Source: Lachnospiraceae bacterium
GTDB taxonomy: Bacteria > Bacillota > Clostridia > Lachnospirales > Lachnospiraceae
DNA length: 64,000 bases
NCBI GenBank assembly: GCA_016286035.1
Contig: JAEERY010000069.1
Location: 1-64,000, forward strand
Direction: 5' to 3'
Below the pieces are notes generated by a model. It did no database searches. It saw nothing but the letters and a program-made list of their open reading frames with translations, and had not been told where the DNA came from. A program made the position numbers and the translations under genes. Positions 1 to 64,000 of the stretch are shown piece by piece. Position 1 is the stretch's first letter, and each line of letters opens with the position of its first letter.

Positions 1-188
1 CAATTGATGGCGATGGGACCGGGCGTTGATTCTGCGATTACGGTCACATCCATCATTTCATCGTGCGTTATCCATCTTTTCTTTTCTACGCAATCATTCT
101 CTATAAGCGAAATCATTGCATATCCTCCGCCAAAGGTGAACAATCCGATCTTGGCGAAAGTCAGAAATAAATCTATGAGTACCGGCAA
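1..188 (-). CDS. Chromate transporter family protein (N-terminal part, cut by window edge)
   Basis: A reading frame on the minus strand runs off the left edge and gives 62 residues. It contains the GLFTFGGGYAMISLIEND segment and then ESTPGPIAIN, the two signature stretches of the first half of the ChrA/CHR family of membrane anion transporters. A stop codon (TAA at about 201-203) lies upstream in frame, and the only sensible start is TTG at 186-188, preceded by an AAAGAGG ribosome site about nine bases away. The first membrane segment is at about residues 4-22. It is the most distal gene of a minus-strand run. Chromate itself may not be the physiological substrate. The family call is firm; the TTG start is less certain, and the C-terminus is outside the window. 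Confidence 0.8.
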   Translation of the reverse strand, partial: MPVLIDLFLTFAKIGLFTFGGGYAMISLIENDCVEKKRWITHDEMMDVTVIAESTPGPIAIN

Positions 189-230
189 ATCTCTATACCT
201 CTTTGTACATTAAACTGGAATATAATCTCT

Positions 231-746
231 CTACAATTTGGAATTCACTTTCTTTATCATCCTGACTATCGAAACCGGTGTGCCAAGATCCCATTCCTTT
301 TTGCATCCGTCAAATTCAAAACCGTATTTGCGATAGAAATTTATTGCTCTCTCATTTTTTTCAAGCACCCACACAGCTATAGTACTGTAATCACTAAGCC
401 TGGAAACTGCTTCATTCATCAATCTATATCCGATTTTTTGGCCATAATACTCTGAAAGGACATAAATTGCCGCAACCTCTCCCGCATTTATCAGATCTTC
501 ATCTCCCGATGGGCCGTATACTGCAAATCCTACAACCTTATCTTTATCCTTAGCAATAAGAGTATTTTCCGCAAACTGCCGTGCACGCGCTGTCGAAGCC
601 TCTACAGTCATCGAATCAAGATAACTATCACACACAATACCTCTGTAAGCTTCTTTCCATGAAGTACAATGCACATATCCCCTTCCGCAAAACTCCTCAT
701 CGGTTTCAGCCAATTTAATGCTTATTGAATCATTTATTGCTTCCAT
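231..746 (-). CDS. GNAT family N-acetyltransferase
   Basis: This 171-residue protein is a single-domain GNAT acetyltransferase, expected to move an acetyl group from acetyl-CoA to an amine. Motif A is visible as AAIYVLSEYYGQKIGYRLM at about residues 92-110, with the Q-x-x-G-x acetyl-CoA loop at Q103-Y107. A motif B-like WVLEKNERAINFYRKYGFE follows, typical of the family. The substrate cannot be told from sequence. The ribosome site AGGGGA sits about 11 bases before the ATG. It belongs to a run of small, unrelated minus-strand genes with AT-rich gaps, and a repeated ATTCCGGTTT box lies upstream of it at 793-802. Confidence 0.85.
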   Translation of the reverse strand: MEAINDSISIKLAETDEEFCGRGYVHCTSWKEAYRGIVCDSYLDSMTVEASTARARQFAENTLIAKDKDKVVGFAVYGPSGDEDLINAGEVAAIYVLSEYYGQKIGYRLMNEAVSRLSDYSTIAVWVLEKNERAINFYRKYGFEFDGCKKEWDLGTPVSIVRMIKKVNSKL

Positions 747-839
747 AACATATTTATCCCCTGCTCTATTATTCTGAAACGTTTCGTTCTACAAACCGGA
801 ATTTGTAATTCAAAAGTCAATTCGATTCAAAAAGAACGA

Positions 840-1469
840 TCACAGTCCAAAATACTGTTCAATATGTTTTGCCATATCCAAAGGAGAACTAATATCTTCT
901 CTGGAAAAACACTGAAGTCCCATGTTCTGAGCATCTTCATAAAATGCGGTTATCGCCGCCTCTTGTCTAATATCAAGCCTCCGCTTTTTTTCTTCTTCGG
1001 AAATACCTTCAGTACGCATTATAGAAGACTTCATCCCATTATGGTCGTCCCGTCCGAAGAAATCATTCTCACATACTGCCCTGTCAACCGTAAGATATGC
1101 TATGTGATCACGCTCCGCTACTGATAACAGATATTTTATATCTATCATGCCTTCAAACAGCACGAATTTATGGCTTTCGGAAAGCTTGTTCAATTCTCTG
1201 ATTATCATGGGTGTCTGCTCAGATATAACACCTCTTTCCCAATCTGCCATTTCATCTAATGACCATTGCCAAAAACCGGATGTATCCATTGTCATATATT
1301 TATGCCTGGATACATCGGCGTGCTTGTAAAAATCAAATCTTCGTTCATCACCACTCAGGCAATATATATTATTCCTTTTAGTTAATAATTTTGCGACAGT
1401 TGTCTTTCCGGCGCATGGACAACCAAGTAGAAAATACACATTCCTGTTCACTTTCGGATACTTTTCCAT
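840..1469 (-). CDS. P-loop kinase / AAA-type NTPase of unknown substrate
   Basis: A 209-residue protein with a Walker A motif GCPCAGKTT at residues 16-24 after a short beta strand (VYFLL). LSGDERR at 38-44 sits where small-molecule kinases place a substrate-binding acidic residue. FVLFEGMIDIKYLL could be the Walker B strand. The size and layout fit the shikimate/gluconate kinase-like and chloramphenicol phosphotransferase-like group, but no substrate motif is recognisable. Ribosome-site support is weak (GAGAG about 13 bases upstream). It lies in the accessory-looking run at 1-2.7 kb. Confidence 0.65.
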   Translation of the reverse strand: MEKYPKVNRNVYFLLGCPCAGKTTVAKLLTKRNNIYCLSGDERRFDFYKHADVSRHKYMTMDTSGFWQWSLDEMADWERGVISEQTPMIIRELNKLSESHKFVLFEGMIDIKYLLSVAERDHIAYLTVDRAVCENDFFGRDDHNGMKSSIMRTEGISEEEKKRRLDIRQEAAITAFYEDAQNMGLQCFSREDISSPLDMAKHIEQYFGL

Positions 1470-1506
1470 ATATCTGCAACTCTCACTTTTTTCAAATTTC
1501 TATTTG

Positions 1507-2010
1507 TTAATCCATTCTTGATAGCACAAAATCAGGAGCTTCTCCTACGATGATTGAATCTGTGACATCAATCACTTCATATCCATCCTCTAAATATCTA
1601 TCCATAAAGCTCTGATCACTATCAAAAATCATTTCTTTTCCGTACCATGGCTTTCCGGATTGAGGTGTCAGTTCCAAATATATAACTTTTTCTTCAAGAT
1701 AGAATGTCAAGACTGTATGAAACTTTCCGTTTTTACTGTCATGTAACAGCCACATCTTGCTTGAAATACTATGTTCATCAAGAATAGATTTCATTAGTAC
1801 AACTGCATCGTGGCAAGTCCCGACCTTTGCTTTCATTGTATCTTTTGGATCCTGAACGCGATATTCCGTTAATAACCGATCAGAAAAATCTTCATCAAAG
1901 CCTTTGGCAAAATCGGGTTTGTACGTTATGCCATTCAAGCAAAAACCGTATTCATAACCGTTATCCAACAGTTCATCTTTTAGAAGATCACAGGCATCTT
2001 TAATAGTCAT
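1507..2010 (-). CDS. Transglutaminase-like cysteine protein
   Basis: A 167-residue cytoplasmic protein without signal peptide. GTCHDAVVLMKSIL at residues 65-78 matches the Cys-containing helix of the transglutaminase-like fold, where the Cys is followed by a helix ending in a short hydrophobic stretch. H98 (KFHTVLTFY) and E113 (YLELTPQ) can complete a Cys-His-acid triad (C66, H98, E113). Such proteins are usually cysteine peptidases or amidases, but some are inactive binding proteins. Its role is unknown. The start has a good ribosome site (GAGG, eight bases upstream). Confidence 0.6.
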   Translation of the reverse strand: MTIKDACDLLKDELLDNGYEYGFCLNGITYKPDFAKGFDEDFSDRLLTEYRVQDPKDTMKAKVGTCHDAVVLMKSILDEHSISSKMWLLHDSKNGKFHTVLTFYLEEKVIYLELTPQSGKPWYGKEMIFDSDQSFMDRYLEDGYEVIDVTDSIIVGEAPDFVLSRMD

Positions 2011-2118
2011 TATCTATCCTCAATAACTCCAAATTTGAAATCATCTATAAAATTACAATTTATCATTGTTTAAAAACTGAAACAACTTACTATTCATCCT
2101 GGCAAACCGGAATCTGTG

Positions 2119-2412
2119 TCATTTAAGCCATATGGGGCCGACAATTAAAAATCCCCAAAACCAAACCGTAGCAACGACCATTGCTTCGGAAACACACCAA
2201 TAGATCAATTGTGACTTCTTTACCGTGAGAGGACGAATAAAGTAAACAATTATCACAAATAGCTGCAGAAAAATAAAAATGATGGTTTCTTCCACAACCG
2301 GAGATATGAAAAAGCCAGCACTTCCTTTAGTAACACCTTTCGCTATAAGCCACAGATTTGAAGCTAAAAAAACCACAAATGACAGGATTAATTTGATGCT
2401 TGTTTTATTCAT
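2119..2412 (-). CDS. Small membrane protein of unknown function
   Basis: A 97-residue protein with three predicted membrane segments (about residues 8-26, 34-56 and 66-92) separated by short loops, one with a KGVTKGS stretch. I choose the ATG at 2410-2412 because GGGGGATC directly precedes it; an in-frame TTG twelve bases earlier overlaps that ribosome site and is unlikely. I do not recognise a family. An ATTCCGGTTT-like box lies 35-44 bases upstream of its start. Confidence 0.55.
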   Translation of the reverse strand: MNKTSIKLILSFVVFLASNLWLIAKGVTKGSAGFFISPVVEETIIFIFLQLFVIIVYFIRPLTVKKSQLIYWCVSEAMVVATVWFWGFLIVGPIWLK

Positions 2413-2509
2413 GATCCCCCGCAATCTCGATCTATCATCGTCTATAAAACCGGAAATATAACACGCTATCGATCCTCATATTTCCTAGTTCATTTAATTA
2501 AAGATCTTC

Positions 2510-2653
2510 TTATCTGCTCTTCTCATAAAAATCGTTTAACATCTTCATAACGTTTTCATCGTGTTCCATATACAATTCTTTGTTGATCATACCCTGAGGT
2601 TCACTTTTTATGTACTCTAAAGCGCTATCCGTAACCTTGATCAGTTTTTTCAT
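2510..2653 (-). CDS. Small 47-residue protein of unknown function
   Basis: A short open frame encoding MKKLIKVTDSALEYIKSEPQ followed by 27 mostly polar residues ending in DFYEKSR. It has a GTGGAG ribosome site six bases before the ATG and lies between two membrane-protein genes in the same orientation. The composition (acidic and basic helix, no membrane segment) looks protein-like. It could be a complete small protein or the retained end of a larger one. I recognise no family. Confidence 0.45.
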   Translation of the reverse strand: MKKLIKVTDSALEYIKSEPQGMINKELYMEHDENVMKMLNDFYEKSR

Positions 2654-2697
2654 CTTAACTCCACAGATACCGTCTTATATAAAACAGCAATGAAATG

Positions 2698-3132
2698 TCA
2701 TGCATGATCCGTATCTTTTTGTCTAAACGACAATATAAAAACAATTGTTGTTATTATCACTGCGAGGATCAGTATATGCAAAACCGTATGGTACACATCC
2801 GGAATATATACCCCGTCGATCTCAAGCCACTTTAAGGCTCCCGCAAAATAGTGACTCTTATTCTCATATCCGTTGCCTGTTATCGTTACAAGTTCATGAC
2901 TTGCAAACTGAGCTATAAACCAGATAATGCTCCATGTTAAAACAGCCCATTTGCCTATCTTATCCTTAAGTATAAAAAGTATCACCGTCACGAGATATAT
3001 GATGAAAAATATCCCGTCTTCCTTATATGAGCGTGTTACAAGATATGAATCCTTAAGATATACACCTGTCATATCCAGGAAAAACCAGACAAGCAGTATT
3101 ATCTGTGATATCAAACATATTTTTCTTTTCAT
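2698..3132 (-). CDS. Four-helix integral membrane protein, unknown
   Basis: A 144-residue protein with four hydrophobic segments: about 7-24, 36-54, 60-76 and 112-135. A polar loop containing TGNGYENKSHYF lies between the third and fourth. I use the ATG at 3130-3132, five bases after the stop codon of the BAAT-type hydrolase gene. Longer versions of the frame overlap that gene by more than 60 bases. No strong ribosome site is visible, so translation is probably coupled to the upstream gene. Function unknown. Confidence 0.5.
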   Translation of the reverse strand: MKRKICLISQIILLVWFFLDMTGVYLKDSYLVTRSYKEDGIFFIIYLVTVILFILKDKIGKWAVLTWSIIWFIAQFASHELVTITGNGYENKSHYFAGALKWLEIDGVYIPDVYHTVLHILILAVIITTIVFILSFRQKDTDHA

Positions 3133-3137
3133 TTTTA

Positions 3138-3998
3138 CTAGTGCCAGACGTTTTTTATCCAGTCCAGCATCTCCTTCTTCATTATTTCTCTGTCTTTTGC
3201 ACATTCATCCGGATGCTGTCTTTCCGCTTTAAAAGCCATCTTATAAACCCAGGGAAGATGAACGATCGCAGCGTGACTCATGTTCTCAAATGCGATATGC
3301 TTATGCTCATGGGGAAATGATTGCGAATTCAGTCTGTCTTCCATAAGACATGCGCTCTCATACGAAGGCCAGACTTCGTCATGTTTTGAAGATATGAAAA
3401 GAATCGGACCGTTTATCCTTTCTACGGGGATAACGGTGTCCGGGGTGACATCCTTATCACTGTTGATGTCCCTGATCCTTAATTCCTTGTTTTCCTTAAA
3501 GACTTTCAGAATGTTTATAGTTCTTGTCTTATATGCGGCGTAGGGCAGATCTTTTCCTTTATAGCTCCAGCAGGAAGTGTTTGAAGGACCTTTTTTCTTT
3601 CCTTTTCCCGATAATCCTTCGCTCACAAAATATGACGGAACCCTTGCGATGACACAGGTGATATCACTAATAAGGGAACCGGCTACCAAGGCCATTTCAC
3701 TGCCTTTTGACATCCCGTCGATGCCTATCTTCTGATAACCCAGTCCCTTTAAATATTGTACTGCCTTTTCAACATATTCGACAGGAACATGCGAAAGATC
3801 GCCTGATGTCTGTTTTGTTCCAAACAGTGCAAGTGACATGGCAGGAATGCCGTTTTTATGGTAAAACTCGGCCTCATGCTTTGCCATGCTCATCCCGCCG
3901 TTGGATCCCGACATGACGATCAAAACCCTGTCTTTATTTCCATCCCCCTCAAATAAAATTCCCTCAAATCCGTCTTTTTCAAGTATTGTATATATCAT
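3138..3998 (-). CDS. BAAT-type acyl-CoA thioesterase / alpha-beta hydrolase
   Basis: A 286-residue alpha/beta hydrolase matching the C-terminal catalytic domain of bile acid-CoA:amino acid N-acyltransferase / acyl-CoA thioesterases. The nucleophile elbow is GMSKG with S97, the acid is D207 (SSKHDEVWPS) and the histidine is H242 (NMSHAAIVH), so a full triad is present. Here Ser replaces the Cys used by the true acyltransferase, which favours hydrolysis. The substrate is unknown. A strong GGGGGGAG site precedes the ATG. The membrane protein gene follows five bases after its stop, so the two are probably co-expressed. Confidence 0.75.
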   Translation of the reverse strand: MIYTILEKDGFEGILFEGDGNKDRVLIVMSGSNGGMSMAKHEAEFYHKNGIPAMSLALFGTKQTSGDLSHVPVEYVEKAVQYLKGLGYQKIGIDGMSKGSEMALVAGSLISDITCVIARVPSYFVSEGLSGKGKKKGPSNTSCWSYKGKDLPYAAYKTRTINILKVFKENKELRIRDINSDKDVTPDTVIPVERINGPILFISSKHDEVWPSYESACLMEDRLNSQSFPHEHKHIAFENMSHAAIVHLPWVYKMAFKAERQHPDECAKDREIMKKEMLDWIKNVWH

Positions 3999-4024
3999 AG
4001 TTCTCCCCCCGAAAATATGATAGC

Positions 4025-4045
4025 AGTATGAGATCAGATCATACT
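4025..4045 (-). terminator. Weak hairpin at the glycosyltransferase stop codon
   Basis: A perfect 7-bp stem (AGTATGA / TCATACT) with a 7-base loop overlaps the stop of the GT2 gene. On the minus strand a loose CATATTTT follows. The stem is short and AT-rich, so it is at best a weak or partial terminator. Confidence 0.25.
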
Positions 4046-5032
4046 CCTAAACTCTTCTGCTCTGGCGTGATCTCCCAGCTTTTCATAGCACTTTACTATC
4101 TCCGAAAGCGGGATATCCTTTTTACTCTTTATACTCATTAAAGGCTCGGTCTCGTATGCGGCATTGTAATACCACATGGCTGCCTCTTCATAATCACCTA
4201 TCTTATAGAACAGTCCGGCTATCTCACAGCAAAGCTCGCTGCAGCCCTTTGTTGCCACTCCCCTTAAGGCAAACTTGAACTGCTTTTTATAATCACATGT
4301 TATGATGGCCGCCCTTAATGCTATCGTAAGGGCACATAAAAGCTCATCCTCGTTTAATGAATCATCATCACACAGCTTTTCAAAGTACTCATATGCCGTC
4401 TTATAGTTTGCAGGTTCTCCGGCTATATAGAGTTCCTTTTCGTATATATTAAGAAGCCTTTTTGATATGCTCTCGCCGTTTTCTATCATCTTTTCGTATC
4501 TTGCGAGATCCCTGCCGGCATGCACGGAAGAAGGACGGTGTATGATCTCTATATCGCTGTCGTATATGACAGGATCCAGATTTACCTGCTCATGTATCGG
4601 CTCGCTCCATACAAACTGCCTTAACCTCTTATAGAGTTTCGGGCGAAGCTCCTTGTCAAAGTTGTAGATCGTATTATTCTCAAGCTGGTTGCAGTAATAC
4701 ATCTGCACCATTTCTATCTCAGGAAGGAGGTGTTCCTTTAAAGTAAGGAATCTCTTTATATTCTCCCCGTCAAGCTCCTCATCGGCATCGGCACAGTAAA
4801 TGTAGTCCTTTGTAGCAAGAGAAAATGAATAATTTCTCGCATCTGAAAAGCTTCCGGTCCACTTGAAATCATACACTTTATCCGTGTATTTTTTTGCAAT
4901 ATCCTTAGTGTGATCCGAAGAGCCTGTATCAACTATGATGAATTCATCCGCAATGGACTCTAAACTCTTTAAGCATCTGTCCAGACAATGCTCTTCATCT
5001 TTGACTATCATACATACGCTTATTGTGATCAT
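4034..5032 (-). CDS. Family 2 glycosyltransferase with C-terminal TPR-like region
   Basis: A 332-residue cytosolic GT-A enzyme. The N-terminal domain (about 1-190) has ISVCMIVKDEEHCLDRCLKS, the nucleotide-binding DTGSSDHT and the metal-binding DADEE, typical of the group including SunS-like and TPR-fused GT2 enzymes. The C-terminal third has helical repeats such as EIAGLFYKIGDYEEAAMWYYNAAYE, a TPR-like unit. The ATG at 5030-5032 is preferred because the GGTGGG ribosome site at 5039-5044 abuts the alternative ATG six bases earlier. It follows the large surface-protein gene by 13 bases and may be co-transcribed with it, so it could modify that protein or build its glycan; this is inference. Confidence 0.8.
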   Translation of the reverse strand: MITISVCMIVKDEEHCLDRCLKSLESIADEFIIVDTGSSDHTKDIAKKYTDKVYDFKWTGSFSDARNYSFSLATKDYIYCADADEELDGENIKRFLTLKEHLLPEIEMVQMYYCNQLENNTIYNFDKELRPKLYKRLRQFVWSEPIHEQVNLDPVIYDSDIEIIHRPSSVHAGRDLARYEKMIENGESISKRLLNIYEKELYIAGEPANYKTAYEYFEKLCDDDSLNEDELLCALTIALRAAIITCDYKKQFKFALRGVATKGCSELCCEIAGLFYKIGDYEEAAMWYYNAAYETEPLMSIKSKKDIPLSEIVKCYEKLGDHARAEEFRSMI

Positions 5033-5045
5033 AGGCATCCCACCA

Positions 5046-8000
5046 TCAATAATATATCTTCTGTCCCGGGTGTATTTTGTTTCTGTTTCTTATATTGTTT
5101 TTCTGAACAAGATAATCAACGCTTACATGAAGTATCCTGTGAGCTATCTTCCAGAGACTGTCACCCTTCTTTACAACATAGTATCTTTCGGTACCCTCAT
5201 TCAGATTTCCCGAAGAACCCAGCGTATTACCGGTGTAAAAACTACTTGTATATACCTTGCCAACGGTAGCACCATACGTCAGCTTGATGTAATCGGGTCC
5301 GTACCAGGGAATGCTCTTAACTGCGATAACACGGTTTCCTCCGCCGATCGTCGCACTGTAATCAACACCATGCCATTTAAAGTTGAAAATAAGTGTCAGC
5401 TGAGGATTTTCTTCCAGTATATGCATAGCCTCATATGACAGCGAATTACCCCAGTTTAGTACGATCGTCGCACGGCTGCCTTTCTTGGCTGCTGCCTTAA
5501 GATCATTCATGAAGGTTTCGTAATCACCTTCCGGCGGATTCGAATCCGATCCTTCGTTGTTATTATTTCCGCTATCCGGCGTAACCTTATCATTACCGTT
5601 TCCGCCTGCAGGCTTTAAAGCCGCATTTATCGTTATAACGGTTGCAGGAGATGCTTCATAATTGGCAGTCTCCATGTAACGTATATAATATGTTCCCGGT
5701 TTAAGATTCTTTCCCGAAAGATCCGCAATGGTCCCGTAACCCGAATCATAAGCCGTAAGGCTCATCTCCATGGCGCTTGTAAGTCCGGTTATCATACCGT
5801 CATTCTTACCGTAGCCCGTCTCATCAGAACCAGAAAGACTGGGTGCTGACTGACTTGCCTTGTTTATCGTAAGGATTCCGCTTGCAAAGCTTACCTTATA
5901 GTTACCCTGCAGAGTATTTCCGCTTGCACTTATCGTATAGTTTCCGGCATCGATACCCGTTATCGGATCAAATGTGTATGATATGACACTCGCACTGTCA
6001 GACCCCTTAAGGCCGGTAACGCTGGCAGAAAGTGAAGGTAGACTTTCTCCGTATCTGATCGTTACATTGTTTACCGTTACCGTCACGCCGGCCGGTGAGA
6101 CAGTAAATTCCTTGCTGCAGTCTGTGGGAAGCTTATAGTTACCGCTTCTTGAACCGGTGAGCATGGTAACTGTAGCAGTATGCGTTCCCGCACTGCTGTT
6201 GCTACCCGATACCGATACGCCCACACTGTTCTTATCTGTATCTGCAAGACCCGTGATATTGGCAACTGCCACATGCTCATTGCCATCATAGGTAAATGAA
6301 GTATCGCTCCAGTTAATACCGACAGTCTTTTGATCAATGGTCACATTTCCTACAGCCTTAGGAGCAACATCCGTATAATCCTGACCGTCTATCACATACC
6401 ATACGGTATAGTTTCCTGCCTCTTTGGCTGTTGGTATTTTTATATCGAATGCTCCGGTATCACCAACTCTGTATTTCATCACGGCCCCGGAACCCTGTTC
6501 TGTACTTCCCGCAGTTAAAAGCGTCAGATCACTGCCGTTATAAACAAGTCCCATCTTTAATACAGGATCCGTCACGGAAATGACATGAACGGTTACCTGT
6601 GCCTTGCCAGCCGTGGAATCTGATTCATACTTTGCTGTCACGTTGGCATCACCGCTTCCTTTGACAGTCACGGTTCCGTTATCGGAGACTGTTGCAACAG
6701 CTTCATTGCTGCTTGTGTATGTCCATGTGCCGGTTCCCGGTGTTCCCATATCCGTAACAGTGGCATTCAGACCAAACGATGCGCTGCCGACAGCCTTGTT
6801 AACCGTGGTGTTTCCTCCGAGAACGCTTGCTGATGCATCGCTCTTTACACTGAATCTTAAAGGCTGAGCAGATGAATTGCTGTCTAAAAATATCGCAGAT
6901 GAGCTGTCATCATGATAAACCGCAACCAGATCATAACTTCCCTTATTCAGTGTATTAAGATCAAGTTCAGCAAACTGATTAGATGAGCTCACGCTGCTCA
7001 TGTTAAGGATCTTGTCAGTCTCGGCTATATCGGTCGTACCGTTCATGATATACATTTTTCCATTAACGGTATCCTCAAAAAAGTTGCCTACATAGAATCT
7101 GATCGTACCGCCCTGACCCTGTTCGAAATTTTCGATACCGGTAAGCCCCTGTGTTGAGTTGCTTACAGTAGGATTGCTGTAAGTACCGTTGACACACTTT
7201 ATGAAGGTATGGGTCTTATCGATATGAAGGGTCTTCTGAACCGATTTGAATCCATCAACGGCAAAGGTCACATTATGATCACCGCGGGCAACATATTCGT
7301 CGGCTAGGCTCATATTGAACAATCCGTCTTCAGTTAGAGTTGTGCACTGTATCGGAACATCCGTAAGCGTACAGTTTTTATCCACTCCCCGGTATGATAT
7401 ATTCATGGTTGCCGTTATGTCTTTGTTTTCCAGTAATTTATGGGGAACAACCTCATTATTCTCCTTGGGTATGGCAGCATACTCTCCGGAAGGAACATAA
7501 TCGATCCTCTGACCGTTCGAATCCACATCCAGGGTCCTTGTGAAAACATAATCCCACACATTATTGGTACCGCATACTTTGACTCTGACGCCATAAGTTG
7601 AATTCGTAGTATCCACTCCAAACACAGCAGGCGTACATCCGCTCTCCTGCATTATGATATTTGATGAACCATTATTAAAGCTTGCTCCGTAAAGAGCACC
7701 GCATTCCAGGGTCGCAGTCGGAAGCTGCCACGTATCATATTGTGTTATATTATTTGACGTGCTGTTATAGATCATCGGAGAGGCTGTCATCATATAGTTT
7801 CCGCTGGCTTCATCCACCTCGCGAGTTATATTCAGATAGATCCAGTTGTTAACATCCACTCCTCCAATGATCGGTTTGCTGCGGTAATCTTCCTCAGTAC
7901 TGCCAAACCAGTTATAGCTTGGATCGATTTTATCTGGAATATAACACCCACCTCCGAGGATAGAATTATAATTTATCTCTCCTTCTGCAGAATCCGAATT

Positions 8001-8981
8001 CTCTATCTGGATCACATCCTGCAGTTCATTATCAGCAAATAAATTTCCTTTTATCGTCAGCGCATCGGTATTATCAATGTATAGTACTCCGACATGGTCT
8101 GCAGTGTTATTGCTAAACGTACAGTTGCTTATATCTATGGCTTTTTCATTTAATAGATTTAGCGCTCCTCCGTATTCTATAGAATTGTTGCTAAACTCAC
8201 AGCCGGTTATAGTAACGTTGTCTCCGAAGTTTTTGACATACAATGCTCCATCGTCAGTTGTGGTCACACTCGCGCCTTTTAGAGTCATATTTGCGATAAC
8301 AATATTCTTAACGCCTGCGAAATTTTTTCCGTCAAGATACATCAGGCTTCCTGTATAAGAGGAATCAACCGGCTCTATACAGTTGCCGTTACCGTTTATC
8401 GTTAAAGAAGAGGTATTGATGTTCACTCCGGCATTTTCAAACAGTGAGTTGTAAGCAGAACCCGCATTGTCTGCCTTCAGATTGTTGTTCAATACTATGA
8501 TCGTATTATCTGCATTATTGATCTCATCGCTCCTGTTACAGATCATCTGCATTAATTCACCGGTAGTAGAACCTTCAAAATATATGGTGTTTGTATCAAC
8601 AGGTGATGTGGCAGCACCTGGTGCGGCCGCAAAAGTTCCTGCTCTTAAAGCATTTCCCAAAGCAACTGAATTCATTGCGGATGCATTAAAAGTAAGTACC
8701 ACAGTATCGTTTTCGTTGTCTGCTTCCTGAGGCAAGTCCAATGTCTCATTGGTTCCGTTTATGATGATCTGCGTGTTTTGATCAGTTACAATATCAACCG
8801 GATCGGTAATGTTTAATGACTGTTCGGACTGGTTCATCATCCCGATCGCCTGAGACACCATCATGTCCGAAACAGGATTCTCTTCAGCACAGACGGTGAA
8901 AGACATATAATAAAACATAATGTAAAAACTAAGCATTAATCTTGTCAGTCTTACCAATGTTTTTCTCTTAAAAACAAACAT
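5046..8981 (-). CDS. Large secreted surface protein: beta-helix, Ig-like/MBG-like repeats, LysM
   Basis: A 1311-residue exported protein. Residues 1-33 form a signal peptide (KRK, a hydrophobic stretch, then VCAEEN). Residues about 100-330 have parallel beta-helix rungs (ITGCEFSNNS, ISNCTFSNNTAD). Residues about 690-780 resemble a BIG2 domain (SSNEAVATVSDNGTVTVKG). About 870-1040 are MBG/YDG-like repeats (FTYDGNEH, SGNYKL). A low-complexity linker at 1127-1153 leads to a LysM module in the last 45 residues (YYVVKKGDSLWKIAHRI), which should anchor it to peptidoglycan. I count 39 N-x-S/T sequons, all before about residue 1014. The start is the ATG at 8979-8981, with GGAGAAGG upstream; an in-frame TTG 15 bases earlier lies inside that ribosome site. 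It is divergent from the oligosaccharyltransferase gene. Confidence 0.85.
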   Translation of the reverse strand: MFVFKRKTLVRLTRLMLSFYIMFYYMSFTVCAEENPVSDMMVSQAIGMMNQSEQSLNITDPVDIVTDQNTQIIINGTNETLDLPQEADNENDTVVLTFNASAMNSVALGNALRAGTFAAAPGAATSPVDTNTIYFEGSTTGELMQMICNRSDEINNADNTIIVLNNNLKADNAGSAYNSLFENAGVNINTSSLTINGNGNCIEPVDSSYTGSLMYLDGKNFAGVKNIVIANMTLKGASVTTTDDGALYVKNFGDNVTITGCEFSNNSIEYGGALNLLNEKAIDISNCTFSNNTADHVGVLYIDNTDALTIKGNLFADNELQDVIQIENSDSAEGEINYNSILGGGCYIPDKIDPSYNWFGSTEEDYRSKPIIGGVDVNNWIYLNITREVDEASGNYMMTASPMIYNSTSNNITQYDTWQLPTATLECGALYGASFNNGSSNIIMQESGCTPAVFGVDTTNSTYGVRVKVCGTNNVWDYVFTRTLDVDSNGQRIDYVPSGEYAAIPKENNEVVPHKLLENKDITATMNISYRGVDKNCTLTDVPIQCTTLTEDGLFNMSLADEYVARGDHNVTFAVDGFKSVQKTLHIDKTHTFIKCVNGTYSNPTVSNSTQGLTGIENFEQGQGGTIRFYVGNFFEDTVNGKMYIMNGTTDIAETDKILNMSSVSSSNQFAELDLNTLNKGSYDLVAVYHDDSSSAIFLDSNSSAQPLRFSVKSDASASVLGGNTTVNKAVGSASFGLNATVTDMGTPGTGTWTYTSSNEAVATVSDNGTVTVKGSGDANVTAKYESDSTAGKAQVTVHVISVTDPVLKMGLVYNGSDLTLLTAGSTEQGSGAVMKYRVGDTGAFDIKIPTAKEAGNYTVWYVIDGQDYTDVAPKAVGNVTIDQKTVGINWSDTSFTYDGNEHVAVANITGLADTDKNSVGVSVSGSNSSAGTHTATVTMLTGSRSGNYKLPTDCSKEFTVSPAGVTVTVNNVTIRYGESLPSLSASVTGLKGSDSASVISYTFDPITGIDAGNYTISASGNTLQGNYKVSFASGILTINKASQSAPSLSGSDETGYGKNDGMITGLTSAMEMSLTAYDSGYGTIADLSGKNLKPGTYYIRYMETANYEASPATVITINAALKPAGGNGNDKVTPDSGNNNNEGSDSNPPEGDYETFMNDLKAAAKKGSRATIVLNWGNSLSYEAMHILEENPQLTLIFNFKWHGVDYSATIGGGNRVIAVKSIPWYGPDYIKLTYGATVGKVYTSSFYTGNTLGSSGNLNEGTERYYVVKKGDSLWKIAHRILHVSVDYLVQKNNIRNRNKIHPGQKIYY

Positions 8982-9054
8982 ACGCACCTTCTCCAATTTA
9001 TTAAAAAAAGATCAGCTTTAAAACGCCGAAAATCAAAATATTCCACCAATTTAA

Positions 9055-9083
9055 ATTATAAATATGCTGTCATGAAATATCAA
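9055..9083 (-). promoter_or_regulatory. Promoter of the large surface-protein gene
   Basis: On the minus strand: -35 TTGATA (9078-9083), 17-base spacer, -10 TATAAT (9055-9060). It leaves a leader of roughly 65-70 bases before the ATG at 8981. Confidence 0.7.
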
Positions 9084-9111
9084 CCTTTTCCTATTTAAAT
9101 GACGCTTCGTG

Positions 9112-9140
9112 TTGAACAGGTCAGGTCCATCTGTTAGAAT
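9112..9140 (+). promoter_or_regulatory. Promoter of the oligosaccharyltransferase gene, probably leaderless
   Basis: -35 TTGAAC (9112-9117), 17-base spacer, extended -10 TGTTAGAAT with the hexamer at 9135-9140. Only six bases (TTATCC) separate the -10 from the ATG at 9147, so transcription should begin at or very near the start codon. No ribosome site is present upstream. Confidence 0.6.
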
Positions 9141-9146
9141 TTATCC

Positions 9147-11450
9147 ATGGTACGAAAAAACAATAAAAAGCTCATCTTAATACCGCTTATAATGATCGCC
9201 CTGATCATCGTATCCATACTTTTGCGCTATCCGGTCTACCGCTATGTAACAGGATCCGGGGGCACAGCATACATGGACCCCGAGAAAGGCACTCCGTTTC
9301 TTACCGAAATGGACTCCTATTACCATATGCGTATGACCAGGGATATCCTTCAATACGGGCATCCCGGTGATTCCGTAAAAGACGGCTCTTTCTGGGACAG
9401 TCTAAGCTACGCTCCCGACGGGAGAACCGCAAACGGTTACCGTCCTTTGATGGCTTATATCGCGGTTTATACTTATAAGCTGTTCTCTAAATTTTCATCG
9501 GTTACACTTGATCAGATCATCTACTGGCAGGGAATGTTTATCTCTTCACTGATCATCATTCCCGTTTTCATATTTGCTTACAGACTGAAGGGTCTTCCTG
9601 CCGCTATCATTGCGGCTGTATTATCCTCTGTTAATTACGGCTATTTCGTACACACCGTTCCCGGTTTTTATGATACCGATATGGTTAATATGTGGACCTC
9701 AGGCCTTATGTTTTGTCTTGCCTGCATATTCATTGATTCAATAGAGCACATTAAGAAAAAAGGGGACTCCGATAAGTCCGCATATAAGAGGATCATCATC
9801 TTCGGACTTGTTTTTGCAATGAGTTATGCATTGCTGATCCTGTCATGGAGCAGCTATTATCTCTTTGCAGTCGTACTGATAATCTCACTTATACTCTATA
9901 TATTAATAAGATTTATTATCGCTCATAAGGATAGCAAAAAATCCGCTCTCAAAGATCAGAGATATCTGATCCTTACAGTCCTTATTGTGAGCATAATCTT
10001 ATTTATCGATAATCCTTCACTGCTAAAGGATGCCTTTTCAAGACTAATGAGCCTTAAGACAAGCAGTGTAAATGATCTTTTTCCCAATGCATATGTTTCG
10101 ATATCGGAACTCAGAAAGCCTGCACTGATAGCCGGAGGGCTGACCGGTCTTTTCCAGATGAAGGTTCTTTCAGGACCAAACATCGGGATAATAAATGCAG
10201 TCGGAGGCACTGTTCCTTTTATCGGCTCAATAGTCATGCTGATCCTTATCATAAGACGCATTATCGCCCGTGAGATCAGATTTGAATATGTCCTCCTGAC
10301 TGTATGGTTTCTTATTACATCCGTGATGGCTTTCAGGAGCTGGCGTTTCATAATGCTGTTTTCCATACCGGTCGCCATACTGTCCGGATGCCTTATCGGA
10401 CAGATATGCGAACTGATGGATAAAGGCAGGATGATGGACAGATGGGTATATAAGGTAATGCTCTTTATCCTTATGACGTTTCCTGCTCTTTACGGTGCCT
10501 ATAAGTCATTTGCCGATTCGGTACCGATAGTGAATTCGGCTCTTTCACAGACAATGATATCGATAAGAGAATCCACGCCCAAAGACACAATACTTATCAG
10601 CTGGTGGGACTACGGTTATTTCTTTGAAGAGAAGTCCGAAAGAAGAACACTGTTTGATGGCGGAAGCCAGAGCGGTATCAGATGTTATTTTGTATCAAAA
10701 TCTCTCGTCACCCCAAATGAGACCTTAAGTGCCAATATATCAAGAATGCTTTCTTCAAGCGGAGATAAAGCTGCCGAGCTGTGTGTTAAAACCTTCGGGA
10801 ACGATAAAGGAACCCTTTTGCTCATGGACGAGCTCCTCTTGGACGACAGGTCCAATGCCGACAGGATTCTCTCAAATAAAGATATAGATGCACAGACAAA
10901 AGATAAGATACTTTCTCTTCTCTTCCCAGATACGATGTCACCGACCGAATTCATCATCACTCCTGACATGCTCTCGATCTCAGGCTGGTTTGTCGACTTT
11001 AGTATGTACTCGGGCGAAGAAACCTTTGACAAGTCACAGTTCAGTGCCGTTTTAAGTCAGGTACCGGTCTCAGATCTTAGCGGCGATGCAAATACCCTTA
11101 AGACCGATTACGGTTTTGACCTTGTGATATTAAGATCAGCCGACAGATACGCCGCATATACCATAAACGGAGGCTCTGAGCAGCCATATCACATAGATAA
11201 GGTCATGGTCTCAGACAGTAACGGATATGCCGAATATCTCATGTCGGAGGCAGCATCTGACTTAAACGGCTGGTGTGTGATCATCGAAAGGCATGACGAT
11301 CAGACATATCTTTCACTTGTGACCACCCCTTTGGCCGATTCTGTATTCGGAAAGATGCTATTCTTAAGAGGAGCCGGTCTCAGACAGTACGAGTACGATC
11401 CCGCTCTTTCAAATGAAGTATCCGTATATAATGTAAAACGCCCCCAGTGA
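9147..11450 (+). CDS. STT3/PglB/AglB-type oligosaccharyltransferase
   Basis: A 767-residue polytopic membrane protein with an N-terminal half of about 12-13 membrane helices and an extracytoplasmic C-terminal domain. The diagnostic motifs of the single-subunit oligosaccharyltransferases are all present: the first-loop acidic D56 (TEMDSYYHMR), the metal-binding D176-x-D178 (GFYDTDM), the SVSE/TIxE-type motif at 318-321 (SISE, with catalytic-type E321), the sequon-Ser/Thr-binding WWDYG at 486-490, and an MxxI motif at 608-611 like that of Campylobacter PglB. The family transfers a lipid-linked oligosaccharide to Asn in N-x-S/T on the outer face of the membrane. The gene is divergent from a sequon-rich surface protein. 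The family call is strong; glycan and targets are inferred. Such enzymes are unusual in Firmicutes. Confidence 0.92.
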   Translation: MVRKNNKKLILIPLIMIALIIVSILLRYPVYRYVTGSGGTAYMDPEKGTPFLTEMDSYYHMRMTRDILQYGHPGDSVKDGSFWDSLSYAPDGRTANGYRPLMAYIAVYTYKLFSKFSSVTLDQIIYWQGMFISSLIIIPVFIFAYRLKGLPAAIIAAVLSSVNYGYFVHTVPGFYDTDMVNMWTSGLMFCLACIFIDSIEHIKKKGDSDKSAYKRIIIFGLVFAMSYALLILSWSSYYLFAVVLIISLILYILIRFIIAHKDSKKSALKDQRYLILTVLIVSIILFIDNPSLLKDAFSRLMSLKTSSVNDLFPNAYVSISELRKPALIAGGLTGLFQMKVLSGPNIGIINAVGGTVPFIGSIVMLILIIRRIIAREIRFEYVLLTVWFLITSVMAFRSWRFIMLFSIPVAILSGCLIGQICELMDKGRMMDRWVYKVMLFILMTFPALYGAYKSFADSVPIVNSALSQTMISIRESTPKDTILISWWDYGYFFEEKSERRTLFDGGSQSGIRCYFVSKSLVTPNETLSANISRMLSSSGDKAAELCVKTFGNDKGTLLLMDELLLDDRSNADRILSNKDIDAQTKDKILSLLFPDTMSPTEFIITPDMLSISGWFVDFSMYSGEETFDKSQFSAVLSQVPVSDLSGDANTLKTDYGFDLVILRSADRYAAYTINGGSEQPYHIDKVMVSDSNGYAEYLMSEAASDLNGWCVIIERHDDQTYLSLVTTPLADSVFGKMLFLRGAGLRQYEYDPALSNEVSVYNVKRPQ

Positions 11451-11463
11451 CTGAGGGCGTTTT
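11435..11463. terminator. Bidirectional terminator between the oligosaccharyltransferase and PspC genes
   Basis: AAAACGCCC and GGGCGTTTT form a strong stem around the TGA stop of the oligosaccharyltransferase gene, with A and T flanks that work in both directions. It separates this gene from the convergent PadR-DUF1700-DUF4097-PspC operon. Confidence 0.8.
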
Positions 11464-11486
11464 ATCATCATTTTGATCTGTCTGTT

Positions 11487-11663
11487 TTATTCGGGCATAA
11501 TAACCGCTGCTATAAGATATGCAAGAATTCCAGAACCGCCCATCAGACAGAACACGATCCAAAGCAGTCTTATAACTGTGGGATCAACCTGGAAGTATTC
11601 TCCAAGTCCGCCGCAAACTCCGCATATCAATCTGTTAGTTGCTGATTTTCTTAATTCTTTCAT
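11487..11663 (-). CDS. PspC-domain small membrane protein
   Basis: A 58-residue protein starting MKELRKSATNRLICGVCGGL, followed by GEYFQVDPTVIRLLW and a hydrophobic tail ending AAVIMPE. This is the complete PspC domain: a basic N-terminus, the G-V-C-G-G-L-x-x-Y turn, V-D-P-T-x-x-R and one or two membrane segments. PspC proteins respond to envelope stress. It has an AGGTAGGA ribosome site and lies 30 bases after the DUF4097 gene, so it is the last gene of the padR operon. PspC next to DUF4097/DUF1700 genes is a familiar Firmicutes arrangement. Confidence 0.88.
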   Translation of the reverse strand: MKELRKSATNRLICGVCGGLGEYFQVDPTVIRLLWIVFCLMGGSGILAYLIAAVIMPE

Positions 11664-11693
11664 AGTATTATCCTACCTTTCTTTACAATCATT

Positions 11694-12575
11694 TTAATCC
11701 TCAGTGAAATTTATATCAATATTTCCCATGCTGCATTCGATATTGTAATCCGAATAAGCATCTTCACTTTCATCTTCTACGTCTACTATTCCGGCATATT
11801 CTTTTCCGTTGACACGTACGCTTCCGAGTGCCGCTTCCATATACAGGTTGTGATTCTTTGACTTGTCCTTAAGCTTCATGGAAACATTTCCCATTCCGCA
11901 CTGAACATTAAGCACACCGTCTATAACACCTGCAAGATCGACATTTCCTGCTCCGCATTCAATATCAACATTGTTCATCTTGGTGCTGCCTATATCAAGA
12001 TTTCCCGCACCGAGATCCATGTCGGTCTTACCATCTGATATAAGTTCGCCTATCTTTACATCTCCTGCTCCGATATCTATATCAAGCTCATCCTCAACGA
12101 TCAGTGAATCTATCGTTACATCGGAAGCTCCTGCGTTTATGGATGCATAAGAAAACTTATGTCCCTTAGGTATCTCTATCACGGCTTCACTCTTTTTACC
12201 CTCTATTCCTACGAGCTTTATCTCAAGAGATTTATCACTATAATCAACACCGTATTTGCAGTTTGTGATAATGACATTTATCTTGTCATCTTTCGTATTG
12301 TCCACTATCCTGGCATTTACCGAACCGAGATCCAATTTGATCCTGGCAGTATTCGAACATTCATATTTATAGGTATAATCCCCTACTACCTCTGTTGTTG
12401 CAAATTCATCAGTGTTAACACTTATACTTACGTTTCTTAAGCTTAAATACGGGTTTTTGGCCGTAAGATCTATTGCTGCTGCCCAGCCTCCCATACCGTA
12501 GCCTATAGCCGCCATTAATCCCCCGACTATCATAAGTATGACCGCTACCATTACTGTAATCCTTGATGCTTTCAT
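11694..12575 (-). CDS. DUF4097-family beta-repeat envelope protein
   Basis: A 293-residue protein with one N-terminal membrane helix (about residues 7-32, ending GWAAAIDL). The rest is built from regularly spaced beta repeats in which V/L-D-I/V-x-x-G-A/M-G-N/D-V recurs (INAGASDVTI, DIGAGDVKI, DLGAGNLDI, ECGAGNVDL, QCGMGNVSM, ECSMGNIDI). This is the DUF4097 pattern of a membrane-anchored extracytoplasmic beta-solenoid. Function is unknown; the family travels with PspC and DUF1700/PadR genes and probably takes part in envelope sensing. The start overlaps the DUF1700 stop (TAATG) and has GGAGGG upstream. Confidence 0.82.
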   Translation of the reverse strand: MKASRITVMVAVILMIVGGLMAAIGYGMGGWAAAIDLTAKNPYLSLRNVSISVNTDEFATTEVVGDYTYKYECSNTARIKLDLGSVNARIVDNTKDDKINVIITNCKYGVDYSDKSLEIKLVGIEGKKSEAVIEIPKGHKFSYASINAGASDVTIDSLIVEDELDIDIGAGDVKIGELISDGKTDMDLGAGNLDIGSTKMNNVDIECGAGNVDLAGVIDGVLNVQCGMGNVSMKLKDKSKNHNLYMEAALGSVRVNGKEYAGIVDVEDESEDAYSDYNIECSMGNIDINFTED

Positions 12576-13270
12576 TATACTGCCCTCCCCGGAATTCTAA
12601 CGCGTGCAAATAATGCTCTCACAAGCCTGATGAACAGTTTGAATACCTTGGGTATAAGCTTTGCTATCACCCATATGCCAAATGTTGCAAGAAGTATTCC
12701 TATACCGATCGCTGCAAGGCCGATCCCTGTCACCAAAAGTCCCGCTGCAGGAACTGCAAATCCCGGCAGTCCCACTATCAGGCATAAAATACCGACTGCT
12801 ATGGCAACCGCTCCCGAAGCCGCTATTGCTATGATCGCTCCCATAATACCGCATGTTACTCCTATAAGAGCACCCAATATTCCAAAGAATACCGGAACGA
12901 TCACCGGTAAAGCCAGTATGAAAAGAATGATCATTAAGATCGATGTTGATCCTTTCATCGATGAACGGCCAAAACCTCTGTCATCACTGCTTGGGATCTT
13001 GTTTGCGAGCTCATCCTTATCATCATTGTAATAGGTTTTGAATCCCGCTTCTGTAAACTCCCCAAGACTTTTATCTGAATCTCTTAATCCCGCCTTGATC
13101 ATAAATGCGATCTTTTCGGGACTCTCGAGTTCTGCCACAATGGACTCTTCATTGTCCTCACCGGCATCCTCGAAATAATCATTGTAGTAGCTTAAGGCTT
13201 CATCCCTCTCATCTGCGGGTATGTCACCGAGAAGCTGCTTCAATTCGGCAAGGAATTGTTGTTTATTCAT
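12575..13270 (-). CDS. DUF1700-family (HAAS-type) membrane protein
   Basis: A 231-residue protein. The first ~65 residues (MNKQQFLAELKQLLGDIPAD to about AFMIKAGL) form the alpha-helical cytoplasmic HAAS/DUF1700 domain. Four or five glycine-rich membrane helices follow from about 105 to 210. DUF1700 proteins are usually coded directly after PadR-family repressors and are thought to interact with or be controlled by them. The start overlaps the PadR stop by eight bases and GAGGGG precedes it, so translation is coupled. Confidence 0.85.
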   Translation of the reverse strand: MNKQQFLAELKQLLGDIPADERDEALSYYNDYFEDAGEDNEESIVAELESPEKIAFMIKAGLRDSDKSLGEFTEAGFKTYYNDDKDELANKIPSSDDRGFGRSSMKGSTSILMIILFILALPVIVPVFFGILGALIGVTCGIMGAIIAIAASGAVAIAVGILCLIVGLPGFAVPAAGLLVTGIGLAAIGIGILLATFGIWVIAKLIPKVFKLFIRLVRALFARVRIPGRAV

Positions 13271-13589
13271 CCGTGCGCCCCTCCCTTAATAAATACGTAA
13301 CTTTCATGGAATATGAATGCCATTCCGTGCAGTACATCTGCAACATTGCTCGCCCCTTTTCGGTAAGTTTGTAATATCTTCTGTTTCTGCCTGCAAACTC
13401 TCTGTCGTATACTTCAAGACATTCATCTTTCTGTAGTCTTCTCAGTACCGGATAGAGTGTGGATTCGGAAAGTTCTATGATCGTTCTTACCTCCTGGGTT
13501 ATCTTGTAACCGTATGTACCTTCCGCATCTTTGCTGACGATCGCGAGAACAATGGCATCCAGAAGTGCCGAGCCTGTATTAAAGACCAT
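13263..13589 (-). CDS. PadR-family transcriptional repressor
   Basis: A 108-residue winged-helix protein. AIVSKDAEGTYGYKITQEV starts the first helices; ELSESTLYPVLRRLQKDECL is the recognition helix region; the wing RRYYKLTEKG is diagnostic of PadR. It is the short PadR-s2 type, which senses ligands or envelope signals. I choose the ATG at 13587-13589 because AGGGAG lies eight bases upstream; the ATG 18 bases earlier has no ribosome site. It leads the operon PadR-DUF1700-DUF4097-PspC and probably represses it through the dyad at 13631-13643. Confidence 0.9.
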   Translation of the reverse strand: MVFNTGSALLDAIVLAIVSKDAEGTYGYKITQEVRTIIELSESTLYPVLRRLQKDECLEVYDREFAGRNRRYYKLTEKGRAMLQMYCTEWHSYSMKVTYLLREGRTDE

Positions 13590-13630
13590 ATTTGCATCTC
13601 CCTTCATTGTTCTTGGTTATAATATTATAT

Positions 13631-13643
13631 GATGTATAACATC
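13631..13643. promoter_or_regulatory. Candidate PadR operator
   Basis: GATGT-ATA-ACATC is a perfect dyad with ATGT/ACAT half-sites, as found in PadR-family operators. It lies between the -10 of the padR promoter and the start codon, a position suited to autorepression. Binding is inferred. Confidence 0.45.
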
Positions 13644-13656
13644 TATCTTGAACCAT

Positions 13657-13685
13657 ACTATACACTATATAATATTGTCTGTCAA
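13657..13685 (-). promoter_or_regulatory. Promoter of the padR operon
   Basis: Minus strand: -35 TTGACA (13680-13685, perfect consensus), 17-base spacer, -10 TATAGT (13657-13662). Confidence 0.75.
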
Positions 13686-13740
13686 CACCTATAATTTATT
13701 TTTTTTGACAAAATAGAAACGCTTATTTTGCCCTTCATTT

Positions 13741-13785
13741 ATGCAAAGAAAATACGCCGCCGGAATCGCATAAGTCCCGTCGGCG
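13741..13785 (-). terminator. Terminator after the LytTR regulator gene
   Basis: On the minus strand, CGCCGACGG pairs with CCGGCGGCG (one A-G mismatch; 13755-13785) and is followed by a T-rich stretch (TATTTTCTTT). Confidence 0.5.
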
Positions 13786-13845
13786 CATAATGTATGTACA
13801 GCACGCGAAATATTCATTTATATAATAGAAGATGCTAAAACACCC

Positions 13846-14568
13846 CTAATTAACATGTTTCTTCTTATATTCTTCATACATTGAAGAGATCTTTGCCTTA
13901 TGAAGGACATTTACCTTTAATCTGGTACCGTCCGTCATTAAAACGTTCATTCCGGACATTTCCTTTATATAGGCTGCATTTACTATCGTCCTATTATTTA
14001 TAGGAAAGAAACAGTCAAAGCTCACAAGATTGTTCCATATGTTATCTATAAATCCGTTTGCCGTCCTTGTCTTTGAATCGGGCATTATTATCCTTATTGA
14101 ATAATCCTCTCCCTGCATGTACATGATATCCTTTTCGGAAAGATAAAATGTCTCATTGTTATCCCTGAATTCTATAGTAGGGATACGGCTGTCTTTTTTC
14201 TGCTTTATTATCTGATCGAGTACGAGCGAGAGTTCAGCGACTTTAATCGGCTTGTTTATGAATACAGAGTTTTCCAAGAGCTCTCCGCAGTTATGATAAT
14301 CAATGGTGGAGATACAAAAAACCACTGGTGATTTAATTCCCTTATCTCTTATGGCTTTTGCTATATCATAAGAATTGCTGTCCTTATCCGTTACATCCAG
14401 AAAATATGCGTCATAAACAGTCGGGCTGTTAAGCAGAGCTTCCCTGCTTCCGTACGTTTCTATATAGAATACACCCGTGGTATTAACCCTTTTGTCGGAT
14501 TCTCTCTCGAGAAGCCTCTCCATCTGCTTTCTGTCACCGACACTGCTGTCAGCTAACGCAATATACAT
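13846..14568 (-). CDS. LytTR-family response regulator
   Basis: A 240-residue two-domain regulator. The receiver (about 1-125) has D58 as the likely phosphorylated Asp in YFLDV and K106 in FINKPI. The LytTR DNA-binding domain (about 130-237) has FYLSEKDIMYMQGEDYSIRI and CFFPINNRTIVNAAYIKEM, typical of AgrA/LytR-type regulators. No histidine kinase gene is adjacent, so it is an orphan whose partner is elsewhere or absent. GGGAG lies ten bases upstream of the ATG. A 14-base palindrome at 14603-14616 may be its own operator. Confidence 0.85.
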   Translation of the reverse strand: MYIALADSSVGDRKQMERLLERESDKRVNTTGVFYIETYGSREALLNSPTVYDAYFLDVTDKDSNSYDIAKAIRDKGIKSPVVFCISTIDYHNCGELLENSVFINKPIKVAELSLVLDQIIKQKKDSRIPTIEFRDNNETFYLSEKDIMYMQGEDYSIRIIMPDSKTRTANGFIDNIWNNLVSFDCFFPINNRTIVNAAYIKEMSGMNVLMTDGTRLKVNVLHKAKISSMYEEYKKKHVN

Positions 14569-14602
14569 TTTCTCAAAACTCCCTGAGTGATAAAATTAGG
14601 AT

Positions 14603-14616
14603 AATTGTATACAATT
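14603..14616. promoter_or_regulatory. Perfect 14-bp palindrome upstream of the LytTR gene
   Basis: AATTGTATACAATT is fully self-complementary and lies 35 bases upstream of the LytTR start, between it and the convergent end of the GH13 gene. It could be a regulator-binding site. Confidence 0.35.
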
Positions 14617-14644
14617 TCGATCTGATTTAATAAAAACACGTGTT

Positions 14645-15952
14645 TCAGACTCTCTTAAGGATCTGTACACTGTACGGAGGCATAGTCAAGCTTCCTTCCG
14701 TTTTTACGGTATCACCCGTGATTAAATCCTTCATCTCGTTTCCTTCGGTATTGAAGAAAGCCGTGAATTCTGCGGCATCAGCGTTAATTGCCACTAGGAT
14801 CTGCCCGTCATCAAGGTTACGTCTCATAACACACTGCTTATTGGTCAGAAAAGCACTTCTGAAACTTCCGTAACACAATATGGGTTCACTCTGTCTTATC
14901 GAAATTAGGGTCTTGACCCAATCAGTCAAGTCGTTTCTGACAGGCGTGTCGTAGTTTGGACGCAGTGCGGGATCTCCATGAGACTTTTCTCCCTTCGCGC
15001 CCCACTCACTACCGTAATAAATACACGGAATACCCGGCATACCCATGAGAGCACCGTAAATAAGAGGCAGATGATTCTCATTTGTGAGAATGCTGGCGAT
15101 CCTCGTCACATCGTGGTTATCAACGAATGATAACAGGTGTTTTCCTCTGTATATTCCCTGTCCATCCTCTCCGAACTGCCTCATGAGACTGTGCATAAGT
15201 TCAAACATGTTCATGCAGTTAAAGCTTGAATACAGGCCTTTATAACACTCGTAATTCGTTGCGCTGTGGAGCATATCATCCTTTACAAGGTCGTTATAAT
15301 TGCCGTGGATCATCTCTCCTATCAGGTAAAACTCCGGTTTTAACTCTTCCGTATATCTTCTTAAGCGGTTTATGAAGCCTCTGTCGAGACAGTAAGCCAC
15401 ATCAAGCCTAAGTCCGTCTATTCCAAACTCGTCAACCCAGAACTTTATCGCATCAAACAGGTAATCTACGACTTCTCCGTTCCACAGATTAAGCTTTACA
15501 AGATCATAGTTTCCTTCCCAGCCTTCGTAGTAGAGTCCGTCGTTATAGCAGGAATTTCCGCTAAAGTTGATATGAAACCAGTCTTTGTATCTGGAGTTCT
15601 CTCTATGCTCAAGAACGTCCTTAAAAGCAAAGAATCCTCTTCCAACATGGTTGAAAACGCCGTCTAGCATGACTTTTATGCCTGCTTTGTGAAGCGCATC
15701 GCATACTTCTTTAAAATCCTCGTTGGTACCGAGCCTTACATCCACCTTTTTAAGGTCCCTTGCGTTGTATCCGTGCGTATCGGATTCAAACAGGGGTGAA
15801 AAATATATGGCTTTGATGCCCAGGTAAGAAAAATGATCTATCCAGTCCTTTACTTTGAGTATCCTATGAGTGAGTATACCGTCGTTCTCATAAGGTGCTC
15901 CGCAAAAGCCCAAGGGATAGATCTGATAAAATACACTTTCTTCCGCCCACAT
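14645..15952 (-). CDS. GH13 alpha-amylase family glycosidase
   Basis: A 435-residue cytoplasmic GH13 enzyme. The four conserved regions are visible: DGVFNH (region I), GLRLDVAY with the nucleophile Asp (II), FYLIGEMIHG with the acid/base Glu (III) and FVDNHD with the stabilising Asp (IV). It lacks a signal peptide and starts directly with the barrel (ESVFYQIYPLGFCGAPYEN), so it resembles intracellular cyclomaltodextrinase/neopullulanase or maltogenic-type enzymes without the N-domain. It should hydrolyse alpha-1,4 glucans or maltodextrins. The ATG at 15950-15952 has GGAGCTAGG just upstream; a longer frame beginning 96 bases earlier has no supporting site. Confidence 0.87.
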   Translation of the reverse strand: MWAEESVFYQIYPLGFCGAPYENDGILTHRILKVKDWIDHFSYLGIKAIYFSPLFESDTHGYNARDLKKVDVRLGTNEDFKEVCDALHKAGIKVMLDGVFNHVGRGFFAFKDVLEHRENSRYKDWFHINFSGNSCYNDGLYYEGWEGNYDLVKLNLWNGEVVDYLFDAIKFWVDEFGIDGLRLDVAYCLDRGFINRLRRYTEELKPEFYLIGEMIHGNYNDLVKDDMLHSATNYECYKGLYSSFNCMNMFELMHSLMRQFGEDGQGIYRGKHLLSFVDNHDVTRIASILTNENHLPLIYGALMGMPGIPCIYYGSEWGAKGEKSHGDPALRPNYDTPVRNDLTDWVKTLISIRQSEPILCYGSFRSAFLTNKQCVMRRNLDDGQILVAINADAAEFTAFFNTEGNEMKDLITGDTVKTEGSLTMPPYSVQILKRV

Positions 15953-16030
15953 AATCCTAGCTCCAATTCTATATATTGATATCATAGATATCATTCCATC
16001 TATATATTGTACCAAGATAGTGTTTTTTTG

Positions 16031-16065
16031 GCAATACAAAAGAGACATACTTTTGTATGTCTCTT
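16031..16065 (-). terminator. Terminator after the HPr-like gene
   Basis: A perfect 11-bp stem (AAGAGACATAC / GTATGTCTCTT, 16040-16065) with a 4-base loop; on the minus strand it is followed by TTTTGTATTGCC. Confidence 0.65.
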
Positions 16066-16093
16066 CACATTATCTTTCTTTGGTTAATGTTTA

Positions 16094-16321
16094 TCAGCAG
16101 GCAACGGCATAGCGTCTGATGAACTGCTCAAACACTCTGTCATATCCGTGTACGGTTACCTTGATCGCTCTGTTAAGATCAAGTCCAAGTACTCCGAGTA
16201 TGGACTTTGCATCAACGATGAAATGATTGTTTGATGATGCATCGATATAACAATCACTCCTTGTTGCCGCCTCGACAAATTCACGGACCTCGTAGGGCCT
16301 TAGCATTATATTATACTCCAT
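16094..16321 (-). CDS. HPr-like protein lacking the phosphorylatable His
   Basis: A 75-residue protein with the HPr fold signature: VDAKSILGVLGLDL matches the HPr segment that carries regulatory Ser46 and the following helix, then AIKVTVHGYD is the last strand. In HPr the active site is I-H-A-R-P-A; here the aligned stretch is IMLRPY, so the His is Met while Arg-Pro is kept. It therefore cannot relay phosphate in the sugar phosphotransferase system. It resembles Bacillus Crh, which also lacks His15 but keeps Ser46, and may be a regulatory partner in carbon control. It has its own strong promoter, GGGAGG ribosome site and terminator. Confidence 0.75.
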   Translation of the reverse strand: MEYNIMLRPYEVREFVEAATRSDCYIDASSNNHFIVDAKSILGVLGLDLNRAIKVTVHGYDRVFEQFIRRYAVAC

Positions 16322-16440
16322 TTCTTTGTCCTCCCTTTTTTCGTCTTTCCCCTAAAGACAGTTACTACTCCGTTAAAAATCCTCATGCGCATGATCGTTT
16401 TCAACTTTTCACGATTATACACATAAACTAGGGATTAGTA

Positions 16441-16469
16441 ATTATACAAAATGTAGATAATATTGTCTA
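16441..16469 (-). promoter_or_regulatory. Promoter of the HPr-like gene
   Basis: Minus strand: -35 TAGACA (16464-16469), 17-base spacer, -10 TATAAT (16441-16446). The leader would be about 115 bases. A second TATAAT lies nearer the gene without a good -35. Confidence 0.6.
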
Positions 16470-16508
16470 AAATGACCCCAAACCTTGTAAATTTGTTAAA
16501 AAAACGTT

Positions 16509-17519
16509 TTACAACAGTGAAATTCCGGCTTCTTTGGCTTTTTCAGTAACATCCTCGGGCCAGAGTGAGCTCTGAACCTCGCCGATGTGTGCCTTCCGAA
16601 GGAAGAACATGCAAATTCTGCTCTGTCCGATACCTCCTCCGATAGTATAAGGAAGCTCTTTATCGATGATGGCCTTCTGGAAAGGAAGCTGTGCTCTTTC
16701 TTCGCAGCCTGCCTTCTTTAACTGGCTTACCATCGAATCCTCGTCAACTCTTATACCCATGCTCGAAAGCTCAAGTGCTATGTCAAGAACGGGATAGTAA
16801 ACGATTATATCTGCGTTGAGCTCCCAGTCATCGTAGTCGGGTGCTCTTCCGTCATGCTTCTCGCCATTTGATAAAAGGTCACCGATCTTCATAAGACATA
16901 CGGCGCCTTTTTCCTTTGTGATCAGATATTCACGCTCTTTAGCGCTCTTATCCGGGTACATGTCAAGGAGTTCCTGTGTTGTTATGAAGAATATATCCTT
17001 GGGAAGGATCTCCTGGATGTAATCATAACGGATGGCCATGTACTTTTCTGTCTTTCTTAATACATCGAAAACAGTCCTTACAACGCTCTTTAAGGTCTCC
17101 TGTGTTCTTTCTTCCTTTAAGATTATCTTTTCCCAGTCCCACTGGTCCACATATATGGAATGGATGTTATCGGTATCTTCGTCTCTCCTGATGGCGCTCA
17201 TATCGGTATAAAGGCCTTTACCCGGTACAAAGCCGTATTTCTTAAGAGCATATCTTTTCCACTTTGCAAGACTGTGAACTATCTCCGCCTCTTTCTCGTT
17301 CTGCTCCTTGATGCCGAACTTTACAGGTCTCTCAACGCCGTTAAGATTATCATTTAAGCCGGACTCGGGTGTTACGAACAAAGGTGCCGAAACACGCAGT
17401 AGATCCAGTTTTTCTGCCAGCAGGTTCTGGAAAAAGTCCTTGACCGTCTTGATACCTACCTGAGTATCGTACAGGTTCAACTGAGACTTGTATCCTTCCG
17501 GAATTTTAATAGTTCCCAT
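16509..17519 (-). CDS. asnA: Aspartate--ammonia ligase
   Basis: A 336-residue ammonia-dependent asparagine synthetase. It makes asparagine from aspartate, ammonia and ATP. Full length for the family (about 330). Recognisable stretches are LLRVSAPLFV near residue 40, the long central FGIKEQNEKEAEIVHSLAKW, SIYVDQWDWEK and the C-terminal GGGIGQSRICMFFL, the class II synthetase-like ATP-binding arginine motif. GAAAGGG precedes the ATG. It stands alone between the HPr-like gene and the CPBP protease; no T-box leader fits in the short upstream gap. Confidence 0.95.
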   Translation of the reverse strand: MGTIKIPEGYKSQLNLYDTQVGIKTVKDFFQNLLAEKLDLLRVSAPLFVTPESGLNDNLNGVERPVKFGIKEQNEKEAEIVHSLAKWKRYALKKYGFVPGKGLYTDMSAIRRDEDTDNIHSIYVDQWDWEKIILKEERTQETLKSVVRTVFDVLRKTEKYMAIRYDYIQEILPKDIFFITTQELLDMYPDKSAKEREYLITKEKGAVCLMKIGDLLSNGEKHDGRAPDYDDWELNADIIVYYPVLDIALELSSMGIRVDEDSMVSQLKKAGCEERAQLPFQKAIIDKELPYTIGGGIGQSRICMFFLRKAHIGEVQSSLWPEDVTEKAKEAGISLL

Positions 17520-17593
17520 GATGTTTTCCCTTTCTTATTTAAGTGTGGTTTTACGTTTAACCTCACAATATTTATAAAATATTTTTCATCGTA

Positions 17594-18451
17594 TCACTGA
17601 CGTTTTGACGTGTCAATGTTTTCAGCGCCAAATAGCATATATACAGACACTGCGCAAAGTATGATCTGTACGATCATTCCGGGTATTGAGAAGGCCGCAT
17701 CGCGAAGAGGGGATATGCTCATCGTTATATATACGACCGTATTTGCCATGCAGTGGAAGATCATGGGGTATATAAACGAGCCGAATCTTTCATATATAAG
17801 CCCTATCATCAGTCCCATTAAAAAGGCATACACGAACTGGATGAGATTGCCGTGGCTTATGCCAAAGAGCAGCGCTCCGGCAACCAGTGCTATCGGAAGA
17901 TCAAAGAACCTCCTAAGCCTGTTATATATGATCCCTCTGTGGACTATCTCTTCGGTAACAGGTGTTATTATGCCGTATATCGGTATTCCAAGCCATACAG
18001 GCAGTGAAAACTGGGCAGAAGCCGTCTTGGAAAATCCCGATGAAACGGATGTGAATCCGCTCTTTATCGCTATCACGTTTAAAAGCAGTGATAGAGAAAG
18101 CGAAAGGCACAGCACAAAGCCGATATTCCTTCCAAGGTTTTCTTTTTGGGGTTCAATGACCGGATATTCCTTCTTAAATGAATACAAAAGAGGCAGCACC
18201 GCGATAATGAGCGCCAGCACCCTTATAGACGAAGCAAAGAACAGCGAATGGCTCTTAAAAGTCTGTGATACGCTCGTTCCGTACTGCCCCGTTCCTATAA
18301 GGTAGGCAGCTCCAAGCGTCACTATCTGGTTAAGATAGTAATACACAAACTCGGGTGACATGCACATGAGGGCTCTTACAAACGAGTTCTTGGGCATATA
18401 TGCACTTTGTTTAACTCTCTCACCGATCGGGGCGATGGTCAGTTTCTTCAT
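17594..18451 (-). CDS. CPBP-family intramembrane metalloprotease
   Basis: A 285-residue polytopic protein of the CPBP (CaaX protease and bacteriocin-processing) family. The active-site motifs are intact: EExxxR at E167-E168-x3-R172 (TEEIVHR), FxxxH ending at H200 (FGISH) and HxxxN at H233-N237 (HCMAN). These coordinate a metal inside the membrane. Substrates in bacteria are generally unknown; some members protect against bacteriocins. I choose the ATG at 18449-18451, preceded by GTGGAAAG. It is divergent from the thiamine pyrophosphokinase gene. Confidence 0.85.
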   Translation of the reverse strand: MKKLTIAPIGERVKQSAYMPKNSFVRALMCMSPEFVYYYLNQIVTLGAAYLIGTGQYGTSVSQTFKSHSLFFASSIRVLALIIAVLPLLYSFKKEYPVIEPQKENLGRNIGFVLCLSLSLSLLLNVIAIKSGFTSVSSGFSKTASAQFSLPVWLGIPIYGIITPVTEEIVHRGIIYNRLRRFFDLPIALVAGALLFGISHGNLIQFVYAFLMGLMIGLIYERFGSFIYPMIFHCMANTVVYITMSISPLRDAAFSIPGMIVQIILCAVSVYMLFGAENIDTSKRQ

Positions 18452-18476
18452 AATCTTTCCACTCAATATAAAAAAA

Positions 18477-18485
18477 TGATATAAT
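18477..18485 (+). promoter_or_regulatory. Extended -10 promoter of thiN
   Basis: TGATATAAT: the TG at 18477-18478 and the perfect -10 at 18480-18485. No good -35 is present. AAGGAGGAG and the ATG of thiN follow at normal distances. Confidence 0.5.
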
Positions 18486-18508
18486 AAACTCATCAAGGAG
18501 GAGTTCTT

Positions 18509-19132
18509 ATGGGTACATGTCTTATCATATCCGGCGGTGATTTCTCACCCATCCCGGACAATATTCATTACGATTACGTTATAGCCTGCGATCACGGCTA
18601 CGATCATGCGCGCAAATTAAAGATAAAGCCTGATCTTGTCGTGGGTGACTTTGACAGCTGCGATACACAGGTCAGCGATCTTGGCGATATCCCCGTAAGG
18701 GAATTCCCCTCACACAAGGATGACAGTGATACAATGCTTGCGATAAGATACGCCCTTTCCGCAGGATACAAGCACGTTATCATATGCTGTGCTTTGGGCG
18801 GTCGCTTAGATCATACGCTTGCAAACATACAGAGCATGGCTTTTGTAGCGAGCCACGGCGGCGAATGCGAGCTTGTGAGCACCTCCGAATATCTTCGTAC
18901 CTTCACGGGCGGAGTACTTCATCTTCCCAGAAAGGACGGATACTCTCTGTCTGTCTATTCTCTTTCCGACAAGTGTACAAATGTGAGCATCTACGGCTCC
19001 GCTTATGATATAAGGGAAGCCACGATAACAAACACCTTTCCGCTTGGCCTTAGCAACTACTGGAAAAACGAGAGCGTAACTCTCACAATGTCTGACGGCA
19101 TACTCTTGATAGTCGAATCACTGTGCATCTAG
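18509..19132 (+). CDS. thiN: Thiamine pyrophosphokinase
   Basis: A 207-residue enzyme that transfers pyrophosphate from ATP to thiamine. The N-terminal domain has ACDHGYDHARKLKIKPDLVVGDFDS, where GDFDS binds metal, and PSHKDDSDTMLAIRYAL matches the D-K-D-x-T-D region. The C-terminal beta domain ends with SVTLTMSDGILLIVES. Length and order fit single-function bacterial thiamine pyrophosphokinase. AAGGAGGAG lies eight bases before the ATG. The last codon and stop share CTAG with the stop of the convergent addA gene. Confidence 0.92.
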   Translation: MGTCLIISGGDFSPIPDNIHYDYVIACDHGYDHARKLKIKPDLVVGDFDSCDTQVSDLGDIPVREFPSHKDDSDTMLAIRYALSAGYKHVIICCALGGRLDHTLANIQSMAFVASHGGECELVSTSEYLRTFTGGVLHLPRKDGYSLSVYSLSDKCTNVSIYGSAYDIREATITNTFPLGLSNYWKNESVTLTMSDGILLIVESLCI

Positions 19133-22100
19133 ATAAGCTTGATCGTCTCTTCCAGTGCAAATGAATATATGAGCTTTTCGCTTACTTCTTTTTTAAGTAT
19201 CCTCTCAAGCGCTTCCTTATAAAAATCAAGCTGAAGAGCATACCTGTCCTCAAGAGCTTTTTGGCTGTTAACGGCATCGGTCTTATAATCCATCAGGATG
19301 ATCTTTCCGTCCTCTTCAAAGAACACATCGATGATACCCTGTATAAGTACGTTTTCCTCTTTTGGGAAATCTTTGTTCAATCTGTCGGCATTTATACCAA
19401 GCACAAAAGGCTGCTCGATATAAAGATCCCCTCTCTTTGCAGCAAGGCACATCCGCTTTCCAAGATCAGAAAAAACAAATGTTATTACCTTTTCTACATC
19501 CACAAGATCGGCATCCTCTCTGTTTAGCCTTCCGGATGCTACCTCATTTTCAATGACAGAAATGACATGGGTTCGTTGACTGCTACAGTCATCGTTTTCA
19601 TGCCCGACAGTTCCCGCAAAATCGAACAGTTCCATAACTCTGTGGTAAGCACTTCCTCTTGCCGTTCCGCTCACCTTTTTAACGCTTGACACAAATGACG
19701 GGATGTATCTTTCGCTCTCATGCTCGGTAAAAAACCTGTCCGGGAGCTCTTCCAGCTCGCCGCTTAAAAGCTTATCCCTTATGGCTGCGACTTTGAGTTC
19801 GGAAACACTTGTTTTCGTATAAAGGCCTTCCAGATCGCTGTGGGTATATTTAAACATGATTTTATTTTTGATATCATCAATTTCCGTTTCTGCTGTTATT
19901 TTATCGCAGTCCTTTATGCTTCTTATGAGCTCCAGTTTTTTATGCTGTCTGTCAATGCCCTCGCTTAAGGCTTTCTCATCGCACTGATCAGGAGTGATGA
20001 CCCTGATATCTGTTACCTTTGTATCACAGGCCTTTAAGAGCGCATCAAGATATGTCGATATGCTGCTCCTTACGTAGTAGGGAAGAGTCGCTTTTTTACT
20101 TCCCGAATACATCTGAGAATACATACCGTACTTATCGACAAGAGCAGACGCATTCTCGGCGCATGCGGTCATGATCAGCTTTTCCTTTGCTCTGGTCATC
20201 GCAACATACAAAACACGAAGCTCTTCAGCGACAGTCTCAAGCTTGATGGATTTGCCTAAAACGTTATACCTGATATCGGTATGTTTGACATTCTTTTTTG
20301 TATCCACATAATCAAGACCGATACCCAGATGCCTCTCAAAAAGAAGGCTCTCGTATGAGTCCTGATAGTTTATCCTCTTTTGTGTACCGCAGATAAACAC
20401 CACGGGGAATTCAAGGCCCTTTGACTTGTGTATGCTCATGATCCTTACGACATCGGCCTGCTCGTCAACGGTCATTGCCTCGCCGAAATCTATCTCATAT
20501 GAGCGAATCTCATTGATATATCTTATGAAATGATACAGGCCCTTAAACGAGCCGCTCTCATACTGCCTTGCCTTTTCTATGAGCATGTACACGTTTGATC
20601 TTCTCTGATCCCCGAAAGGCATGGATGATACATAAAAAAGATATCCGCTTTCTGTCACTATATCTTCCAAAAGCTCATTTATGGGAGTGTAGGCGATCTT
20701 CTTTCTCACAGAGGTGATAAAGTCGATAAATGCGCTGCATTTGGCTTTTATATCATCCGTTATCAGTGAACCTTCGGCTGTATCCTCATCGGCGGTACTT
20801 ACGATCGCATCGAAAAGCTCCTCTTTATGCTCGGATCTTATGATCGCTATCTCATCGGCATTTAACTTGCCGAAATACTCGGTAAGTACACCGTAAAGGG
20901 CGATCTCATCGAGCGGATTATCAAGGATATGCAACAGATTTAAGAGATTCTTTATCTCATAGGCAGAAAAATATCCTGTCTTTGACGATATAAACGCGGG
21001 GATCCCGGCGCTGTCGAGAGCTTTCTTAAAGACATCGTCCCAGCCTTTGTTGCTTCGAAGTAAGATCACTATATCCCTGTAGCTCACCGGACGGATGTTC
21101 CCTTTATCAGTGATAAGGAATTTTCCGACCATCTCCTTTATCCTTTGAGCCACCATTTTTGCTTCCTGTTCCTGTGTGGAAGCTCTTGACTCGGTATCCT
21201 TGTCAAGGATCATGATCTCGCTTTTATTATCCTGTTCTATCTCGGGATATTCGGCTTTTGCATATAGTCTTGCGGCACTGTCGTATGAAATGTTTCCAAG
21301 ATCCGCATCCATCAGCCTTTCAAATATCTGATTGACACTGTTAACGACCTGTACTCTGCTCCTGTAATTGGCGCAAAGATCTATCCTTATGCTGTTTTGA
21401 TCGTTTTTGTCGTTATATCTGTCAAACTTTTCCATGAACAGCTCTGGGCAGGCCCTTCTGAAGCTGTAGATGCTCTGTTTTACGTCTCCTACCATGAAAC
21501 GGTTGAATCTTTTATTTGCTTCTCCCGACAATACCTCAAGGATCTTTTCCTGTACGGGGTTTGAATCCTGATACTCATCGACCATGATCTCATCATAGAC
21601 ATCCCTGTAATCGAGAGCAGTCTTGGTGGGAACATACTCATCGTCAAGCTTTTTATACAGGATATCTATCGCAAGATGCTCCATATCGGAGAAATCTATT
21701 ATCTTTCTTTGTCTTTTTTCTTTTGAAAGCTTCTCATCATACAAAAGAAGCACGTTTGAAAGAGCATTCACAACCTTTGAATTCTCTTTCATGCCGAGTA
21801 TGACGTTACCTGCCGGCATGCAATAAAAGGATTTGGACAGTTCGGAAAGCATGTCCTTTACGGCATCCCTTATATCCTTTGACATCTGCTTTTGTGTTTC
21901 ATCGACCTCAGCATTCTTTTTTGTACCCAGGCGCGCATAATCAAGGTTAAGGAGAGCATTTCTGTACTCGGTGTAGGTTTTTAGGTCAAAAAAACCTTCT
22001 ATCATCGCCTTATCCGAAAGCAGGGCGTCTTTATACATAAATGCGCCGCCGGCCTCGGATACAAGTTCGATGTTATATTCGGTAAGCCTATATGCCTCCC

Positions 22101-22767
22101 TTATTATCCTTTCCGTATATCTCTTAAGTTCTTCTCCCCATGCGGTCTTTAGGATGTTATCCTCGCTGTCGCACTCGTAGTCCTTTTTTCTCTCCTCAAT
22201 GTATTCTGTGACAAAGGGGTTGTTGCGGCATACCAGATAGGAATCGAGTATTATCTGTTTTAATCCGCTGAGAGTGTTCTTTGATGAGAATCTGTCCGCC
22301 AGAAGTCTTATATCCTCATTGTCTTCTTCAAACAGCTCTTCGATAAGATCATCTGCGACCTCACCTTCGACAAGCTTTATCTCGCCGCTTTCAGCCACTC
22401 TGAAAGAAGGATCGAGTCCTATTGCCGAAAAATCGTTCCTGATAAGAGTCAGGCAGAACCCGTGTATCGTGGATATCTGTGCATTGTGTATGAGCATGGC
22501 CTGTTTTACAAGATGCTCATCCTGCGGATTCTCTTTGATCTGCGTGTTTATGGCATCCTCTATCCTCATCCTCATCTCGGAAGCGGCTGCCTCCGTATAG
22601 GTGAGCACAAGTATCCTGTCGATGTCGACAGGCCTTTCCTTATCCGTTATCTTCTCTATGATCCTTTGAACAAGAACTGTTGTCTTTCCGCTGCCCGCAG
22701 CAGCAGAGACAAGGATGTTTTTATCTCTTGTGTTTATGACTTTAAGCTGTTCTTCGGAAAAGTTCAT
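19129..22767 (-). CDS. addA: ATP-dependent helicase/nuclease subunit A
   Basis: A 1212-residue UvrD/Rep-type helicase fused to a RecB-like nuclease. Walker A is VSAAAGSGKTTVLVQR at about residues 20-35, motif II is MVDEYQDSNPVQ, motif VI is ELRVLYVAMTRAKEKL, and the nuclease motif is IILMDYKTDAV near residue 1155. AddA and AddB together process double-strand breaks to Chi-like sites for RecA loading. The ATG overlaps the addB stop (ATGA). The size is typical of AddA (about 1200-1250). Confidence 0.97.
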   Translation of the reverse strand: MNFSEEQLKVINTRDKNILVSAAAGSGKTTVLVQRIIEKITDKERPVDIDRILVLTYTEAAASEMRMRIEDAINTQIKENPQDEHLVKQAMLIHNAQISTIHGFCLTLIRNDFSAIGLDPSFRVAESGEIKLVEGEVADDLIEELFEEDNEDIRLLADRFSSKNTLSGLKQIILDSYLVCRNNPFVTEYIEERKKDYECDSEDNILKTAWGEELKRYTERIIREAYRLTEYNIELVSEAGGAFMYKDALLSDKAMIEGFFDLKTYTEYRNALLNLDYARLGTKKNAEVDETQKQMSKDIRDAVKDMLSELSKSFYCMPAGNVILGMKENSKVVNALSNVLLLYDEKLSKEKRQRKIIDFSDMEHLAIDILYKKLDDEYVPTKTALDYRDVYDEIMVDEYQDSNPVQEKILEVLSGEANKRFNRFMVGDVKQSIYSFRRACPELFMEKFDRYNDKNDQNSIRIDLCANYRSRVQVVNSVNQIFERLMDADLGNISYDSAARLYAKAEYPEIEQDNKSEIMILDKDTESRASTQEQEAKMVAQRIKEMVGKFLITDKGNIRPVSYRDIVILLRSNKGWDDVFKKALDSAGIPAFISSKTGYFSAYEIKNLLNLLHILDNPLDEIALYGVLTEYFGKLNADEIAIIRSEHKEELFDAIVSTADEDTAEGSLITDDIKAKCSAFIDFITSVRKKIAYTPINELLEDIVTESGYLFYVSSMPFGDQRRSNVYMLIEKARQYESGSFKGLYHFIRYINEIRSYEIDFGEAMTVDEQADVVRIMSIHKSKGLEFPVVFICGTQKRINYQDSYESLLFERHLGIGLDYVDTKKNVKHTDIRYNVLGKSIKLETVAEELRVLYVAMTRAKEKLIMTACAENASALVDKYGMYSQMYSGSKKATLPYYVRSSISTYLDALLKACDTKVTDIRVITPDQCDEKALSEGIDRQHKKLELIRSIKDCDKITAETEIDDIKNKIMFKYTHSDLEGLYTKTSVSELKVAAIRDKLLSGELEELPDRFFTEHESERYIPSFVSSVKKVSGTARGSAYHRVMELFDFAGTVGHENDDCSSQRTHVISVIENEVASGRLNREDADLVDVEKVITFVFSDLGKRMCLAAKRGDLYIEQPFVLGINADRLNKDFPKEENVLIQGIIDVFFEEDGKIILMDYKTDAVNSQKALEDRYALQLDFYKEALERILKKEVSEKLIYSFALEETIKLI

Positions 22768-25700
22768 TTAAGTTCTTCCCTCATCTTTGCAAGGATCTCA
22801 TCATCGGTCAGCTTTTTGATCCGTTTCATGTCAAATCCTTCAAGTCTTACGTCAAATCCGCAGATATCTTTGTATGAGCAGTACATGCAGGAATCTTTCT
22901 GCTCATCTTCCTTTACCGGATTCTTTGAGATGTTTCCTGATATGATCTCCTGTCCTATCTTTTTAAGCTTATAATCCGCATAATCCGTCAAAAGCCGCAT
23001 ATCTTCTGCATTTATAACGGATGATCGTTTACTGTAACTTCCGTCTTTATTAAATCCTAAATTAACAATATCAGATGTTCCGCTTGTTAATCCGGTGAGT
23101 CCGAGTACATTTTCGGGGTCATCGTTTATAAGACCTTTGGTCTTAAGATCCTGTCTTATGAGAGCATTGATCTTCTCTTCATCGGTCTCATTGTCGGCAT
23201 TGACCGTATTGTCAGCAACACGGTAGTAGAGCATGGCACCCGGCCTTATCTCCTTACCTTTAAATTTTTCGCCCGTTTTCTTCATGCCCTCAGCCATATA
23301 TACCACAAGCTGAAGCTGAAGTCCGTGATAGAAGTTCAAAAGAGAAAAGTCCCTGTTGCCGGTCTTGTAATCTATGACCTTTACATAGACACTGTCATCT
23401 TTATTTAAGGTATCCATCCTGTCTATGCTGCCCTTTAATTCCATCTTTTCCTTCTCGCTCAAGGCAACATTTATCTCATCAAGCGTATAAGCCCTCTTGA
23501 ATCTCACTTCCAGACCGGAGATGTCATACTGACCTGCCTTAAGCTGGTATGTGAGCACGTCAACGGCCTTTTTAAGGGTCTTTCTCATCCTTGTTCGTAT
23601 ATATGAGCCTTCTTTGTTCTCACGCAGAATCGGGCCCATTTTATCCGCAGCGCTGTCAAGCGCCTCATCAAGTATGCTCTCAGCCTCTGATTGAGGTATA
23701 TCGGTCCACGAGAGGCCTTTCTCGGCCAGTTTGTTTCCGTATGTCTCAAGGGTCTTATGGAAGATATTTCCCATATCCCTGTTATCAAGGCTGTATTCTT
23801 CCCTTTCCTTTAACGAAAGCCCGTATCTTAAGAAATACGCATATGCACAGCTTGCAAACTGTTCCATACGGCTCACACTCGCAAGCATCTTCTCGCCGTA
23901 GAGTATGCCCGCTATCTTCGCATCAAGCCTTTCGGGATCGTACTCAAAGAAACTGTTTTTAACAAACATGTCAAGAAGCGCATCGCTTCCTTCAAGTCCC
24001 ATGGCACGTAAGATATCTATGGAGCGCATCAGCTCGCTCTTCTTATCCTCGCCAAGGCCGGTTTCGGCATATCTTCTCATAAGATCACAGATATGCTCCT
24101 TAAGGCCCGTTATATCATCTATGCTCTCTATAGTTCTTTTAAGGGTGCTCCTTTCGACCGCAATCCTGCCAAAAAGCGACTTTATGAGCGGTATTATGTA
24201 TGCGGGGCGAAGGCTCTTTCCTTCATTGTCCACGTCGCTGTATGACAAAAACAGCTTCTCGGAGGGTTTTACCAGGTTGCTGTACATATAGAACCTGTGT
24301 ATGAAGAGTTTCTGTCTCGGAGTCGGTGCAAGCTCAAGCTGCATGTCGTTTAGGGAGAGGTATTCTCTTTCCATGTCTGAAAGAATGCTGCATTTTGAGC
24401 TCTTTTTGGGCACATAGCCGTCATCTAAACCGATAAAGAACAGGTATTTTACGGGTTTTAAGCGGCTTCTTTCCATATCTCCGACAATGACCCTGTCGAC
24501 ACTCGCAGGGATGGTCCCGACGCTTATCTCCGAGAATCCGGCCTCAACTATATCGTAGAATTCCTCGAGGGTCAGCTCTTCGTCACCCAAAAGATCATAT
24601 ATCTGTTCAAAGAGCTCCATGGTAAGCCTGTAGATCTGCGAATACTCCTTTTGCATGGTGAATTCGCCTTGAGAAGCAAACTCCTCTTCATAGCTCTTTA
24701 TCCTGTCATATACACCGCATGCCTCACAGCACTCGTAGAGCGCTTTTACATACTCTGTAGCCTTTCGTTTGCCGTTTGCCTTTATATTTGAATCAAAGAC
24801 AGCCTTAATGCCCTCTGTGAGCGTTATGCGCACTCTGTTTGCGATCTCTGCAAGCTCGGCATTGTTATCCTCTATATATGACATATAGCGCTTTCTGCCC
24901 CTGAATCCGCTCTTTATGCAGAAATTCTCAAACATATCCACATCTCTTGCGTCAAGGTCTATCATACCGCTTCTTAAGTACCTTATAACACTCTCATGGT
25001 CAAAGTCCTTCATTATCATCTTAAGAAGGCTCTTTATATACTCAACGAAGGGATTTAATACTATCGCTCTTGTCTTGTCTATATAAGTAGGTATGTTATA
25101 CCTGGCAAATATCCTCTTTATCTGGCTCTCATAGCTGTCGATACTTCCGGTTATCACAGCGATATCCCTGTAATATGCCCCGTCTGATACAAGCCTTCTT
25201 ATCTGCATCGCCATATGCGATACCTCATCGCTAACATCCTCTCCCTCATAGATTGAAAGGCTCTCAGGAATTTCAGGGTATTCAGCCGGAGGATATCTGA
25301 ATATATGTCGCTCAAGATGCATAAGATCGGGTTTTTGAGCAAACCTGTGATTAACCTGACACTTAAAGTCTTTTAAAATCTCAGTGCCGTTTTCTTTTGC
25401 AGTCCTTATAAGAGTGTCATAGGATCTTTTTGTAAGGTCAAAAAGGCTTTCCTTGCTTTCCGGGTCTTCAAGCGTTAATGTCACATACACCATCCTGCAA
25501 AGCTGCATGAGAGCAGATACTACCTTCATCTGTACAGGTGTAAAACCCGTGAATCCGTCAAATACCACGACGCTGTCTTTGATCATCGAAGAATTAAAGA
25601 GTTCGCGCGCCAAAAGATCCATGGATTCCTCCGTGGTTATATACTGCTCGCCCGTATATTCAATAAATCTTTCATAGAGAGTTTTAAGATCCGTGAGCTT

Positions 25701-26159
25701 TGCTTTTAATGCGCCTTTTTTCTCACAGTATGCTATAAGAGAATTAAGCTGTTCGGGTCCTATCCCGTACTGCATGAATTCAGAAATGGAGGATTTTACC
25801 TCGTGAATGAAACCTGTTCTTGAAAGATTGCCGCTAAGGTAGGGGATATCATCCTTTATACCTGATGCCAGCCTCCTTAGAACAAGACTTTTACCCGTAT
25901 CGTCAAGTACGGGTCTGTTGGCAGAATTTGTCTCTTCGAATATCCTGTGAGCCATCCTTGAAAAGCTAAGCACATCGATGTTCATTATGCCGCCGCCTGC
26001 CATACGAACCATGTCGGCCTGCGTCTGCATGGTGAACTGATCCGGGACAACTATAAAGAAACGTCCCTTTTGATCTTTCTTTGACATCTCAAAGATCTGC
26101 TTATAGATATATTCGCTTTTTCCGGTGCCGGATGCACCGATTATCATCTGTAATCCCAT
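22764..26159 (-). CDS. addB: ATP-dependent nuclease subunit B
   Basis: A 1131-residue partner of AddA. It begins with MGLQMIIGASGTGKSEYIYK, a Walker A motif. The C-terminal nuclease has VKVIDYKTGNRDF. The four cysteines of the iron-sulfur staple are visible: one in FASCAYAYFLRYGL and three in DSCMYCSYKDICGF. The helicase-like centre is degenerate, as usual. AddB recognises Chi-like sequences and degrades the 5' strand. The start codon overlaps the stop of the HD-domain gene (TGATG), linking all four genes. Confidence 0.97.
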   Translation of the reverse strand: MGLQMIIGASGTGKSEYIYKQIFEMSKKDQKGRFFIVVPDQFTMQTQADMVRMAGGGIMNIDVLSFSRMAHRIFEETNSANRPVLDDTGKSLVLRRLASGIKDDIPYLSGNLSRTGFIHEVKSSISEFMQYGIGPEQLNSLIAYCEKKGALKAKLTDLKTLYERFIEYTGEQYITTEESMDLLARELFNSSMIKDSVVVFDGFTGFTPVQMKVVSALMQLCRMVYVTLTLEDPESKESLFDLTKRSYDTLIRTAKENGTEILKDFKCQVNHRFAQKPDLMHLERHIFRYPPAEYPEIPESLSIYEGEDVSDEVSHMAMQIRRLVSDGAYYRDIAVITGSIDSYESQIKRIFARYNIPTYIDKTRAIVLNPFVEYIKSLLKMIMKDFDHESVIRYLRSGMIDLDARDVDMFENFCIKSGFRGRKRYMSYIEDNNAELAEIANRVRITLTEGIKAVFDSNIKANGKRKATEYVKALYECCEACGVYDRIKSYEEEFASQGEFTMQKEYSQIYRLTMELFEQIYDLLGDEELTLEEFYDIVEAGFSEISVGTIPASVDRVIVGDMERSRLKPVKYLFFIGLDDGYVPKKSSKCSILSDMEREYLSLNDMQLELAPTPRQKLFIHRFYMYSNLVKPSEKLFLSYSDVDNEGKSLRPAYIIPLIKSLFGRIAVERSTLKRTIESIDDITGLKEHICDLMRRYAETGLGEDKKSELMRSIDILRAMGLEGSDALLDMFVKNSFFEYDPERLDAKIAGILYGEKMLASVSRMEQFASCAYAYFLRYGLSLKEREEYSLDNRDMGNIFHKTLETYGNKLAEKGLSWTDIPQSEAESILDEALDSAADKMGPILRENKEGSYIRTRMRKTLKKAVDVLTYQLKAGQYDISGLEVRFKRAYTLDEINVALSEKEKMELKGSIDRMDTLNKDDSVYVKVIDYKTGNRDFSLLNFYHGLQLQLVVYMAEGMKKTGEKFKGKEIRPGAMLYYRVADNTVNADNETDEEKINALIRQDLKTKGLINDDPENVLGLTGLTSGTSDIVNLGFNKDGSYSKRSSVINAEDMRLLTDYADYKLKKIGQEIISGNISKNPVKEDEQKDSCMYCSYKDICGFDVRLEGFDMKRIKKLTDDEILAKMREELK

Positions 26160-27349
26160 CAGAATACACTCTGTCTAAAAATGCTCTGTTCCTCTTGCTG
26201 CTTGATAAGTTTATCAATGGCATCGCATGCCAGTCTGACAAGCCTTATATCGTAGGCCTTGCCGCCCTGGGCCGTAAGCTCCTCTTTAAGCTGCTCAAGG
26301 CTCATTCCCTGCTGCTGTTCGAGTCTTGTAAGATAATTTGCTATGGCGACTATCCTTGCTATCTGGGGTATCTCGTCTCCTCTGAGCCCCTTGTAGCCGT
26401 TGCCCTTCCACTTCTCATGATGATACAGGGCCGCCTGCGAGATCTCCTCAAGCTGTAATTTCCTTAGGATCTCGTATCCGATGTCGACATGCCGCTTATA
26501 GACCTCATACTCCTCATCGGTAAGGGTCTCTCTGTCCATGTATATATCAGGTATACCTATCTTTCCTATGTCATGCAAGAGTCCCGCATAGTAATACTCT
26601 TTAAGCTCGTTTTCCTTTCTGACGCCAAGCTCTCTTGCTATCAGTCTGCTCCATACGGCCGTCCTCTCGGAATGCTTGGCCATGGCAGGTGATTTGGTCT
26701 CCAGAGTCTTATACATGGCGATCAGTATCTTAAGATATACATCCGTACGGTCAGCCTTACCGTTTTCGATAAGCTGGCTTAACTTCTCCCTGTATTTTTC
26801 CTTGTATATCCAGTAATCGGTCATGCCGTTTACCATGAAGTTTGCCGTTGCCATGAAGCAGAGCATGATATAGATGAATCTTGAGCAGAATTCCTCGGAA
26901 TACATGTCTACCATCTTGTTGTTTACATTTACGACAAATACCACTGCCATAAATGCGCAGTTAAAGAAGGCAAGGACATTTCCCCACAAGAGTCCCAGCA
27001 TAAATACCGAGAGTATTGCTATAGTCAGTGCGATGAAACATCCTATCTGGCCAAGATCGCCCCATAAGAATGCCGTAAGCACTCCTCCCGTTACCACACC
27101 GATACAGGCTATGTCCATATACAGGACAGTCCTTCTTGCGGAAACCTCTGCATCAATGAACCATGCGGCAAGCACTATTGTGTAGAGCACAACACATCTG
27201 AACGAATTTATCTTTGACGAATATACTATCGCCCAGAGAGTCGCAAGACACGCACAGCGCTTAAGCCACAAGGACATCTCCTTGTTCTGCGGCTTTTCCA
27301 CAAGCTTTTCCAGTATGCTGTTGATAGTGTTCTCAATCCTTGTTATCAT
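26159..27349 (-). CDS. Membrane-anchored HD-domain phosphohydrolase (HD-GYP-like)
   Basis: A 396-residue protein. The N-terminal half has about six membrane segments (residues 30-190). The C-terminal half is an HD domain: H-S-E-R-T at about 222, GLLHDIGKIGIPD, then KRHVDIGYEIL and ALYHHEKWKGNGYKGL. The last motif reads GYK rather than GYP, so it departs from the c-di-GMP phosphodiesterase consensus, though the metal-binding His and Asp residues remain. It overlaps the upstream HD-GYP gene by 17 bases and the addB start by one base. The nucleotide substrate is uncertain. Confidence 0.82.
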   Translation of the reverse strand: MITRIENTINSILEKLVEKPQNKEMSLWLKRCACLATLWAIVYSSKINSFRCVVLYTIVLAAWFIDAEVSARRTVLYMDIACIGVVTGGVLTAFLWGDLGQIGCFIALTIAILSVFMLGLLWGNVLAFFNCAFMAVVFVVNVNNKMVDMYSEEFCSRFIYIMLCFMATANFMVNGMTDYWIYKEKYREKLSQLIENGKADRTDVYLKILIAMYKTLETKSPAMAKHSERTAVWSRLIARELGVRKENELKEYYYAGLLHDIGKIGIPDIYMDRETLTDEEYEVYKRHVDIGYEILRKLQLEEISQAALYHHEKWKGNGYKGLRGDEIPQIARIVAIANYLTRLEQQQGMSLEQLKEELTAQGGKAYDIRLVRLACDAIDKLIKQQEEQSIFRQSVF

Positions 27350-28538
27350 CAGCTAAGATCTTTATCTTTCCTTCTCTTATAAGATCGCATACAGCCTTTG
27401 CCAGTACAGGCTCGAACTGTGCGCCGTTATCGTTTTCAAAAACATCTATGATGTAATTCTTTGAACAGGGTTTTCTGTATACTCGCTCCGAGTTCATGGC
27501 ATCCAGAGTGTCGGCAACGGAGATTATCCTTGCCTCCACCGGTATGTCCTTTCCTTTGATGCCCTCGGGATAGCCCTGTCCGTCATATCTCTCATGGTGG
27601 TATCTCGCACCGTAGAAGATCTTGGGATAGAAAGTCAGCTCCTTTAGGATATCAGAGCCCCATATCGTATGCTTCTTTACGATGCCGTACTCCTCGTCTG
27701 TCAGCTGTCTTGAGCTGTTAAGGATGTTGTCGGGTACAGCCACCTTTCCTATGTCGTGGAGCATGGCGGCGTTGTAGATCACCCTGAAATCGGCTGCGGT
27801 CTTGGCATATCCGCTCTTTTCGGCGATGAGTTTGGAATACCTTGCCACCCTGACTGAATGCTCCTTTGTGTACATATCCTTTTCATCTATGAGGGCGGAT
27901 ATGATGGCAACGGAATCAAACATGGCCTGATCGACGTCATCTATGGCTGTCTCAAGTTCCTTTTGAAGCTGTTTTTCATGAGATTCGAGCTCGATACGGC
28001 TCTTTTTGTAGAAAAGATTTCCCACGAACGAGCCCACAAAGTCGCAGGCATACATCCATGGGAAATAGAATACATATTCATCACTGTAGTGATACGGCAG
28101 CATGTTCCTTACGGGTGTATCAAGGATCACGATGCTGAACACCAGAAAATAGGTACACCAAGCCAGACCGGCTGTTGTACCGAATTGTAAAAAGACAACG
28201 AATACGGCCAGAAATGACCAGTAGTAGCTTATTCCGTCGTTTACCCCGAACAGTCCGTAAAAGGTCAGAACTATCCCCAGAAACGTTAAGAATCTTGCAA
28301 GGAATCTCTTTTTGTTCTCGACTCTTTTACAGATAAAGGGCACAAGAATAAGAGCCGTGCCGACGGCATAAGCCGACAGCACGATCTTAAGATTGTCTAC
28401 ATTTTTGAAATTAACGACATATATGATAATTCCAAAGAACATGGATACTTTACCGAGGGTATCGTAATCCATATCCATATTTTTCTCATAGTCGTATACC
28501 GTTCGGATCAGGTCCGGTATCTTCCATATCTTTTTCAT
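27333..28538 (-). CDS. Membrane-anchored HD-GYP phosphodiesterase
   Basis: A 401-residue paralogue of the gene that follows it. About six N-terminal membrane segments precede a canonical HD-GYP domain: HSVRVARYS, MLHDIGKVAVPD, KKHTIWGSDIL, YHHERYDGQGYPEGIKG, ISVADTLDAM and FEPVLAKAV. HD-GYP proteins hydrolyse c-di-GMP or related cyclic dinucleotides. It is the first gene of a four-gene overlapping operon with addB and addA. No ribosome site precedes the ATG and a -10 lies only six bases upstream, suggesting a leaderless message. Confidence 0.88.
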   Translation of the reverse strand: MKKIWKIPDLIRTVYDYEKNMDMDYDTLGKVSMFFGIIIYVVNFKNVDNLKIVLSAYAVGTALILVPFICKRVENKKRFLARFLTFLGIVLTFYGLFGVNDGISYYWSFLAVFVVFLQFGTTAGLAWCTYFLVFSIVILDTPVRNMLPYHYSDEYVFYFPWMYACDFVGSFVGNLFYKKSRIELESHEKQLQKELETAIDDVDQAMFDSVAIISALIDEKDMYTKEHSVRVARYSKLIAEKSGYAKTAADFRVIYNAAMLHDIGKVAVPDNILNSSRQLTDEEYGIVKKHTIWGSDILKELTFYPKIFYGARYHHERYDGQGYPEGIKGKDIPVEARIISVADTLDAMNSERVYRKPCSKNYIIDVFENDNGAQFEPVLAKAVCDLIREGKIKILADDNKD

Positions 28539-28544
28539 GTAACC

Positions 28545-28553
28545 ATTATACCA
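28545..28553 (-). promoter_or_regulatory. Extended -10 immediately before the HD-GYP/addBA operon
   Basis: Minus strand TGGTATAAT, with TATAAT at 28545-28550 and TGG at 28551-28553. Six bases (GGTTAC) separate it from the ATG at 28538. The -35 region is poor, as is common with TGn promoters. Confidence 0.5.
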
Positions 28554-28571
28554 TACTAGGGGGATAATTTG

Positions 28572-29936
28572 TTACTCTTCAGGGCCGTTCTTCAGCATAA
28601 TGTTGGTGAGGATTCCAAGAATGAGCGCGCATGCGATCGATGTGATGGTAACACTTCCGAAATTGAGTGTAAGACCACCGATACCTGCGATCAGGATAAC
28701 CGATACAACGAACAGATTCTTGTTCTTGTTAAGATCTACAGACTGTACCATCTTAAGTCCGGATACTGCTATAAATCCGTAGAGTGCCATGCAGACACCG
28801 CCCATTACGCAGCTGGGGATCGAATTAACGAAAGCCACGAAAGGAGCAAGGAAGGCGATAAGGATAGCACCTATTGCTGCAGCGATGATGCTTGCAACAC
28901 TCGCGTTCTTTGTGATGGCCACACATCCGATTGACTCACCGTATGTGGTATTGGGACATCCGCCGAAGAATGCGCCTACCATGGAACCGATTCCGTCTCC
29001 AAGGAGTGTTCTGTGGAGACCGGGATCCTTAAGAAGGTCTTTTTCGATTATAGATGATATGTTCTTATGATCAGCGATATGCTCGGCGAATACAACGAAT
29101 GCGACCGGTACATATGCTGCGAATATCGTAAGTACGTAACTGCTTGACATACCCTCAGAGAAAGCTCCGAAAGCCGTCATGAAGGTGAATGTCGGCAGAG
29201 TGATTATCGTTGATAATGTAAAGCCGTCAGCTACAAGTGCCTTGTAGGGCTCTGTGCTTAAGACCATGAGTGCATCGTTTCCTGATGCGCTTCCTATTAT
29301 CGTAAGGATCGCTGCCACGGCATATCCTGCAAGGATACCGAATATGAAGGGGATCAGCTTTCCGAATTTCTTTCCGTATACGGAACAAGCCATTGTAACA
29401 CCGAGCGTTACAAGTCCGCAGATAAGTGCTACGAGAGGATCAGCAACCGCAGCTCCTTCAGCATCCTTAACACCGCCTGTTACTATATCGCCTACTGCGT
29501 TTCCTGCAAGTGAAAGACCGATTATAGCGACCGTGGGTCCTATAACGACTGCAGGCATGAGCTTATCTATCCAGTCGACACCGACCATCTTAACGATAAG
29601 TGCTATTATGACATATACAAGTCCTGCGAAAACTGCTCCGAGGATCAGTCCGAAATATCCGACTGCCACAGAAGATGCTCCGGCAAACGCTGCTGCCATT
29701 GAGCCGAGAAATGCGAATGAAGAACCTAAGAATACGGGGCTTTTCTTTTTGGTGAAGAACACATAGATCAGAGTTCCCACACCTGCTCCAAGCAGTGCTG
29801 CCGCCGGTTCCATGCCGTTTCCGACTATTACCGGAACAACGAGCGTTGCTGCCATGATGGCCAAGAGCTGCTGGATCGCAAATACGATCAGCTCACCGAA
29901 TTTTGGTTTGTCTTCCACCTGATAGATTAATTTCAT
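28572..29936 (-). CDS. uraA: Uracil/xanthine permease (NCS2 family)
   Basis: A 454-residue NCS2 transporter with about 14 membrane segments. It opens MKLIYQVEDKPKFGELIVFA, then the QQLLAIMAATLVVPVIV helix typical of UraA/PyrP. FAEHIADHKNI is the TM8 region with the uracil-binding Glu, and GGCPNTTYGESIGCVAITKN is the TM10 signature. It imports uracil by proton symport. The ATG at 29934-29936 has GGGAGG seven bases upstream. A structured leader at 30003-30029 may control it. Confidence 0.9.
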   Translation of the reverse strand: MKLIYQVEDKPKFGELIVFAIQQLLAIMAATLVVPVIVGNGMEPAAALLGAGVGTLIYVFFTKKKSPVFLGSSFAFLGSMAAAFAGASSVAVGYFGLILGAVFAGLVYVIIALIVKMVGVDWIDKLMPAVVIGPTVAIIGLSLAGNAVGDIVTGGVKDAEGAAVADPLVALICGLVTLGVTMACSVYGKKFGKLIPFIFGILAGYAVAAILTIIGSASGNDALMVLSTEPYKALVADGFTLSTIITLPTFTFMTAFGAFSEGMSSSYVLTIFAAYVPVAFVVFAEHIADHKNISSIIEKDLLKDPGLHRTLLGDGIGSMVGAFFGGCPNTTYGESIGCVAITKNASVASIIAAAIGAILIAFLAPFVAFVNSIPSCVMGGVCMALYGFIAVSGLKMVQSVDLNKNKNLFVVSVILIAGIGGLTLNFGSVTITSIACALILGILTNIMLKNGPEE

Positions 29937-30002
29937 TTCAAACCTCCCAATCACCGAAATCTAAGCCGTGACGATGTAACAAAAACCACCTCACACAACT
30001 CC

Positions 30003-30029
30003 CTAGGAGGTCCCCTTTGGACCCCCTAG
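30003..30029 (-). ncRNA. Hairpin leader of uraA, possible regulatory RNA
   Basis: Minus strand CTAGGGGGTCC pairs with GGACCTCCTAG (one mismatch) around a 5-base loop. It lies at the expected 5' end of the uraA message, about 65 bases before the ribosome site, with a GGTTTTTG stretch downstream. It does not match the PyrR-binding consensus well. Function unproven. Confidence 0.35.
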
Positions 30030-30034
30030 CGTTA

Positions 30035-30063
30035 AGGTTATCATAGGGCTTTTTATTTGTAAA
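30035..30063 (-). promoter_or_regulatory. Candidate promoter of uraA
   Basis: Minus strand: -35 TTTACA (30058-30063), 17-base spacer, TGA plus -10 TAACCT (30035-30040). The -10 is imperfect. Confidence 0.4.
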
Positions 30064-30136
30064 GAATATGTGATATATTTGTAGATAGTACACAGCGATT
30101 TGTTTTTAACGACATACGATCAAAGGAGAATCCTTA

Positions 30137-30931
30137 ATGAAAGAAAAGCTTTACACGATACCGATAAACGATGCCGTCAATGCTGATGACGAGTGTCCCT
30201 TATGCTATATAGAGCGCTCCATAGAACAGGATCTTATGGATTTTGTCTTGGGAAGCGGTTCAACATATATGGAATCCGATGTGCGAGAAAAGACCGATGA
30301 AGCAGGTTTCTGCCGTGCTCATTTTAAGAAGATGTACGACTACGGCAACACGCTGGGAAATGCCTGGATCATGAAGACCCACATGAAAAAGATGATGGAT
30401 GAGATGTGGCAGGCAAAAACTCTCTACAAGGTGACAAAGAACACGCCCATCGCAATGCTCAAGCGTTCCACCACCCCCGGTGCCAATGCGTTCAGCGCAT
30501 GGGTGGACAAAAGACAGAAGAAATGCTATATCTGCAATGCCTTTGAGGAAAACTACGACAGATACATGCTCACGTTCTTTGAGATGTACTTTAAGGATAA
30601 TGATTTCAAGGAGAAGGTCAATTCTCACAAGGGCTTTTGCCTTCCCCATTTCGGAGATCTTTTAAACTATGCGACCTGCCATCTTTCAGACAAGCAGCAG
30701 CAGGAGTTTGCGGATGCCTTCTTCCCCATAATGGAAGAGAGCATGAAACGTCTCTACGGCGATGTCTCATGGCTTATAGACAAGTTTGATTACCGCTACA
30801 AGGATGCGGACTGGGGGAACTCCAGAGAGGCTTTGCAAAACTGCATGCAAAAGCTTAAAGGGGGATACCCGGCGGATCCCGTATACAAACAGCAGAAGCG
30901 TTCAACAACACCTCCCACATCTACAAACTAA
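30137..30931 (+). CDS. DUF6062-type protein with duplicated Cys/His sites
   Basis: A 264-residue soluble protein. It has two similar modules: C20-P-L-C23 followed by GFC59-R-A-H62-F, and C130-Y-I-C133 followed by GFC168-L-P-H171-F. The spacing is almost the same (35 bases of residues between pairs, give or take one), which points to an internal duplication with two CCCH-type metal sites. It fits the family annotated DUF6062 in Lachnospiraceae, as far as I recall. Function unknown. It has an AAAGGAGA ribosome site and a strong terminator. It is divergent from uraA. Confidence 0.7.
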   Translation: MKEKLYTIPINDAVNADDECPLCYIERSIEQDLMDFVLGSGSTYMESDVREKTDEAGFCRAHFKKMYDYGNTLGNAWIMKTHMKKMMDEMWQAKTLYKVTKNTPIAMLKRSTTPGANAFSAWVDKRQKKCYICNAFEENYDRYMLTFFEMYFKDNDFKEKVNSHKGFCLPHFGDLLNYATCHLSDKQQQEFADAFFPIMEESMKRLYGDVSWLIDKFDYRYKDADWGNSREALQNCMQKLKGGYPADPVYKQQKRSTTPPTSTN

Positions 30932-30963
30932 AAAAATAAGTGGCAGTTATCTGCCACTTTATT
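30932..30963. terminator. Bidirectional terminator between the DUF6062-type and TetR genes
   Basis: AAGTGGCAG and CTGCCACTT form a perfect 9-bp stem (30938-30959) around TTAT, with an A tract before and a T tract after. Confidence 0.85.
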
Positions 30964-31563
30964 TTATATAGCTGCCAGCTTTTTGAAAGCCTGCAGGTAT
31001 TCTATTATCTTTCTGTTAAGCTGCTCGGGTTTAAACGCATCTGAGTCTACCGACTCGGCTGTGAGGCCCTTTATCGTGTAGCTTATCATGTTTTCAAGCT
31101 GTTCAAGATCGACTCCCGCTTTAAGGGTTGGCGGAACGACCTTTGCACGATACCCCTTTAGAGTATCCTTATAAGTCATTATCGCTTCCTTTCCGCTGTC
31201 TTCAAGATCATCCCTGTTTTCAGCGATACAGTTCTCGATAAACTCGTTCATGTAAGGATAGTTCCTTAAAACGTTTAACTTTGCCGTCTCGAGCTTTTCA
31301 AGATAGTTAAAGTAGTCGGTCTCCTCGCCTATCGTGCGTGAAAACTCAAAGTTCATATATCTGACACTGTAATCAAGAAGAAATGAATACAGTCCCATCT
31401 TGTTTATAAAATAATGGAAAAGAAGACCCTTGCTGATGCCTGCCTCTTTGACAATGTCATCGGTGCTCGCATGCTTGTATCCGTTGATGGCAAACACCTT
31501 TAAAGATGCATTGATCATTCTGTCCTGCTTCTCGCTTTTCAAGTCAAAAAATTTATCGTTCAT
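30964..31563 (-). CDS. TetR/AcrR-family transcriptional regulator
   Basis: A 199-residue repressor. The N-terminal helix-turn-helix is ASLKVFAINGYKHASTDDIV followed by KEAGISKGLLFHYFINKMGLY, a standard TetR arrangement (about residues 15-60). The C-terminal ligand domain is not recognisable. I choose the ATG at 31561-31563; AGGGG lies 12 bases upstream and AGG much closer. Its own promoter is at 31602-31630. The nearest divergent gene is the Cys-rich membrane peptide, a possible target. Confidence 0.88.
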   Translation of the reverse strand: MNDKFFDLKSEKQDRMINASLKVFAINGYKHASTDDIVKEAGISKGLLFHYFINKMGLYSFLLDYSVRYMNFEFSRTIGEETDYFNYLEKLETAKLNVLRNYPYMNEFIENCIAENRDDLEDSGKEAIMTYKDTLKGYRAKVVPPTLKAGVDLEQLENMISYTIKGLTAESVDSDAFKPEQLNRKIIEYLQAFKKLAAI

Positions 31564-31601
31564 ACCTGAATACATCCCCTCTAGATTGACTAGCATAGAC
31601 A

Positions 31602-31630
31602 ATCCTATCACAGTTTTTGAGCGGTAACAA
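31602..31630 (-). promoter_or_regulatory. Promoter of the TetR gene
   Basis: Minus strand: -35 TTGTTA (31625-31630), 17-base spacer, TGA plus -10 TAGGAT (31602-31607). Confidence 0.5.
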
Positions 31631-31684
31631 TGCCCGAATCAAAACTAGTAGAAAACTTTTTTTGACCCACAATATATTGTATAC

Positions 31685-31712
31685 TTGTTTTCTTTTTTGT
31701 TTGGTTTATAAT
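31685..31712 (+). promoter_or_regulatory. Promoter of the Cys-rich membrane peptide gene
   Basis: -35 TTGTTT (31685-31690), 16-base spacer, -10 TATAAT (31707-31712), about 40 bases before the ATG. Confidence 0.5.
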
Positions 31713-31752
31713 GTATATTAAGTGGTTTTGATACACATTAAGGAGAGAAGAC

Positions 31753-31959
31753 ATGAATAAGCTTTTAAAGAACATACTTATAAGCCTTTTTGCCACAATT
31801 GGTCTTTTTGTGATAGTAGTAGCTGTGCTTGAAGCTATGGGAATAGATACCGGCCTTTCAGATATATGCGCTTGTTCCTGCAAATGTTCGGGTTCCGGCA
31901 AGGTACCGGCAACAAAGATAAAGAGAAATTACACTGAGATCAAGCTTCCGAATGAATGA
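31753..31959 (+). CDS. Small membrane protein with CxCxCxC motif
   Basis: A 68-residue protein. One membrane helix spans about residues 8-30. It is followed by C39-A-C41-S-C43-K-C45-S-G-S-G, then a basic stretch and a polar tail. The cysteine ladder could bind metal or form disulfides, depending on topology. The gene has a strong ribosome site (AAGGAGAG), its own promoter and a classic terminator, so it is clearly expressed. I do not recognise a named family. Confidence 0.75.
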   Translation: MNKLLKNILISLFATIGLFVIVVAVLEAMGIDTGLSDICACSCKCSGSGKVPATKIKRNYTEIKLPNE

Positions 31960-31970
31960 TATAAAGAATT

Positions 31971-31998
31971 AAAGGAGACGGGAAACCGTCTCCTTTTT
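31971..31998 (+). terminator. Terminator after the Cys-rich membrane peptide gene
   Basis: An 11-bp stem (AAAGGAGACGG / CCGTCTCCTTT) around a GAAA tetraloop, followed by TTTTTGTTT-type sequence. It may also serve the convergent glnS gene. Confidence 0.9.
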
Positions 31999-32000
31999 GT

Positions 32001-33680
32001 TTAATCTTCTTTTTTAGGTAATACGAATGAGCTCTTAAGCGATACTATCCTGTTAAACACTAGAGCATCTTCCTTTGAATCCTTGGGATCCACACTGAAG
32101 AATCCCTGTCTTACGAACTGGAATCGGTCATAAGCCTTGGCACCCTTAAATGCCGGCTCAAGGAAGGCATTCATCACTGTAAGTGAATTGGGATTAAGAT
32201 ATACATTACCCTCTTCGTCATATACGCTTCCTTTTTCTTCCGCCTTTTCTTCATCTATAAGGTTCTCATACAGACGTATCTGTGCGGGGATGGCGCTCTT
32301 TGCTTCAACCCAGTGGATCGTTCCCTTTACCTTTCTTCCGTCGGGGCTGTTGCCGCCCTTTGATGCGGGATCGTATGTGCAGTGGACTTCGGTAACGTTT
32401 CCGTTCTCATCCTTTACACAACCCGTGCAGGTAACAAAGTATGCGCTCATCAGACGAACCTCATTGCCCGGGAAGAGTCTGAAGTACTTCTTTACCGGCT
32501 CCTCCATGAAGTCGTCTCTCTCGATATAAAGATATTTTGAGAAAGGAACCTTTCTTGTTCCCAGTCCTTCGTTTTCGGGATTGTTTACTGCATCAAGCTC
32601 TTCTGTAAGATCTTCCGGATAATTGTCTATAACGAGCTTTATCGGATCCAAAACTGCCATGTATCTGGGAGCCTTGGGCTTAAGATCTTCTCTTATGCAG
32701 TATTCAAGAGCTGCATAATCGGCGATCGAATGAGCCTTTGACACACCGCACATCTCAACGAACATCTTTATCGATTCGGGTGTGAAGCCTCTTCTTCTCA
32801 ATGCTGCTATCGATACCAGTCTGGGATCGTCCCAGCCGTCAACCTTGCCGTCCAAAACAAGCTTCTTGATGTAGCGCTTTCCTGTTACAACATTCTTAAG
32901 GTACATCTTTGCCTGCTCGATCTGACGGGGCGGATGAGGATATTCAAGCTCTCTTACGACCCAGTCATAAAGCGGTCTGTGATCCTCAAACTCAAGTGTA
33001 CAGATCGAATGTGTGATACCCTCTATGGCATCCTCTATGGGGTGTGCAAAATCATACATCGGATAGATGCACCATGCATCTCCGGTGTTGTGATGCCTCA
33101 TATGTGCGACCCTGTAGATAACGGGATCTCTCATGTTCATGTTCGGGCTGTTTATATCTATGCGGGCACGAAGGACCTTTTCGCCGTCTGCGTATTTTCC
33201 GTTCTTCATATCCTCGAAAAGAGCCAGGTTCTCTTCGATACTCCTGTCGGATGAGGGATCCTTTTTGCCGGGATGCTCGAAATCTCCTCTGTACTCCTTT
33301 ATCTCATCGGCTGTAAGATCGGATACATATGCCTTGCCCTTCTTTATGAGCTTTACTGCTGCCTCATACATCTGTCCGAAGTAATCCGATGCAAAAAAGA
33401 GTCTGTCCTCGTAATCGGCTCCCAGCCACTGAACGTCGGCTTTTATTGATTCAACGAATTCGATGTCCTCCTTTGTGGGGTTGGTATCATCAAAACGCAT
33501 GTTGAACTTTCCGCCGTATTCCTGTGACAGTCCGTAGTTTACAAGGATCGATTTTGCGTGTCCTATATGCAGATAGCCGTTGGGTTCCGGAGGGAATCTG
33601 GTATGAACGGTATCATACACTCCTTCTGCCAGATCCTTGTCGATGATCTGCTCTATAAAGTTCTTACTCTCTGTAGCCAT
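32001..33680 (-). CDS. glnS: Glutaminyl-tRNA synthetase
   Basis: A 559-residue class I synthetase that charges tRNA-Gln. The HIGH motif is HIGHA in [15 protein letters not shown] near residue 38, followed by [17 protein letters not shown], specific for GlnRS/GluRS. The KMSKS-equivalent loop reads [11 protein letters not shown] before DGWDDPR. The C-terminal beta-barrel anticodon-binding domains are present. Length is normal for bacterial GlnRS. AGGGAGA precedes the ATG. Its promoter at 33712-33740 overlaps a hairpin downstream of the GGDEF-EAL gene. Confidence 0.96.
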
Positions 33681-33711
33681 AATAATTCTCCCTAAATTGA
33701 ATTTAATAAAG

Positions 33712-33740
33712 ATAATAGCACAACGACCCTTTATCGTAAA
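33712..33740 (-). promoter_or_regulatory. Promoter of glnS
   Basis: Minus strand: -35 TTTACG (33735-33740), 17-base spacer, TGC plus -10 TATTAT (33712-33717). CCCTTTA and TAAAGGG (33727-33749) form a hairpin across the -35, possibly also ending the upstream GGDEF-EAL transcript. Confidence 0.5.
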
Positions 33741-33754
33741 GGTAAAGGGGTTTG

Positions 33755-36352
33755 CTACAAATATTTCATTATGAACTCGTCATGGGTCATGGGTCTGCCG
33801 AAATAATAACCCTGGATGAGCCTTACCTTCATGTTCTCAAGTACTTTGTACTGTTTTTCGCTCTCTATTCCCTCAACGCATATATCAACGTCTATCGCGC
33901 TTGCAAGCTCTGCTACCATCCTGATAAAGGACTGAGAATAATCATCCTGTGCAAGCTCCTTTACGAATGACTGATCGACCTTTATGACATCAAGCGGTAT
34001 CTCTCTTATGTGATTTAAAGAAGAATAACCTGTTCCGAAATCATCAAGCGCTATCCTTATGCCGAGCTGTCTTATGCCGTTCATGATATTCTTCATCCTG
34101 CCCATGTCATTGATGGCAAGGGATTCCGTAACTTCAAGCGTAAGGTTGTGAGGATTTATCCCTGTCTCCTTAACGACAGCTTCAATGCTCTCTACTATGT
34201 CGTTTTGCATAAGCTGCACGACCGAAAGATTGACGTTTACCTTGTATTCGGGATGACCGTTGTCATTCCAGAACTTAAGCGTCCTGCAGGCTTCCTTAAG
34301 GACATGCTCTCCGATAGGATTGATAAGTCCAAGATACTCGGCAAGAGGAATGAATTCACCCGGAGAGATAAAGCCCATGACTCTTGAATCCCATCTGACG
34401 AGCGCTTCCGCACCCACGCAGGGATTTCCCTCTTTCTGTATATCGATGATGGGCTGATAGTAAACAAGAAACTCATCGAGAGAATCCGCAGTGGCATCCC
34501 TCATGTTCTTTTCCATATCAAGCCTCTTGTTGGCATCGGAAGTAGAACCCGTCACATACTTGGCTACACGGTTCTTGCCCGTCTTTTTGGCCTCATACAT
34601 GGCAACATCGGCCTTTTGTATGAGCTCTCCGACTTCCTCGCCCTCTTCGGGGAAGACAACGATACCCATGCTCATGGTGCAGTAGTACTCGCCGTCCTTT
34701 AGAATGAACGGAGAAAGGAATACATCCCTTATATCGGATATTATCCTGTCGAGCTCGTCAAAGACTCTCGGATGGATGATCATGACAAACTCATCACCGC
34801 CCATACGGTAGCAGTTTTCTTCAAGGCCCTTGACGCTGCTTATTCCGTGGCTTATATCCTTTAAGAGGACATCGCCATACTGATGGCCCAGTCCGTCATT
34901 GATGTGCTTGAAATCATCCAGATCCATGTACAGAAGGGCACCTGATCTGTTGCTCTTTTTGGATTCGTCTATGATGCGCGCAAGATCCCTTTCACAGCAC
35001 ATGCGGTTAAAGAGTCCCGTAAGGAAATCCGTATAGGCCTGCTGCTCTATCCTCTTCTGGTAATTCTTCTTGTCGGTAACGTCGTAAATTGCAAAAAGAC
35101 AGACTTTCTTTCCGTTTACCCATGAGATTATGTTGTGGTGTATCTCATAGTAAAGTCCTGTCGTGTAATCGTAAAACTCTATCTCCTTGTTGGTCTCGTG
35201 CCTGTCCCATAAGATGTTTTCCAGCTCGGGATTTATCTTGTCCTTTGAAAAGAGCTTCTTCATTATCCTGTTTTCAAAGTGAACGACACCGTTATTGTTG
35301 TCCAAAACTATGATCGCACATCCCACATGCTCTAAGATCTCCTCCAAGGATGCATAAGAGCTTGCAAGGGAATTCTTCTGTATCTTTCTTTCTATGCTGC
35401 TTTGAATGACTCTTGAAGCATCGGCCAAGAACTGAAGCTCATCTATGTTCCAACTTCTGGCTTCTCTTGTCTCGACATACAAAGAATACATGTCATCCGC
35501 ATAGATGGGCATGGCAACAACAGCCTTTGCGCCAAGGATATCCCATTCCTCTATGCCAAACGATCCGGCAAGGGCTTCTCCCGAGAGGATAACGGGTTTC
35601 TTTCCTTCTATGAAAGGCAGTCTCTTCTGTATATGATTGCGTTCAAATATATCGTTTGATCCGTGCTCGCTCCACTGGCTCAAAACATCCATGGAATCCC
35701 TGTCGAGAACCCTTACCACCATTGCATGGCTGGTACCCAGATATCCCGATGTCACGGCCAAGAATCTGTTTGTTATGGTCTCAAAATTCTTGTCATCGTT
35801 TAGAAGCTTTAATATATCGGTAAGAGCATTTGAGCGGGACAGTGAGAGCGCAAGGTCTCTTGCGTATTCCTGGGACTGTCTGTTCTCCTCCTCAAAATGG
35901 TATGCATTCATATGCATGCTCATCAGCTCGTCGGCTATCTCACGAAGGACATCGACAGCCGTTATAAATCCCGAAAATGTCGTACATCTTGAAAGTCCGC
36001 TTGATACGGTATCGGGGTTTTCTATAACGGATGCGCATACGATGAAGACATATCTGCATCTTCCGCCGTTTCTTATAACGGTAGCGGCAACTTTAATATC
36101 GGGTGCGAAAGTATCCTCTATGACCTGGTCCTCGAGCTTTTCTATCGCGACCCTGTTATAGAGTTCCCTTACGATATCTTCCGTCACATACTTATTAAGG
36201 ATATTCTTGTCCTCATCGGAGCACTCGTAATCAAAGAGTGTTTCTCTCGCATCGGAAAGACATCTTATATACACGCCGGTACTCTTTGAGTACTTGCTCG
36301 CATATCTGTGTATCTTTTCTATATTCTGTCTTGTGTATTCGGTAGTGTACAT
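33755..36352 (-). CDS. GAF-GGDEF-EAL cyclic-di-GMP protein
   Basis: An 865-residue soluble protein. A GAF-like sensor spans about residues 170-325, a PAS-like segment about 335-425, GGDEF about 435-600 and EAL about 615-865. The GGDEF signature is intact (YRMGGDEF) after [16 protein letters not shown], but no RxxD inhibitory site lies before it. The EAL half keeps [28 protein letters not shown] and EGIESE, the expected catalytic residues. Both synthesis and breakdown of c-di-GMP are therefore possible, tuned by the GAF/PAS inputs. GAGGG precedes the ATG. It is divergent from the GT-C-like gene. Confidence 0.93.
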
Positions 36353-36393
36353 GAGAACCCTCGTCCTAAATCTCGCCGATTTCCCCCAAAATA

Positions 36394-36402
36394 TGTTATA
36401 CT
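36394..36402 (+). promoter_or_regulatory. Extended -10 promoter of the GT-C-like gene
   Basis: TGTTATACT with -10 TATACT at 36397-36402 and no clear -35, about 40 bases upstream of the ATG at 36444. Confidence 0.4.
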
Positions 36403-36443
36403 CTAATATATCATTTTTTTATGTATTTATAAAGGGAGCCCGG

Positions 36444-39331
<2,888 letters not shown>

Positions 39332-39360
39332 CAACAAATTTAACAATTGTTATTTTTTAT

Positions 39361-39855
39361 TTATTTGAATATCTTTCGGGGTGAAACATAGCTTATCGCG
39401 TTAAGCAGTCTCTCATCGGGCTCCATTAAGATCTTAAGTCCGCCGTCATAGAAAAGGGCATAAACGCTGTCCTTGTTCTCCTTGTTGTGAGAAGAAAAAT
39501 CCTTGACGATAAACTGCCTTGAAGCAAACTCCTTCATCTTGTCGCTCTCGACTCTTACAAAAGCTTCCATCTTTGAAAGCTCCAAAGTCATGATGTGCTT
39601 TCTTCTTGCCTGGCTGTATATCGCATCTATATCTATCTCTTTCTCGCAGTAGGTGTATTCATACTCTACCTGGGCATAGTTTCCCGCAAAATATCCGGCA
39701 ACACCCAAAGCTACTGCTGCTATAAGAAATACTATGCCTCCCTGCATCGCAAGGATGACAGCAAGCGCACACAGAACAAAAAGCACTATCCTTAAGATCA
39801 TAAGACTGATCTTTGTTTTGCATCTTACCAATACTTCTACAATCTCGTCTCTCAT
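39361..39855 (-). CDS. Small integral membrane protein, unknown (possibly DUF6106)
   Basis: A 164-residue protein with two membrane helices at about residues 15-35 and 38-58, then a soluble domain containing EYEYTYCEKEIDIDAIYSQA and PDERLLNAISYVSPR near the end. It may match the Lachnospiraceae family DUF6106, but I am not certain. It follows dapF by 16 bases. The ATG at 39853-39855 is preferred over an in-frame GTG nine bases earlier, with AGAGAGAG upstream. It is last in the long operon that starts at the lipoprotein gene. Confidence 0.6.
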   Translation of the reverse strand: MRDEIVEVLVRCKTKISLMILRIVLFVLCALAVILAMQGGIVFLIAAVALGVAGYFAGNYAQVEYEYTYCEKEIDIDAIYSQARRKHIMTLELSKMEAFVRVESDKMKEFASRQFIVKDFSSHNKENKDSVYALFYDGGLKILMEPDERLLNAISYVSPRKIFK

Positions 39856-39871
39856 ATCAAACACTCTCTCT

Positions 39872-40723
39872 TTAGTTCAAATCTGCTTTATACTCTCCTT
39901 CAAACGATACCTTTGCAGGTCCCGTCATGTATATTATATCATTTTGTCTGTCCCATTCTATCTGAATATGACCGCCAAGGACATTTACATCGACAGACTC
40001 ATCCGTAAGCCCGTTAAGTACACATGCGACAGCAGTCGCACAGCATCCCGTTCCGCAGGCAAGAGTCTCTCCTGTTCCTCTTTCCCATACTCTCATGAAA
40101 ACATGGGATCTGTCTATGACCTTTACAAACTCGGTGTTGGTCCTCTTGGGGAATCTTTCATGATTCTCAAAATAGGGTCCCAGTTTTTCTATATCAAGAT
40201 CCTTCACATCATCCATGAAGACAACAGCATGGGGATTTCCCATTGATACGCATGTCATGCGGTATTCTTTTCCTTTAACGTCTATCTTTTCGTCTATTAC
40301 TTTTTCATTGTCGCTCACGACAGGAACAAGCTTAGACTCAAGTATGGGAGAACCCATATTTACACGGACCTTTTCGATCTTTCCGTCATTACCAGGAAAA
40401 AGCGTAAGATACTTTACGGCACCGGCACTCTCGACCGTAATCTCGGTTTTATCCGAAAGCTTATGATCATATATGTACTTTCCGACACATCTTATGCCGT
40501 TTCCGCACATCTCGGATCTTGATCCGTCGGCATTGTACATCTCCATCTCAAACTCGGCAGTCTTTCCGGGATTTATGAATATAAGTCCGTCGCTTCCTAT
40601 ACCGAAGTTTCTGTTTGATACTTTTATGGCAAGTTCACTCTTTTTTTCATCGGGTATGTGCTCTTCAAAACCGTTTACATATACATAATCGTTGCCGCAC
40701 CCGTGCATCTTGGTAAATTTCAT
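39872..40723 (-). CDS. dapF: Diaminopimelate epimerase
   Basis: A 283-residue enzyme interconverting LL- and meso-diaminopimelate, for lysine and peptidoglycan. Both catalytic cysteines are present: C73 in EMCGNGIRC and C223 in LACGTGCCATA. MHGCGNDYVYVNGF at the start and YNADGSRSEMCGNG are standard. AAAGG precedes the ATG. It sits in a tight same-strand operon after an unknown membrane protein and before a small membrane protein. Confidence 0.96.
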   Translation of the reverse strand: MKFTKMHGCGNDYVYVNGFEEHIPDEKKSELAIKVSNRNFGIGSDGLIFINPGKTAEFEMEMYNADGSRSEMCGNGIRCVGKYIYDHKLSDKTEITVESAGAVKYLTLFPGNDGKIEKVRVNMGSPILESKLVPVVSDNEKVIDEKIDVKGKEYRMTCVSMGNPHAVVFMDDVKDLDIEKLGPYFENHERFPKRTNTEFVKVIDRSHVFMRVWERGTGETLACGTGCCATAVACVLNGLTDESVDVNVLGGHIQIEWDRQNDIIYMTGPAKVSFEGEYKADLN

Positions 40724-40743
40724 ATCCTAAACCTTTCCTATTA

Positions 40744-41481
40744 TCATGGTGTATCAAGGTATTCCAAAAAGCCTATGGCCTTATCTATATGAGAAGAGTT
40801 TGCGATTATGATGGCATAGACCTTCTTTTCGGGAAACATGTTGTATTCCTTTATCTTTTCAAAATCGGTGATCTCTATGCTCACTGCCTCGTTCCTGCCG
40901 GCATAGTCACGCTCATACTCCTCTTCATAGCCTTCGACACCGACCTCCTCCATCGGGAAATCGTACCATACAAGTTTATCTTCGTATTTATCGAGCATAT
41001 CCTTTGGAAGTATGGCAGTAAGATCAGCCGCACAGTCCTGGGCTCTCGCAAACCTCATGAAGTCCTCATCGCATAGCATCACATCAAGCTCTCCGACAGA
41101 AACATTGACAAAGACCTTCTGGATGTTCATCTGGGTATACTGATCGGTCCCGTATATGTCTATCTGATAATTGGGATCTATCACATACTCCTGCTTCTTC
41201 TTATCATAATCGATATTTTCAAAATATCCTTCCATGAGTCCGTTGTAATCGACTTCGTCTATCATGCCGTTGATGACAAGGACCTCAAATATATTTTCTT
41301 TTCTTGTTGCGAACGAATGGATGATGCTTACAAGAAGAGCGATCACTACAACACCCACTATAAAGTGTACCTTGTAATAATCGACAAAGTACATTGCTCT
41401 TTCTTTACCGGTCTTGCTCTGCCAGACCTTCTTTGCTTCATTCTTTATCTCGTCATTTACCGACTCAAATTCCTGCGGCAT
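40744..41481 (-). CDS. Single-pass membrane protein of unknown function
   Basis: A 245-residue protein. A charged cytoplasmic N-terminus (about 1-37) is followed by one membrane helix at 38-57 (FIVGVVVIALLVSIIHSF) and an extracytoplasmic acidic domain of about 185 residues rich in Asp, Glu and Tyr, with DIYGTDQYTQ, DLTAILPKDML and EEVGVEGYEEEYERDY. The domain shape recalls solute-binding-like folds, but I cannot assign it. It lies between hslO and dapF with short gaps. GAGGAA precedes the ATG. Confidence 0.65.
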   Translation of the reverse strand: MPQEFESVNDEIKNEAKKVWQSKTGKERAMYFVDYYKVHFIVGVVVIALLVSIIHSFATRKENIFEVLVINGMIDEVDYNGLMEGYFENIDYDKKKQEYVIDPNYQIDIYGTDQYTQMNIQKVFVNVSVGELDVMLCDEDFMRFARAQDCAADLTAILPKDMLDKYEDKLVWYDFPMEEVGVEGYEEEYERDYAGRNEAVSIEITDFEKIKEYNMFPEKKVYAIIIANSSHIDKAIGFLEYLDTP

Positions 41482-41498
41482 TTTTTATATTCCTCATT

Positions 41499-42377
41499 TC
41501 ACTGGCATTTTTTAAGCATGTTTTTTATATCGTCGACACTAAACTCATAATCCGTGTTGCAGAAGTGGCAGTTGACCTTTACGGGTTCGTTGTCCTTTAT
41601 CATTGATTCGAGCTCCTTTTTGCCGACACTGATGAGTGCCTTTTCAACCCTTTCTCTGCTGCAGTTGCAATAAAACCTTACCGGCATCTCATCATTGTAT
41701 TCTATATCAAAGCCCTCAAGTATCCTTTCAAGCATGCCTTCTGCAGAAAGTCCCTCATCGAGCATTGTCGTTACGGGCTTTAGATTCTTTATATTGGTCT
41801 CAAGTCTTTCAAGCACCTCATCGGATGCAAAAGGCATCAGCTGGATTATGAAGCCTCCCGCATGTTTTACCGAAAGATCTTCCCTGTTCATCAATACACC
41901 CAGGCCCACACTTGAGGGGATCTGTTCCGATGTAACAAAATAATAGGTAAGATCTTCTGCGATCTCACCGGTCTGAAGCTCAACCTGTCCGCTGTAAGGC
42001 TCCTTAAGTCCCATGTCTTTTATGACCTGAAGATAGCCGTTTCCCACAGCACCGCCCACATCAAGTTTTCCCAGTGCGTTCGGAGGCAGCATAACGGACG
42101 GATTGTCCGCATATCCTTTGACATTTCCTTTCGGATCTGCTGTCACGGTAACCTTTCCTATGGGGCCGTCGCCTAAAAGCTGGAGCGTTAATATATCATC
42201 GTCTCCCTTTAACATGGCACCCATCATAACACCGCCCGTCATAAGTCTTCCCAGGGCCGCGCATGCAACGGGGCTTAAGTCATGTCTTTTTCTTGCTTCT
42301 TCGACCATATCCGTCGAAACGCATGCAAATGCTCTTATCTGTGCATCTGCCGCTGTTGCTCTTATCAGTCTGTCCAT
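41499..42377 (-). CDS. hslO: Redox-regulated chaperone Hsp33
   Basis: A 292-residue chaperone activated by oxidation. The N-terminal domain opens with DRLIRATAADAQIRAFACVS, as in Hsp33. The zinc-binding C-terminus has both cysteine pairs: C-N-C in RFYCNCSRE and C-x-x-C in NCHFCNTDY. Oxidation of these releases zinc and unfolds the linker. It is within the dapF operon, 17 bases upstream of the next gene. Confidence 0.95.
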   Translation of the reverse strand: MDRLIRATAADAQIRAFACVSTDMVEEARKRHDLSPVACAALGRLMTGGVMMGAMLKGDDDILTLQLLGDGPIGKVTVTADPKGNVKGYADNPSVMLPPNALGKLDVGGAVGNGYLQVIKDMGLKEPYSGQVELQTGEIAEDLTYYFVTSEQIPSSVGLGVLMNREDLSVKHAGGFIIQLMPFASDEVLERLETNIKNLKPVTTMLDEGLSAEGMLERILEGFDIEYNDEMPVRFYCNCSRERVEKALISVGKKELESMIKDNEPVKVNCHFCNTDYEFSVDDIKNMLKKCQ

Positions 42378-42388
42378 AAGTATTCTTT

Positions 42389-43156
42389 CTATTCTTCCTT
42401 ATATGTCATCTTTTCTCTTATACAGCGCGAAACGACCTGTATCCTTTCGCTCGTTTCAGAAGGTTCACTGCCGGTATCGGCATCCCTTGCTTCCAAAAAC
42501 TCAAGATGTGCGCTCTTTAAAAAGCTCTTCATGTCATCAAGCGTATACCCTCTCTGAAAATGGGTCTCGCTGCTTCTTCTGAAGAGTTCTCCCTCTCTTG
42601 AAAAGATCGTGAGGTCGTACTCGTTTATCCTGTCTTCGCTTGAATATATATTCTCCCAGATAAAACTGTGATCTTCTCTGTTCTCGGCTATCGTTGTATC
42701 TCCGATGACTTCCTCATATTTATATACCGTATTGAAATCAAAGACAAAGATGCCGTCTTTATCAAGATAATTCTCGACCAGCAAAAATGTATTAACTATA
42801 TCTTCATCGCTTAAAAGATAATTGATACTGTCGCAGACGCTAACGACTGCTCTCACCGTCCCGTAGAGTTCAAATTCCCTCATGTCCTGCAAAAGATAAA
42901 GGATGGAGTCATCCTCTCCCTGTGCTTCTCTTGCTTTTCCAAGCATCTCAACGGATGAATCGACTCCGATCATGTCATAGCCTTCTTTTGAGAGCATCCT
43001 TGTAAACTTTCCGGTGCCGCAGCCAAGGTCTAAGACAAGTTCTTTTGGAACGCTGTATCTTTTAAAAACATCCAATATATACTCAAGCCATTCATCGTAC
43101 GGCACATCTTCCATAAATATGTCGTAACAAGAGGCAAGCTCACTGTAACTATCCAT
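42389..43156 (-). CDS. Class I SAM-dependent methyltransferase
   Basis: A 255-residue methyltransferase of the Methyltransf_25 type. Motif I is LVLDLGCGTGKFTRML at about 40-55, then MIGVDSSVEMLGKAR, and YLLQDMREFELYG is motif II/III. The C-terminal half has RRSSETHFQRGYTLDDMKSF, often seen in small-molecule methyltransferases of Clostridia. The substrate is not deducible. The start overlaps the hisC stop by eight bases, so translation is coupled. Confidence 0.87.
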   Translation of the reverse strand: MDSYSELASCYDIFMEDVPYDEWLEYILDVFKRYSVPKELVLDLGCGTGKFTRMLSKEGYDMIGVDSSVEMLGKAREAQGEDDSILYLLQDMREFELYGTVRAVVSVCDSINYLLSDEDIVNTFLLVENYLDKDGIFVFDFNTVYKYEEVIGDTTIAENREDHSFIWENIYSSEDRINEYDLTIFSREGELFRRSSETHFQRGYTLDDMKSFLKSAHLEFLEARDADTGSEPSETSERIQVVSRCIREKMTYKEE

Positions 43157-44204
43157 TAAGATATCCCTTCAAAAACAAAAGCATCTTATCCATCTGCTCA
43201 TCGGTTCCCATTGATATTCTTAAGTAATTGTCTATACGGGGCTTTTTAAAGTACCTTACATAGATATTCTCTTTCTTTAAGGCCTCAAATATCTCTGCCG
43301 CGGGCTTTGATCCGTGCTTTGCAAAGATAAAGTTGGTCTTTGAATCGGCAAATGTGAATCCGAGCTCTTTTAATTCTTTCTTTACACGCTCTCTGGTAGC
43401 CACCGTTTTAGCCGTTATCTCCTTAAAATACGCATCGTCCTTTAAAGCGGCTGCCCCTACTGCTATCGTAAGGGGATTTAATGTATATGAATTGAAGGAG
43501 AACTTAACGTCCTTAAGATAATCTATGATCTTCTTTTGTCCGAAAGCCACTCCTATCCTTATTCCTGCCAGTGCTCTTGACTTTGAGAAAGTCTGAACAA
43601 CAACGAGGTTATCGTATTTATCCGTCAGCTTAACGGCACTCTCGGCACCGAAGTCAATGTAAGCCTCATCCACTATAACGACTCTGTCCTTATTGAATGC
43701 TATGATCTCTTCTATATCATCAAGAGGCATCTGTGCACCTGTGGGTGCATTGGGATTAGCGATCACGACACCGCCGTTATCGCAAAGATAATCACTCTTT
43801 ACTATATTGAAGTCATCATCAAGTGCCATCGTCTTATAGGGTATCCTGTAAAGATCCGCCCAGACATCATAAAAGCTGTATGTTATGTCGGGGAAGATTA
43901 CAGGCTTATCCGAATTGAAATATGTAAGGAAGCTTAAGGCCAGAACGTCATCCGAACCTATTCCCACAAATATCCTGTCCTCATCAAGGCCGTATGTTCT
44001 TGACAGCTCCGATACCAGAAGAGAGGCGTTTGTATCGGGATACTTCCTTAATATATCCGTATCCGTATTTTTAATTGCTTCCCTTACAAGGGGAGAGGGC
44101 GGATAGGGACTCTCATTCGTATTTAGTTTTATGATATCGTTGTTCTTTGGCTGCTCGCCGGGAACATACGGTACTACTTTTCTTATATTGTCTTCCCACT
44201 TCAT
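43149..44204 (-). CDS. hisC: Histidinol-phosphate aminotransferase
   Basis: A 351-residue fold-type I PLP aminotransferase. The PLP lysine is in TFSKSRALAGIRIG, with DEAYIDFG and NPNAPTGAQ also diagnostic. KLNTNESPYPPSP at the start fits HisC. It converts imidazole acetol phosphate to histidinol phosphate, and relatives may act on aromatic acids. The ATG at 44202-44204 has GGAGATACC upstream. The rest of the his pathway is not nearby. Confidence 0.87.
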   Translation of the reverse strand: MKWEDNIRKVVPYVPGEQPKNNDIIKLNTNESPYPPSPLVREAIKNTDTDILRKYPDTNASLLVSELSRTYGLDEDRIFVGIGSDDVLALSFLTYFNSDKPVIFPDITYSFYDVWADLYRIPYKTMALDDDFNIVKSDYLCDNGGVVIANPNAPTGAQMPLDDIEEIIAFNKDRVVIVDEAYIDFGAESAVKLTDKYDNLVVVQTFSKSRALAGIRIGVAFGQKKIIDYLKDVKFSFNSYTLNPLTIAVGAAALKDDAYFKEITAKTVATRERVKKELKELGFTFADSKTNFIFAKHGSKPAAEIFEALKKENIYVRYFKKPRIDNYLRISMGTDEQMDKMLLFLKGYLNG

Positions 44205-44279
44205 ATAGGTATCTCCTGATTGTTTTTCTGCTGCACGATAGATTATAACTTTTATCCAGTTTGTTGACAACAAGTGCTG

Positions 44280-45224
44280 CTATCTGTAATCCACAACGGA
44301 ACCGTAAAACGATTCCAGAATGTATTCCTCGACCTCTTTACTGTTAAGGGCCTTTGAAAGCTCCTTTACCTTTGTATTGCTCTCCTTGCCCTTGTCAGTC
44401 ACAAGGCAAATGGAGAACATGTCTATTATCCCGGAGTTTCTGTTCTCATCTCCAAGAGAAGTTTTAGGGTCTATGCCTGAAATGATCGCATGATTGTAAT
44501 CACTGACTATCAGGCTGTAAGCGTTCTCATCCGGCCAGCCTGTGTTCAGATCGGTCTCTTCAAGGACTATGCCGTAGGGATCATCAGTGACATCCTCCAT
44601 GGATGCCTGGTAGAACGCACCTTCCTTAAGAGTGATAAGTCCCTTCTGCTCAAGAAGGTATAACACTCTTGCCTTGTTGACATCCCCCTGCGGTATTGCA
44701 ATCTTAACTGGTCTTTTTAATTCGCTAAAGTCACTTACCGAACCCGGAAAGATCGCAAGAGGCTCGAAGTAGAGCTTTTCATAAGCCGTAAGCTCGGTGG
44801 AATTCTTCTTATTATAGCTGTCAAGAAATACCCCGTTCTCATACAGGCATGCATCTGCTTCACCCGAAAGCACCAGGCTGTTGGGTTCGTTATAATCCTC
44901 ACACGTTATGATATCTATCCTGTATCCGCTAAGAGAGAGTTTCTCATCCGCTTTTTTAAGGATATCCAAAGCCGGAGAACCCATGACGGCAACCTTTATA
45001 GGTGTCCTGTTGTCATCTGAAGCTGTCTGCTCGGTATTTTCAGGTTTGGTCTCCCCGGAAACGGTTGTCTGCTCTATCTGATCGATCTGTTCTATCTCGA
45101 CTCCCACAAACTCGCCGCTTGAAGTCTGATCGTTTGCAGAAACATCGGTTCCGTCATCAGATCCTTTGCATCCTGACAGCAATAATATAAATACAAGTGA
45201 TATAAATAGGTATTTCTTCTTCAT
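44280..45224 (-). CDS. NlpA/MetQ-like substrate-binding lipoprotein
   Basis: A 314-residue lipoprotein. Residues 1-18 are the signal and LLSGC19 is the lipobox. A Thr/Glu-rich linker (about 20-75) leads to a NlpA/MetQ-type domain: IKVAVMGSPALDILKKADEK, then SGEADACLYENGVFLDSYNKK (the usual D-A-x-x-x-Q/E-x-x region) and FPGSVSDFSELKRPVKIAIP. MetQ binds methionine for an ABC importer, but no permease or ATPase gene is adjacent, so it is an orphan. It is the first gene of the operon leading to dapF. Confidence 0.8.
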   Translation of the reverse strand: MKKKYLFISLVFILLLSGCKGSDDGTDVSANDQTSSGEFVGVEIEQIDQIEQTTVSGETKPENTEQTASDDNRTPIKVAVMGSPALDILKKADEKLSLSGYRIDIITCEDYNEPNSLVLSGEADACLYENGVFLDSYNKKNSTELTAYEKLYFEPLAIFPGSVSDFSELKRPVKIAIPQGDVNKARVLYLLEQKGLITLKEGAFYQASMEDVTDDPYGIVLEETDLNTGWPDENAYSLIVSDYNHAIISGIDPKTSLGDENRNSGIIDMFSICLVTDKGKESNTKVKELSKALNSKEVEEYILESFYGSVVDYR

Positions 45225-45383
45225 ATATAGAATGTTGCCTTTCTTTCATTAACAATGAAACATATTCTAACATACAAAAGCATCATTGCTCAAGTCGTAT
45301 GTATTAAATCATGATTTAATCTGTTTATTTTGATCGATATTTGTATTTTAAGACCCGTTTTTGAATATAATAGCTGTTGTTCT

Positions 45384-45548
45384 TTATTCGGCACCTTTCA
45401 CGCTGTTTTCTTTCGCAGCTTGCCAGAAAGCCTTGAGATCACGCGATTTTTGCAAGAAAGGGTCAAATTTTGCTTGCAGGAATTCTTGCAAACCCCATTT
45501 TTTGTTGTTTACATAACTCATAATCTTGCAAGATGATTTCAAATGCAT
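45384..45548 (-). CDS. Candidate small ORF (54 or 45 residues)
   Basis: An open frame encodes MSYVNNKKWGLQEFLQAKFD followed by PFLQKSRDLKAFWQAAKENS and six more residues, or nine residues longer from an upstream ATG. The composition is protein-like and amphipathic, with repeated Leu-Gln pairs coded TTG CAA. No clear ribosome site precedes either ATG. It may be a genuine small protein, a gene remnant, or chance. Confidence 0.3.
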   Translation of the reverse strand: MHLKSSCKIMSYVNNKKWGLQEFLQAKFDPFLQKSRDLKAFWQAAKENSVKGAE

Positions 45549-45744
45549 ATTTTTATGCCCGATTTTTGCTCTGTATCAACATGTTGAGACACCGGATTTG
45601 GATACACCAGATATTGGGTTCTTATCCGGCTCTTTTTGATATATATTTGTCAATCTTTCAATTCATGTTTTAGCAATCAGTCGTTTTCTCTTGCAATTAT
45701 GTCAGCGCATGATCACCCTACACAACATCTTGTATAAATGTTTT

Positions 45745-45778
45745 GATAAAAAAATGCAGGCTTCATATCAAAGCCTGC
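45745..45778 (-). terminator. Terminator after clpX
   Basis: Minus strand stem GCAGGCTT / AAGCCTGC (45756-45778) with a 7-base loop, followed by ATTTTTTTATC. Confidence 0.85.
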
Positions 45779-45820
45779 GTTTCTTTTATTGATGCCTAAA
45801 TTATGTTTTATCAAATCACA

Positions 45821-47428
45821 TCATTCTTTTGCTTCAATACTGTTCATCTGATCCATTTCCTCAAAGGAAACACCCGACTGATTCCTTATATCAATGATAG
45901 GGCCGCCGGTACCGTTTATATAATCACCGGTTATGACCACTCTGCCGATATTGTCATCCTTTGGTATCTCATACATTATATCGAGCATGAACTCCTCGAT
46001 GATGGATCTTAATGCTCTGGCACCCGTCTCCTTTTCAAGAGCCTTCTCAGCTATAGCTTCAAGCGCACTGTCATCAAACTCAAGCTTGACCTCATCAAGC
46101 TCTAAAAGCTTGCTGTACTGCTTTAAGATGGCATTCTTGGGCTCCTTTAATATCTTTACGAGCATTTCCTTGGTAAGACCCTGAAGCGTATATATTACGG
46201 GCAGTCTGCCCAAAAATTCGGGTATCATTCCAAACTTCTTAAGATCCTCGACGGTTACCTTCTCAAGTAAGTTCTTATCCTTGTCAAACTTATCCTTAAG
46301 CTCGGCGCCGTAACCTATGGATGTGGTCTTATGAAGCCTCTGCTTTATTATCTCTTCAAGATCAGGGAAAGCTCCTCCGCATATGAAGAGGATATTTCTC
46401 GTATTGACCGTCGTTAGCGGCACCATGGCATTCTTGCTCATTGCTCCGACCGGAACCTCTACATCGGCTCCCTCTAAAAGTCTTAACAGTCCCTGCTGAA
46501 CGGATTCACCGCTGACATCTCTTGAATTGTTGTTCTTTTTCTTTGCTATCTTGTCTATCTCATCGATAAAGACTATGCCCATCTCAGCCCTGTCGACATC
46601 GTTGTCCGCAGCTGCAAGCAACTTTGAGATGACACTCTCGATATCATCACCTATATATCCTGCCTCTGTAAGGGATGTGGCATCGGCTATGGCAAGCGGC
46701 ACGTCGAGCAGTCTTGCAAGCGTCTTTACAAGATATGTCTTACCGCTTCCGGTAGGCCCTATCATGAGCATGTTTGATTTCTCGATCTCTATATCATCCA
46801 TCGTGCCTGTCGCAACCCTCTTATAGTGGTTGTACACAGCCACGGATATGACCTTTTTGGCATGTTCCTGTCCTATCACATACTCATCGAGTTTTGCCTT
46901 TATCTTATGAGGACTGGGAACGTTCTTAAGATCTATTATCGGCTTTTTCTCGCCTGTCTGCTTCTTTACACGGGATCTCTGTGCCATTCCGCCTCCCGCA
47001 AGGTCTGCAAGATTAAGGAAGCTTATGTTGGGCATGCCTCTGAAATACTTCTCAAATTTAATGGAAGCATCCTGGGGGCCCTTTTCCTTCTTATCCTCCT
47101 TGTCGGGATCGTCTGAAGGCGTCTCGGGTGTGGCTGTTATCGTCACATCCACAGTCACGGGCTCAGTCTTTTTATCGCCCTCGGAATTTGATCCCTGATC
47201 CTTTTCTTCCTCATGTGTCTTCGTCTCTGGCGTGAAATTAAAGCCCGGGAAGCCCTCAAAAAGCTTATCCAGACCCATATTTCTTATCATGTCATAGGAT
47301 CTGTCCATGCAGTCCTGACAGACGCACAAATTGCCGGGCAGTTTTATCATCTGCCCGGCCTTACTTTCTGTGCGATGACACATCATACATACTTCTTCGT
47401 AATTGCCGTTGTTGTTATTATTCTCCAT
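45821..47428 (-). CDS. clpX: ClpX-like AAA+ unfoldase with long linker
   Basis: A 535-residue ClpX-type protein, about 110 residues longer than usual. The N-terminal C4 zinc domain has C14-x2-C17 and C37-x2-C40. A low-complexity acidic linker fills about 60-165 (KTHEEEKDQGSNSEGDKK). The AAA+ core starts KIKAKLDEYVIGQEHAKKV, with Walker A GPTGSGKT at 224-231, pore loop GYIG at 257-260 (usually GYVG) and Walker B IVFIDEIDK. The ClpP-docking loop reads IGYG instead of IGFG. No clpP is adjacent; the gene follows htrA by three bases. It unfolds tagged proteins, normally for ClpP. No clear ribosome site, so translation may be coupled. Confidence 0.85.
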   Translation of the reverse strand: MENNNNNGNYEEVCMMCHRTESKAGQMIKLPGNLCVCQDCMDRSYDMIRNMGLDKLFEGFPGFNFTPETKTHEEEKDQGSNSEGDKKTEPVTVDVTITATPETPSDDPDKEDKKEKGPQDASIKFEKYFRGMPNISFLNLADLAGGGMAQRSRVKKQTGEKKPIIDLKNVPSPHKIKAKLDEYVIGQEHAKKVISVAVYNHYKRVATGTMDDIEIEKSNMLMIGPTGSGKTYLVKTLARLLDVPLAIADATSLTEAGYIGDDIESVISKLLAAADNDVDRAEMGIVFIDEIDKIAKKKNNNSRDVSGESVQQGLLRLLEGADVEVPVGAMSKNAMVPLTTVNTRNILFICGGAFPDLEEIIKQRLHKTTSIGYGAELKDKFDKDKNLLEKVTVEDLKKFGMIPEFLGRLPVIYTLQGLTKEMLVKILKEPKNAILKQYSKLLELDEVKLEFDDSALEAIAEKALEKETGARALRSIIEEFMLDIMYEIPKDDNIGRVVITGDYINGTGGPIIDIRNQSGVSFEEMDQMNSIEAKE

Positions 47429-47431
47429 GTT

Positions 47432-48823
47432 TTATTCGGAAGGCATTTTATCTCTGCCTACAAGTTCCAGAGTAACAGTCTGTGTCTGATATTCTCCGGA
47501 TTCATCCGACCTTTCTATTGTTATCTCTACAGTCTCGCCCTCTTCATAGTAAGCAAGGTTCTCCTGCAGATTTTCCATACTCTTTATGGTAGTTCCCTCG
47601 AGCTTTGTTATTACATCGCCCTTTCTGAGTCCGGCCGCTTCGGCACCTGTGCCTTCATAGACCTCGTATACGTATACACCCTCCGGGAAACCGTATATCT
47701 CTGACATCTCTGAAGATACCCCTCTTCCCGATATTCCGAGATACCCTCTGTTATCCTCGGATACTGCGGCTTTTGTCTTCTTTGTCTTAAGGTTATCTAT
47801 GATTGGAAGTGCCTTTGAGATGGGGATCGCATATCCCATGCCTTCTACTGCGCTTCCGCCGATCTTGTTGGAGTTGATACCGATTACCTGTCCCTTGACA
47901 TTAAGCAGTGCACCGCCTGAGTTACCGGGATTTATCGCTGCATCGGTCTGTATGAATCCCTGTGAGAATTCTCCTTCTTCAACCTCAAGCTCACGATCGA
48001 TAGCAGATATGACACCTGTTGTCACAGACTGTCCGTATCCGAGAGCATTACCTATCGCTATTGCGGGCTCACCAACCTTTAATTCATCCGAATCACCAAG
48101 CTCTGCTATGGCGATCGAATCCTTTGTGCTGCCCTTTAAGCTATCCTTCTGTACTGCTATTACTGCTATATCCATATCGGCATCGGCACCCTTTATGTTC
48201 GCATCGGCTTCCTCACCGTCTATGAACTTGACCGAAAGCTTGTCAGCAGCATCTATTACGTGATTGTTTGTTGCTATCAAAAGCTCTGTATCGTTCTCGC
48301 CTATTATTATGCCCGAACCGCTTGCTTCTGCTTCTTCCGTGTATTCCTGTCCCCAGAAGTTTGCTGTTGCCGTATAGCTGTTCTTTATTGATACAACGCT
48401 GGGCATTACCTTATCAACAACGTCCGTTACATCCGTAACTACCGCATGTACTTCACCGGTAGATGTTACGGTTCCTATAACGGAATCGGAATCATTTGAT
48501 CTGTCCTGTTCTCTGTTCATCCTGTTGATGATGTCTCTTTCTATCTGAGTCTTGTATGTCTCCATATCGAAAGACTCTTCTGCTTCCTTCTTATCATTTG
48601 AAGGTGCATAATAATTTACTATTCCGAATGCGACTGCCGCACACAGTCCGAATACCAGACCTGAGACTATAAGGAGAGCTACTCTTCCAAAGAACTTTCC
48701 TACTTTACCGGATCCTTTCTTCTTTTGCTTTACAGGCTTACCTGTAGTGGTCTGTGGCTCTATATTTGAAGCGGAGTCGTTTCTAGCATATTCATTTTCG
48801 CTGTTATCATAGTAGTTTTCCAT
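47432..48823 (-). CDS. htrA: HtrA/DegP-type serine protease with PDZ domain
   Basis: A 463-residue membrane-anchored protease. The cytoplasmic N-terminus is polar, one membrane helix spans 47-72, the trypsin-like domain has the triad H188 (NNHVIDA), D218 (DADMDIAVI) and S302 (NPGNSGGAL), and a PDZ domain follows from about 370 to 455. HtrA degrades or refolds damaged exported proteins. AGGAGGTAAG precedes the ATG. It forms an operon with the ClpX-like gene, a protein quality-control pair on both sides of the membrane. Confidence 0.94.
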   Translation of the reverse strand: MENYYDNSENEYARNDSASNIEPQTTTGKPVKQKKKGSGKVGKFFGRVALLIVSGLVFGLCAAVAFGIVNYYAPSNDKKEAEESFDMETYKTQIERDIINRMNREQDRSNDSDSVIGTVTSTGEVHAVVTDVTDVVDKVMPSVVSIKNSYTATANFWGQEYTEEAEASGSGIIIGENDTELLIATNNHVIDAADKLSVKFIDGEEADANIKGADADMDIAVIAVQKDSLKGSTKDSIAIAELGDSDELKVGEPAIAIGNALGYGQSVTTGVISAIDRELEVEEGEFSQGFIQTDAAINPGNSGGALLNVKGQVIGINSNKIGGSAVEGMGYAIPISKALPIIDNLKTKKTKAAVSEDNRGYLGISGRGVSSEMSEIYGFPEGVYVYEVYEGTGAEAAGLRKGDVITKLEGTTIKSMENLQENLAYYEEGETVEITIERSDESGEYQTQTVTLELVGRDKMPSE

Positions 48824-48905
48824 AATACTTACCTCCTATATTCCGTTCATCTGTTTACAGAATAGTAAGCAATTGTGACGAATCTGTGTTTAAAGTATAT
48901 TCTTT

Positions 48906-49832
48906 TTATGAATTGAAATATTCACTGTTCGTCGTAAATCTTTTGACCATGCCCTTGGGGAGCGATGTATATGAACAGCCAAGCTTGAATCCAAGATACT
49001 TGCATGCCGTATGCCATATATATACGAAGGCTGACAGAAAATGTGCCTTTTTAACAAGGCTTTTAAGCACACTCTTTACCATCTTCATACCCTCTGCGTT
49101 TTGTTTTACGCTTCCGAAGACTTCCGGGTACTGGGCATGGCTCACTCCGTTGTCAAAGTTTCGCTTAAACTGCTGAATACCGCTGTATTCATGAGAATGA
49201 TATACGCACGCATCGGCGCTGTAGCTTATCTTGTATCCGTTCTTTAAGACCTTTGAGGCATATATCATATCCTCGTTAAACAGTGTCTTATTGACAAAGC
49301 CGTTAAGCTCATCAAATATCTTTTTATCGTAAGCACAGCAGACATTGCTGCAAAAAAAAGCCTTTATCTGGAGTTTTTCTATATCATCGGCTGTCTTTAT
49401 CTGACTTCTGTCGGGATAATTAAACTGCCTGGTAAGCTTTTCGGTAAGCGAGCTGTTTTCATACGCCAGCTGTCTTGCATAGCTTACAGCTATCATGTCA
49501 TCACTAAGAGGCTTTATCAGATTCTCTATCATCTTCTCGTTTGCGGGTATCGCATCCATCGTCATAACGATGCATATATCCGCATCAGATCTTTTCATTG
49601 CCTCGTTTCTTGTCTTCCCGTGATCAAACTGAGATTTTAAAACATGAAAGACTTCGACCTTATCAAGGCACTTATTATCGGGATATTTTTGAACAAAGCT
49701 GTCCCAGTAACTTTTCTCGGTGTTTGCGATTATCACCCTGTCAGGTATAACGCTCTGAGAAAAGAGCATGTCTAGAAGCTCTATAAAGCCCTTATCCGGC
49801 TTATATGTGGGTATAATCACATCTATCTTCAT
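48906..49832 (-). CDS. Family 2 glycosyltransferase, rhamnosyltransferase-like
   Basis: A 308-residue GT-A enzyme. It begins MKIDVIIPTYKPDKGFIELL, then FHVLKSQFDHGKTRNEAMKR, the motif of bacterial rhamnosyltransferases, and the acidic TMDAIP where the metal-binding D-x-D normally sits. VCCAYDKKIFDELNGF and EDMIYASKVLKNGY complete the catalytic half. It probably adds rhamnose or a related sugar to the surface glycan. It follows LCP through a terminator at 49852-49874 and is at the end of the polysaccharide region. Confidence 0.82.
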   Translation of the reverse strand: MKIDVIIPTYKPDKGFIELLDMLFSQSVIPDRVIIANTEKSYWDSFVQKYPDNKCLDKVEVFHVLKSQFDHGKTRNEAMKRSDADICIVMTMDAIPANEKMIENLIKPLSDDMIAVSYARQLAYENSSLTEKLTRQFNYPDRSQIKTADDIEKLQIKAFFCSNVCCAYDKKIFDELNGFVNKTLFNEDMIYASKVLKNGYKISYSADACVYHSHEYSGIQQFKRNFDNGVSHAQYPEVFGSVKQNAEGMKMVKSVLKSLVKKAHFLSAFVYIWHTACKYLGFKLGCSYTSLPKGMVKRFTTNSEYFNS

Positions 49833-49851
49833 ATCCCGCCAAAACTATTTA

Positions 49852-49874
49852 AAGCCCCCTCTGTCAGGGGGCTT
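49852..49874 (-). terminator. Terminator after the LCP gene
   Basis: A 9-bp GC-rich stem AAGCCCCCT / AGGGGGCTT around a 5-base loop. On the minus strand it is followed by TAAATAGTTTTGG. It may be partial, since the next gene has no obvious promoter. Confidence 0.7.
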
Positions 49875-49889
49875 CAAATGAAAAATATT

Positions 49890-50993
49890 CTATCTTCCTG
49901 TATCCGATGATACCTTCTGACTGTATTGCTGAACCTGAGCCGATACCTGATATGTTTCCTCATCAAACAAGAACTTATGCAAAAGTACAACATTCTCATC
50001 AAGATGAACAGGTATTACGCAGCTTCCCTTGCTTCCTACAGTACCTGTGCTCCTGTTGGTCTCGAAGGGGAATCCGTCGCTTCCGGTGATGTCGTACTTT
50101 GTTACATTTCCAAGCATTGCCGTCATCTCACTTACATCCAAGGATGTAGCGACATTGGGCAGTGCTGCTTCAAGTATTTTGTTAAGAGTTGCGGGATCCG
50201 TCTTCTTGCACTCATCCATTACAGCTGCTAAAACGGTACGCTGTCTCTGGGCTCTCATGAAGTCGTCTCCGACATATCTTATACGGCAGTATGCGGTTGC
50301 CTGAAGACCGTTAAGCTTCTGCAGACCGGGTTCTTTTACCGCGATGTAGTCAACACCCTCGGTAGCCGTGTATGTCTTCTTATCGGTAGTCTTACCCACC
50401 ATGCTTATCTGATAGTTGTTAAGATGGACTATCTCGTTTTGCTGCACGTCGATGTATACGCCTCCGAGTGCATCGATAGTCTGGATAAGACCTTCGAATC
50501 CGACCGTAACATAGTCTGTGATATTAAGGTCCATGTTCATGTTGAGCATGTTGATGGCCTGCTCCGGACCACCCTTGGCATATGCTGCATTACACTTGTT
50601 GTATGAATCGTTACCAAGGTTTAAATAGGTGTCTCTGTATACGGAACACAGTCTTATATCTCCCGTATCATTGTTGATGGAAGCTATTATGATGGTATCC
50701 GATCTGGTACCCTTACCCAAGCTTCCCTCTCTTGAGTCAACACCGAAAAGTGCTATGTTTCTGTAGCCTTTTAAAACAACACTGTCAACGACATTATCGT
50801 TCATCTTGGCTTTGATCTCTTCTTCATCGATCCTTACTTTGGTGACCTTCTCTGTCTTTGTTACGCCGTAGACAACTACGACAAGCAGAGCAAGAACAAA
50901 GAACTCGGTTATGAGAAGAAGAATCTTGTTTCTCTTTTTCTTTGCGCGCTTCTTAGCCATTGCGCGTCTCTTTGCGGCCTGCGATGTAGCCAT
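49890..50993 (-). CDS. LytR-CpsA-Psr (LCP) family glycan-wall ligase
   Basis: A 367-residue protein. Its very basic N-terminus (KRRAMAKKRAKKKRNK) is followed by one membrane helix at about 25-45. The LCP domain has NIALFGVDSREGSLGKGTRSDTI, CSVYRDTYLN, FEGLIQTIDALGGVYIDVQQ and YCRIRYVGDDFMRAQRQRTVL, with the conserved Asp and Arg that hold the polyprenyl pyrophosphate. LCP enzymes attach teichoic acids or capsule to peptidoglycan. The gene is directly after the sugar-phosphate transferase gene, so it likely attaches the locus glycan. Confidence 0.93.
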   Translation of the reverse strand: MATSQAAKRRAMAKKRAKKKRNKILLLITEFFVLALLVVVVYGVTKTEKVTKVRIDEEEIKAKMNDNVVDSVVLKGYRNIALFGVDSREGSLGKGTRSDTIIIASINNDTGDIRLCSVYRDTYLNLGNDSYNKCNAAYAKGGPEQAINMLNMNMDLNITDYVTVGFEGLIQTIDALGGVYIDVQQNEIVHLNNYQISMVGKTTDKKTYTATEGVDYIAVKEPGLQKLNGLQATAYCRIRYVGDDFMRAQRQRTVLAAVMDECKKTDPATLNKILEAALPNVATSLDVSEMTAMLGNVTKYDITGSDGFPFETNRSTGTVGSKGSCVIPVHLDENVVLLHKFLFDEETYQVSAQVQQYSQKVSSDTGR

Positions 50994-51027
50994 GATTATA
51001 TACTCTCCATTCTTTTACATATATAAC

Positions 51028-52425
51028 TTAATACGCGTTCTTAAATCCTTTGAATATGGTCAGAAATAAGATCTTAAGATCAAATCCGAAAGACCAGTTC
51101 TCGATATAATACAGATCGTAACTTATCCTCTTGTGGATGGATGTGTCGCCTCTGAACCCGTTTACCTGCGCCCATCCGGTAAGTCCCGGGCGAACCTGAT
51201 GCTTGATCAGATAACGGGGTATCTCCTCTTTGAACTGTTCTACGAATTGCGGCCTCTCGGGTCTTGGTCCGACCAGACTCATGTCCCCCTTAAGGATGTT
51301 AAAAAGCTGTGGAAGTTCATCAAGATTGAAGCGTCTCATGACCCTGCCGCTCTTGGTGACTCTGGGATCATCCTTGACTGTCCATGCCTTCTGTTCTTCC
51401 GTGGCTTCCTGAACACGCATAGTTCTGAATTTATATATATTGAAGGACTTGTTGTGAAGTCCTATCCTTTCCTGTTTGTAAATGACCGGTCCCTTGCTCG
51501 AGAATCGAACGATCAGGGCAAGGATTATCATAAGCGGTGATAAAATTATAATACCAGCCAGTGAGAAAATAAAGTCAAATATTCGTTTTACAACCGCATT
51601 CAGCGTATTGGTCAACGGTACATATCTTATATTAATGACGGGCAATCCGTCAAGTTCCTCTGTGTAGGGCCTGTTGGGTATCAGGCTTGAGTAATCCGGG
51701 ATGAATTTTGTATGCACACCGGATTTCTCGCATTTGCTCACTATCTCTGCGAGCATGTCGTAATCGGAAAGCGACAGGGTTACTGCTATCTCATCAAGAG
51801 TCGCACCTGGGAGCACCACATCGATGTCATCTATCACACCGACTACCTTTACACCCTTGTATACCGTTCCTATCGGCACATTGTTATCAAGTATTCCCCT
51901 TACCACATATCCCCACTGGGGATTGGCGTTCAGTCTGTTTATATACTCCTCGGCAGCCCTCGAATATCCCACTATCAGGACATATTTAAGGTTATATCCC
52001 TTTTTCCTGAACTTTCGAAGCAGCGAGCGGATCGTGCATCTTACGGTAAATGCCAAGATCGTGTTGGTCACACTGAATATGGCGATGAGTCCACGGGAGA
52101 AGTCTTCTACCTTGAACAGTGTGATGGCGATCATGAAAGCTGCAACGCCTATGATGTTCGCCCTTACAACAGCCGACAGCTCCGTCTCAAGTCTCTGCGA
52201 TCTCTTGGGAACGTACATCTTGCACATATAATATATGATCAGATATCCCGGTACCAGATAGTACAGTGCAGAGAAATAGAATGCGGGTGTATGTGCAAGC
52301 GTTGATCCCTGTGATAAGAAGCCCTCAAACTTCAAAAACCATGCGAGCAGATATGATCCCGCAACCACAAGACCGTCTATAACAATGTGAAGTTGATTAA
52401 AATACTTCTGATTATCTTTAATCAT
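51028..52425 (-). CDS. Polyprenyl-phosphate sugar-1-phosphate transferase (WbaP-like)
   Basis: A 465-residue polyisoprenyl-phosphate hexose-1-phosphate transferase. Four N-terminal membrane helices are followed by a CoA-binding-like middle (VLIVGYSRAAEEYI) and the catalytic domain: KRIFDFIFSLAGIIILSPLM, then QERIGLHNKSFNIYKFRTMR and RPERPQFVEQF. It transfers, for example, glucose-1-phosphate to undecaprenyl phosphate and starts the repeat unit. It has its own good promoter and leads the unit with LCP. Confidence 0.92.
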   Translation of the reverse strand: MIKDNQKYFNQLHIVIDGLVVAGSYLLAWFLKFEGFLSQGSTLAHTPAFYFSALYYLVPGYLIIYYMCKMYVPKRSQRLETELSAVVRANIIGVAAFMIAITLFKVEDFSRGLIAIFSVTNTILAFTVRCTIRSLLRKFRKKGYNLKYVLIVGYSRAAEEYINRLNANPQWGYVVRGILDNNVPIGTVYKGVKVVGVIDDIDVVLPGATLDEIAVTLSLSDYDMLAEIVSKCEKSGVHTKFIPDYSSLIPNRPYTEELDGLPVINIRYVPLTNTLNAVVKRIFDFIFSLAGIIILSPLMIILALIVRFSSKGPVIYKQERIGLHNKSFNIYKFRTMRVQEATEEQKAWTVKDDPRVTKSGRVMRRFNLDELPQLFNILKGDMSLVGPRPERPQFVEQFKEEIPRYLIKHQVRPGLTGWAQVNGFRGDTSIHKRISYDLYYIENWSFGFDLKILFLTIFKGFKNAY

Positions 52426-52480
52426 AACTTCCCATTAGCCTTTCCAAGAAACATATGCCCATAAACAACCCAACTAATTG

Positions 52481-52509
52481 ATTATACCAATTAAGTCCAA
52501 AAACCTCAA
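52481..52509 (-). promoter_or_regulatory. Promoter of the sugar transferase-LCP unit
   Basis: Minus strand: -35 TTGAGG (52504-52509), 17-base spacer, TGG plus -10 TATAAT (52481-52486). Confidence 0.65.
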
Positions 52510-52529
52510 GTACGGGCACATTATACGGT

Positions 52530-53516
52530 TCACACAACAAACCTTCTGAATATATTTAAGATCAGTATGAGCTCAACACAGACATAGCGTAAAAATCCCT
52601 TTATGCCAAGTCTTACTTTGTGAGCCCTTCCTTTATCCGATGCACTCAGTTTAAAGCCTTTTGCAAGTCCTTTAAGATAGACCATTCCGTATCCTTTAAG
52701 CGCAAAGAATACTGTCTTTACAAAAAAGCCTGCAAACAAAAAAGGAAGATTTATGATGATCTGAATAAGCGGCATGTTCTTATATATAATGTAAATACTG
52801 TTTCTGCTTGCCAGATCTATCTTGAACTCGTTGTATCTCGAACCGCTGTATCCGCTTCCGGCATGATCGCATACAGCCGATGCGCATGCTGCGTTTTTGT
52901 AGCCGTGAAGAACAGCCCTGTATCCGACATCAACATCCTCCAGATATGCGAAATGCTCCTCATCAAACAGTCCGATCATATCAAATACTGCTCTTTTGTA
53001 TATGGAAGCTCCGCCGCATGAAGAAAAGATGCTCTTTAATCCTTTTTGTGATGCGAACCTGCTTGTAGCTTTCCCCTTGTATGCCGCATATGCCCAGCCT
53101 AAAGCACAGTAGTGATCACCGAAACCGTCGACTAGAGCCGTATCTTTCATCTGCCTCATAAGGGAATTTACGGAAAACAGCTTATCATCAGAAGAGATGG
53201 CCGCTTCAAGCTCGCTCACAAAGTTCTCATCAACGACAACATCATTGTTTAAAAGAAGGATATATTCCGTATCCGAAGCTTCTATGCCTCTGTTTACCGC
53301 ATAAGAGAATCCCGTATTTTCTTTTAGCTCAATGAGGCTTATAAAATCATGCTCACAGTATTTTTTTACGAGGTTTACGCTCTCATCCTTTGAGCCGTTA
53401 TCAACGACTATGATCTTAAAAGCACCTTTAGCCTCGTATGCCTTTATAAGGGAATCAAGACAGGGGGCAAGAAAATCTATTCCGTTGTAATTCGGGATTA
53501 TAACGGTTGTTTTCAT
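52530..53516 (-). CDS. Family 2 glycosyltransferase (WbbL-like)
   Basis: A 328-residue GT2 enzyme: KTTVIIPNYNGIDFLAPCLD, VVDNGSKDES, LLLNNDVVVD and CGGASIYKRAVFD, then EEHFAYLEDVDVGYRAVLHG. This order is characteristic of the WbbL rhamnosyltransferase group. A C-terminal membrane-associated hydrophobic stretch (IIINLPFLFAGFFVKTVFFA) follows. The start overlaps the stop of the next gene upstream (ATGA). It is the last gene of the glycosyltransferase run from 64 kb. Confidence 0.88.
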   Translation of the reverse strand: MKTTVIIPNYNGIDFLAPCLDSLIKAYEAKGAFKIIVVDNGSKDESVNLVKKYCEHDFISLIELKENTGFSYAVNRGIEASDTEYILLLNNDVVVDENFVSELEAAISSDDKLFSVNSLMRQMKDTALVDGFGDHYCALGWAYAAYKGKATSRFASQKGLKSIFSSCGGASIYKRAVFDMIGLFDEEHFAYLEDVDVGYRAVLHGYKNAACASAVCDHAGSGYSGSRYNEFKIDLASRNSIYIIYKNMPLIQIIINLPFLFAGFFVKTVFFALKGYGMVYLKGLAKGFKLSASDKGRAHKVRLGIKGFLRYVCVELILILNIFRRFVV

Positions 53517-54934
53517 CTTACCAGTTCCTCCAGAGAAGGCTCATAGAACACACGGTAGCCCTCGAGCGAACACTGCTGGCATATCTCAAAGCTTAAGTTC
53601 TGCAGCACGTAGTCGTCTATTCCCTTTGTATATATGAATTCACGCATATCAGCGCATTCTTTTTTGCAATTTATTAAATCCTGAATAAATATTTCGCGAT
53701 ACTCGGTTTTTGAAGCAATGGCTGAAACCGCGCCAAACAGCTCTTTTCTGACGAACATAAACCTTATATCCACGGCAACGGCGTCCTGCTGGAGCGTGTT
53801 TCTGTGCATATATCCTGAGAAGTTCACATTCTGACCTTCGAGCGGACATGAACCTGTCTCATCAAGAATACCGCTTGTTATTTTTCCATGTCTGACTATG
53901 GGACCGCCTACGATACCTATGTCAAATCTGTTTTTAAATATATCTTCAACACCCACCATGCTGCCGGCTGCGTTGATCTCGCCCGTGGTACCGTTTATGG
54001 CACCGTAAATGACTCTGAAAAAGCCGTTATGCTTTGTATCGACGACCGCGCCGTTGACATGCCAGTTCTTTAAGAAGTCTGCTACCGCTCTTTTTCCTGC
54101 TTCATATGCATATCTCTTGCTCTCCGGATTTGATGCGGTCGAATCGTTATGACATCTCCAGTGATATAAGACCTTAGGCACATGACCTATGGGTCTGTCG
54201 CTTGTTCTGTAGGCTCTAAGGAGCAGATCGTGATCCTGGGCGCCGTCATATTCGCTTCTTAGTTCAAGTTTTTTGATAAGAGACGATTCCATCACCACAA
54301 AATGACATATGTAGTTGTTCGAGAGCAAAAGATCAAGATCAAATTCGGGCTTGCGGTTGGGTTCATAGAACTTTTCACCGTAGGTATCGCATTTATCCTC
54401 GTCTGTATAGATGAATGAATACTTTGTTCCGTCCTTTTTTCCGTCCTCTATCTTTCTTGCAAGCTCATAGAGCGCATTCGGAGTAAGAAGATCATCATGA
54501 TCAAGTAAACCGATATACTGTCCGGAAGCCACTCTTATTCCCACGTTTGTGTTGGCGGCTATCCCTTTATCGTCAGTGTTTCTTATATAGGTTATCCTCT
54601 CATCGTCAAAAGAGCGGACCACCTGCTCGACCTTGTCGGATTTGCTGGCATCGGCGATTATCAGTTCAAATGTCGGATATGTCTGGTTGAGCACGGATCT
54701 TATCATCGCTCTTGCAAACACCTCATTTGTCTCATATGCAGGCACAACAATAGAGAACCTCGTTCTGATGTCAAAACGAGCTTCTCTCTGTATCTTTGCC
54801 TCGGCCTGTGTGATATCCCTGTATTCGTACTTTTTCGCATCCTGTGAAAGACGCTCTGCAGACGCGTACAGGGTATCCTTAAGACCGTTCTTCTTCATGT
54901 AATTGTATGCTTTTCTGAAATCGCCTAAGTTCAT
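53513..54934 (-). CDS. Glycosyltransferase: complete GT2 domain plus half of a second
   Basis: A 473-residue protein. Residues about 58-300 form a complete GT2 domain (FSIVVPAYETNEVFARAMIR, IADASKSD, GLLDHDDLLT, YTDEDKCD, HWRCHNDS). The remaining part aligns with only the second half of the second GT2 domain in the 647-residue paralogue: IGIVGGPIVRHGKITSGILD, NFSGYMHRNTLQQDAVAVDI and RKELFGAVS. It lacks the start of that domain. It therefore seems to have one active site. See the finding on complementary domain loss. Start within GAGATGAT-ATG. Confidence 0.85.
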   Translation of the reverse strand: MNLGDFRKAYNYMKKNGLKDTLYASAERLSQDAKKYEYRDITQAEAKIQREARFDIRTRFSIVVPAYETNEVFARAMIRSVLNQTYPTFELIIADASKSDKVEQVVRSFDDERITYIRNTDDKGIAANTNVGIRVASGQYIGLLDHDDLLTPNALYELARKIEDGKKDGTKYSFIYTDEDKCDTYGEKFYEPNRKPEFDLDLLLSNNYICHFVVMESSLIKKLELRSEYDGAQDHDLLLRAYRTSDRPIGHVPKVLYHWRCHNDSTASNPESKRYAYEAGKRAVADFLKNWHVNGAVVDTKHNGFFRVIYGAINGTTGEINAAGSMVGVEDIFKNRFDIGIVGGPIVRHGKITSGILDETGSCPLEGQNVNFSGYMHRNTLQQDAVAVDIRFMFVRKELFGAVSAIASKTEYREIFIQDLINCKKECADMREFIYTKGIDDYVLQNLSFEICQQCSLEGYRVFYEPSLEELVR

Positions 54935-54958
54935 ATCATCTCATAGGGAAATCGTTTA

Positions 54959-56686
54959 TCACATATCTATGCAGGCTTTCAGTGCATCCGTCAATGCCTC
55001 GTTCTTTTTAGCGGCGTCATCAAGGCTGTTTCCTTTGACACCCATATAGAACTTAAGCTTGGGTTCTGTTCCCGAAGGTCTTGCACAGCACCATGCATCG
55101 TCATTAAGCTCAAAGTAGAGAACATTTGACTGGGGAAGGCCTGTCTTTGTGACATTTCCGGTCTCCATATCCTTTACGGTATCCTTGTCATAGTCTCTGA
55201 AAGAGATAACCTTGTAATCTCCAAGCTGCTTGGGAGGATCGTTTCTTAAGTTCTCCATGATTGCAGCTATCTGCTTTGAACCTTCAACACCCTTAAGTGT
55301 TATAGAATACTGTGTCTCTTTGAAGTATCCGTATTCCTCATACATCTGGATCATGCGATCCCATACCGTGATACCCTTTGACTTGCACCATGCGGCAACC
55401 TCGCAAAGAAGCATTACGGCTACGATGGCATCCTTGTCTCTTGCATGTGTTCCGGCTAAGCATCCGTATGACTCTTCAAGGCCGAATACATAGTTGTGAT
55501 CGCCCTTTTCAATAGCCCACTTTATCTGCTCGCCGATATATTTGAATCCTGTGAGCACCTCGATCATGTCCACACCGTATTTCTTTGTTATAACGTCTGC
55601 CATATTTGTTGTGACTATCGTCTTAACAAGCATGGGATCCTTAGGCATTGTGCCTGTGTTTATCCTCTCTGAGAGAACATAATCGGCAATCAGCATGCCT
55701 GACATGTTTCCTGTGAAAGAAACATAGTCCTTTGTATTTGTATCATAAGCATAGATTCCGAGTCTGTCGGCATCGGGATCGGTCGCAAGAACGATATCCG
55801 CTCCGACCTTCTTTGCAAGCTCGAGTGCAAGCTTGAATGCCTTGGGATCCTCGGGATTGGGATATTCAAGAGTCGTGAAGTTGGGATCGGGCATTTCCTG
55901 CTCAGGAACAACATACACGTTCTTGAACCCTATCTCTTTAAGTATCCTTCTTGCGGGAACGTTTCCTGTTCCGTTGAAAGGTGTATATACGATCTTGATA
56001 TCATCGGCTACCTTTTGAATGATCTCCGGATGTATTATCTGCTTCTTTAACTCTTCCATGTACTTGTCATCTATCTCACTTCCGATGACCTGATAGAGGC
56101 CCTTATCAAGAGCTTCTTTCTTGTCCATGGTCTTAACGCTGTTATAATCGGTTACGGCTCTTACCTCGGCGATGATCTCCTTGTCTCTCGGAGATGTAAC
56201 CTGTGCGCCGTCTTCCCAGTATACCTTGTATCCGTTGTACTCAGGGGGATTGTGGCTTGCAGTCACAACTATACCTGCCGTACAGCCGAGTGTACGCAGT
56301 GCGAATGAAAGCTCGGGTGTGGGTCTTAATGCATCAAAGACATATGCCTTTATCCCGTTTGCTGCAAGGCAAAGACCTGCTTCATCGGCAAACTCGGGGC
56401 TCATGCGTCTTGAATCGTACGCGATGGCAACACCTTTGCTCTGTGTTCCTGCCTTTATTATATAATTTGCAAGACCCTGTGTAGCTTTTCTTACGGTATA
56501 TATGTTCATTCTGTTGGTTCCGGCTCCGATAACGCCTCTGAGACCGCCGGTACCGAATTCAAGATCCTTGTAGAATCTGTCCTCGATCTGAGCCTTATCA
56601 TCACCTATAGCCTTGAGTTCAGCCTTGGTAGCATCATCAAAATAGGGATCATTCAGCCAAAAATCATATTCCTCCATGTAACCCAT
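54959..56686 (-). CDS. pgcA: Phosphoglucomutase / phosphomannomutase
   Basis: A 575-residue alpha-D-phosphohexomutase. The phosphoserine loop is VTASHNPPEYNGYK, the metal loop is ATDPDADRLGIYA, the sugar loop is GLEESYG and the phosphate loop is CARPSGTEPKLK. Length and sequence fit Firmicutes PgcA. It provides glucose-1-phosphate for nucleotide sugars used by the neighbouring glycosyltransferases. The ATG at 56684-56686 has TGGAGG seven bases upstream; the longer frame overlaps this site. Confidence 0.93.
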   Translation of the reverse strand: MGYMEEYDFWLNDPYFDDATKAELKAIGDDKAQIEDRFYKDLEFGTGGLRGVIGAGTNRMNIYTVRKATQGLANYIIKAGTQSKGVAIAYDSRRMSPEFADEAGLCLAANGIKAYVFDALRPTPELSFALRTLGCTAGIVVTASHNPPEYNGYKVYWEDGAQVTSPRDKEIIAEVRAVTDYNSVKTMDKKEALDKGLYQVIGSEIDDKYMEELKKQIIHPEIIQKVADDIKIVYTPFNGTGNVPARRILKEIGFKNVYVVPEQEMPDPNFTTLEYPNPEDPKAFKLALELAKKVGADIVLATDPDADRLGIYAYDTNTKDYVSFTGNMSGMLIADYVLSERINTGTMPKDPMLVKTIVTTNMADVITKKYGVDMIEVLTGFKYIGEQIKWAIEKGDHNYVFGLEESYGCLAGTHARDKDAIVAVMLLCEVAAWCKSKGITVWDRMIQMYEEYGYFKETQYSITLKGVEGSKQIAAIMENLRNDPPKQLGDYKVISFRDYDKDTVKDMETGNVTKTGLPQSNVLYFELNDDAWCCARPSGTEPKLKFYMGVKGNSLDDAAKKNEALTDALKACIDM

Positions 56687-56733
56687 ATAAACACCTCCAT
56701 ATATCATTAGATTTAAATATTATATCATATTAA

Positions 56734-58677
56734 TCATATCTTTAACGAAAAATCGCTTCTGTCGAGTGAGAAATTGATATTGTAGTAGGGATCGCCGGCT
56801 TCAAGGTCCTCTTTCCACTTTTCTCTGAACCTTGCGCTTTCCTCATCATATCTCTTTGCTTTTTCTCCCTTATCGTCAAGTCCCCTTGATACGGACTCGA
56901 AGTGATAAAGCTCGGCAAACGGCGTAAATACGTTTAATAATCCCAGATGTCTTAGCTTAAGGCAAAGATCGACATCGTTAAGCGATACGGCAAAGCTCTC
57001 ATCTAAGCCTCCGACCTTATCGTAAAGCTCTTTCTTTACCATGAGGCAGGCACCGGTCACAGCCGTTACATCCTGTGCATAGCACAGTCTTCCCATGTAG
57101 CCCAGGTTCTCCCTTGACTGTCCGTAGTGTGTATGTCCCGCTGTCCTGTGGGCACCCAGTCCTATAACGACTCCTGCATGCTGAATGGTCTTGTTCTCGT
57201 AGAAAAGCTTTGCACCGACTGCTCCGACATCATCTCTCTGGGCATACATCAAAAGCTCTTCGATCCAGTTGACCGTTATCACCTGGGTATCGTTGTTTAA
57301 AAGAAGGATGTATTCACCGTCTGCATTGCTAACTCCCAGGTTGCAGACCTTTGAATAATTAAACTCGCCCTCATATCTGACTATCTTAATCTTATCGCTC
57401 TTTATCTTTTCATAATAGTCAAATATCTCTTTGCTCTCTGAATTATTCTCAACGATTATTATCTCGTAGTTATCGTATGTGGATCTTTCTCTTATCGACT
57501 CTATACAGCGGCTGAGATCATTAAGATGATCCTTGTTGGGGATCACTATGGATATCTTCGGATCACCCTTTATCTCGTAGCTGATCTTGAATATCGTCTC
57601 AAATGCCCTTGTGGAGCTTATCCTGAAGTTCTTGTAGCCGTGGCTTCTTAAACTGTCCGCAACAGCCCCTCTGGCCGCCTCAATGGCATAATCCTTTGCG
57701 GTTATATCGCTTGCGACGCTTCCCGCATGTGCTCTCCAGTAATACATCAGTTTCGGAACATGCACTATACACTGAGCCTTATCGGTAAGTCTTAGGATCA
57801 TGTCATGATCCTGGCTTCCGTCAAACTTGCTTCTAAACAGCTCCGTTCCCTCCAAAAGGCTTCTCTTAAAGCAGCTGAAATGACAGATATAATTGTTTGC
57901 CCTCAGGTTGTCCGGTGCATAATCTGGCTTGAAATGCATCGTTAACATCTTATCGATGTCATCGCCCGCAAAGGTCGTCTCATCGCAGTAGAGATAATCC
58001 GCACCCTTTTCGTTTATCGCTTTGACATATTCAAAAAGGACAGAAGGATGAAGGATATCATCATGATCGAACAGTGCGATATACTCTCCGCCTGCCATCT
58101 CAAGGCATCTGTTGGTATTTCCCGATATACCCTCGTTCTTTTCAAGCTTTCTGTAGCATATGCGTGAGTCTTTACCTGCCATCTTTATGCAGTACTCGCC
58201 GACATAGGCATGTGCATCATCGGAACCGTCGGCAAGACACAGCTGCCAGTTTTTGTATGTCTGATACAAAACAGATCCGATCATGCTCGTAAGAAAACCC
58301 TGAGGCGTGTTATAGAGGGGCACTAGTATGCTTATCAAAGGCATGCTGTCAAATACGGTTTCTTCCTCTTGTTTTCTCTTTGCATCATCGGGGAAGCTCT
58401 TTTTGCCGTAGTTTGCCATGGCAAGCTTTTCTCTCCTTTTGTATTTTATCTTTGCAACAACGCCTCTTAAACCTCCGCAGTTTTTAACGCGTGAGGTCTG
58501 CCTTGAAACAAAGTGCATGATACGTCTTAAGCCACCCGTTGCCTTCCACAGCTTGTTATCATGGATCCTGTCGAGGCGAAACTGAAGATAGTCGTTTGCT
58601 TCCTCAAGCTCTGCGACCCTGCTTGCCAGATCGGCGCACTTTATATGCTCTTTTTCATACAACTCTTCGTAATTCAT
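56734..58677 (-). CDS. Bifunctional tandem GT2 glycosyltransferase
   Basis: A 647-residue protein. A short coiled segment (about 1-45) leads to GT2 domain one (about 108-345: ISILVPLYNTPQGFLTSMIG, ALFDHDDILHP, YCDETTF, YYWRAHAGS) and GT2 domain two (about 375-625: ISIVIPNKDHLNDLSRCIES, IVENNSESK, LLLNNDTQVI, GACLMVKKELYDKVGGLD, NDVDLCLKL, LYHFESVSRG). Two active sites suggest it adds two sugars, or forms a repeat unit. The start overlaps the next upstream stop (TAATG). It is the complete member of three paralogues here. Confidence 0.9.
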   Translation of the reverse strand: MNYEELYEKEHIKCADLASRVAELEEANDYLQFRLDRIHDNKLWKATGGLRRIMHFVSRQTSRVKNCGGLRGVVAKIKYKRREKLAMANYGKKSFPDDAKRKQEEETVFDSMPLISILVPLYNTPQGFLTSMIGSVLYQTYKNWQLCLADGSDDAHAYVGEYCIKMAGKDSRICYRKLEKNEGISGNTNRCLEMAGGEYIALFDHDDILHPSVLFEYVKAINEKGADYLYCDETTFAGDDIDKMLTMHFKPDYAPDNLRANNYICHFSCFKRSLLEGTELFRSKFDGSQDHDMILRLTDKAQCIVHVPKLMYYWRAHAGSVASDITAKDYAIEAARGAVADSLRSHGYKNFRISSTRAFETIFKISYEIKGDPKISIVIPNKDHLNDLSRCIESIRERSTYDNYEIIIVENNSESKEIFDYYEKIKSDKIKIVRYEGEFNYSKVCNLGVSNADGEYILLLNNDTQVITVNWIEELLMYAQRDDVGAVGAKLFYENKTIQHAGVVIGLGAHRTAGHTHYGQSRENLGYMGRLCYAQDVTAVTGACLMVKKELYDKVGGLDESFAVSLNDVDLCLKLRHLGLLNVFTPFAELYHFESVSRGLDDKGEKAKRYDEESARFREKWKEDLEAGDPYYNINFSLDRSDFSLKI

Positions 58678-60647
58678 TATACAGTCTTGTTCACCCTGAT
58701 ATATTTGTTTGTCTCTTTAAACAGTTTAAGCCTTGATGCATGCGACTCACTTAATACGCATACCCTGTAGGTGTCAGGCTCAAGGTCTTTAAGATCAAAT
58801 GTTAAACTGAAGCCGCACATTGAAGCATATTCCTCGCTGTCCAGGTTTGCTTCAAGATCCGGTCTGTACACATCGCTTGCCTTTATTATATAACTGTATC
58901 TCTCACCCTTTAATACAATGCTCCTTGAAAAGCATGAGTTATCGCTTCCGGCAACATATGCATATCCGCTGATTAAAGCCTTGGAAGTCTGATCGGCGTT
59001 TATGTCTTCAAACTTCTCAAAGCTTCCCGCATACTCAAGGCTTACCATCAGACACTCGTTATACCATACGTCCTTTATGCCTCCTTTATATATCAGAGGC
59101 TTGATATCCTCGGTCACATCCCTGTGATCGTATTCGTATATGAACGAGTATCCCGTATCGCAGATATCGTTTGAAAGATGCTTTGAATAATAGGGATCCT
59201 TTGCATAGATGTAAGGGTGTCTCGAATAGAGCAGATCCCTTTCAGACGAAAGTCTGCTTAACTTATCTTTTGAGTCATCGTCTCCCCTGCTTAACGATTC
59301 ATGATGCCACAGATGGGTATTGTTGCATACCGCATTGTGATATCCGTGTTCATGAAGTCTGAAGCACAGATCCACATCATTGAATGCCACTTCCAGCTCC
59401 TCGCAGAAGCCTCCGACCTCATCAAATTTGGATTTAGCCAGCAAAAGACAGGCTCCGGTAACGGCGATGCAGTTTCTGACACCGTTGTTAAGATCCATGT
59501 AATAATGGCTGTTATCGTCCTTAAATTGCAATTTATGCACGGGGCCGAGTCTTAAATTTACTATGCCCGCATGCTGTATCAGCATCGATCCGGGGTAGTA
59601 GAGCTTGGCTCCGACCGCACCCGTGTGGGGTCTTTTAGCAACCTTTAGCATCTTTTTAAGCCAGCTGCCTTCCCTGATCTCTATATCATCGTTTAAAAAC
59701 AGAAGATAATCTCCTTTCGACTGCTTTGCTCCCTGGTCGCACATGCGGGAAAAGTTGAAGGGCTGAGGCTTGTAAAGATACGTGAAAATCTGCTTATCCA
59801 CTGATTTTTCCACATATCCACAAGATACTAAATCTTGTTTTAATCCGCACAGCATATCCTCTATTTTGCATTTATTCTCATCATTACTGCCGTTATCGAC
59901 TATGATGATCTCGTATCTTACGTCCCTCGTAAGCCTTATAAACGACTCAAGACAGGTCTTTAAAACATCCGGATTATCCTTTGAGGGGATTATCACGGAT
60001 ACAAGGCTTTCACCAGCGTTTTTCTGATAAGTATCTCTTAGCTCATCCCATTCCTTTCCTGAATAGAGTTTCTTTAAGTTATGGGAATGAAAAAGAGCAT
60101 CATCCGCATGATATATCGCACGGTCCTTAAGATCATGTGTTACCTTTAACGCAAGCTCGTATATGTTTGATACATTGCCGATGCCCTTAAGGATATCGCT
60201 TCTTATCGCGATTATGTTTCCAAAATACATATGATCAAGAAGCGTATCAGGTGACCATGAGGGTTTGAACCACGGGTTCATCAGTATCTCTTCGTTGCTG
60301 TTATATTCATCCTCATTGGCATATATAAGGCTGACCTGATCGTTTTTATCGAATATATCCGCAACTATACGCTGCGCATCATTATCAAGCCCGTTAAGAT
60401 CGCTCGTGAAAATGACATAATCGGTATCAACGTAAAGATCGGATTCTTCATTGACGGAATCATATGTAAGAATGCTGACTTTGCTCTCAGCCTCTTTGTC
60501 AGAAACAGAAATGCCGTTTAACATGGCACTTCTTACCGTCTTTGCATACTGGTCATAGGGAAAAAAGCTCATGTCGAGCTTATCCATGTATTCGTTATAA
60601 AGTTTAGATACAACGGGAGCACGTAATATCTCCTTAACAAGTCCCAT
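58677..60647 (-). CDS. Glycosyltransferase: half GT2 domain, complete GT2 domain and a C-terminal beta domain
   Basis: A 656-residue protein. Residues about 60-205 match only the second half of a first GT2 domain (IYANEDEYNSNEEILMNPWF followed by KPSWSPDTLLDHMYFGN); the nucleotide-binding start and D-H-D-D motif are missing. Residues about 215-490 are a complete GT2 domain (VSVIIPSKDNPDVLKTCLES, VDNGSNDENK, LLFLNDDIEI, FNDVDLCFRL, LWHHESLSRG). A C-terminal domain of about 130 residues, rich in beta strands, is not recognised. Starts at TAATG overlapping the upstream gene. Confidence 0.85.
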   Translation of the reverse strand: MGLVKEILRAPVVSKLYNEYMDKLDMSFFPYDQYAKTVRSAMLNGISVSDKEAESKVSILTYDSVNEESDLYVDTDYVIFTSDLNGLDNDAQRIVADIFDKNDQVSLIYANEDEYNSNEEILMNPWFKPSWSPDTLLDHMYFGNIIAIRSDILKGIGNVSNIYELALKVTHDLKDRAIYHADDALFHSHNLKKLYSGKEWDELRDTYQKNAGESLVSVIIPSKDNPDVLKTCLESFIRLTRDVRYEIIIVDNGSNDENKCKIEDMLCGLKQDLVSCGYVEKSVDKQIFTYLYKPQPFNFSRMCDQGAKQSKGDYLLFLNDDIEIREGSWLKKMLKVAKRPHTGAVGAKLYYPGSMLIQHAGIVNLRLGPVHKLQFKDDNSHYYMDLNNGVRNCIAVTGACLLLAKSKFDEVGGFCEELEVAFNDVDLCFRLHEHGYHNAVCNNTHLWHHESLSRGDDDSKDKLSRLSSERDLLYSRHPYIYAKDPYYSKHLSNDICDTGYSFIYEYDHRDVTEDIKPLIYKGGIKDVWYNECLMVSLEYAGSFEKFEDINADQTSKALISGYAYVAGSDNSCFSRSIVLKGERYSYIIKASDVYRPDLEANLDSEEYASMCGFSLTFDLKDLEPDTYRVCVLSESHASRLKLFKETNKYIRVNKTV

Positions 60648-62719
60648 TACAGCCTTATCATCCTCTTTAAATTGCCGGCCAGGTTCTTTGTCATCTCCTC
60701 ATGCAAAAGAGATGTCTTGAATACCATATCCAGCCTGTTTCCGGTGCTTCTTACAACATCGCTTACCTCTATCACGATATTGGGGTCTTCATTGAAAAAT
60801 ACCGCCGTAACGCCCTCAACTGTAGCATCCTTAAGTTTCTTTCCGTTGATATACAGGCGCTTGTTATCCTTGAAATCAAGCGGTCTGCCGTTAAACACAA
60901 GGCTTTCGATGTAGCAGACGGCATAATCCTCGCAGGGGTCTATCCTGACCTTCTTTGTGTTTGCGGGAAATTCAATGCTCACAGATGCCTGGCCGTCCTT
61001 ATCATAGGTCTCCTCGCAGTAATATGCGTCATTCTCGTTAAAGCCTGCACCGTGATCCGTATATACTCTTATCCTTAACTTATTCTTTCTTTCGTTCTCT
61101 CCCGAAAGACTCTCTTCAAGCGACATGATCTTTCCGCCGATGAGCTCTCTTAGTTCGCCCATTGATCTGTATCTTCCGGTAACTTCCTTCTGGAAGAGGG
61201 CTTCTCTTTCTCTGTAGCCCTGTTCCTCATCAACCGTTATGCCCAGTTTTTTAACGATACGGTCATAATCAGATATATTTCTTCTGTCATCCTCCAAAAT
61301 ATAGCAGTACAGCGCTCTGAAAGCTATCTCCTTGGTGTCGACATGCTTATCTTCTACCCACTCGTAGTCTATAGCTGTCCAGTCCTTGCCGTTAACGATT
61401 ATATTCGAGAATATCAGATCAAAATCGGCGATATCCTTATTCTCATCAAGTCCGATGCGTTCAACATATTCATCAAAGAGCTTTTCAAAGCCCTCATCAT
61501 CCGATACTTTGAGTCTCTCATCCATCATCTGGGCAAGGGTTTTTCCCTTAATGAACGGGAAGATGACACTCATGCCCTCGTCAACTATCTTTGCTGGGCA
61601 TATATTTAAAGAAGTCTCCTCATAGGCTTCCTTCAGCTTATCGTAATGTTCCCTTATCTTTTGAAGATGAGGCTTTCCGCTCTCTTTAAGGGCTCTCTTT
61701 TTTATTATCCTGTCACCGTCTATGTTTAACAGCTCGGTACAGATCTTGTATTCATCGGCTCTGTCATTTGAGTATCTGACATATTTCTTTTCACTGTCCG
61801 GTCCGAGTATCACCAGAAATGAGTTGGAATATATATCAAACATTCCGTCTTCGACTATGCCGTCAAATACAGCCTTTTCATCAAACAGTTTTATCCTGTC
61901 CCTGTCATAGTTTCTGTCATTTAAATACAGCTCGCCCTTTAACGGCAGACGCTCGTTTGAATACAGGGTTGTCATGAACTTGTAATCGGGATAGGGATAA
62001 TAGAAATGCACATCTTTTTCCTGACAGGTATCAAAGATACGCATAAGACCGTTCTTTGAGAATGTCCTGACACCGTCTGATGGTACATATCCCTCAAGAC
62101 CCTTAAAGTATCGTCCCAGGTGATCTTCCATGCATCCTGCGAAGTACTTAAGGCCGTATCTGTTCTCGATGGCGATAACGATCCTTCCGTTTTTTGCGCA
62201 GTGCTTTCTGACGATCCTTAAGAAATCCTCATAAGGAGTATCAGAATCAATATAGCTCTGACCGTACTCAAATACGCCTATTAAAAGGCAGTAATCATAA
62301 TCGGTATCAAGCTCGGGTTCAATATCGTTAAAATTGCCGACTTTGATCGTCACATTGTCACAGTCCTGGTTTCTGTATGCATTAATAAGACTTCTTTTCT
62401 TTGAAAGATCCACACAGGTGACCTGTCCAGCTTTTCTTGCCAGTGCTCCCGTTATGGCTCCGCAGCCCGAACCGATCTCCAAAACCTTTGTGTTTTTGTC
62501 CATGGGAAGCCAGTCGACGATATTCTCCCTTATCTCCGAGAAATGATACATCACGGGCCAGTTTGCCTTTTCCTCGATGATGCGCTGATACTCCACATGA
62601 GCATAATTCTTTGCTATATCGAGCATCTCATCCTCTATCGCACCGTCGCAGTAAAGGTCCTCGCCCGGATAATGGCTGTAGTCTATTGTTATCTTTCCTA
62701 CCGTATCTCTAAGTTCCAT
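60647..62719 (-). CDS. Methyltransferase with kinase-like domain (WbdD-like chain terminator candidate)
   Basis: A 690-residue protein. Residues about 55-260 are a class I methyltransferase with motif I VLEIGSGCGAITGAL (79-93) and VTCVDLSKKR. Residues about 310-470 resemble a minimal protein/small-molecule kinase: D434-x4-N439 (DFDLIFSN) and I450-D451-Y-E-W match the catalytic-loop D-x4-N and metal-binding ID-x pattern. A C-terminal beta-rich domain spans about 540-655. WbdD of E. coli O9a has the same methyltransferase-kinase order and caps O-antigen chains recognised by Wzt; here a Wzt-like gene is ten bases upstream. The functional link is inferred. Confidence 0.65.
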   Translation of the reverse strand: MELRDTVGKITIDYSHYPGEDLYCDGAIEDEMLDIAKNYAHVEYQRIIEEKANWPVMYHFSEIRENIVDWLPMDKNTKVLEIGSGCGAITGALARKAGQVTCVDLSKKRSLINAYRNQDCDNVTIKVGNFNDIEPELDTDYDYCLLIGVFEYGQSYIDSDTPYEDFLRIVRKHCAKNGRIVIAIENRYGLKYFAGCMEDHLGRYFKGLEGYVPSDGVRTFSKNGLMRIFDTCQEKDVHFYYPYPDYKFMTTLYSNERLPLKGELYLNDRNYDRDRIKLFDEKAVFDGIVEDGMFDIYSNSFLVILGPDSEKKYVRYSNDRADEYKICTELLNIDGDRIIKKRALKESGKPHLQKIREHYDKLKEAYEETSLNICPAKIVDEGMSVIFPFIKGKTLAQMMDERLKVSDDEGFEKLFDEYVERIGLDENKDIADFDLIFSNIIVNGKDWTAIDYEWVEDKHVDTKEIAFRALYCYILEDDRRNISDYDRIVKKLGITVDEEQGYREREALFQKEVTGRYRSMGELRELIGGKIMSLEESLSGENERKNKLRIRVYTDHGAGFNENDAYYCEETYDKDGQASVSIEFPANTKKVRIDPCEDYAVCYIESLVFNGRPLDFKDNKRLYINGKKLKDATVEGVTAVFFNEDPNIVIEVSDVVRSTGNRLDMVFKTSLLHEEMTKNLAGNLKRMIRL

Positions 62720-62729
62720 CTAACTCTTC

Positions 62730-63998
62730 CTAGTCCGAAATAACGACTTTTGAATTCATATCATAATATCCGACCGTATCCTTGTCGGAAACGACCGTCA
62801 CATTCAAAACATCATACAATCTGTGATATACCTGGAATCTGTCATCCTCATAGCCCGTAACGCCTAGGCTTATAAGGTATTCGCCTCCCTGAAGATCCAT
62901 CTTCTGGGTAAATGTGACCTTTTTGACATCACCTTTGGACACGCTCTCTAAAAACGCCTTCTCAAACATGGAATTTGTTCCCGTTATCTCGGTGCCCTTT
63001 ATGTTCTTTATCGTGAATGCGAAAATGGGGGCTTTGATATCCTGTGAAAATTCGACAGTGTAATGAAGAGTAAACTCCTCACCCTTTATTATCGCACTGG
63101 TCACGGTACCGTTCTTATCGGTTATGTGATAATCCTTTATGGTCGCAGCACCTGTTCCGTACTCGAGCGCATCGGGATTGACTCCGGATCTTGCTCTGGC
63201 TAATATCTCATCATCCTCAAGCAGGTTTTCATCATCACTGTCCGGGATCTGATACTGTCCGACCAGGACCTGTTTATATACGTCTATCATCTCTTTGGGT
63301 GCGCCTTCGCCTAGCTTTATGCCCTTGTTTAAGAGAACGACACGGTCGCAGTATTTTGCGATCGAGCTTAAGTCATGGCTTACAAAGAGAATGGTCTTTC
63401 CGGCTTTTTTAAACTCCTCGAACTTGTGATAGCACTTGGCCTGGAAGAATACATCACCTACAGAGAGCGCCTCATCGACTATCAGTATCTCGGGTTCTAT
63501 GTTTATTGCCACCGCAAATGCGAGTCTTACGAACATACCGCTCGAATAGGTCTTGCAGGGCTGATAGACATACTCCCCGATATCAGCAAACTCCAGGATG
63601 CTCTCAAGCTTTTCGTCTATCTCCTTTTCGGAAAAGCCCATCATGGTACCGTTAAGATATATGTTCTCTATGCCGTTGTATTCCATGTTAAAACCGGCTC
63701 CAAGCTCCAAAAGCGCACTTATCCTGCCGTCAACGGTCATTGTTCCCTTGGTGGGACTTAAAACTCCGGTTATTATCTTAAGGATAGTCGATTTTCCCGA
63801 ACCGTTTGTTCCGATTATGCCTACGGTCTCACCCTTGTAAATGGTCAGATCCACATCCGTTAAGGCATAGTGCTCCTTATGATGCTTCTTTCTCGAAAGC
63901 CCCAGTGCCTCCTTCATCCTGTCGGAAGGCTTGTCATAGAGCTTATAGACTTTCGAGATATTCTCGGCGCATATGGCTATCTCTCTTGTTTTGTCGGT
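62730..63998 (-). CDS. Wzt-like ABC transporter ATPase with C-terminal glycan-binding domain (partial)
   Basis: The frame is open to the right edge; 422 residues are in the window, including ISKVYKLYDKPSDRMKEALG upstream of the internal ATG at 63917. The ATPase has Walker A GTNGSGKST, signature YSSGMFVRL, Walker B LIVDEALSVGD and the H-loop VSHD. From about residue 260 of the ATG-numbered form, an extra beta domain (EFTLHYTVEFSQDIKAPIFA, GEYLISLGVTGYED) matches the C-terminal carbohydrate-binding domain of Wzt. Such proteins export capped polysaccharide with a Wzm-type permease, expected just outside the window. The true start is beyond 64000. Confidence 0.9.
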   Translation of the reverse strand, partial: TDKTREIAICAENISKVYKLYDKPSDRMKEALGLSRKKHHKEHYALTDVDLTIYKGETVGIIGTNGSGKSTILKIITGVLSPTKGTMTVDGRISALLELGAGFNMEYNGIENIYLNGTMMGFSEKEIDEKLESILEFADIGEYVYQPCKTYSSGMFVRLAFAVAINIEPEILIVDEALSVGDVFFQAKCYHKFEEFKKAGKTILFVSHDLSSIAKYCDRVVLLNKGIKLGEGAPKEMIDVYKQVLVGQYQIPDSDDENLLEDDEILARARSGVNPDALEYGTGAATIKDYHITDKNGTVTSAIIKGEEFTLHYTVEFSQDIKAPIFAFTIKNIKGTEITGTNSMFEKAFLESVSKGDVKKVTFTQKMDLQGGEYLISLGVTGYEDDRFQVYHRLYDVLNVTVVSDKDTVGYYDMNSKVVISD

Positions 63999-64000
63999 CT

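Follow-up and report, generated by a model that had tools for sequence, protein, structure and literature searches.

The locus described here raises the question of whether a Lachnospiraceae bacterium encodes a complete enzyme for en bloc N-glycosylation of proteins and, if so, what that enzyme acts upon. Documented cases of en bloc N-glycosylation come mainly from eukaryotes, archaea and Campylobacterota/Desulfovibrio. The window that we have analysed, a stretch of 64,000 nucleotides, carries at positions 9147-11450 (+ strand) a gene for a single-subunit oligosaccharyltransferase (OST) of the STT3/AglB/PglB type and, divergently oriented, a gene for a LysM protein rich in N-glycosylation sequons. 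We consider it very probable that the OST is an N-x-T/S enzyme with a dedicated LysM surface acceptor, and that the two belong to a system of rumen and gut Clostridia.

The oligosaccharyltransferase and its lineage

The reading frame is intact, starts with ATG and encodes 767 amino acids. It scores 135.7 bits against Pfam PF02516 (STT3, cut-off 24.5) and 44.5 bits against PF21436 (STT3-PglB core, cut-off 23), and since both scores are above the curated cut-offs the family match is not due to chance. A phmmer search of the PDB finds C. lari PglB (5ogl, 3e-11), and along this alignment D176 corresponds to PglB residue 154 and W486 to residue 463. E321 has no Glu partner there, and is paired with the Campylobacterota Glu in a 40-row alignment where conservation is complete for D56, D176, R400, W486, W487, D488, G490 and Y491 and at least 90% for D178 and E321. 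The metal-binding and catalytic set of first-loop Asp, second DxD and EL5 Glu is thereby present as D56, D176, D178 and E321, together with WWDYG at W486-G490 and a Ser/Thr pocket at M608-x-x-I611 (motif names, TIxE/SVSE and DK/MI, are those used in the accessible part of PMC8342417). I611 is not retained in every relative. The AlphaFold2 model (pLDDT 90.1, pTM 0.90) has a GT-C membrane fold and a C-terminal globular domain as in OSTs, and its best Foldseek match is 5ogl_A (E 7.7e-22, TM 0.67/0.72). Family, motifs and fold are established by these computations, and a sequence-only reading of the window, which had claimed a complete single-subunit OST with D56, D176-x-D178, SISE at S318-E321, WWDYG and MxxI at these positions and had proposed the profile search and the structure prediction as checks, is borne out in all of these respects. 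As judged from its sequence the gene encodes a complete single-subunit OST, predicted to transfer glycan to Asn, with catalysis itself presumed and indirectly favoured by the sequon excess of its neighbour described below.

The same reading had taken MxxI as the mark of a bacterial and not an archaeal enzyme. This is not supported: the MI motif also occurs in part of Archaea (PMC8342417, accessible part), and in a tree of 78 sequences, from which seven truncated OSTs and locus L020 were left out, the Bacillota OSTs join Methanobacteriaceae AglB with support 98/96, apart from PglB. The Campylobacterota/Thermodesulfobacteriota/Myxococcota PglB clade (100/99) has the Bacillota outside, and among the 80 loci kept the nearest relatives beyond Bacillota are Methanobacteriaceae. 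Residues 607-611 read D-M-L-S-I, compared with D-M-I-G-K in Methanobrevibacter and, for example, R-M-L-D-I in Campylobacterota. DGGSQSG at 504-510 is common to Methanobrevibacter and differs from the DGGK of PglBs, a motif of PglBs and euryarchaeal AglBs (PMC8342417, accessible part) in whose place the window OST has DGGS (504-507); because the PglB-clade sequence L076 has DGGSQGS, this is a weak marker of lineage. Scores against the NCBIfam ProtGlycPglB equivalog (69.2 bits, cut-off 1300) and TIGR04154 (archaeosortase-associated STT3, AglB; 78.3 bits, cut-off 450) are both far below threshold. Were the OST instead a bacterial enzyme of PglB lineage, unrelated to methanogen AglB, the MI-type residues at 608 and 611 and the PglB identity of the best solved-structure match would be accounted for, and an AU test with Bacillota and PglB on one side of a branch does not reject such a grouping (p 0.086). 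Given the 98/96 support, the Methanobacteriaceae nearest matches and, weakly, the shared DGGSQSG, we regard this as rather unlikely. The phylogeny, which had also been proposed as a check, consequently separates the enzyme from PglB with that margin of doubt, and any direction of gene transfer would be conjecture.

That such genes are rare in Firmicutes had been anticipated correctly. Of 200 genomes sampled from the family, 4 have an STT3 match above the cut-off (6 at E<=0.001). The phylum sample of 398 gives 2, one of them marginal at 25.5 bits (12 at E<=0.001), and the genus sample of 20 also gives 2; the genome studied here is included in each case. A further claim, that the gene is settled in the genome, is supported by its GC content (0.435 compared with 0.432 for the window) and weakened by its presence in just 2 of the 20 genus genomes. 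Because relatives occur in records without a MAG label (MC2017, AD3010 and YRB3002, which we take to be cultured isolates) a binning artefact is unlikely. A single-protein query of viral contigs gave no relative. No tRNA was detected in the window, nor any Rfam match at the gathering threshold. The genome encodes a second OST, which the sequence-only reading had missed; its neighbours show no clear enrichment in sequons (7 observed and 6.0 expected in each of two); the neighbour that overlaps this second gene has 7 N-x-T with 2.6 expected (P=0.01).

A sequon-rich LysM protein beside the enzyme

Across a divergent intergenic region (8982-9146) from the OST gene lies the candidate dedicated acceptor, a secreted LysM surface protein at 5046-8981 (- strand) of ~1,311 amino acids when counted from ATG. 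The listed ORF begins at TTG 8996; the ATG at 8981, given GGAGAAGG five bases ahead, is suggested as the start. Alignment defines a conserved signal peptide of the RLTRxxLxxYxxxxxMSFTVCA type (8886-8981, - strand), probably cleaved after VCA, and Pfam identifies an MBG_2 domain at 5868-6086 (- strand; PF18676, 54.2 bits) and a C-terminal LysM domain at 5055-5180 (- strand; PF01476, 44 bits). All 39 N-x-S/T sites fall in an ectodomain of ORF residues 55-1021 (5934-8834, - strand), compared with 23.3 expected for the whole ORF and 19.1 for residues 40-1021, and N-x-T alone occurs 26 times in residues 37-1021 where 10.3 are expected. The sites are scattered over residues 55-1019 with a spacing of about one per 25 residues over the outer ~965 residues and cease ahead of the LysM end, the last 295 residues around LysM containing 0 sequons with 4.4 expected (P=0.0056). 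An AlphaFold2 model of the protein based on 7 sequences (pLDDT 46.1) is too poor for judging the exposure of sites. This gene, which the sequence-only reading had likewise missed and which falls beyond its coordinates, provides the most telling evidence. Taken together, the data suggest that the LysM protein beside the OST is the dedicated target of a protein-sugar-coating system.

In the mechanism that we propose, the membrane OST would act on the outer side of the cell membrane, moving a preassembled polyprenyl-diphosphate-linked glycan as a whole onto the Asn of short N-x-T/S sequons in secreted proteins. Within its own genome the LysM protein would be the main substrate, with glycans placed on the outer ~965 residues and the LysM end kept free of sites. 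The lipid-linked donor and the structure of its glycan have to be surmised from other genes. The acceptor gene is followed after 7 bases by one for a GT2 glycosyltransferase (4034-5038, - strand; PF00535, 73.2 bits), which, from its position, is possibly a glycan-building enzyme. A polysaccharide cluster at 48906-63917 (- strand), in which Pfam identifies a Bac_transf initiating phosphoglycosyltransferase (51028-52425), GT2s, an LCP protein, a phosphomutase and a Wzt-type ABC ATPase, is a possible source of donor, its connection with the OST being presumed. Beside the window OST there is a GT2 nearby and no flippase was found, an arrangement that departs from Campylobacter-type pgl clustering; the best matches in this genome to a relative's flippase and Dpm-like GT are 29% identical each and on other contigs. 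In several relatives the OST has Wzx, GT2 and DUF2304 as neighbours, and OST loci of rumen and gut Lachnospiraceae and other Clostridia often include a Wzx-type flippase, GT2, DUF2304 and sometimes LicD, plus one or more acceptors.

Sequon excess, linkage and rival explanations

The OST-acceptor pair of the window would be one version of a Clostridia system whose acceptors have a conserved signal peptide. Among nine such proteins longer than 300 residues the first 40 amino acids are 57% identical as compared with 30% elsewhere, and the value is higher in 36 of 36 pairs. Pooling 12 members, five of them truncated (L020, from the same record as L038, was left out), we count 233 N-x-T with 70.7 expected and 104 N-x-S with 62.4 expected, the members having common ancestry so that the sites are not all independent. 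Control motifs are flat (N[ST] 140/138.4, N..[ST] 131/136.5, [ST].N 139/137.5 and D-x-[ST] 128/124.4, observed/expected, with ratios of 0.96-1.03; Q-x-[ST] 30/28.5 and NP[ST] 4/4.8), Asn with other residues at +2 is correspondingly low (0.10-0.83), and local 30-residue shuffles give the same excess. In the same proteins [ST]-x-[ST] is found 348 times (293.6 expected). Position -2 of the sequons is without acidic preference (D 1.00x, E 0.53x). Conservation among homologues is only mildly higher in sequons (Asn 0.56 vs 0.49, Ser/Thr 0.68 vs 0.53), and the sites therefore turn over; this comparison does not figure among the main evidence.

Two full-length proteins that had not been used in building the signal-peptide profile were found through it alone, on contigs other than that of the OST, and both are rich in sequons (L125, 27 vs 10.0; L168, 42 vs 12.6). 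The start of L168 lies close to a contig end, at a distance of 355 bases, and no overlap was found between the ends of this contig and of the OST contig; a further record, L171, is identical to L049 and is the OST contig itself. The candidate acceptor of MC2017, at 13423-17226 of L044, has 54 sequons, and L038/L020 encodes a signal-peptide protein with only a mild excess (10 vs 6.4). Acceptor types lacking the family signal peptide, beside other OST clades, are also dense (L053, 39/14.1; L068, 30/10.0). Five neighbours of other architecture (145 vs 56.8 pooled) were chosen after scoring, which makes their enrichment circular, and are used for motif specificity only.

Linkage to the OST was quantified by counting site-dense ORFs (at least 150 residues, z>=3 and at least 5 sites) near the enzyme (within 6 kb) and farther away, with L020 left out. 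At 34 Bacillota loci 14 of 236 near ORFs are site-dense and none of 109 farther ones; the corresponding numbers are 0/242 and 1/79 for 33 Campylobacterota/Thermodesulfobacteriota/Myxococcota loci and 0/66 near ORFs for 15 archaeal loci. No near site-dense ORF is present at 21 of the 34 Bacillota loci, several of which are truncated, and for L041 a copy lies on another contig. The count was repeated in this unfiltered form as an earlier one, filtered by hydrophobicity (39 near, 467 vs 244.9; 28 far, 107 vs 85.3), had missed acceptors including that of the window. The family signal peptide was found only in OST-bearing genomes, bar one marginal match in the OST-less genome G178 (E 8.7e-4). The frame matched there has 214 residues, lacks sequons and starts with a signal peptide of ordinary appearance, and we take the match as chance. 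In AD3010, of the same OST clade, the family signal peptide was not found.

Could sequon density be a by-product of Asn-rich repeat architecture (beta-helix, MBG, Ig-like)? The acceptors do contain Chlam_PMP-like, MBG and Big domains, and one MBG fragment from an OST-less genome (L150, one of ten) reaches 34 vs 20.7 (z 3.4). Yet the ten domain-matched proteins of OST-less genomes total 263 vs 227.9, or 1.15x, as against 2.53x for the family, and their N-x-T ratio of 1.22x is in line with [ST].N (1.18) and D-x-[ST] (1.32), as against 3.3x and flat controls. With L150 excepted, control motifs, local shuffles and these proteins rule out repeats as the cause; the excess survives shuffling, the sites span residues 55-1019 with none at the LysM end, and L053 and L068 are dense without the family signal peptide, so that we hold the explanation to be very improbable. 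More improbable still is that an STT3-fold GT-C enzyme now modifies a wall polymer or other acceptor and not protein Asn: the full catalytic and Ser/Thr-pocket motif set is retained, the PglB fold matches including its C-terminal domain, and a sequon-rich protein is encoded alongside, even if the genome has wall-polysaccharide genes and GT-C enzymes decorate teichoic acids of Gram-positives (PMC8035078, accessible part).

A more serious rival is an OST with general N-glycosylation activity towards many secreted proteins, the LysM protein being just its most obvious target. OSTs of archaea, eukaryotes and Campylobacter act on many targets, the genome G052 encodes three site-dense proteins, and secreted proteins on contigs C24 and C88 have a slight N-x-T excess (68 vs 58.4). 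Against this, in the ~10% of the genome sampled, secreted proteins are little enriched (132/121.3, with D-x-[ST] control at 1.22) over a flat background (cytosolic 254/247.4, membrane 65/67.5), and large sequon-dense proteins are represented by the acceptor alone, although use of chance sites stays compatible with these numbers. We consider general activity unlikely. A 216-residue protein on C24 has 4 sites with 0.4 expected (z 4.3).

Returning to the dedicated pair, one may ask how enzyme and substrate meet. A tentative answer, which we would put forward as a possibility and not as our expectation, is a signal-peptide-addressed system of one enzyme and one substrate, in which gut Clostridia would have acquired an AglB-type OST shared with methanogens and developed mucin-like surface proteins as its acceptors, with a site roughly every 25 residues and the conserved signal peptide steering them to the OST during secretion. 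If this is true, a Gram-positive cell would be densely coated with N-glycans.

Comparison with known systems

There is strong evolutionary evidence, drawn from genes, that en bloc N-glycosylation would operate in Gram-positive gut bacteria on eukaryote-like N-x-T/S sites. The genome itself names the likely substrate, so that the question can be tested directly, for example in the named-genome strain MC2017. The system also offers OSTs seemingly without need for an acidic -2 residue, and hints at a surface coat on rumen bacteria that may matter in phage or host recognition. No description of a Clostridia OST-acceptor system was found among the matches listed in a literature search, subscription papers lying outside its scope.

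With the PglBs of Campylobacter (C. jejuni, C. lari) and Desulfovibrio the window OST has in common a single subunit, the fold, the order of motifs and an MI-type pocket. It differs in lying outside the PglB clade, in having DGGS and not DGGK and SISE in place of TIxE/SVSE, and in a genomic setting that none of the 33 Campylobacterota/Thermodesulfobacteriota/Myxococcota loci shares, these being without a site-dense ORF within 6 kb. According to the accessible part of PMC4894442, C. jejuni PglB requires D/E at -2, unlike the sequon deduced for the window OST, N-x-T/S without acidic -2 preference, and some Campylobacter and Desulfovibrio PglBs accept minimal N-x-T sites. The AglBs of Methanobacteriaceae (Methanobrevibacter, Methanovirga), which in the tree and in the set of 80 loci kept come closest to the Bacillota enzymes, share EMDSY and DGGSQSG; they differ in overall sequence (26-34% identity over the best segment), in DMIGK as opposed to DMLSI, in length (~900 vs 767 residues) and in having no site-dense neighbour.

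Two further systems invite comparison. Archaeal S-layer glycoproteins are large, sequon-bearing and glycosylated en bloc by single-subunit AglB, and the window likewise combines a large sequon-bearing surface protein with a single-subunit OST; here, however, the protein has a bacterial signal peptide and LysM, and within 6 kb of the OST no ORF is site-dense at any of the 15 archaeal loci. The Fap1-type serine-rich-repeat adhesins of streptococci are served by a dedicated glycosylation locus that carries out stepwise O-glycosylation on Ser repeats in the cytosol. The arrangement described here resembles theirs in pairing a dedicated locus with one large Gram-positive surface protein, and differs in employing an OST and N-x-T/S sites.

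The oligosaccharyltransferase and its divergent neighbor

The intact open reading frame at 9147-11450 (+) encodes a 767-residue protein that a sequence-only reading had taken to be a complete STT3/PglB-type oligosaccharyltransferase (OST), and a profile search bears this out, with Pfam STT3 at 135.7 bits (cut-off 24.5) and the STT3-PglB core domain at 44.5 bits (cut-off 23). All five motif sites that had been proposed were found at the residues assigned to them, the motif definitions following PMC8342417. Across 40 aligned OSTs, drawn from Bacillota, from methanogens and further archaea, and from Campylobacterota and Thermodesulfobacteriota, each catalytic residue is either invariant or conserved to 90% or more. 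Superposition on PglB had also been proposed; in the AlphaFold2 model (pLDDT 90.1, pTM 0.90) the predicted fold agrees with it, C. lari PglB being the best Foldseek match (5ogl, E 7.7e-22, TM 0.67/0.72), with human STT3 and then A. fulgidus AglB ranking next. The enzyme itself carries 2 sequons versus 3.2 expected. The Methanobrevibacter AglBs of L051, L057, L060 and L073 are themselves sequon-dense (17-19 sites versus about 8 expected), as if, to judge by sequence, they were self-glycosylated.

Divergent from the OST is a (-) strand gene that ends at 5046 and probably starts at the ATG at 8981, as suggested by GGAGAAGG five bases ahead of it. The encoded protein begins with a signal-peptide-like stretch, contains an MBG_2 domain and ends in a LysM domain (Pfam). 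It holds 39 N-x-S/T sequons, where shuffles that preserve composition give 23.3 ± 4.2 (z 3.8); no other ORF among the 45 tested in the window passed z 2. The sequons all lie within residues 55-1019, residues 40-1021 holding 39 versus 19.1 expected and the last 295 residues none versus 4.4 (P 0.0056). Split by type over this sequon-bearing part, N-x-T is 26 versus 10.3 and N-x-S 13 versus 8.7. The OST fold, the motifs and the sequon excess are computational observations; from adjacency, sequon specificity and co-occurrence we infer that the LysM protein is an OST substrate.

Sequon specificity and co-occurrence with the enzyme

The specificity was quantified in 12 proteins bearing a signal peptide of the LysM protein's type, by whose motif they were chosen (five truncated; 10,664 aa in total), where N-x-T occurs 233 times versus 70.7 expected and N-x-S 104 versus 62.4, with NP[ST] at 4 versus 4.8, the control motifs N[ST], N..[ST], N...[ST], [ST].N, D-x-[ST] and Q-x-[ST] at 0.96-1.05 of expectation and [ST]-x-[ST] at 1.19. 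Asn with other residues at +2 is depleted (0.10-0.83), a necessary result of the N-x-[ST] excess. Known OSTs prefer Thr over Ser; for PglB this preference is described in PMC11164674. Among 482 sites from the family and five other neighbors there is no acidic preference at -2 (D 1.00x, E 0.53x). In nine family proteins the first 40 residues are on average 57% identical versus 30% for the rest, the N-terminal value being the higher in 36 of 36 pairs; signal peptides are not usually this conserved, which points to a possible role in sorting.

STT3 matches above the Pfam cut-off occur in 4 of 200 sampled genomes of the same family, 2 of 20 of the genus and 2 of 398 across the phylum (the second marginal, at 25.5 bits), the window's own genome being included in each count. 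The signal-peptide profile matches 2 of the 20 genus genomes, the same two with STT3. In the family sample there are three strong matches, every one in an OST-bearing genome, and one further marginal match that lacks sequons; the strong matches are genomes that supplied profile rows, so that what carries information is the lack of matches in the other genomes. The profile did not find the signal peptide in the fourth OST-bearing genome of that sample (G189), whose OST is of another clade. It is present in 6 of 8 OST-bearing genomes searched, three of which (L040, L042, L044) supplied rows, making 3/5 the fair count; AD3010 and YRB3002, the latter with an OST of the other clade, gave no match. 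Two full-length proteins that supplied no row are rich in sequons, L125 (27 versus 10.0; at least 25 kb from its genome's OST by contig positions) and L168 (42 versus 12.6, control motifs flat; on another contig than the OST and near a contig end, which does not fix their distance). Fragments with the signal peptide are L169 (6 versus 2.4), L170 (5 versus 3.5; cut at the signal) and L171, a 29-residue piece at the edge of its genome's OST contig.

Linkage, controls and a second pairing

In order to gauge linkage, all ORFs from 150 aa upward were counted; those with z≥3 and 5 or more sites are called site-dense here, and those within 6 kb of the OST near. At 34 Bacillota loci 14 of 236 near ORFs are site-dense (13 loci) versus 0 of 109 farther off; the corresponding values are 0/242 and 1/79 for 33 loci of Campylobacterota, Thermodesulfobacteriota and Myxococcota, 0/66 and 0/19 for 15 archaeal loci, and 0/32 and 0/14 for three loci of Saccharibacteria, Atopobiaceae and Tenericutes. 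OSTs of these last groups are L067, L072 and L074 among the 80 loci listed. A separate Bacillota clade (L022, L075, L083, L101; ORFs of 873-1,012 aa, support 100/100) has no site-dense gene within 6 kb of the OST.

In ten surface proteins of matching domain content, taken from genomes without an OST, there are 263 sequons versus 227.9 (1.15x), with N-x-T at 1.22x, [ST].N at 1.18x and D-x-[ST] at 1.32x. One of the ten, an MBG protein fragment from an OST-less genome of the genus (L150:2838-7085 (-)), has 34 versus 20.7 (z 3.4), which may reflect either repeat copying or an OST missed in this 84% complete genome. On contigs C24 and C88 of the window's own genome, a background that leaves out the acceptor candidate, cytosolic proteins contain 254 sequons versus 247.4, secreted 132 versus 121.3, membrane 65 versus 67.5 and others 46 versus 45.8; one 216-aa protein there has 4 versus 0.4.

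Contig C24 also carries a second OST (L024:9296-11470 (-)), only ~25% identical to the first, whose start is overlapped by the gene for a 425-aa secreted protein (L024:11445-12722 (-)) with 7 N-x-T versus 2.6 (P 0.01) and no N-x-S versus 3.3, 7 versus 6.0 together. YRB3002 has an OST of this second kind, not of the window's, and the gene upstream, with a four-base overlap, encodes 35 N-x-T versus 9.5. The OST-acceptor pairing thus recurs with another type of acceptor, for which the window's own genome is only suggestive.

Glycan supply, origin and comparison with known enzymes

By established OST biochemistry the enzyme would take a polyprenyl-diphosphate glycan and transfer it to Asn, and we hypothesize that the signal peptide addresses the LysM protein to it. 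Many relatives' OST genes adjoin Wzx flippases (PF01943), GT2 enzymes, a DUF2304 protein and GT4s, the flippase sometimes being fused to LicD (L020:7261-9615 (-)) or beside it (L042:7553-8470 (+)), hinting, from gene content, at a phosphocholine-like decoration of the glycan. The window has a GT2 gene downstream of the acceptor gene (Pfam), and the own genome's best matches to one relative's flippase (on another contig) and Dpm-like GT are each 29% identical. A wall or capsular polysaccharide cluster (48906-63917) with an initiating Bac_transf enzyme, several GT2s, an LCP protein and a Wzt-type ABC ATPase starts about 37 kb from the OST. Just past the OST lies a run of DUF4097/LiaG-like, HAAS and PadR genes (11694-13607), likely an envelope-stress operon.

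The genome scan supplied the best 80 of at least 422 OST relatives (a minimum set by the pattern stage), and the closest among the matches listed are 41-50% identical, from Lachnospiraceae and other Clostridia, mostly of rumen samples by their record titles; they include MC2017 and AD3010, whose records bear no MAG label. The sequence-only reading had likened the enzyme to bacterial PglB and proposed a phylogeny; in a 78-sequence tree the affinity to PglB finds no support, Bacillota grouping with Methanobacteriaceae AglBs (98/96) apart from the PglB clade (29 rows, 100/99). This group of 43 rows comprises 31 Bacillota, including the window OST and its relatives, 9 Methanobacteriaceae AglBs and single Atopobiaceae, Tenericutes and Saccharibacteria sequences. 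The window OST lies within a 14-member Bacillota clade (100/100) and the second OST in a different one, with other Bacillota and an Atopobiaceae sequence (100/100). An AU test of the alternative that places the bacteria together without the methanogens gave p 0.086, so that this arrangement is a possible one too; the tree is unrooted and gives no direction of transfer. PMC4973528 places a few bacterial homologues inside the euryarchaeal part of its tree and reports at least two archaea-to-bacteria transfers.

In the part of the open-licence result lists that was inspected we found no paper dealing with N-glycosylation, or with an OST, in Lachnospiraceae or any further Clostridia. According to PMC4894442, minimal N-x-T sites are also accepted by some Campylobacter and Desulfovibrio PglBs, and short sites by themselves are therefore not new among bacteria.
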